Source of the DNA: Peptococcaceae bacterium
Lineage (GTDB): Bacteria > Bacillota > Desulfitobacteriia > Desulfitobacteriales > Syntrophobotulaceae
Length of the DNA: 34,738 nucleotides
Assembly: GCA_012839895.1 (NCBI GenBank)
Contig: DUML01000094.1
Location: 1-34,738 of the forward strand
Direction of reading: 5' to 3'
Shown piece after piece: positions 1 through 34,738 of this stretch. Each line of letters starts with the position of its first letter. The stretch's first letter is position 1. The translations under genes were made by a program, and so were the position numbers. The notes under the pieces are model-generated. The model was not told the DNA's origin. It ran no database searches and worked only from the letters and a program-made list of their open reading frames with translations.

Positions 1-3000
1 AGTTATGCCGGATTAGTATTTGGTCGTTATTTGCTGTAGCATTGATTATTAGAATGTCTTTATCTCTTTCTCCGGTTCCCGTGTCATTGATAATTATTAC
101 ATAATTGCTGTTACCGACAAGGTTAATGATGTAATTATCACTACCACCTTGTCCGTCGAGTGTAATGGTTGCCCGGCTATCTCCATAATTGCCCAGGATG
201 GGCATAAGTTTATCCAAAGTAATCTCGTCATCACCGTCTCCGGTCTCGATTATTGTATTGGGCAAGGAACTTTCTGTTTTAATCAATATCCTGTCATTGC
301 CGGACTGTCCTGTAATCCGCAGGAATGGAGTGATTATTGCTCCGTATAGTTGCAGCATTCCACCTGCCACATCAGGATCAAGGTCGGCTAGATTTGAACC
401 CACACTTAGAATCACTTGTACCAGGGCTTTAAGTACAGAGCCGATCTGCAGCAGAATATTATCTCCTGCTTGCAGCTTAAGGGAAGCAGTCAGCGATTCA
501 ACAGTTATTCCATCGTTTATGATTATATCTTGAGTTTCGTCAGCCAAATCCTGGGTAGTTAAGGTAAGGTCACCATTGGAAGTAATATCCTCTGTAACAG
601 TCAGTTTGCCGGAAACGATGAGATGCAGCAAACCGCCGCCAGTTAAGCCCGTAGCCTCATCAACAACATTGCCAACGGTTAAATCTTTGGTATTAAAGAT
701 TCGGATATCTCCACCTGCAATCCCTTCAAGGTAATTTACAGCGGTCTTGACATATTTGTCTTCTGCGCCTATATTTCCGCCCGCGTCAATATGGGCTTTA
801 TTTGCGGTAATATTTACATCGTCCGAATTCTGATTGCCGTTAAGCACACTATAAGGCGTAAAGATGTAGATCTCGCCGTTCTCACTTTGACTGGTTAGGA
901 CTCCTAGATAGAGATCTCCGCCTGCTCCATTGATATAGATGTTGCCTTTTGCAGTTGCATTCAACTTACCTCCAGGTAGGGTATATACCTTAAGGTAATT
1001 GACAGGGGAACCGATCTCTCCGTCAATTGCTGTTAGCTCAATGAGACCTTTGGTTTGAATATTGGGGTTAGTATTAGCAGAGTCGCTGTAAATAGAATTT
1101 TGAGCTTGGAGATAGATATCTCCGCCTTCGGAAGTAATCGTTCCCAGATTTATGCTTCCGGCACTCTGGAGACTAATCTTACCAATAGTAGCGGAAACTG
1201 TCCCCAGATTCATGTTTCCTGCACTATGGAGATAAATGTCGCCGTTACCGGAAGTAACAGTGTCAATATTCAGGTCTCCGGCAACTTCTCGCATGTAAAT
1301 GTTGCCATTAGCGTTAACCGTTAACTTCCCATCGTTAAGCAGGTCAATACGTAAGTAGTTAGCTGCATTGCCTATCGTATCAGCCGTCAAGACCAAGGTA
1401 CCGCCGGCTATATTGGCTTCTTCTCCGCCAGTGGTAGCCTGAATGGAACCGGCTTTCAGATCGACCAAGCCAGGAGTATAGATGAAGTCGATATTCAGGC
1501 CACCGGCGCCGCCATGAGCACCAATGCCTTTAAGGTAAATATTCTCAACAGAACGGGCTCTGATAGAGGATTCAGGGCCAAGTTGCAGGGTCAGAGGATC
1601 AGCTTCTGTCCCCAGCGGACCGTCTGCCGCTTCGAGAACCAATGCTACATTTTCGCCAACAACATTAGCGACATTAGCCTCGGCAGCATTGTAAATTCCT
1701 CCGCCGGACTTAAGCCGTATTTCTGTTTTATCCGAGGAAGCGGACTCAATTTTTTCTATTCTTAAATCTTCTTTAGAATTCAAGTAGATATTACCGCCGT
1801 CCTGGACTTTCACTTTGCCTTGTGCATCTACGGTCAAGCCCCGTTTGAGGGAAACAATCAGATAAGCTACCTCGCTGCCGGGCTGTGAAGGATCGACAAC
1901 ATTGCCTTGGGCATCATAGAAGAGCACTTCTCCCGGTTCAGCCCCGGCCAGAATTGTCCGCCTTAATTCATCAAGCCTTGCTTTTCCATCATCGTTTAGG
2001 TCAATTCTGAACGTATCAGGTTTGATATTGCCTGTTTGCTGATCTACAACCAAACCACCTATATGCTGGGCCACATCCAAAGTGATGTTATTGCCAATCA
2101 AATCAAGATCATTTGTCCAGTAATTGGTGTTCGCCAAATGCTTACGATAGTTTGCTTGCAGAAATGCGTAGATTTCAGATGTTGCAAGTATAATTTCGCC
2201 GGTTTCTTCATCGTATTCGATAGTGTCAACATAATCGTTCCACAAACCGGATAAATCCGGGTTGCTGTCAAAATCATCAGGATTACCGTCGACTAAGCTA
2301 CCGGAAGTTACTTTTATGAACAAATCGCCGTTTAAGGATTCAATGCGGATTATCTGCATGGAACCTAACAGTTCTTCGAGGTAGATATTATTTCTGGCAA
2401 CGGCGCTTACGCCATGGCCCAAACCTTCACCGCTGTCTACTTTGAAATAGCTACCCAATTCGCCGGCTCCATAAATAGCGCCGTAAGGAGCGAGTAACTC
2501 AATTAAGTTGCCTTTAACTATGGAAGTATCAGTAGCAGCTCTAATGTCCCCTAGCGCTTCTAAGCGGACATTGCCGTTGGTGCTTTCTACCTGTCCGACT
2601 TTTAGACTGCCTGCCACTTCTTTAACATGAATATTGCCGTTTACAGTGCTGGCGTTAAGGGTTCCGCCTTGCAATTCGATAAGGACCGGAAGGTTTACAC
2701 CAATACCTGTCTTGGCTTTAAGGGTAATGTTCCGGGATATAATAGGTTCAGAAGTCTTATAATAAATGCCTTTTTCACTTTCAATCGTAGTATTACCACT
2801 GGCATTCTTAATAGCTCCGTCGATTATCACATTGCCGTTGGATTTTACACCGACCGTACCCTGAGACGAACCGGCAAATTTAATGCTGATCGGATAGTCG
2901 GCCTTGATACTGTGGGTATATACTTCCATCGAGCCCCGCTCGAATATATATTGGGTATAGTAGTATTTAGGAGCAAGGAACCAGGACTGGGAAGTCCAAG

Positions 3001-6000
3001 ATGTGGATGACTTCGGATTGTTCCAATAATAGTCGCTCAATACCACAAAAGAATATTTATAGGTATATGCTTCGTTATATTCTTCCGAACCAGTTGCTTT
3101 GCGCAAATATTCTCCTTCCGGCAACAGGCGCGGGACGCCTACGGGCAGATATATCTCCTCTATTTTATCTTTAGGGTCCCTGGCTATCCAGTCCATGCCC
3201 AGCCAGGTCTTGCTGCAATAGGTCTCTATTCTTTTCTCGGTTATGCTTTGACCCATTACCCATTCATAGCGCCAGCCTTCCGACGGGTTGTATTTAGCCG
3301 CGCTTTCATTGACCAGCTCCGTCTTTTCTTCTATTTTATTGCCCTGACCGTCCGTATACCAAGTAGTAATTTTGACCTGATCTCCTTCACGTTCATATCT
3401 GGTGGTCAGGTAATAGGTCTTGCCGTCTATTTGTTTTGTCTTGGATGTATCGGTAATTACGATTACGCCTTTGCTGCCGGTACCGGTATTCAAACCTTTG
3501 ATAATCACATCATAGCCCGTGGTGTTGTTGATATTGATAGTGCCATAGCCGTCTAAAGCAATGATTTTACCGTTGTCCTTGCCGGTGTTGATAATATGGC
3601 CGAAAAGCTCGATATAACCGCCGCGGACAACAATAGGCTCTAAAACTATGGCATCGTTAACCGGGTCATAGTAATAGTAGTAATCCGGTTTGCCGGTGAA
3701 GAGAGGATAGTCTTTATAGTTCTGAGAAGAGATACCCCTTTGTTTATAGTTTTCGATCCTGCTCCTTACATCATCGCCAAAAGTAATAATATATTCGGAA
3801 CGGCCGGCTTCTATAGTGCCGTTAATGTTCAAGTAACGGGCAGCGATAAAGATATTGTCCGCTTTAATGTGGCTACCGGCGTCCAGCTGTTCTTTAAGGA
3901 TTTGTTGAATTTCAGCGTCATAGATACTTACCCGTTTCCATACGTATATTTTATTTCCCTCACTATCAGTTTCCTCGACATAACGGTAAGGATAACCCGC
4001 TTTTTGGCCTTGTAATTTTTTAACAAAATTACCCCAAATGGCCCGCGGTGAACCGGCAACATTGAAGAAATTATCAGTATAGCTCTGCCTGAAATTACCC
4101 TCGGTATTAATTTCCAGATCTCCTGTTTCAATGGAGCCGTAAACTGCGATGCCACCGGTGCTCTTCAGCGTTACTTTACCTGGGTTGCCCGGGAAGCCGA
4201 CATTTTGAATATTGCCGTAAACCCGGATTTCAGGATTGCGCTGACCTGTATAAGTATTCTCGACTTTTATCTCGGGAGTTCCTGCGTTTTGGTCGCCGCG
4301 GCTTCTAATCTCCGCAAAAGCCGCTCCTTCGACTTTATTAAGTCTATTAATTTCAGCATTTGCTTCAGACAGGTTTCCGGCAATGCGCGTATTGTTAAAG
4401 TAAACAAAACCGCCTTCTTTTTCAGGGATGATCAAGGAGCCAAGCTCCAGATAATACGGGCTGTGGTTAATAATTTCTATCCTTGGTGTTGTTTGAGAAG
4501 CTTTAAGTTTGCCGCTTCCAACCAAAGAGCCGTCTTCGGATACTATAATGATATTCGGCTGCTCTGCCTTGATATCGCCAATCACAATAATGTCAATCCA
4601 GATAGGCTCAAGAGGACCGTTGGGATCATAACCCATACGCCTCAATTCTTCTTCAAGGAACCTGACTTCGCTTTCAAATGCCGCTCCGGCCGGTGTCCCG
4701 GCATATTCAGAAGCTAATTGTCTAAGCCTTTTTAATTCGTTCAACAGATAATCGCTCAGGATGACCTTCTTCTTGGTAATTGTGGGCATCTTATCGCCAT
4801 CATATTGGATATTGCCGTCTTTATCTATGGTCAGTTTGTGTTCGCTGCTCATGCCGACCTCAATGGTACCGTCCACCGTGATAAAGGACTTAACGATGGG
4901 TACGCCTATACCGCCTTTAATTTCCGCCCCGAAAACACTTTTAACCCAGTCAGTGCCATAAACTTCACCCTCGGCCAACAAAGCGCCGCTTTCCGTTATC
5001 AGGCTGGTATCGCCCGCGGATTTAAGAACGGCATTATCATTAACAGTAATGTAATTATATAGGTTAATGTAGCTGTTAGCTTTCGGATCTGTAAAGGGTA
5101 TACCGCCGCGGTTATAAATAACGGCATTGGATTTGGCTTTAAGATAGTTTTCATGGTCAAAGATGTTTTTCCCGGCAAGTAAGTTAATGGTGCCTTCAGC
5201 GGTAAGCTCAGCGCCGGATTCGATGTCTACATTGTTCGTTGCATCTACTTTAGAACGAGCAGCGGCGTCAGCGGAAGTGATTCCGCCATAGGTATCCATA
5301 TAAACGTCAGTTTCCAGTTCTGCACGGGAATGAGCCGAAATATTTATATCTTCGGCACTTTCTAATTTTGCTTTATTTCCAATTAAGACTTCCGTATTTA
5401 CAGTTGCTTCAATATCCGATATTGCAAGAACTGAATCAATAACTGCGCCACTGATCAGTTTTACCTTATCCTTGGCCAGGAGGTCGTTATAAGCGGCCAA
5501 ATTGATGGCACCGGGATATAAGGGATTGCTCAGCAAGTTTAGAATCGCTTCATCTAAAATCTCAATCAAGGATTCCTGGGTAATCCGGGTTTCACTAGCG
5601 GCATTAGCAAAATCTATTCCCCCGCCGGAACCGGAGTAGGCATTATGTTGGTCATCCTTTATCCAATCTTTAATTGTATAATTTTCAGCCCGAATCAAGA
5701 TATCATTGGCCTTAATATCGGCCTTTTGCCCAACTTGAGCCAGGACGGCAGTGTTAACATTGTTGGTGGCCGTAACGACACCTGTGCGTCCTAAAATAGA
5801 GATATCCAAATCAATGCTCGCCCGGCTGTTATAGGTAAGTTTATGTTCTGCAACAAGGTTAAAGCCGGCAACCTCAAGCTGGACCTGCCCGACGGAAGCA
5901 GTGGTTTTATTCGTATTTTCGGTTTTTGCCTCTACGCTAGAACCGGCTATGACTCCGCCCCCACCGCTTACAGCTTCCGCATAAGTCGACTCTTGGCCGG

Positions 6001-9000
6001 AGGCTTTGACCAATATCTCATAAGCCCGAACCTTTGTATTGTCACCGATATCTACAGTGATATTCGAATCGAGCACGGCTGTAGCTTCAATATAAGTAAC
6101 CTCGGCGCCAATGGCAACATTTATGGTATCCACATATACTTCCAGCGCGGTGGAAGCTTCAGCGATAACTTGAACATTACCGTCGATATCCAGTTCTAAA
6201 CCCTTGCCGAGGTAAGCCTTAACAGTAGGTCTGACTTTAGCGGTAGCAAAAACTATAGTTCCGCCGATAGCTCCGCTGCCCGAAATGCCGGAAGATTTGG
6301 CCTTAGCCGTAACCTTCGAATCGGGCAGGGTGACCTTGGCATTGACTTTCACATTGGATTCGTTAAGTCCGACAAGTACAAGCAAATAGTCCTCAAGGGT
6401 TTCTTTCTCCGTGAATTGCCCGTAAAGATCTAGCACCAGAATTCTGCCTTTGGAAGTAATCCCACGAACGGTGTAAATTCCGTCGTAACCGTTCTCGGAA
6501 CCGATTAGACGAATTTGCTGACCGGCTTTGAAGCCCTCTTCTTCCCAACTGCCGTGATTACGGACAATGCAAGCTAAGTCCTCGGCGGTTATGGACAAAC
6601 CGGAGCCGGTATAGTCCTCATCAACTAATTCAAAGCCGTAGTCCAGGTAAAGGATTTTACCGTCCTCGCTAATATCTAAAATGATGAATTCACCGTTGTT
6701 TTGTCCATTCCCGGCACCTGTAATCGTGATTGTCTGTCCGGGAGCAAAGCTGTCGGCGTTCCAGTCCCCTTCATCGCGGATTATTTCCGAAGGAATGAAC
6801 TTGATGACGACAACACCTTCTATTGTTCCTGGAACGACCAGTCCGCTTGTATCTAAAATGGCCGTCTTTCCGTCGTCGAGAAAACCGATAATCTTATAAA
6901 CACCGCTGTTAACACCGGCACCGTTTTCGCCCTGACTGGGGGTAATTACCGTGATGTAGTCGCCTTCATTTATTCCATCTCTACCCTCGTTGTTGGTGAA
7001 ATCTCCCCAATTTTCATCGCCATTGTAAACTAATTTATCCCGACCTTTATCCCCGTCAGCCAGAATCTCCACTTGGGACGGTTTATCAGACGGATTTAGA
7101 GCCTTAAGTATTATTTTGACGGTGGTAAGTGTAATCGTTTCTTTATCCCCAAAATCAAGATCGGCTATATCTATAATGAGCTTGTTGTCCTCGAGCCCAA
7201 TGACCATGCCTTCCAGCTCATTACCGTCTAACAGCAATACTATTCCGTCGCCGGGGCGAGGATTAATTGCGTCTTTCCAGTTCCAATCTTCATCATCTAG
7301 GCGCTGTAAAACTATCCTGATTACTTCCAGCTCCTCTTCACTGTCTTCATCTTTATAGGTAACCGTCTCTTGCGATAAGCTAAACCCGCCGCTTAGCTCT
7401 ATTTCGACGTCGTTGGCATCAATGATTTCGTCCCGCAGTATATTGTCAAAATCCGGTTGAAGGATGAGGACCTTGCCATCTTCGCTGATAGCCTTAATCA
7501 CATATTTCCCGTCATTGAAACGGGTTCCGGAAATCTCAATGGTATCTCCGGGCTCAAAACCGTCCTCCCACCAACTGCCCTCATCTTTGCGGGTAATGGT
7601 GGGCGGCTCGCAGATAGAAGCCGATACTCCTTCAGCGTCCACTAGCTTACTGCGGGTATCAAGTACTAAAGTCCCGTCTTTCAGTATACTGATAATCCGG
7701 TATTCACCGTTTAAGTATTCATAAGCAGGGTCATTGATCTTAACAATAATACTGTCTCCGGTTTCAAACCTTCCGTCTCTCCATGACCAATCCTCCGGAG
7801 GCTCTACCAGACGAATGCGGTCGTGGCTGCGGTCAGCATAGATAAATACTGCCGGATTATTAGTAATTCCTTCAGATTCAACAACTGCCTCCTGATCATC
7901 AAGGATATCGCCCAAATCAAGAATAATGGTTCTTCCATCTTCACTTATGCTCCAGATGGTATACTTACCGTTATTCTTTTGAGTACCTTCAACAGTGATA
8001 ACATCTCCCTCTTGGAAACCGTCTTCGCGCCAATTACCATCAGTGCGGGTGATCTTGCTTCTTTCCCAACGCAAGGTTAAGTTATAATAATAAGAAGAAT
8101 CAAATGTTGTCTCCTCAGAGATTTCACCTTTAGTGGCAAGAATTAAGGTGTATTTTTCATATGAACCATCAGAAGTATGAATAATGTCTATTACGCGGTA
8201 TTTATCAGTTAACTGATTGTTATAATAAGTATAAAAATCTTGATACCAAATTGAAACGTAATCCCCAATTTGTAGCACTGATAAATCATTATTCCAACCA
8301 ACTATTACCTCAAAAATATCGTAACCGTTTTCGCCTTGTTTCAATGTTGCTCCGTTAATATTTTGGCTACCTGTTTCGTGTTCAAATTTCAGAGTGCCAT
8401 AATCCGTCATTACAGCCACTAGACCAATGGAAACCTGATAGCCTGAATCTGTATCTGGCTCTATGGTTTCATTCGTTAACGGAGTGGCTATGTCTATTAC
8501 AAGGACTTTACCGTTATCGCTTATAAATTTGATTTCATAGATTCCATCGTTGTTATCTGTTCCTTCGATAAGAACAGTATCCCCGGGCTTAAAGCCGTCT
8601 TGGCTCCAGCTGCCGTCATCATTGCGGGTAATACTGTTTCTTTTCCAGCTTAAATAACGATACTCCGGATCCGTAATAGGCTGAATATCTTCATCAGTAG
8701 TTAGAACAGCGGTATTGTATTCAACGCCTACTACCAGGAATTGTAACGGTGACGAATCATTTTGAGACATTCTTATATATAGATAATCTCCGGGGAGGAT
8801 TATATCCGTCAAATCCAGTTCTATATAGTCGAATTCTTCATCAACCAAAGCGTAATCCCAGACTGTAAGAATATAGTTCCCGTTTTCTCCCTCGGTAAGA
8901 GTTACAAATACAAAATTAAAAATTTCGCCTTTTAATTCACCCTCTCCATTTTCAAACACCAATCCCGGCTGGCCGGTCATGGCTACTCCGCGGATCAGGT

Positions 9001-12000
9001 CGTATTCGCCCTCGACTATTATCGAGCCTTCAAAGACCAGATCCGGATCGCCGGACATGGCCACACCGCGGACAAAGGTGAATTCCCCTTGAACTTTGAT
9101 CGTGTATCCGCGGAATTTCAAATCGGGATTGCCGGTAAGTTCTGCTTTTTCTAACAGGGTTAATGTGGGATTGCCGGTAACCGGTAAGGTAGCGGCAAAG
9201 ATGTAGGTGTTATCCCCGATCCAGGCATTTACAACCGGCTCAACCGTAACGTCGGCTACAGAGCCGCCGATATTGCCGCCTATGGCACCAGATATGTTTT
9301 TAACCTCGGCGACTACATCCGGAATTATTTCCGCATTTATTTCAACATTTTTGGATACAATCACATTGGCGTTATTGCCCAGGTAAGCATCGACATGCGG
9401 AGTTACGTTGGCCAGAGCAACATAAGCACGCACCCCGATCCCTCCGGTGCCTGCAATAGCCTGGCAAAGGACCTCAACCTTCTCCCTGGACTCGGCACGG
9501 ATATCCAAACTCAAAGCCCGGATATAAGCATAATCTCCGACATAAGCCAGCGTCCTTTCCTTAGTAGAAATACTGCCAATTGTTCCACCGAAACCGACTA
9601 TTCCATCTATGGCAACATGACTGGGATATGACTTAAGGTCATATTCATTCTTAGCCTCGATTGTTACCTTTCCGTCAGTGACAATCCGGACGCCCTCATC
9701 TTCATTTTGCCCTTTTTCTACGGCGGCCATAGTAACCCTGTCGCTGCGGTCGGCGTTAATGTTCAGAACTTCTCCCAGTTTAGTAGCTATTTTAGACAAG
9801 TCATCGAAGAAATCAATCAGCTTAATAAGCCTGTCGCCAAGAATGCTAGGCATCCGGGAGCCCTTTTGGCCGTCTTTATTGTAGGAGAAGAAAGCATCTT
9901 TGGCTAAATCGTTATCAAGCTGATCTAAAAGTTCTTGGCTAAACTCTTTTTTACCGTCCTCGTCAATCGCAGTTCCCACAATAATTATGGATACGGCGCC
10001 GGACAAGCCGACTAATCCGGTAGCATTGATGGAATATACCCTAGAATTAACTGTTTTGACGGATTGGGCCTTAACATCTACACCGTCACGGGCATAAAGC
10101 TTGCTTGCAGCTTTAATCAAGGCTATGGTGCGGTTTTGAATGTTGACCAGATCCAAGGAGGCACCCACACCGAAACCTAATCCGCCGGACAAGGCTCCGC
10201 CAAGGGTTTTAACCTTAGTTTCGTTATCCGCCGATACCAGCACTGTTTGCTTATCAGCATCCGGCCGGTACAATCCTCCCAGACGGAAGCGATCATCCTG
10301 ATTTACCTCACCTTGCAGGTAGGCTTCTGTGATCGTTTCAATCAAGGTAAGCCCTATGCTGCCGGCAACTCCACCTGTCGTACCTATTCCTCCGGTACCT
10401 ATGATCAGATCAATGTGATCCCGGGAGCGGGCTATGACTTCAATGGCCTTGGAAGCATTCAGGCGGGAAGCTTCAACATAGGCCCGGACAATATTATCGA
10501 GAGAGGTAAAGAAGATACTGCCGCCAGTACCGACAAAGACTAAATCGGCAGCAACATCAGCAATAACGCTCTCAACTTTGACATTATGAACGGATTTTAC
10601 GGTTATGTCACCCTGGGTGAAGAGGTCGGATTCTTCCACAAATGCTTCATTAATATTCTCCATCAGGAGTACCGAGACGGTTCCGGCAATAACGCCCGTC
10701 GTGCCGACTGCCGCCCCGGCAATGATTATACCCTTCTTACCCTCTTCCAGCGGATGATAATTTGTCAATGCCCAAACTTCGATACCCTCCAGGGCATAGA
10801 CAAGGGACTCGTCATCAATATAAGCTCTGGTCCAATGTTGCACATGAATTGTATTCAAGGCAGTCCCAGCTGCTGCACTTGCACCCACAGCAGCTGCACC
10901 GGTATAAATTACTATACCGGTATCCTGATGGGCACGGATAATTACTTTCCGTCCCCATTCATTCTCGTTATTTATCGTGGATGAAGTGATATATGCTTCT
11001 GTTAAGTTTTTCAAAGTATTGGCGGACAGTTCACCGCTAAACGCTGCGCCTCCTGCGCCAAGAGAACCGGTATATACTGTCAATGAATCCTGGCTATAGG
11101 CTATTATAATCAAGCCTTTCTCCTTCGGGTTGTCGCCTTGGTCCATGATCTGCTTACCGTTATCATCCCAAGCCAGGACTTCGATTCCGTCTCCGTTACC
11201 TCGGGCAATAACTTCCGATCCGCTGATATAAGCCCTGGTAGTACCGTCAATGACGTTGACCACGGCAGCGGCGCTTGCGCCGATTATAGCGCCGCCGAAG
11301 GATCCGCCATAACTGCCAATTGAATTGGCGGATTGGGCCAAGATATAAATATTATTATCAGCGCTAACCTTACTGCCTGCTATATAAGCCTCGACCAAAC
11401 TTGTAATAACATTGGTAGCCACTGTGCCGGAGGCTCCGACCCAAATACTCAGGCTGCCGCCGGCGGCAATGGTATCAATACTGGCATCGAGTAAAGCCCA
11501 GATGATTATATTACCCGTGGCTGTTATATCACTGGCTTTCTTATTATTTTCTCCAAGAATATCGTCTATATAGGCTTTAACAACACTGTTAATGTCGTTA
11601 TAGGCTAAAGCGGCTCCAATGGCTGCCCCGGTGGGAATCGGCACGGGACCGGTAATAACTCCGGCGCTAAATCCGATCTGACCGGAAACGGACTTAATAT
11701 AGGAAGTATCTTTAGCTAGGACTTCAATGTTTACCGCTTCAATCTTGCTGGCCGTGATATGGCTTAAAACGGTGTTGTAGATAGTATTTAAGGAAAGGGA
11801 ACCGGCAGCCGCAAAGGGGAAAGAGTTTACGCCTACTGCAGCAGCAATGGCGCCGGACACAGTCTCAATGCCGGAATCGCACTCGGCCAGGACCAGCACA
11901 TCCCTGCCTGCAGTGACGGTAGAGTTGATAATCGCCGCCGAATACTCATTATAGAGATGATTTACCGCCAGCGCCGCTCCCAGACCAACATTGAGGCCTC

Positions 12001-14692
12001 CGGATACTCCGCCTGCCACGGCTTTAATCGAAGTAAATTTGATTGGTTCTTCGCCTTGATCAAGCTGTCGACCGTGTTCAAAGGAAGTGACCTTTTCATA
12101 ATCCTCTTCGTCGTCCCACTCCGGCTGTAAGGCACCCTGAGGAATCCAATCCCTTTTCAGGGTCAAAGCCTTAACGCTTACGTCTTTCCCCGCCTCTATA
12201 GCCGAATTTATTATCCAGGCTAAAACATCATTATGGATAAAGTTCAGAGACAGGGAACTCCGATAAGCGCCCATTTTACCTCCGACGGCAAAACCGGCGC
12301 TAATGGCAAAGATAATGGAGTTATTCGTGGCCGTAACTATTACGGAACCGCCTTCAGCAATGACCTCGGAATTAGAAATATAGGCCCGTACTTTACCCTT
12401 TTCGGTAAACTCCGGCATAGGATATTTATAGTCCTCTTCGGAAACGCCTTGTTCGCCGGAAGCACTATCGTAAGGATAATCAGGGCTATCAAATAATTCA
12501 TTTTTAAATAAATCCTCATACCATTCGCCTAAACTGTCTATACCGCCACCGATAAAGACAATAGCCATGGCAGCCCCGGCACCCAGCGCACCACCGCCGG
12601 AAACATCCCCGGCGATAACGCTGACCGCGGAGTTGTCAACAGCGTCTATGGTAATATCCTGTTTGGCTTGGATATATTTTTCTTCTCCCTGACAACCGTG
12701 TATATAAGCGGCTACATCGGTATAAATCCAGTTGATGGAAACGGAACCGTTTACCGCCACCTTGCCGGCAAAGCCGCCGGTGGCCGCAATACTTTTGATA
12801 ATAGCTTCCGACAAGGCTTTAATCGCAATGGAACCTTGCTCAGAAACTACCTTGGAATTTTCTATAAAGGCATGAATTTGGTGAGCTTTAGAAAAACCGC
12901 CGATGAAGTTAACTGCCAGCGAGCCACCGATGGCGTTGCCCCCAGCTATCCCTAAAGCACCGGCAACAGAACCGATTTTCGACTTATCAGAAGCCGTCAA
13001 GAAGACGCTTTGGTCCGCTTCTACAGTTGAATTCTTGATATAACTTGCAACAACATAGCCTGCAATATCATTCCCGATAGTATTGACCGCTATCGAACCG
13101 TTGCCGGAAGTTGTGCCGCTAAAACCTCCGCCCACGGCAAAAGCAGTGATGTTTGTCTGGGAAAGGGCCGTAACGGTTACATAAGAAGCACTGATAACAA
13201 CAGTATTATTGGCGGAGTTCTCATCTCCGATATAAGCTTGGATATTATTACTGATATCGTTATAGGTAGCGGCAGCGCCGATACCCGTTTTTCCTGTGAA
13301 ATTAACCTGGCCGCCCAAAGAGAAGATATTGGATCTGTTGGCAGCATAAACGGTAACTCCGGGATAATGTCCGTCTGTCACCTGGGTACTGGTATTACCG
13401 CTTTCAACCGTGCTGTCTTTTATGAAACTATGGATATCGTTACGGATAAAGTTAAGGGAAAATGAACCGGCGAAAGCCAGCGAGCCGCTGCCCGCCGCAC
13501 CGGCCGCAACCGCAAAAATGGCGCTTTCCGACTCGGCGATCAGAATAATATCGCCGCCGGTTGATTTAACTATGGAACCGGAAATACCTGCCAGGTTATT
13601 TATCGACAGGTAGTTGACCGCCAGGGCCACACCGGCCCCTGCTTTGCCGCCGCCGGCCACTAAACCTGCTAAGGCTTGGATAGTAGCAAGTTTAAAGATA
13701 CCGTTATTAGGATCATTAGGATTACCGTTATATTCCGCTACCACTTCATCTGAACCATTTCTGTCAGGTTCCAAAGCAGTCAAAGGAATATCGCTTCTTC
13801 TGTTAGCGCGGGCCTGTAAGAGAATATCCCCGGCGGCCTCGACAACCGAATTAGTAATCAAAGCTTCAATATTTGCAGCCAGGTAATTAAGGGCTACCGA
13901 TCCCTGAACGCCGACATTTTTACCTACAGCCGCCCCGGCAGCAATGTTAAAGATAACGGAATTGGCAGTTGCTTTTAGGCTAATGCTGCCATTCTCGGAT
14001 TTCACATTCGAATTATGAATAAGGGCTGCAACTTGACTGTACCTGTCCAAGCTTTCAAATAGGTCCGGATAAGCATAAGCATCCGCCGGAAGGTCCGCCT
14101 CCGGACTGCTCTCATCTTCCGGCTCATAATCTTCTATCAATTGATTATTTTTATACTGCTCAAAGGGATCGTTTTTCAGTGAACCGATAAAGATGATGGC
14201 TATGGCCGCGCCGACTCCGGTGCCGCCGGAACCGGCAATATTTCCGGCCAACACGCTGACGGCCGTATTATCCACCGCCTCCAGCGTAATATCATCTTTG
14301 ACCAGGATAAATATTTCATTCTGATTTTCGTCTTGGCCGCTGCAGTCCTTAATATAGGCCAAGATATTCATATTGACATAGTTCAGAGAAACTGCTCCGT
14401 TTACGGCAGCGAACTTCCCTGAGAAACTGCCTACGGCGCTGATGCTCTTAATAATTGCATTGGAATAAGACCAAAGCTTAAGATAGCCGTTCTTAACTTC
14501 TACCCTGGAATTATCAATATAGGCATTTACCTGATAAGGTTTAAAAGCTTCACCATAACCGCCGATATAATTGGCTGCCAGGCTGGCACCTACCGCCAGA
14601 TGTTTAGCCCCGCCTAAAGCTCCGGCCAGGGAGCCGATATCGGCTTTGTTCAGAGCTATAAGTTCGACCTTAGAATCCGTTATAACTGTCGA
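1..14692 (-). CDS. Giant repetitive surface/adhesin-like protein, third segment, runs off the left edge
   Basis: This frame is open from 14695 to the window edge (about 4,897 codons) with no stop that I found. It continues the protein of 18309-14680 after a one-base shift, because the same repeat pattern resumes at once. Visible sections in protein order: Gly/Ala-rich beta-solenoid units of roughly 100 residues carrying an AYI-x-x-S-x-V signature (about 14690-9240); eight copies of a GSW-x-x-DGF-x-x-GD module (about 8660-6400); more solenoid units (6400-5100); FhaB-like short repeats of the 'GNI/GDI' type (5100-500); an aromatic-rich insert (about 3440-2860); an EF-hand-like loop DLNDDGKARLDE (about 1966-2001); and an RTX-like GDGDDEI stretch near 250-330. 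The C-terminus and any anchor lie outside the window. The first ATG in frame is at 14371, but nothing suggests independent initiation there. A cell-surface or secreted role is inferred from the leader on the first segment; the ligand is unknown. Similar repeats occur in giant LEPR-XLL or FhaB-like proteins. Confidence 0.8.
6400..8660 (-). repeat. Eight copies of a GSW..DGF..GD beta module inside the giant protein
   Basis: A module of about 50-60 residues recurs with the pattern (I-x-R)-x-G-S/D-W-x-x-D/E-G-F-x-x-G-D/Q-x-I, then G-x-x-x-N-D/N-G-x-Y, then I-S-x-D-G-K-x-L-x-L-D. The tryptophan-containing cores lie near 8620, 8025, 7780, 7570, 7270, 7000, 6760 and 6535. The copies have diverged (some lose the DGF), so they are old duplications. 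The N-D-G-x-Y part resembles small beta domains common in phage tail and giant adhesin proteins; that link is from memory. The block interrupts the Gly/Ala-rich solenoid. Confidence 0.75.
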
Positions 14693-17600
14693 ATATTAAC
14701 CGTCACGGAAATTGCCGTGGACATGCCTTCCTTGCTGGCGCCGATAGCAGACGCGACAGCGATAATCAAATTGTTGGCTTCAGCCGTTAATTTCAGAGCA
14801 TTTGAAACATTTACAGTGGAATTATCGATATAGGCCTTAACTGCATTATGCTGATCGCCAATAGCTTCGATGGGTATATCGTTCAACGCTATGGCTGCGC
14901 CGATACCGGCCTTGCCTCCGTAGTTCAAAGCCCCGGCCACAGCTATAATCATGGTACGGTCAGTCGCAGTCAAGGTTATATTCTTAGCCGTTACATTTGC
15001 CTGATTGAAAATTCCGGCTACAACTTCACTGGCTATAGTATTAATACTTACTTGCCCGGCGACACCACCGCTAGTAGTAGAAGTTTCCCCTGAGCCACTG
15101 GCCGCCACCGCAATAATCCGTTCTTCGGCCTCGGCTGTAATTTCCACTTTTTCGGTAGCAGTTACCTTGGAATCTTCAATAAAGGCTTTGGTTTTATTGG
15201 CGATTCTATTTAGGGCAAAGGAGCCGGCCAAGCCCGCTGATTTTCCGTCCTTGGTAACTATAGCCGCCGACCCGCCGACTGCGATCACTAACGTTCTGTT
15301 GTGGGAGGCAATGACTAAATTAGTGGAATTCAGAGACGCTTGACGGATATAGGCCAGCACTTTGTCTTGAATGTTATTGATTACTACCTCAGCGGAAACG
15401 CCTACTCCATAGCTGCCGCCGTTTTGGGGAGCTTCTTTTTTGTTTTCCGGTTTCGGATCAGTCTTCGTGCCGGCGTAGGTTCCGGCCACAGCCACGCTGA
15501 TAATAAAGCCGTCATTTTGAGCCTCAACCTGTACATCCTTGGCAGATACAGTCAGCTCTCCTTCGCCCGGCTTACTTCCGTCGGTGCTGTCATGCAGACT
15601 GCCGATAACAGCTTGGGTGTCACGGCTTACGCCGTTATAGCCCCCGGTAGACCCAATACCGATATTGCCACCGCCGCCTTGGGAGACAGCGATCACACCG
15701 GCTACGTTGACAATGTAGGTGTAGTCATTGGCTTTAACAACTACCTTTCCGCTTTCGGGGCCGCTTCCAAGTACAACTACACGGGCTCCGTTTAAAATCT
15801 GAGCAATGGTTTGGTTGTTAACAGTCAGCCAAGTAAAAGTTCCTTCCAAGCCAAACTTCTCGGACTGACCGCCGGCGGCGGAAATTACAACGTTTAAGAC
15901 CTTGGTATCCGAGGTAACGTCCAGATTATTGGCATACAAATTCACTTGATCCCTGATCTCGGCTTTGGATGTATTATTCTGAATAAAGACTATTACCGAA
16001 CCGCCTGCGGCAGCAGTTTTAGCACTCGTGCCTTCACCGCCCAGCCAAGAATCGAACTTAAATTTCATTTTTTCTAACTGCTTTGTATCTATATTAAAGC
16101 CGGGAAGTTCAATATTGCCGCTGAAATAAACTATTTCATCAATAAGATTAGACTGGACTTTAACATTCTGTGTCCCGGTGCGATAAGCCGGCTCATCAAT
16201 TTGATTGATCTTCACGCCCTGATCAATGTAGGCTTCCGCCGAATTATTCCTGACAACTACTGATATCGAACCGCAGGCGCCGATTTGCGCACCGGCGGCA
16301 TTACTTTGCACCCAGAAGTTAAAAATCTCTTTAACACCCATACTATCGTCCAAATAGGTTGTCAGGTGCGTAATAAACTCCGTAACCTGGTACTTCCACC
16401 AAGATCCCAAGTCTTCCCATAAGTTTTCATCGGTATAATCTATTGCGCTGAGATCTTTGTTGGTTAAAGGTTCGCCGCCTAGATACTTATATAGGTTCCC
16501 GGGCTCTCCGCCGGCGGTGTGCCCATCTTTAACTTCAACAATATCGTCTCTATTTATGGTAACATCCTTATCATCGGTAGAGTAAAAGTCCCCGATCAAA
16601 TACTTAATAAGTTCTATGCCGTATTTAAATTCGTAATCATTAATATAATCAGCCTTAACAGTCAGATCCTTAGCAGCATCGACATGAGCGTTGGTACCAA
16701 TATAAGAGGTGACATTATTTTTAAGAACAGCAACGGCTATCGCCGCCGCGCCGGCAAATTTAGTCTCTTCTTCAGGATCTTCACCGGGATTCGGTCCTGT
16801 GCCTCCTTCGCCGCCGGTCTGATCATTCTCGGATTTATCAACTGAGCCTGTGGCTATAACATTGGGCTGGTTTTCAGCCAGGGCATGGACAGTTGCCGCA
16901 CCCCTGGCTCTAACGTTAGCATTGGGGGAAATGTAGGCCTTCACTTCATTACTATCCACATAGACGGCTATGGCAGCAGCCAGTTCAAAAGAAGAAACTT
17001 GGCTCCCGCTTTTTTCTTCAATTTCATCCTTTTTCTCTAAAATATATTTATTGATAAATTCCTTAATATGCTTTTTAGCAAAGCCAGAGATTTTACCGGT
17101 AATCACACCTTTAATATCAGTGAGATGATCGCCTGACACGTTGATATTAGCTCCGGAATAGGCGTATACGCCATCTTCTATAGAAGGGAAAAGGAATAAT
17201 TTATTAGCCTCTACGCCTTCTTCGATCATATAGGCTCCGACCACAATATCTCCTAGGACATCAACCGTACCGGCCAGACAGGCCTCAGTCAAACCTTCTT
17301 CATAAGAAAAAGCTATAGCAAGCCCCGCTTTGCCGTTTTCGTCCGTGGTGGAACGGGCAAAAGTACGATTACGGTCAATAGTCCTGGCATCAATCGTTAG
17401 ATTTCCGCCTACCTGCAGATTGGATGTCCCGGCACTGCCTCCCACAGAGACTTTGGAAGTAGAAACTAAGACACTTACAGCTACTCCGGCACTAAACCCT
17501 TTAAGTCCGCCACTGGCACCTTCAACATTCAGGGTATTGTCGGCTAAGGATTTAAGGGTGCAATCTCCGGCAGTAATTATGGTACCATCCACAATTACCT

Positions 17601-18309
17601 GGGCATTGGAAATACCAACACCAACTGCCACCCCGACAGCAATAGCAACAGGAGAAGCAGACGCCGCAATATAAGAAGCAGACAATGCCGCAAAACTATC
17701 GGCTATTATCTGGCTGCCGGTACTAATAGAAATCAAAGAAGTAGCTTTGGCCACGGCAACTCCGCCGACTAAAGAAAAATCTTCAACAATCCCTATGGTC
17801 TTCTCGAATATAGTTTTTAATATGTCAGTAACCTTGTCCAGCGCTCCGGTATCTCTCAGAAGATCCGGGTCATCCACTTCAGGACTAAATATTTCCGTGG
17901 TGTCGGCCTCAGCCGTAAAGCTTACGGCCTTTCCTTTAATTATTACTCCTTCGCCAATTTTGATAATGGCCTCAGGAGTATCGATATCTATTCCGGGAAT
18001 CATGTCCACAAAGTCCGCATAGCTGGAAGCATGGGAGTTAATGGTGATGTCGCCGGCAGTGAAAGTGCTTCCCTGCTCAACATGAGCCAGAATCCGGACG
18101 TTCTTGCCAATGTCTACCTGCTCGGCTTCAAGATATATCTTGCCCGAATTCCCGGCAGAGACCCCGTTAAGGTAATCCGTTTCCCCTTCGGCAAGCTTCC
18201 GAGTGCTAAGCGTAAGACCATCTCGAATGGTAATCTCCTCAAAAGGTTTATTTTGTATAGCACCTTTTTCCGCTGACTCTATTTTCAAATCATAACCCGG
18301 ATAAATCAA
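14680..18309 (-). CDS. Giant repetitive surface/adhesin-like protein, second segment
   Basis: This stretch of about 1,209 codons is in the same frame as 19347-18313 and is separated from it only by a TAG and one GAT codon. The nominal TTG start at 18309 has no ribosome binding site and sits in mid-domain, so this is probably not an independent gene. It begins with a short beta-rich section, then Gly/Ala/Val-rich solenoid units (for example VAIAVGVAVGVGISNAQVIV) each followed by an AYI-x-x-S-x-V or similar strand. Near 16560-16400 is a non-repeat insert containing DGHTAGGEPGNLYKYLG and DYTDENLW, a motif I recall from giant LEPR-XLL-type proteins. It ends at TAA 14680-14682, 13 bases beyond the point where the next frame opens. 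The expected AYI strand is missing at the junction, which suggests a small deletion or a one-base loss. The function is presumably structural, in an extracellular stalk. Confidence 0.8.
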   Translation of the reverse strand: MIYPGYDLKIESAEKGAIQNKPFEEITIRDGLTLSTRKLAEGETDYLNGVSAGNSGKIYLEAEQVDIGKNVRILAHVEQGSTFTAGDITINSHASSYADFVDMIPGIDIDTPEAIIKIGEGVIIKGKAVSFTAEADTTEIFSPEVDDPDLLRDTGALDKVTDILKTIFEKTIGIVEDFSLVGGVAVAKATSLISISTGSQIIADSFAALSASYIAASASPVAIAVGVAVGVGISNAQVIVDGTIITAGDCTLKSLADNTLNVEGASGGLKGFSAGVAVSVLVSTSKVSVGGSAGTSNLQVGGNLTIDARTIDRNRTFARSTTDENGKAGLAIAFSYEEGLTEACLAGTVDVLGDIVVGAYMIEEGVEANKLFLFPSIEDGVYAYSGANINVSGDHLTDIKGVITGKISGFAKKHIKEFINKYILEKKDEIEEKSGSQVSSFELAAAIAVYVDSNEVKAYISPNANVRARGAATVHALAENQPNVIATGSVDKSENDQTGGEGGTGPNPGEDPEEETKFAGAAAIAVAVLKNNVTSYIGTNAHVDAAKDLTVKADYINDYEFKYGIELIKYLIGDFYSTDDKDVTINRDDIVEVKDGHTAGGEPGNLYKYLGGEPLTNKDLSAIDYTDENLWEDLGSWWKYQVTEFITHLTTYLDDSMGVKEIFNFWVQSNAAGAQIGACGSISVVVRNNSAEAYIDQGVKINQIDEPAYRTGTQNVKVQSNLIDEIVYFSGNIELPGFNIDTKQLEKMKFKFDSWLGGEGTSAKTAAAGGSVIVFIQNNTSKAEIRDQVNLYANNLDVTSDTKVLNVVISAAGGQSEKFGLEGTFTWLTVNNQTIAQILNGARVVVLGSGPESGKVVVKANDYTYIVNVAGVIAVSQGGGGNIGIGSTGGYNGVSRDTQAVIGSLHDSTDGSKPGEGELTVSAKDVQVEAQNDGFIISVAVAGTYAGTKTDPKPENKKEAPQNGGSYGVGVSAEVVINNIQDKVLAYIRQASLNSTNLVIASHNRTLVIAVGGSAAIVTKDGKSAGLAGSFALNRIANKTKAFIEDSKVTATEKVEITAEAEERIIAVAASGSGETSTTSGGVAGQVSINTIASEVVAGIFNQANVTAKNITLTATDRTMIIAVAGALNYGGKAGIGAAIALNDIPIEAIGDQHNAVKAYIDNSTVNVSNALKLTAEANNLIIAVASAIGASKEGMSTAISVTVNIRQL

Positions 18310-18312
18310 ATC

Positions 18313-19347
18313 CTATTCTATGACCACTTTATTGTTAAAGCTGGCCCAACTGCCTGAGACGCCAGATTCTACCTGTTCCCCTTCTGAGTTTTGTACATAT
18401 TTAGGAGCCAAGTAAAAGTCCAGGTCGTATGATAAGAAAACAAAGATTGTATCATGTTTTAATTCAAAAGTCCATTCATACGATTCATACTGCTTCCCAG
18501 GTACATCAACTTTAACTTTATAATTACCTTCTTCTAGCGGGAACTCGTTTAATTTAACAAAGTAAAATTCATAATCTCCTTCGTCAAATTCATATCTTCC
18601 GTAAAATCCTTCATCAAACTCACGTTGATTATCTGTATCCGAAGTTCCAATTATGTAATTCCCATTATTATCCCAGAGACTTACAACTATATCAATAGTT
18701 TCATTTTGGATGGCTTCTTTAGTCAGCGTATCATAAAGGGTACCAGAAATAGTAATTTCAAAACGCTGAGGTTCCTCCTGAAGAATCCCAAATCCTTCTT
18801 CGCCAAGCTCGCCTTCTTCAGATTCCTTGCCTGCCTGGCCATCTTCAGTACCTTCATCATTACCGGTGTCTTCACCACTGCCGGTGCCTTCACCATTACC
18901 GGTGCCTTCCCCACTGCCGGTGCCTTCCCCACTGCCGGTGCCTTCACCATTGCCGGTATCTTCACCGTTACCTGTACCTTCACCATTATCAGTGCCTTCA
19001 CCACTGCCGGTATCTTCACCGTTACCTGTACCTTCACCATTATCAGTGCCTTCACCGCTGCCGCTACCTTCACCGCCACCGGTGCTTTCATCGCCAACGC
19101 TACCTTCGTCGCCAACAGTACCTTCACCGCCAACAGTACCTTCATCGCTACCGGAACCTTGGTCAGCACCAGACGGTTCATCTCCGCTGGTAATATTTTC
19201 CATAGGAGAAGTCTGAGATGCTGGATTATCGTCTAGGGCATAGGCCTGGGAAAGGGGTGCAACAAATAAGAGTAATAGAACCCCCATTAGGATCAGGCCT
19301 AAATACATAGTCCTCTTTTGAGTTGTTTTCCTAATTAATCCGTTCAT
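18313..19347 (-). CDS. Giant surface protein, N-terminal segment: signal peptide, Gly-Glu-Thr repeat and beta-sandwich domain, ended by in-frame TAG
   Basis: The ATG at 19347 follows GGGGAG with a good spacing, so this is the real start of the giant gene. Residues 1-37 form a signal peptide: a basic head, a long Leu/Val core and a likely cleavage after AYA. Residues 68-169 are 17 tandem hexapeptides of the GEGTGN/GEDTGS type, an acidic flexible linker. Residues about 194-325 look like a carboxypeptidase-regulatory or Cna-B-like beta-sandwich (TISGTLYDTLTKEAI...). The frame then meets TAG at 18313-18315, and the next codons continue the same protein in the same frame. Possible explanations are a nonsense mutation, a sequencing error, or suppression (pyrrolysine or another amber decoder). 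If TAG is a true stop, the product is a 344-residue secreted protein without the repeat region. The TPR gene lies 229 bases upstream with no terminator visible between. Confidence 0.85.
   Translation of the reverse strand: MNGLIRKTTQKRTMYLGLILMGVLLLLFVAPLSQAYALDDNPASQTSPMENITSGDEPSGADQGSGSDEGTVGGEGTVGDEGSVGDESTGGGEGSGSGEGTDNGEGTGNGEDTGSGEGTDNGEGTGNGEDTGNGEGTGSGEGTGSGEGTGNGEGTGSGEDTGNDEGTEDGQAGKESEEGELGEEGFGILQEEPQRFEITISGTLYDTLTKEAIQNETIDIVVSLWDNNGNYIIGTSDTDNQREFDEGFYGRYEFDEGDYEFYFVKLNEFPLEEGNYKVKVDVPGKQYESYEWTFELKHDTIFVFLSYDLDFYLAPKYVQNSEGEQVESGVSGSWASFNNKVVIE
18841..19146 (-). repeat. Tandem 18-base coding repeat, 17 units
   Basis: Seventeen 18-base units encode hexapeptides that follow G/D-E-G/D-T/S-x-x. 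Several internal units are nearly identical at DNA level (alternating 'ggtgccttcaccattacc' and 'ggtgccttccccactgcc' on the plus strand). Because 18 is a multiple of three, slippage would change linker length without breaking the frame, so copy number may vary between strains. It is not a CRISPR: there are no unique spacers. Confidence 0.85.
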
Positions 19348-19576
19348 CTCTTCTCTCCCCTTATAACCTTAAATTATCTTGTTATTCTTAAACATTTTAA
19401 GTTATTATTTTCTTCTTAATAAACATCTCTCTTCTTAATTAATTTTTATTAATTTTTACTTCATCAAGCCTTGCTTAAATTTACTAAAAAATAATCATTA
19501 AATAATACTTAATTTAATATGCTTATAAGATTTATTTAAAATAATAATTGCCTAATAATACTTGCTTCTTGCTTAC
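19348..19576. other. AT-rich gap between TPR gene and giant gene
   Basis: These 229 bases are very AT-rich and hold no gene longer than a nine-codon ORF. On the minus strand there is a direct repeat TTAAGAAGA spaced 18 bases apart shortly upstream of the giant gene, and AAGCAAGAAGCAAG just after the TPR stop. I see no stem-loop terminator and no convincing -35/-10 pair, so co-transcription of the TPR and giant genes is the simplest reading. Confidence 0.4.
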
Positions 19577-21496
19577 TTATTGTCCAGCCTCTTTATCAGC
19601 TTCGATTAACTCCAGAACTTTCTTAGCCTCAGTAAGCAAGACTTCGTTTTCAGATATTTCCAGTACCTTATTCAAATCGTCAATGGCTTCCTCAACTTTA
19701 TTCTGGCTTAAGTAAGCTATGCCCCGGTTAAAATAGCAAATATCCAAACCGACTCCGAGCTCGATAGCCTTGGTATAATCCTCGGCCGCTTCCGGATATT
19801 TTTTCTGCAAGGAATAGACGTTGGCCCTTTGATAATAGGCAGAACCCATTTTGTCATCCAGTGTGATAGCCCGGCTTAAATAAGTCAGGGCCTGATCGTA
19901 GTCGTCTAATTTGAGATAAGCAAGTCCAATTCGGAAATTCACTTCAGCATCATTTTCGTTAGATTGAAGGTAGGTCTGCCAATCCTTTATAGCTTCTTCA
20001 TACTGCTCCAGTTGGAAATAGGCCAAAGCCCTTTGCGCATAGGCAATTACTAAATCCGGATATGATTGCAGAAGATCACTAAGATCTTCAACGGCTTGCT
20101 GGTAAGCTCCCTGCTTTAGATAAAGCAGTGTCCTGTTATACCGGGCAATTATATTGTCAGGATTTAGGTGCAGGGCTTGATTGTAATCCTTGAGGGCAGC
20201 CTCGAAATCCTGCAAAGCGAAATGAACACCGCCCCGGGCGGTATAAGCTTCCGCATAGGAGGGAGCCAAACGGATAGCCGCATTTAAGTCAGCCAAGGCT
20301 GCCTGGTAATCACCGCATTCACGGTAAGCATTAGCTCGGTTATAATATACTTTGGAATCGGAAGCATTCAATTTTAAGGCTTGAGAATAATTGTCAATAG
20401 CCTCTTCAAACTTTTGTTGTAAATAATAGATGAAGCCCAAACTGTTATATGTAGCGTATTCCTTGGGATTTAAGCGAATTGCTTCTTTTAAATCAGCTAT
20501 AGCCAAATCCAATTTCCCTAAGCGGCCGTAAGCTATTCCCCTATTGGTATAGAGAAAAGCCTGGTTCTTATCACACTGGATAGCTTTCGACCACTCTGCG
20601 GCAGCACCGGCAAGATCTCCTTGCCCGTACAAAATATTTCCGCGGTTTGCATAAACAACTAATGAAGGTCCGCTTAAGCCTTCTACTTTATTCCAATCCC
20701 TCAATGCCTGTTCATTTTTTCCTAAATTCTGATAAGCCATGGCTCGCATTAACCAAGCCCGGGCGTTGTTCTCCTCCCGTTCAATTACAGCAGAAGCGTC
20801 CTGTGCCACCTGGAACCAGTTGCCAAGAGCTGCATAAATGTTAGCTCTTTCCAACAAAGCACCTGTATTGGACGGTTCTCTTTCCACGACAACATTCAAA
20901 TCTTGAAGGGCATTTTGCGTTTGACCCAAAAGAGCATGGATTTGACTACGGAGAAAATAGACAATTGTCAAGCTGGGATCTAATTCAATAGCCTTATCAA
21001 AATCCTGCAACGCTTTCTCAATATCCTCCAGCCGCAGATAAACTTGTCCTCTTTCAAAATATAAAGGAGCTATTTGGGGGGCTAAGGCAAGAGCCTTATT
21101 GTATTCTTGCAGGGCTTTGCCGTATTCGCTTTTACTGTAAAAATCTCGTCCGGACTCCACCCAGGCAAGGAGCTCAACCACTTCCTCCTCGCTTATATTG
21201 GCGGAAGCTGCGCTAAATGACATATCTTCGTCTATCAATCCGTCTCCCTGTAGTCCTTGGCCTTCGTCAAGTTTATTAATGTTTTCGGGAACAGGTAAGA
21301 TACTCAAATCCTCAATCCGGGCCATAGTCTGTTGGGAACTAAGGGCTTCTCCTTTCTGAGTCTTAAGCGCATTTAAACTCTCCTCATCCGGACTAATTTC
21401 GGAAGAGCGAAACAGGCTTGTAGAGGCGCCGGCCAGCGTCCCTAAAAGAAATATTAAAGCTACAGCAAAAGCAATAAGCTTGCGATATTTTTTCAT
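19577..21496 (-). CDS. Secreted or membrane-anchored TPR-repeat protein
   Basis: About 639 residues. The ATG at 21496 has GGGG six bases upstream; the TTG two codons earlier has no space for a ribosome binding site, so I take the ATG. Residues about 4-25 form a hydrophobic signal or anchor (basic KKYRK head, then a Leu/Ala/Val core) and residues about 30-100 are a low-complexity acidic linker. From about residue 105 to the end the protein is almost entirely tetratricopeptide repeats, about 14-15 copies, with signature positions such as A-x-x-x-Y-N-x-A-L-x-L-x-P and Y-F-x-R-G. TPR arrays bind other proteins, so an exported array suggests a scaffold or chaperone at the cell surface. Directly upstream of the giant surface gene, it may help in export or assembly of that protein; this is inference. 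Confidence 0.88.
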   Translation of the reverse strand: MKKYRKLIAFAVALIFLLGTLAGASTSLFRSSEISPDEESLNALKTQKGEALSSQQTMARIEDLSILPVPENINKLDEGQGLQGDGLIDEDMSFSAASANISEEEVVELLAWVESGRDFYSKSEYGKALQEYNKALALAPQIAPLYFERGQVYLRLEDIEKALQDFDKAIELDPSLTIVYFLRSQIHALLGQTQNALQDLNVVVEREPSNTGALLERANIYAALGNWFQVAQDASAVIEREENNARAWLMRAMAYQNLGKNEQALRDWNKVEGLSGPSLVVYANRGNILYGQGDLAGAAAEWSKAIQCDKNQAFLYTNRGIAYGRLGKLDLAIADLKEAIRLNPKEYATYNSLGFIYYLQQKFEEAIDNYSQALKLNASDSKVYYNRANAYRECGDYQAALADLNAAIRLAPSYAEAYTARGGVHFALQDFEAALKDYNQALHLNPDNIIARYNRTLLYLKQGAYQQAVEDLSDLLQSYPDLVIAYAQRALAYFQLEQYEEAIKDWQTYLQSNENDAEVNFRIGLAYLKLDDYDQALTYLSRAITLDDKMGSAYYQRANVYSLQKKYPEAAEDYTKAIELGVGLDICYFNRGIAYLSQNKVEEAIDDLNKVLEISENEVLLTEAKKVLELIEADKEAGQ

Positions 21497-21565
21497 AGCC
21501 AACCCCGCAGTTATAAATTCAAAGTCATATACTCTTATAATTAGCAGCGATATCGAAAACTCAGA

Positions 21566-21594
21566 AATATAACAATCCTAAAAACTTCAACCAA
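21566..21594 (-). promoter_or_regulatory. Candidate promoter of the TPR/giant gene unit
   Basis: On the minus strand TTGGTT (21589-21594) is followed by a 17-base spacer and TATATT (21566-21571), about 70 bases before the TPR start codon and downstream of the terminator for the sensor operon. The -10 matches 5 of 6 consensus positions; the -35 is weaker. Confidence 0.45.
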
Positions 21595-21693
21595 AAAGAT
21601 TCTTTTTCCAAAACGTTTTTTTGCAAATAAAATTCCAAGTTAATAATAACAAAATAAACCAAATTCGTGTACAATTTTTCTGTATTTGGTCAA

Positions 21694-21749
21694 AAAAATA
21701 AAATGAACGGTTATTTTTAGACGATAAATGGTGTAGAAAAAATAACCGT
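21694..21749 (-). terminator. Rho-independent terminator after the response-regulator gene
   Basis: A perfect 12-base inverted repeat (acggttattttt at 21707-21718 and its complement at 21738-21749) with a 19-base loop is followed on the minus strand by TCATTTTATTTTTTT. It lies about 50 bases after the response-regulator stop codon. The stem is AT-rich, so efficiency may be modest. Confidence 0.6.
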
Positions 21750-21800
21750 CCAGGTTCAGAGACCAATTTTAGTCCGTATGTTAAATAACTTAGTGTTGCC

Positions 21801-22540
21801 TTATATACCGATGATCTCTTTCAGGGCTTTCCCGGCGTTACGGCTTACCGGTATACTTTCAAGATGATTGATAAGTTTTAAATTAAAAGTTTGATTAAAC
21901 ATAGGAATGATCTTTTCAATTTTATCGAGATTAATCAGAAAAGCTTTATGACAACGGGAAAAACCCCTATCAGTCAATTGCTTTTCCCAATAGTTCAAGG
22001 TATACCTGGTCTTATACTCCTTTTTTCCGTCACTGCCAAAACATTTCCGTCCTGGGCTTTAAAATATAAAATATCGGACGGCTTCAGTAATATAATTTCT
22101 TCGTTTTCCCAAACTAAAATCTTATTCTGACTAGACTTTAGGTATCTGCTTAACTCAGAAAAATTGTTATTATCCTGGGCAAATCTTTTTTCAATCTTAT
22201 CAATGGTCTGGCTTAACCTCTTTTTAGCCACCGGCTTTAAAATATAGTCCAGGGCATTAGCCTCAAAAGCCTTAATGGCATATTCATCATAAGCAGTTAC
22301 AAATACTATATAAGTATCCGGTTTTTTTGTCAGGATTTCTTCTGCTACAACAAAACCATTAATCTCCGGCATCTCAATATCTAAAAATACTACATCCGGC
22401 TGATAAGCAGCCAACTCCTTCAAAGCGCTAAGGGGATCGCTATAAGCTTGTTGAACCCGGATTTGAGCAAAACCCTTAAGAGCATATTTGAGCTCTTCCA
22501 AAGCCATTTCTTCATCATCAATAAGTATTGCTTTAATCAT
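21801..22540 (-). pseudogene. LytTR-family response regulator, broken by a one-base frameshift
   Basis: The first part (22540 to the shift) encodes a receiver domain: acidic pair D8/D9, phospho-acceptor D54 in FLDIEMP, and K102 in ILKP. The second part (to 21801) completes a LytTR DNA-binding domain (FSRCHKAFLINLDKI, ending IPVSRNAGKALKEIIGI). The two are out of frame at GAA AAA AGG (A6 run, plus-strand T6 at 22021-22026). With seven A the text reads EKKEYKTRYTLNYWEKQL, a normal LytTR, and the whole protein would be about 246 residues. As read, the product ends after ..KRSIRPGIP and lacks the recognition part. The ATG at 22540 has GGGAGGGG upstream and overlaps the kinase stop by eight bases (ATGATTAA), so the pair is translationally coupled. 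A homopolymer sequencing error, slippage-based phase switching or real loss are all possible. Confidence 0.85.
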
Positions 22541-25500
22541 TAGCAAATCCCCTCCCTTTGGTTTTATAAACAGTGACTGTAACCGTAGTTCCTTGGCCAA
22601 GGGCACTGCTAATACTAAGACCCTGACCGTAATAATACTTAAGTCTTTGATTTACATTTTGCAATCCTATCCCGGCCTCTTTGTTACCCCCGTTAAAAAT
22701 CCGTTCGATTTTATCTTCAGGCATACCTACGCCGTTATCTTTAACCTGAATAATCAGAGCATCTTTCCGGTCTTCAGCCCGGATTTCAATAATTCCACCC
22801 TCTTTAAGGGGATAAATGCCATGTCTTACCGCGTTTTCAACCAAAGGCTGGAGGATAAGAGGAGGGATTTGATAGTTAAGACCTGCAGGCAAATCAAACT
22901 TGACTTTTAATCTTTCGCCAAACCGGGCGCTTTCCAGATCAAGATAAGCTTTAATCAGGTCAAGTTCTTCCTGCAAAAGAATAAACCTATCCGTCTCGCT
23001 AAACCTAAATTTCCCCCGCAAATAGCAACTAAGCCCATCTAACAGTTCCCTGGCTTTTTCAGGGTCTTTACGGCAAAAACCCATAATAGTGTTGATAGTG
23101 TTATAAAGAAAATGGGGTTTAATCTGGGCCTGCAAAAAGCGCATTTCGGAACTCACCACTTCTCCCAAAGCGTGCTTTAAGGTCAGCAAAGTTTTTACCC
23201 TGGCCAGCATTTCCTGCTTATTAAAAGGTTTGGCCAGATAATCATTGGCTCCTACTTTCAATGCTTCAATTATATCCTCCTGACTATCCCGTACCGTGAG
23301 CATTAATACCGGCAGCTGCACCAAGGAGTATTCTTTCCTTATTAATTGACAGACTTCATAGCCTGATTTTCCCGGCAGCATAATATCCAAAACCACAAGA
23401 TCGAAGCATCCGTTTTTCTTAATCTTTTCTACAGCATCCATACCGTCTGAAGAACAAACAACTGCATAACCCTGCTTTTGAAGTTGGTTAGACAACACCC
23501 GTTGGTTAACAGGTTCATCGTCAACAACTAAAATTAGAGGTTTACCGGCAGCCATTTCGCTTGCCGGCAAGTTTAGGTCAGGTTTTTTAAGCGCCTGCTC
23601 TTGAAGTTTTATAGGGCCTGTTTCCTTTCCGCTTCTTACTTCTAATCCCTCAGAAGGTCTATTTTTCTCCTGTTTACCCGGAGCCAGCGGCAAAGTAAAA
23701 GAAAATGTCGACCCTTTCCCCGGCTCGGAATCCAGCTTGATACTCCCACCGTGGAGCTCTACAAGCTGTTTAGTAATAGTCAGCCCCAGGCCTACTCCAT
23801 ATTCCTTGGTCTTTGCTTCTACAATCTGCTCAAAAGAATTAAAAATGTTCTCTGCTTGTTCCTTAGGAATACCAATACCAGTATCTGTGACTGAAATCTC
23901 AACAAACCCTTCTTTTTTTTCAGCCGTTACTACAATGCTGCCTCGAGGAGTGAATTTTAGAGCATTGCCCACCAGATTATATAAGATTTGCAGCAAGCGG
24001 TTCTCATCAGCTTCAACATACGGCAGATCATCCGGTATTTCATTGCTCAGCTCAATTTCTTTATCCCAAGCTAAAGGCTGGCAAAGGTTTAAGACTACAT
24101 TGACTGCTTGTTTAATATCCACAGGCTTTTTGTCTAACGTTATATCCTTATTTTTAAGTTTGGAAAAATCCAGGATATCCTTAACCAGACCTGTTAACCG
24201 CCTGGCACAGGAAATAATTAAATTTAGATCGTATTTATGTTTATCGCTTAACTTCCCTGCGGCGCTTTCTTCCAAACCTTCCGCTATCCCGATAATACCG
24301 TTTAACGGAGTGAGCAGTTCATGGGAGACATTGGCCAAAAATTCATCTTTTAGCTTATCCATGGAAACAAGTTTGTCTTTCATTTGTTCAATAGTGGCAT
24401 AGGCATAAGCATAACGCCTGGAAAGCATAAAAGATTGGGACACAACGAAAATAAAAACTCCCAAGGGATACAGGTCGGGGAAACCCGCTTTTTCGCCGTA
24501 AAATAAGATATCATTTAAAGCCGCCAGGATAACCGGGCAAGTTCCGCCAATAATGATTAAAGCTCCGTTTCTTTTTCTCCAGGCAGCAAGGAGCAAGGCA
24601 TAAAGAATATAACTCCAAACAATCACGGTTATGATCTGGAAGGAGAGTAACAGCCTGCTGAAAAATCTAGCCGATGTCAACAAAACGATAACGGAATACC
24701 CTAAAGCCAGCAAATTATAAATATGGCAGGATTTTGGCGATACTTCTTCCGGAAATAAGGAATAGATAAATTGCAAAAACAGAGGCATGGCCAAATAAAA
24801 AGTAAAATACTCTATTTTTAAGACAATTTCCTGGGAAAGGTTAGGAAAATAATTTAAAATTAATATTTCCCCCACCAGGATAATCCTGAGCGCCGCCAAC
24901 AGACAAAATAAGCCGAAATATAAAGGTGATTTATCCTTGCGCCTTAAGGTGAAAAACATGAGATGATAAATCCCAATAATGAGCAAGGCCCCGAACAAGA
25001 ACAAATCCGTTATAAGCTGGCGTTCCCGGCCGGCGTGAATCTGGTCACTATTTCCTAAGGTAAGGGGTTGCCAAATCCCGCCCCGCCGGTGATTAAAATT
25101 AGAGACCTGGACAATAATTTCCAGTTCTCCCTTAGATTGTTTTAACTCAATTATTTGCGGATAGTATTTGGGAATAGCGCCTTCTAAAGTAGTGGATACT
25201 TCCCCCTGGGCAGAGAGCATTTCTCCATTAACCCACAATTTATGCGCGGTGGAAATCGAAGATATTCTTAAAGATTTCACACTCTCGCTGTCCGGTAAGA
25301 AGACTTTCAGGCGAAAAGTGGCATAACCGTTGCCGCCAAGTTTTTCTCCTTCCAACTGATAAGAATTCCAAGAGGCCGGAAGGCTGATGAGCCTTCGGGA
25401 AGGCAAGGTTTTTTCCTTTTCAAGAAAATCAGCCGGTTCCCAAAGCTCCTTCCAGTAAAATTCCCATTCGCCATTCAAATCGACATTACCCTGAGCGGTA

Positions 25501-25631
25501 AAATCCCATCCCCTTAAATCCAGAACCCCCTCCACAGCCTCAGGCGCTGTCTTCAAGGGCTGACAGCCGGTTAAACTTAAAGCCGAAATGATTATCGCTA
25601 TTAAGCTTAAATAAATGTAGGAACGCTTCAT
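22533..25631 (-). CDS. Hybrid sensor with two histidine kinase modules (7TMR-DISM, HisKA, REC, LytS-type kinase)
   Basis: 1,032 residues. The N-terminus has a lipoprotein signal with lipobox LTGC (C23), then an extracellular 7TMR-DISM-type beta domain (about 35-195) and seven membrane helices (about 207-405). HisKA follows with H437 in [11 protein letters not shown], and a HATPase domain (about 545-648) with N-box [16 protein letters not shown] and GVGLGL. A receiver domain (about 698-815) has D704/D705, D749 and K801. The end is a second kinase of the LytS/His_kinase class: [12 protein letters not shown] with H840, and a second ATPase domain with [14 protein letters not shown] and GIGLQN. 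The last module is the usual partner of LytTR regulators, and the LytTR gene overlaps the stop, so it should phosphorylate that regulator; HisKA presumably feeds the internal receiver. The start ATG follows GGGAGAAAGAG, ten bases after the GIDE gene. Confidence 0.92.
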
Positions 25632-25641
25632 CTCTTTCTCC

Positions 25642-26430
25642 CTAGCCGAACAACATCACTGAGATGCCTATTATTCCTAAAGCTATCCCCCCAAAAAAAG
25701 CGAGTCTGGCTTTAAATTTATTGCTTTCCACTAAATCTGTCTCGCTCCTCACAGAGACTATAAAGGGTTTTTTGCGGTCCGAAGGTTTGCCTACCCAAAC
25801 TCTGCCGTTTTCCAAATAGGCTTCACCTAGGACATACAGAGAATGTCCCAAAGGGATGACGTTTTCCGTCATCCGGTAACCCAGTGTCCGCGCGCCCATC
25901 GGGTTAAAACGTAAAGCATCAAAAAAACTATATTGCTGCATCATATTCAAAGGCTCAAACCTATCAAAGTCTTTAAAGGTATCTAAATCCATTCCCGCAT
26001 CGCTTAGGGCAATATAGACTTGGTCGCCGGATACGGCATCTTTGAGAATCAGGTTGCCGGAGCTTTTTTGGCTGGATATTTGTGATTCCCTTTTCTCCAT
26101 TCTCTGCCGGGTATGACCTTTATCATCTTTATAGGTACATAGTTCTTCGTAGACTTGATAAAGCTCGGCCTGGTAATAAGCCACATTCCGTTTGCTGTAG
26201 GGAGTTTCCTGCGGTGTTCCCACATCTGCTATTCCTTTTAGCTCTACATACTCCCGGTAGCCGGTTAACCCGGCGGCTTCATTTTCTCTCAAGTTCTTTT
26301 CTACTTCGCCGATGGTAGAAGTTCGCATAAACTGGATTTCCAGATTCTTATTTTTAATGCGCCTGTGAACATATACACTGCAAAAGACACCCAGGGCAAT
26401 TAGGATTAAACCTATTATTATTGATTCCAT
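25642..26430 (-). CDS. GIDE-domain membrane protein (E3-ligase-like family)
   Basis: 262 residues with a membrane helix at each end (about 3-20 and 243-260) and a soluble middle. The middle resembles the GIDE domain of the mitochondrial MUL1/MAPL E3 ligase: a G-x-A-x-V-G-T-P-x-x-x-P-Y-S-K stretch (about 66-80), then V-A-Y-Y-x-A-E-L, and a late GRVWVGKP. There is no RING finger, so ubiquitin ligase activity is not implied; in bacteria the domain's job is not known to me. It sits 46 bases after pspA with a GGTGGGGG ribosome binding site and ten bases before the hybrid kinase. A role in membrane-stress sensing with PspA is inferred from context. Confidence 0.75.
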
Positions 26431-26476
26431 ATTCTTTTACCCCCACCCTCTTGGTCCTTAAAAACTCTAAAGCAGG

Positions 26477-27145
26477 TCACTCCTTTGTTATTTCTCTCAT
26501 TAAACGGGCCAATTCCTCATCTGCGGCATTTTGTTTTTCCAGTTTAGCAAAGGGGTCTTCATCATTTCCTTCCCAGCCGGCTATTTCCAGCGCGGCATCA
26601 GCTTGGGCTTCCATCTGGGCAATTTTCCGTTCAAATTTTTCCATTTTGGCAAACGCTCCGTCACTGTCAACACCGCCAAGGGTCTCAGAAATGCTCCGGC
26701 GGGCTTCAGCCATTTGAGCCCGGGCCAGAAGCAGAGTTTGCCTGTTTCTGGCATCTTCCAGCTTGGCTTTCAGGTTATTGACTTGGTCGCGCATGGCATT
26801 CACTTGATTTTCCAACTGAGCATGCATTGCGCGATATTGTTTGATATTTTCGTCGAATCTAAGTTTCTCTTCTACCGCTTTTTTGGCCAGATCTTGCTCA
26901 CCGGCTTTTAGGGCAGTCTTAGCCCGCTCTTCCCACATTTTGGACTGCCCCTCGGCTGTTTCAATTTGCTTGCGCATTTGCCGCTCATTGGCCATAACCT
27001 GCCCCAAGCCCTGAATAGCCTTCTGCAACTGTTCTTCCATATCGATAATCATTTGTTTAAGCATTTTTTCCGGATCTTCGGCTTTGTCCAGTAAACCATT
27101 AATATTAGCTTTCAGTAAGTCAGCCAAACGTGAGAAAATAGCCAT
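26477..27145 (-). CDS. pspA: PspA/IM30 (phage-shock/VIPP1-like) membrane-stress protein
   Basis: 222 residues, the normal length for PspA/IM30. It starts MAIFSRLADLLKANINGLLD, the typical amphipathic helix that binds stressed membrane, followed by EDPEKMLKQMI and a long coiled coil to about residue 165 (heptads rich in Gln, Glu, Lys and Ala), and an acidic tail. PspA oligomers coat the inner face of the cytoplasmic membrane and limit proton leakage (family knowledge). The ATG at 27145 has a strong GAGGAGGAGG site. It is the first gene of the unit pspA-GIDE-kinase-LytTR. I found no pspF-like activator nearby and no clear SigW-type promoter. Confidence 0.93.
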   Translation of the reverse strand: MAIFSRLADLLKANINGLLDKAEDPEKMLKQMIIDMEEQLQKAIQGLGQVMANERQMRKQIETAEGQSKMWEERAKTALKAGEQDLAKKAVEEKLRFDENIKQYRAMHAQLENQVNAMRDQVNNLKAKLEDARNRQTLLLARAQMAEARRSISETLGGVDSDGAFAKMEKFERKIAQMEAQADAALEIAGWEGNDEDPFAKLEKQNAADEELARLMREITKE

Positions 27146-27330
27146 ATTTAAACCTCCTCCTCTTACTTAAAACAAAAATTGCTGCCTATCGCTTTTTAAA
27201 TTTAATATACAAAATAAATACCAACAATTCTAGACAAGAGCTTAAACTTTTACAAAATTAATGCAATATTAAAAAATACGCTAAATTAAAAGACTACCAA
27301 AATTAAAAAACAAGAAAAACAAACATTAAA

Positions 27331-27367
27331 GCAAAGCCCAAATCCTTAACCAACCAGGATTTGGGCT
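27331..27367 (-). terminator. Rho-independent terminator of the speA-speE unit
   Basis: A perfect 12-base stem (agcccaaatcct at 27335-27346 and its complement at 27356-27367) with a nine-base loop, followed on the minus strand by TTTGCTTTAATGTTTGTTTTTC. It lies 23 bases after the speE stop codon. The rest of the gap down to pspA (27146-27330) is AT-rich with only the pspA ribosome binding site recognisable. Confidence 0.85.
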
Positions 27368-27390
27368 GTAAGTTATATGAAAAATTCCCT

Positions 27391-28239
27391 TTAAGCATTT
27401 GCTAAAAGTTCGAGGACGTAAGTGGGTAAAGCAAAACAACCTTTGTGCAATTCTGTATTGTAATACTTAGTCTTTAAACCCAGGGCATTCCAAGCCTGTT
27501 CGTTCAAATCCCTTACTGGGTCGTACTTTTTGGATGCAAACCCGAAAAGCCAATGGCCCGAAGGATAAGTAGGAATGTGAGCCTGATAAACCCTGCAAAC
27601 AGGGAAAAGCTCCCGGATCCTCTTGTGGGCTCTTTGCATATCCTTGGCGTCCTCTTCATAATAGGGGCTCTCATGCTGGTTAACTAAGATTCCGTCTGAT
27701 TTTAAAGCTTTAAAGCAATTGCCGTAAAATTCCTTGGTAAAAAGCCCTTCTCCAGGACCAAAGGGATCAGTGGAATCAACAATAATTAAATCATAAGCAT
27801 TTTCTTTAGTCCGGACAAACTTCAAACCGTCTTCAAAATGAAGTTTGACCCTGGGGTCATCCAGCTTGCAAGAAGTCTGAGGCAAATACCGGCGGCAAAC
27901 ATCCACCACTTGTTGGTCAATTTCCACCATGTCGATGCTTTCAATCGTATCGTAGCGGGTCAGTTCCCGTACTGTCCCCCCGTCTCCGCCGCCAATTACC
28001 AAGACGTTTTTTACCCGGAGGTTCGTTGCCAAAGGCACATGGACAATCATTTCATGATAAATGAATTCATCCTTTTCGGTAAGCATCATCAACCCGTCCA
28101 AGGTAAAGAAAGTCCCAAACTCTTTGGACTTAAAAACATCAATTCTTTGGAATTCACTTTGTCCGGTATAAAGATGTTCATCCACTTTAATGGAAAACCG
28201 CGCAAAATCAGTGTGTTCCTCAGTAAACCATAGTTCCAT
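27391..28239 (-). CDS. speE: Spermidine synthase
   Basis: 282 residues, the standard length for SpeE. It transfers aminopropyl from decarboxylated S-adenosylmethionine to putrescine in the cytosol. Visible motifs are YHEM (61-64), the nucleotide-binding loop VIGGGDGG (81-88), acidic D107 or nearby in MVEIDQQ, and the catalytic DSTDPFGPGEGLF (155-167). The ATG at 28239 is eight bases after GGAGG; a second ATG closer to GGAGG is in another frame. The gene starts three bases after the speA stop, so the two are one unit. No S-adenosylmethionine decarboxylase gene (speD) is visible in the window, although SpeE needs its product. Confidence 0.95.
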   Translation of the reverse strand: MELWFTEEHTDFARFSIKVDEHLYTGQSEFQRIDVFKSKEFGTFFTLDGLMMLTEKDEFIYHEMIVHVPLATNLRVKNVLVIGGGDGGTVRELTRYDTIESIDMVEIDQQVVDVCRRYLPQTSCKLDDPRVKLHFEDGLKFVRTKENAYDLIIVDSTDPFGPGEGLFTKEFYGNCFKALKSDGILVNQHESPYYEEDAKDMQRAHKRIRELFPVCRVYQAHIPTYPSGHWLFGFASKKYDPVRDLNEQAWNALGLKTKYYNTELHKGCFALPTYVLELLANA

Positions 28240-28242
28240 TTT

Positions 28243-29724
28243 TCATTCCTCCACTATTTTGATATTATTAATCGCCATATCAGCCGTCCCGGTCAGAAAA
28301 CTGCCCTTTTCTTTAGCATAAGCAATATAAGCAATGATTTCTTTGGTGATTCTTTCTCCGGGAGCCAAAATTGGTATACCCGGCGGGTAAGCCATGATAA
28401 ACTCTCCGCTGATATAACCGGCGCTGGCTTCAATTGGCACAGAACGCTGACGGGCATAAAAAGCTTTCTGGGGAGTCATCACAACAACGGGATTAATATA
28501 CTCGTGTTCAAGCATCCCCGTTTTATCGCGCATTTTCAACCTTTTAATTTCCGAAAGGGATGAAACCAGGCGTTCCAAGGCCTGGGCATGATCCCCTACA
28601 GATATAATAGCTAAAATATTGCCAATATCACCAAATTCAATCTGAATATCATAATCATCCCTAAGTATATCATACACCTCAATCCCGGCGAGGCCAATAT
28701 CTCTGGTATGAACTGAAAGCTTGGTGCGGTCAAAATCAAATATGGAATCGCCATTAATAAGTTCGCTGGAAAAAGCATAATAGCCGCCAATCCTGTTTAT
28801 TTCTTCCCGGGCATATTCAGCCAAGGAAATGACTTTGGCGAAAATCTTCTTGCCGTTTAAAGCCAGGTTGCGGCGGGAAATATCTAAAGAAGTCAGAAGC
28901 AAATAGGAACCGCTGGTAGTCTGAGTAAGGTTAATAATCTGCCGCACATGACCAACATCCAGACGACTTCCAATTAAAAGCAAAGAACTTTGACTTAAAC
29001 TCCCTCCGGTTTTATGCATACTGACTGCAGCCATATCAGCCCCGGCCGCCATGGCACTTAAAGGCAGATCATCTCCAAAATAAAAGTGGGTACCATGAGC
29101 CTCGTCAACCAAAACATACATATTATGGCGGTGCGCCAGCTCGGTAATAGCCTTAAGATTGGAACAAATACCATAATAAGTAGGGTTATTGACTAATACT
29201 GCCTTAGCATCCGGGTTTTCTTTAATGGCTTTTTCCACATCGCTCAAAGCCATCCCCAGAGGTATCCCCAATTTTTTATTTACTCCGGGATTAACATAAA
29301 CCGGTATCGCTCCGCAGATAATTAAAGCATTAATGGCGCTTTTATGCACATTGCGGGGCATAATGATTTTATCCCCTTGTTTACAGACGCTCATAATCAT
29401 AGCCTGGACAGCCTGGGTAGTGCCGTTGACCATAAAAAAAGCGTGGTGAGCGCCGAAGGCATCAGCCGCCAGCTCCTCGGCTTCCTTAATAACGGAAACA
29501 GGATGCCCTAAATTATCAAGAGGTTTCATAGCATTGACATCCACTGCCAGGCACTTCTCGCCTAAAAATTCCCGCAATTCGGGGTTACCCCTGCCCTGCT
29601 TATGCCCAGGCACATCAAAGGGAACTACCCGCTTGGTTTTATAATTTTGCAGGGCTTCATAGATAGGTGCTTTACCTTGAAAGAGCTTAATATAAACCAC
29701 CGCCTTTAAGTGCGTAAGTTTCAT
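28243..29724 (-). CDS. speA: Orn/Lys/Arg decarboxylase, most likely arginine decarboxylase
   Basis: 493 residues, typical of the short Bacillus-type fold-I PLP-dependent decarboxylases. Motifs: PFDVPGHKQGRG (35-46), the substrate-pocket region FMVNGTTQA (97-105), DEAHGTHF (207-214), and the PLP lysine K238 in VSMHKTGGSLSQ. The C-terminal domain has QRSVPIEASAGYISGE. Next to speE and with agmatinase speB at 33648-34523, arginine decarboxylase giving agmatine is the best call; lysine decarboxylase cannot be excluded by sequence alone. The start is uncertain: the ATG at 29724 has AAGG touching it and no properly spaced ribosome site, and homologues usually begin nearer to APIYEAL (residues 19-25). 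It is preceded by a near-consensus promoter and a leader of about 70 bases. Confidence 0.9.
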   Translation of the reverse strand: MKLTHLKAVVYIKLFQGKAPIYEALQNYKTKRVVPFDVPGHKQGRGNPELREFLGEKCLAVDVNAMKPLDNLGHPVSVIKEAEELAADAFGAHHAFFMVNGTTQAVQAMIMSVCKQGDKIIMPRNVHKSAINALIICGAIPVYVNPGVNKKLGIPLGMALSDVEKAIKENPDAKAVLVNNPTYYGICSNLKAITELAHRHNMYVLVDEAHGTHFYFGDDLPLSAMAAGADMAAVSMHKTGGSLSQSSLLLIGSRLDVGHVRQIINLTQTTSGSYLLLTSLDISRRNLALNGKKIFAKVISLAEYAREEINRIGGYYAFSSELINGDSIFDFDRTKLSVHTRDIGLAGIEVYDILRDDYDIQIEFGDIGNILAIISVGDHAQALERLVSSLSEIKRLKMRDKTGMLEHEYINPVVVMTPQKAFYARQRSVPIEASAGYISGEFIMAYPPGIPILAPGERITKEIIAYIAYAKEKGSFLTGTADMAINNIKIVEE

Positions 29725-29799
29725 CCTTCGGAAGCGTACATCCTGCGCGCAGCAAAAGATTTTTGCTTATTTTTTGCTTCTATATTATTTTCTTCAGTA

Positions 29800-29828
29800 A
29801 ATATATTAAACAAAAGTAAGGATGTCAA
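29800..29828 (-). promoter_or_regulatory. Sigma-A-type promoter of speA-speE
   Basis: On the minus strand TTGACA (29823-29828), a spacer of exactly 17 bases, and TATATT (29800-29805). It lies immediately after the terminator of the upstream unit and about 76 bases before the speA ATG. The leader can form a short GCAAAA/TTTTGC hairpin and holds a six-codon ORF (29741-29721) whose TGA overlaps the speA ATG; neither has a good ribosome site. Confidence 0.85.
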
Positions 29829-29829
29829 A

Positions 29830-29875
29830 CCTGAAAAAATAAAAAGGGATGGAAGCATACAATTTCTTACCATCC
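29830..29875 (-). terminator. Rho-independent terminator after the phosphatase/small-ORF unit
   Basis: The stem GGATGG/CCATCC (29870-29875 with 29847-29852), extended by AAG/CTT with a one-base bulge, has a ten-base loop. On the minus strand it is followed by CTTTTTATTTTTT. It separates the upstream small genes from the speA promoter. The stretch 29876-30028 up to the small ORF is AT-rich, and I see no gene in it. Confidence 0.7.
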
Positions 29876-30028
29876 ATCTTTAGTTAAAAACATTTAATAA
29901 TTTTACCAAAAAAACTTTCTAAATCAATTGCCACATATTTTTTATTAAATAACCTTATAACACCATATTAAATGTAGTTAATGTAGTTAATGCTGTTGGC
30001 TTGATTCCATTAAACTTCGATGGCAGGA

Positions 30029-30163
30029 TTATTTATGAGAAGGGTCGCCGTTAAAGTTTAACTCCTGAACATTGCGTTCTTTTTGCTTGTCATATTCTGA
30101 ATAAATTGGGTCCCGGACAGTCAAGGATGTTTTGGCCTTAGGGTTCTTTTTATGTTTGCCCAT
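30029..30163 (-). CDS. Small hydrophilic protein of 44 residues, unknown function
   Basis: The minus-strand ORF starts at ATG 30163 and ends at TAA 30029-30031. The product is very basic at the start (MGKHKKNPKAK) and mixed acidic later (RDPIYSEYDKQKERNVQELN). It has no membrane segment and no cysteine. GAAAGGG lies nine bases before the ATG. The codon choice and balanced composition look coding, but I recognise no family. It overlaps the end of the preceding ORF (30121-30342) in another frame, so at most one of the two may be translated over the shared 43 bases. Confidence 0.5.
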   Translation of the reverse strand: MGKHKKNPKAKTSLTVRDPIYSEYDKQKERNVQELNFNGDPSHK

Positions 30164-30342
30164 AAAATCCAGCCCTTTCTTAAGTTAATTTCGAAAATAT
30201 TATTCACCAAATAGCGCTGTTTTATAAAACAATCACCTTTACGCCTAATAAGTCGTTTTTCAAATAATCTTAACGTCTTATAAGTCTTTACGGCTATGAA
30301 GCTCCCAACAGTCATAAAGCAAAATAAAAATTTTATAAGCAT
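30121..30342 (-). CDS. Possible small membrane protein of 73 residues, unknown function
   Basis: The ATG at 30342 is preceded by AGAAAGG with five bases of spacing and starts 19 bases after the phosphatase stop. The first part is hydrophobic (MLIKFLFCFMTVGSFIAV, one likely membrane helix), followed by a basic segment (KTLRLFEKRLIRRKG). The last third overlaps the 44-residue ORF and looks less like real protein. A reading that starts further upstream at 30396 is possible but has no ribosome site. I assign no function. Confidence 0.35.
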   Translation of the reverse strand: MLIKFLFCFMTVGSFIAVKTYKTLRLFEKRLIRRKGDCFIKQRYLVNNIFEINLRKGWILWANIKRTLRPKHP

Positions 30343-30361
30343 ATCTACCTTTCTGAGAACT

Positions 30362-31054
30362 TCAAATATTGGAAACTTTAGTTTTATGTACTTCATGTGT
30401 TTTAAGGATTAAAGCGCTAAGATAATATCCTTGGCCAGCTCCTGTATCTATCCCGATCCGGTCATCTTTGAAATAAACTTCCTTTTTCCCGGTAAAATAC
30501 CAAGTTGGGGTATGCCCGAAAATAACTATCTTATCTGTAACTTTCTTCAAGTCCCGGGCATATAAAAACTCTTCTCTAATCCATAATAAATCATCATCTG
30601 TCTGCTCATCCAAAGTTTTTGTAGGATCTATGCCTGCGTGCACAAATAGGTAGTTTTCGCTTTCAATATATAACGGCAGCCCGGACAAAAACTCAATAAT
30701 CTGCTTTCTGGTCGAATCGCTCCTTAGTTCCATAAATTTAAGCAGACTATAATATCCGCCATTGTAAAACCACAGTTGCTTTTTGTCTTTTCCGAAACGA
30801 AGAGCATCAAGAAACATCTTTTCATGATTTCCCATCAGGGCAATAGCTTCTTCCTCTTTAACCTCTCTTTGAATCAACTCCACTACTTCCCAGGATTGCG
30901 GCCCTCGATCAATATAATCACCCAGGTAAATCATTTGATGTTTGGACTCATCGTATTTGATTTGTTCCTTTAATCTCAAAAGGGTCTGATATTGACCATG
31001 AATATCAGAAATCACAATCTGGGTTTTTTGAGTATTAATTTTATTGACAAGCAT
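30362..31054 (-). CDS. Serine/threonine-type metallophosphatase (calcineurin-like)
   Basis: 230 residues from the ATG at 31054, which has GAGGAG six bases upstream; a TTG six codons earlier would place that site inside the gene. The metallophosphoesterase motifs are complete: SDIHG (16-20), GDYIDRG (45-51), GNHE (75-78), a later HAGID, and FGHTP near residue 180. These bind the two metal ions (family knowledge). The single-domain length fits the PrpE/PPP group that also includes diadenosine tetraphosphatases, so the substrate (phosphoprotein or Ap4A) is open. It is the first gene of a short unit with two small ORFs and a terminator at 29830-29875. Confidence 0.88.
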   Translation of the reverse strand: MLVNKINTQKTQIVISDIHGQYQTLLRLKEQIKYDESKHQMIYLGDYIDRGPQSWEVVELIQREVKEEEAIALMGNHEKMFLDALRFGKDKKQLWFYNGGYYSLLKFMELRSDSTRKQIIEFLSGLPLYIESENYLFVHAGIDPTKTLDEQTDDDLLWIREEFLYARDLKKVTDKIVIFGHTPTWYFTGKKEVYFKDDRIGIDTGAGQGYYLSALILKTHEVHKTKVSNI

Positions 31055-31269
31055 TGAATACTCCTCGTCCAAAGCTTATTTCTTTTGGCATAGCATACAA
31101 AATTACGCCCTTAACAGTGACTAAAAGTATGCTTCCTAAGCATTTCCTCGAAATTGGAATTAAGTAATTTTGAGCCTTTCATAGCTCTTTTTTTAATTCT
31201 TAACAATTAGCTCTGTTAATATTAGCTTAATAGATTCTAGGAAAGGTCCGGCAATTAACGATGCTATAA

Positions 31270-31309
31270 TTAAAAGACCGCTATCCAGCTTGCACAAGGG
31301 ATTGCGGTC
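31270..31309 (-). terminator. Terminator of the initiator tRNA gene
   Basis: GACCGC/GCGGTC (31276-31281 and 31304-31309), continued by ATCC/GGAT after one T-T mismatch, forms an 11-position stem. On the minus strand it is followed by TTTTAATTATA. It lies about 42 bases after the tRNA 3' end. The rest of 31055-31269 is AT-rich, and I see no gene in it. Confidence 0.7.
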
Positions 31310-31350
31310 ATTATTGGTCATTTTAGGTGAAAAATCAGATTAATTTAAAT

Positions 31351-31425
<75 letters not shown>

Positions 31426-31508
31426 CTGTTTGGCTCTCTGTGTAGAACCCAAACCTGTAACACCATTGATCTAGCCAGGAATGATATGGAGCCCTCTGAC
31501 AAATATTT

Positions 31509-31537
31509 ATTTTAGCAAAAATAGCCGTATCTTACAA
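31509..31537 (-). promoter_or_regulatory. Promoter of the initiator tRNA gene
   Basis: On the minus strand TTGTAA (31532-31537), a 17-base spacer, and TAAAAT (31509-31514), about 85 bases before the mature tRNA 5' end. Confidence 0.55.
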
Positions 31538-31651
31538 GAAGTAAATTTTACCTAATGTAAATTTAACTTCCTTAAACTTGCCTCACTTCACACTCCATAG
31601 CCCTAATAAACATTTTTTATTTGAAAAAGGTATGTTAAAGGAGGCAGGAAT

Positions 31652-31817
31652 GTGTCTGATGAAACAAAAAACAGGCCCGGTTACACGTTGTTTTACCTGA
31701 GTCGAAAATGTACAACTCGAACATTATGGTGTAACCCGATTCACGCATGACCCGGATATAACTGAGGTAGCTCGCCAAATTAAAGTCGAGTTAATTAATT
31801 TAAATTTTGGAAAATAA
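31652..31817 (+). pseudogene. Small ORF of about 54 codons, apparently frameshifted
   Basis: AAAGGAGG precedes a GTG at 31652. This frame reads MSDETKNRPGYTLFYL up to 31699, then becomes unlikely and stops at 31748-31750. From 31701 the +1 frame reads VENVQLEHYGVTRFTHDPDI and continues EVARQIKVELINLNFGK to TAA 31815-31817. Skipping one base (A31700) joins them into a plausible 54-residue protein. In the +1 frame itself an ATG start gives a short peptide ending at TGA 31698-31700, so a selenocysteine reading is a remote alternative. An 8-base inverted repeat GGTTACAC/GTGTAACC (31679-31686, 31729-31736) brackets the shift point. I recognise no family. Confidence 0.4.
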
Positions 31818-31820
31818 TTC

Positions 31821-31849
31821 TTGAAGTCAATTGAAATAATCGCTAAAAT
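31821..31849 (+). promoter_or_regulatory. Promoter of the DJ-1/PfpI gene
   Basis: TTGAAG (31821-31826), a 17-base spacer, and TAAAAT (31844-31849), followed by the ribosome site GAAAGGAG before the ATG at 31877. It starts four bases after the small broken ORF. Confidence 0.65.
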
Positions 31850-31876
31850 GAAATTATACGAAAGGAGTGTGGGAAT

Positions 31877-32431
31877 ATGTCCAAGAAAATTTTAATTCTT
31901 GCGGGCGATGCTGTTGAAGCCCTAGAAGTGTATTACCCCTATTTTCGTGTATTGGAAGAAGGATTTGAGGCTGTCATAGCAGCTCCTTCTCAGAAAAAGT
32001 TAAATACAGTAGTCCATGATTTCGTGGGGTGGGATACTTATACTGAAAAACCAGGCTATTTACTGGAGTCCCATATAGCCTTTAGCGACGTAGATCCCAC
32101 CGAATATGATGGGCTCATTATTCCTGGCGGTCGTGCTCCAGAATATATCCGTCTCAACGAAGACGTCCCCCGGATTGTCCAACATTTCTTTGAAGCAAAT
32201 AAACCCGTTGCTGCCATCTGCCATGGGGTTCTAGTATTAAGTATGTTAGATAAAAAATATTTTGCTGGACGTACCATGACCGCTTATACAGCCTGCCGTC
32301 CAGATGTAGAAGGTTTGGGGGCAAAATATCCTCAGGAAACCCTCTATGTGGATGGGAATATCGTCTCTGGTCATGCATGGCCTGATTTACCAGGCTTTAT
32401 GAGGGAGTTCTTACGTTTAGTAAAAGGATAA
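31877..32431 (+). CDS. DJ-1/PfpI family protein
   Basis: 184 residues, the usual single-domain length. The flavodoxin-like fold starts KKILILAGDAVEALE with the conserved acidic E14 region. DGLIIPGGRAPEY (78-90) is the typical strand and turn, and the nucleophile elbow is AAICHG with C115 and H116. Such proteins act as glyoxalase III/deglycase-like, chaperone or amidase-type enzymes; which one applies here cannot be read from sequence. It is the only intact plus-strand gene in the window, with its own promoter and terminator. The ribosome site AAGGAG is nine bases before the ATG. Confidence 0.9.
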   Translation: MSKKILILAGDAVEALEVYYPYFRVLEEGFEAVIAAPSQKKLNTVVHDFVGWDTYTEKPGYLLESHIAFSDVDPTEYDGLIIPGGRAPEYIRLNEDVPRIVQHFFEANKPVAAICHGVLVLSMLDKKYFAGRTMTAYTACRPDVEGLGAKYPQETLYVDGNIVSGHAWPDLPGFMREFLRLVKG

Positions 32432-32446
32432 TCGGAATAAAATCGA

Positions 32447-32486
32447 AACACCGGCTAACCCATCAAGATCAGCCGGTGTTTTTTAT
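32447..32486 (+). terminator. Strong rho-independent terminator after the DJ-1/PfpI gene
   Basis: The stem AACACCGGCT/AGCCGGTGTT (32447-32456 and 32471-32480), with a 14-base loop, is followed by TTTTATT. On the minus strand it is followed by TTTCGATTTTATT, so it may also stop the convergent ArsR-like transcript. Confidence 0.9.
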
Positions 32487-32506
32487 TGTGAGAGGTTCCT
32501 TGTATA

Positions 32507-32674
32507 CTAAACTTGACATTTATCACGTGATATCCCAAGAATATTAGCAATATCCGTAACACAAACATTTTCTTTTGCTGAACAGACAATCTTCATAATT
32601 TTAATTCTTTGACTCTCAGACAACGCCTTATTGTACATGCAAATTTTATCGACTAATCCTTTGGTCAAGATCAT
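32507..32674 (-). pseudogene. Truncated ArsR-like transcriptional regulator, 55 residues
   Basis: The ATG at 32674 is preceded by AAGGAG with a good spacing. The product matches the first half of an ArsR/SmtB winged helix: ALSESQRIKIMKIV corresponds to the usual ALSDPTRLRIL helix, then VCVTDIANILGIS corresponds to the first helix of the helix-turn-helix. Instead of the recognition helix (usually S-x-x-S-x-H-L-x-x-L) it reads RDKCQV and stops with TAG at 32507-32509. Full-length members have 90-120 residues, so DNA binding is probably lost. Four cysteines (12, 31, 38, 53) are present. No other frame restores the missing half. The operator and promoter are still intact. Confidence 0.65.
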
Positions 32675-32692
32675 TGCTCCTTACAACATTTA

Positions 32693-32734
32693 ACTTTATA
32701 GTTATAAAGTAAAATGTGAAAAACAATTTGTCAA
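32693..32734 (-). promoter_or_regulatory. Promoter with overlapping palindromic operator of the ArsR-like gene
   Basis: A palindrome ACTTTATA-GT-TATAAAGT (32693-32710, perfect 8-base arms) lies 19 bases before the ATG. On the minus strand TTGACA (32729-32734) is followed by a 17-base spacer and TACTTT (32706-32711), so the palindrome overlaps the -10 region. This is the standard layout for autorepression by ArsR proteins (family knowledge). Confidence 0.65.
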
Positions 32735-32796
32735 CAGTTCAGTTATTAGATCTTTGAAATAGAAGCAATGAAGGCGTAAATACCAAAAAGCAAAAT

Positions 32797-32829
32797 AAAA
32801 GCAAAAAACCCGCTATTCATGCGGGTTTT
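32797..32829 (-). terminator. Terminator of the seven-gene tRNA operon
   Basis: The stem AAAACCCGC/GCGGGTTTT (32821-32829 with 32805-32813) has a seven-base loop and is followed on the minus strand by TTGCTTTTATTTTG. It lies 12 bases after the last tRNA. Between it and the ArsR promoter (32735-32796) I see nothing. Confidence 0.85.
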
Positions 32830-32840
32830 CAAACAAATTT

Positions 32841-32917
32841 TGGTGGGTTTGAGAGGACTCGAACCTCCGACCCCTGCGATGTCAACGCAGTACTCTAACC
32901 AGCTGAGCTACAAACCC
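32841..32917 (-). tRNA. tRNA-Val (GAC)
   Basis: 77 bases including CCA. The acceptor is GGGTTTG/CAAACCC and the anticodon loop TTGACAT gives GAC. It is the last gene of the operon. Confidence 0.95.
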
Positions 32918-32921
32918 ACGT

Positions 32922-33011
32922 TGGTGCCGAAGACCGGAATCGAACCGGTACGGGGTTTTATGCCCCGCGGGATTTTAAGTCCCGTGCGTCTGCCAGTTCC
33001 GCCACTTCGGC
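32922..33011 (-). tRNA. tRNA-Leu (TAA)
   Basis: 90 bases including CCA, with the long variable arm of class II tRNAs (CGGGGCATAAAACCCCG). The anticodon loop CTTAAAA gives TAA. Confidence 0.95.
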
Positions 33012-33022
33012 TTCTTGATTAT

Positions 33023-33097
<75 letters not shown>

Positions 33098-33115
33098 AAA
33101 CTTAATTAATAAAAA

Positions 33116-33190
33116 TGGAGCGGGTGACGAGATTCGAACTCGCGACTTTCACCTTGGCAAGGTGACACTCTACCACTGAGTTACACCCGC
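33116..33190 (-). tRNA. tRNA-Gly (GCC)
   Basis: 75 bases including CCA. The acceptor is GCGGGTG/CACCCGC with U73, and the anticodon loop TTGCCAA gives GCC. Confidence 0.95.
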
Positions 33191-33195
33191 ATGAA

Positions 33196-33271
<76 letters not shown>

Positions 33272-33308
33272 ATACTTGATATTGAATAAATACTGGAAGT
33301 CTCGAGTA

Positions 33309-33384
33309 TGGCGACCCCGATCGGACTTGAACCGACGATCTCCTGCGTGACAGGCAGGCATGTTGACCACTACACCACGGGGCC
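33309..33384 (-). tRNA. tRNA-Asp (GTC)
   Basis: 76 bases including CCA. The acceptor is GGCCCCG/CGGGGTC with G73, typical of Asp. The anticodon loop CTGTCAC gives GTC. Confidence 0.95.
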
Positions 33385-33417
33385 ATATTCAAAGTATGAT
33401 ATTCAAAAACTACAGAA

Positions 33418-33493
<76 letters not shown>

Positions 33494-33515
33494 TAGTCTT
33501 ACGGTGACGAATTAT

Positions 33516-33544
33516 AGTATACACAAATATTGATACTGTGTCAA
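33516..33544 (-). promoter_or_regulatory. Near-consensus promoter of the tRNA operon
   Basis: On the minus strand TTGACA (33539-33544), a spacer of exactly 17 bases, and TATACT (33516-33521), about 22 bases before the first tRNA. This is typical of a strong stable-RNA promoter. Between it and speB (33545-33647) I see only AT-rich sequence without a clear terminator. Confidence 0.85.
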
Positions 33545-33647
33545 AGAGTTTTTTAATAAAAATCTAGGGAATTATTGTCTAAATGACCAATTCTAATTCA
33601 AAATAGTTTCGAATTTAGATTTATTTTACTAAATTTACAATTCTATT

Positions 33648-34523
33648 TTATTTCAAATAAGCCAGTAGTCCTTCGCGAACAATTTTAGCCGCTAGTATTG
33701 CAGTCCGTTCACTAAAATCAAGCTGAGGACAAACTTCTACCAGATCAAAGCCGACTACATCCAGCTCTCCTAAAAGATGGATAGCGCGGATAATTTCCCG
33801 GGAAGTACATCCTCCCGGCTCTTGGGTGCCCGTACCTGGGGCAAAAGCTGGGTCAACAACATCAATATCCAAAGAAACATAAATAGGCTTACCCTTTAAC
33901 TCCCCAAGAACACTTTGCAGAGGCTCTATAACCTCTTCCAAATAAAGCCGGGTATTCTTCTTGGCAAATTCAAACTCTTCCTTTATACCTGATCTAATCC
34001 CAAATTGATAGACTTTGCCGGGACCTAAGAGTTCAACGGCTTTGCGCATTACTGTAGAATGAGAGCGGTCTTCGCCATAGTAATCCCTACGCAGGTCAGC
34101 ATGGGCATCAAATTGAACCACGCGCAGTTCCGGGTATTTGCGAGCAAATGCTTTCAGCAAAGGATAAGTGACAAGGTGTTCTCCCCCTAAAAAGATTGGG
34201 AATTTATTGTCTTCAAGCAAAACCTCCGCTGTTTCCTGGATTAAATCCAAGGAAGCGGCGACATTGCCAAAAGGAAGGCCAACATTCCCCAAGTCACAGT
34301 AACGATAATCCTCCAAGCTTTTATCCTGATAAAAACTGTATTCTTCAATAGCAAAAGAGACATTGCGAATAGCTTGAGGGCCGCTTCTGGCACCCGGCCT
34401 GTAGCTAACGGTAAAATCCATCGGCAAGCCGACAATGACCGCCTGGGCTTCTTCATAAGAAGACTTGGCGCCCATAAAAATGCCTTGTTTTTCTAATATA
34501 GCCTCAAGTTGCTTCCAGGCCAT
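33648..34523 (-). CDS. speB: Agmatinase (arginase/ureohydrolase family)
   Basis: 291 residues, the standard length. It hydrolyses agmatine to putrescine and urea in the cytosol, using two manganese ions. All metal-binding motifs are present: GGEH (113-116, H116), FDAHADL (138-144, D139, H141, D143) and SLDIDVVDP (217-225, D219, D221), followed by GTGTQEPGG. The ATG at 34523 is eight bases after GGAGG; an overlapping ATG five bases upstream is in another frame. With speA and speE it completes arginine to spermidine, apart from speD. It is separated from them by the tRNA genes and has its own transcript. Confidence 0.95.
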   Translation of the reverse strand: MAWKQLEAILEKQGIFMGAKSSYEEAQAVIVGLPMDFTVSYRPGARSGPQAIRNVSFAIEEYSFYQDKSLEDYRYCDLGNVGLPFGNVAASLDLIQETAEVLLEDNKFPIFLGGEHLVTYPLLKAFARKYPELRVVQFDAHADLRRDYYGEDRSHSTVMRKAVELLGPGKVYQFGIRSGIKEEFEFAKKNTRLYLEEVIEPLQSVLGELKGKPIYVSLDIDVVDPAFAPGTGTQEPGGCTSREIIRAIHLLGELDVVGFDLVEVCPQLDFSERTAILAAKIVREGLLAYLK

Positions 34524-34738
34524 TCATATATCCTCCGAACCTTAAAATTGTTTATTAGTCCAGTTATACGTTACTTTATTAACTGCCAATATACATTATT
34601 ATCATATAATTGAGCCTTTTGCAATTATCTAGCCTGTGAATTATCAAGGATTTTAGAAGCATAAAAAAGGACTTCACCCCAAGAATGGAGAAGTTTTCAA
34701 GTGACTAAACCGAAAATCCCCATAAAGGAAGTGAAGTC
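34524..34738. other. Upstream region of speB with an 8-base inverted repeat at the window edge
   Basis: The first part (34524-34660) is AT-rich; a weak minus-strand promoter (TTGCAA, 17 bases, TAATAA, near 34593-34621) could serve speB. From 34661 the base composition changes, and GACTTCAC (34670-34677) is matched by GTGAAGTC (34731-34738), exactly at the edge. The paired arms could be a hairpin or the end of a mobile element that continues outside; neither can be shown from this window. Confidence 0.35.

Follow-up and report, generated by a model that had tools for sequence, protein, structure and literature searches.

A PspA Lineage Encoded Next to a BAM/GIDE Membrane Protein in Bacillota and Actinomycetota: a Phage-Shock Variant Apparently Not Described Before

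Introduction

In E. coli, the job of recruiting PspA to the membrane and of releasing it is carried out by PspB and PspC. In B. subtilis, PspA requires YdjG/H and YdjI for its membrane localisation (PMC8581546), and a dedicated membrane partner for PspA thus has a precedent, GIDE being another family. Two surveys of PspA gene neighbourhoods describe many partners, with the term GIDE absent from their main texts (PMC11237479, PMC9239133), and literature searches returned no paper joining PspA and GIDE. A paper on the evolution of BAM/GIDE proteins makes no mention of PspA and calls the conserved function of these proteins an open question (PMC4457424). The GIDE protein considered here is a little-known membrane protein and a bacterial relative of the mitochondrial MAPL.

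The window, meaning the whole stretch of DNA analysed (34,738 nucleotides), is an entire contig (C101) of a draft genome of 2.84 Mb of a Peptococcaceae bacterium (GCA_012839895.1). An initial annotation had joined six of its genes, from pspA to a giant surface gene, into one directional cluster that could be a single system. What we describe instead is a distinct PspA lineage that is encoded right before a BAM/GIDE protein with two transmembrane helices, in both Bacillota and Actinomycetota; the two genes co-occur and diverge in step, and their other neighbours vary. The pair is apparently an undescribed variant of the phage-shock theme.

The Locus

The genes named in the initial annotation are all there, on one strand (the minus strand), and its coordinates and spacings are right. 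In the order of transcription, the locus consists of a decarboxylase-like gene, speE, pspA, GIDE, a double-kinase sensor gene, a LytTR regulator gene, a TPR gene, and the pieces of the giant, and in the profile search of the window proteins the Pfam scores of the genes from pspA onwards are far over the cut-offs. A gap of 46 bases separates pspA from GIDE and one of 10 bases separates GIDE from the sensor gene, while the sensor and regulator genes overlap by 8 bases. The 10-base gap suggests that GIDE and the sensor are co-transcribed at this locus, and it could reflect a functional link between the two in this organism. The regulator and TPR genes are separated by ~300 bases, and a consensus scan of the minus strand in this gap picked up no promoter-like site and no terminator-like one. 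The decarboxylase-like gene and speE (polyamine synthesis; 29724-27391) lie directly upstream of pspA; spermine synthase is listed among pspA neighbours in the main text of one of the two PspA surveys (PMC11237479, PMC9239133). That the contig is a contaminant of the genome bin is disfavoured, as the closest relative of the sensor (71% identical) belongs to the same family.

The PspA and GIDE Proteins

The product of pspA (26477..27145, minus strand; 222 aa), the first gene of the conserved pair, is a member of the PspA/IM30 family of the ESCRT-III superfamily: its match to PF04012 (E=3.8e-50) spans positions 2-217 of 220, with the N-terminal amphipathic stretch included, and full-length matches to PspA/Vipp1 are present in the PDB. 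GIDE (25642..26430, minus strand; 262 aa) matches PF12483 at E=4.2e-25 (88.5 bits versus a cut-off of 23.6), and both the structural model and hydropathy place its domain between two predicted transmembrane helices. In the model (mean pLDDT 86), a beta domain lies between a long helix at the N-terminus and another helix at the C-terminus. In all 11 GIDE proteins checked, 4-6 positive residues are found just after the first transmembrane helix and none before it, so that, by the positive-inside rule, the beta domain is predicted to be on the cytoplasmic side, where PspA acts. No RING domain was matched in GIDE by Pfam, the protein ending with its second transmembrane helix; it is thus not an E3 ligase of the MAPL/MUL1 type, and the Pfam title "E3 Ubiquitin ligase" is not to be taken as a function. 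When the GIDE model was compared by fold with the PDB, no structure reached E<=0.001 and the matches were all weak and of low TM, some of them to OB-fold proteins, and a GIDE profile search of the PDB sequences produced no credible match.

Distribution and Descent of the Pair

Among the 83 genomes of the class and the 398 genomes of the phylum that were searched for GIDE (PF12483), only the window's genome was positive. It possesses two GIDE copies, which share 76% identity, and two pspA copies, which share 79%, with one pspA near each GIDE. A single scan of public genomes returned seven further loci, all fairly close relatives, two of them in Clostridia and five in Actinomycetota; in six of the seven, pspA is immediately upstream on the same strand, while the seventh (L009, near a contig end) lacks pspA, the sole PspA of that genome being a distant one (27% identical). 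One Actinomycetota class, represented by 40 genomes, encodes GIDE in nine, four of them new, and in all of them pspA is directly upstream. No match to GIDE was found in plasmids. Overall, for the one GIDE subfamily sampled, pspA directly precedes GIDE on the same strand in 11 of 13 loci from Bacillota and Actinomycetota, with gaps of 10–97 bases. The other two are L009 and the second locus of the window's genome, on contig C60, where the order is pspA, a clostripain-type lipoprotein, an exported protein with CWB2, thioredoxin and CAP domains, and GIDE, so that pspA is two genes off; the two intervening genes lie at L005 5435-9974.

Within the Actinomycetota class, PspA of the paired lineage is encoded in all nine of the GIDE genomes and in one additional genome among the 40 (the Fisher value of 3.7e-8 ignores relatedness and is descriptive only). 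In this tenth genome (G490), the PspA is truncated, its match reaching no further than residue 93, and the search for GIDE was negative. The genes downstream of pspA–GIDE vary between the loci and include Tex, PrsW and the double kinase. A Tex-family gene follows the pair in three Actinomycetota genomes (L011 1894-4089, L012 4455-6632, and L013 2270-4447).

In phylogenetic terms, the 12 paired PspAs form one clade (support 100/99), apart from the 30 unpaired PspAs, of which 29, with 24-34% identity to the window PspA, are encoded by relatives of the window's genome and one by the L009 genome. Pairwise distances of PspA and of GIDE correlate at r=0.81 (12 pairs). These patterns fit a unit that would have been inherited, duplicated and lost together, and transfer of the pair into the lineage of the window's genome is likely, since the relatives of that genome lack it. 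The link between pspA and GIDE, as part of the original claim, is well supported, by its recurrence across two phyla and by the single clade of the paired PspAs.

A Two-Gene Unit

Our favoured reading, which we hold to be reasonably probable, is that pspA-GIDE, a phage-shock variant of two genes, is the unit that matters here, with GIDE as a membrane partner dedicated to PspA of this lineage, and that the sensor–LytTR and the TPR–giant genes are independent modules. The shared travel of the two genes across two phyla suggests that their products work together. GIDE would be situated in the cytoplasmic membrane, its beta domain facing the cytoplasm, and it may act as an anchor or adaptor devoted to PspA, whose polymer, of the ESCRT-III type, it would recruit, nucleate or release at damaged or strained membrane, in the role of PspB/PspC in E. 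coli or of YdjG/H with YdjI in B. subtilis. In the window's genome, the pair would stand ahead of a sensor kinase-LytTR module and a TPR-giant module, each independent of it.

Rather improbable, in our estimation, is adjacency without cooperation, in which a single segment would have been inherited or transferred with two genes of unrelated roles. The paired PspAs belong to a single lineage, so the two genes may have come together just one time; one GIDE is solo (L009), and joint descent can keep genes adjacent without any physical interaction of their products; however, the adjacency has persisted between two phyla in spite of changes in the other neighbours, and both genes are in two copies in the window's genome and both are affected in G490.

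The Sensor and Its Regulator

The sensor gene (22533..25631, minus strand) encodes a 7TMR-DISM domain, a HisKA-HATPase, a receiver, and a LytS-type His_kinase-HATPase, as assigned by Pfam and by homologues in relatives. Its closest relative, 71% identical, is in G005, a member of the same family, where a regulator follows and where neither pspA nor GIDE was detected on the 3.9 kb contig. The response regulator (21801..22540, minus strand) had been annotated as a LytTR regulator, and its receiver and LytTR domains are both there, with the sensor beside them, but the frame does not read through: the receiver frame stops at 21995, the LytTR part is in a different frame (22058-21801), and the frame is thus broken between about 22060 and 21995, inside the LytTR domain.

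Similar arrangements are found in the relatives and elsewhere in the same genome. In G026 and G037, a related double-kinase sensor has a regulator and then a large secreted protein after it, an order that was not seen for the related sensors of G031 and G050. All three giant loci of the window's genome adjoin a two-component system, represented by the double kinase-LytTR pair in the window, by a LytS-like kinase with a LytTR regulator on contig C79, and by a HisKA_7TM kinase with a LuxR-type regulator on contig C70. In G348, a giant comes immediately after a kinase and a regulator that share 39% and 45% identity with their C70 counterparts. A two-component system beside a big surface gene is a recurring theme, independent of pspA–GIDE, into which the double-kinase/LytTR pair fits, and it is plausible, and fair to infer, that the sensor serves the neighbouring surface gene, as the initial annotation had proposed.

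The sensor could alternatively respond to membrane or wall signals and regulate pspA-GIDE itself, as LiaSR does liaIH, with the surface genes as bystanders. The tight spacing of GIDE and the sensor speaks for such control, but in the stretches read at the other pspA-GIDE loci there is no such sensor, it is found without the pair in relatives, and its regulator is frameshifted, making this an unlikely arrangement.

The TPR and Giant Genes

The exported TPR protein (19577..21502, minus strand; 641 aa; TPR_1 E=4.7e-92) is encoded directly before the giant, and this arrangement recurs in one relative of the same taxonomic order, G036, whose TPR protein is 51% identical to that of the window (window 21502-19577; L076 9516-11417). 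The giant of G440 also has a TPR match ahead of it, a weaker one. Elsewhere in the phylum, several giants have a gene for a ShlB/FhaC-like transporter in the place of the TPR gene, as confirmed by a domain test for one of them (L078). A profile scan of the window recognized no TpsB/ShlB/FhaC transporter, the downstream side of the giant being off the contig, and the window thus does not present a two-partner secretion locus.

The giant was found in three pieces on the minus strand, rather than as one intact gene. The N-terminal piece (18313..19347), encoding a signal peptide and a low-complexity stretch, can be aligned with the start of the unbroken giant protein on C70 and ends at an in-frame stop; the second piece (14680..18309), of the tandem-repeat filamentous family (NF012206, E=1.4e-37), continues in the same frame past this stop codon; and a frameshift interrupts the reading again ahead of the third piece (3..14371), which encodes at least 4789 aa and runs off the contig. 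With the frameshift in the regulator, the interrupted frames in the window amount to three, and they were kept unrepaired in the analysis. The genome (G000) encodes three giants of one family (C70 at ~54.4-70.8 kb, C79 at ~36.2-59.0 kb, and window 3-19347), the window copy being the broken one. Sequencing error is a possible cause of the broken frames, but as a general explanation it is a poor one, since the other two giants have uninterrupted frames, 5487 and 7608 codons long; an assembly error is also possible, since the sensor on C79 is likewise in pieces. This LytS-like sensor, next to the giant of C79, is spread across three frames (L072 9852-11828). The surface locus of the window, comprising the sensor-regulator and TPR-giant genes, was probably once sensor-regulated and is now damaged.

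As to the view that PspA and GIDE guard the envelope during the export of the giant surface protein, under the control of the double kinase with its LytTR regulator, the common strand, the tight spacing with only 10 bases between GIDE and the sensor, and the two-component systems beside all three giants are in its favour, but it appears very unlikely. The six-gene neighbourhood is not conserved, an outcome that the initial annotation had itself named as refuting: the sensor, TPR and giant genes are in no other pspA-GIDE stretch that was read, and pspA and GIDE are in no other giant stretch that was read, with no match in 17 further stretches upstream of giants. In addition, the 71% relative of the sensor is on a contig with no pspA-GIDE detected, and the regulator and giant frames are broken. 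The six genes thus split into pspA–GIDE, sensor–regulator and TPR–giant modules, and the attractive interpretation of the window as giant export plus a stress monitor does not hold.

Comparison with Known Systems

In conclusion, the pspA-GIDE pair, spread over two phyla, offers a direct test of BAM/GIDE function and of PspA tethering where the usual partners are missing. A broader and decidedly speculative proposal would be that the BAM/GIDE proteins of prokaryotes serve as membrane receptors of PspA polymers, which are of the ESCRT-III type, and that the link between BAM and membrane remodelling (compare MAPL and the mitochondria-derived vesicles) predates mitochondria; we consider this doubtful.

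Among the described systems, the psp system of E. coli and the lia system of B. subtilis resemble the pair, according to the main text of one survey, in combining a PspA-family effector with membrane partners (PMC11237479), and none of PspB, PspC, PspF, LiaI, LiaF or LiaG was matched among the window proteins scanned, which sets the locus apart from the classical Psp and Lia systems. The pspA (ydjF)-ydjGHI genes of B. subtilis likewise group pspA with integral membrane proteins needed for the membrane localisation of PspA (PMC8581546), but the partners there are YdjG/H and the SPFH protein YdjI, whereas the window encodes a single BAM/GIDE protein. The giant pieces match the same repeat family as other tandem-repeat filamentous giants (NF012206), several of which, however, follow a ShlB-type transporter gene, while the window and G036 have a TPR protein in that place. 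Finally, the eukaryotic BAM-RING proteins MAPL/MUL1 are, like GIDE, membrane proteins with a GIDE/BAM domain between two transmembrane helices (PMC4457424), but the GIDE of the window is devoid of a RING and its domain is predicted to be cytoplasmic, whereas that of MAPL faces the intermembrane space (PMC4457424).
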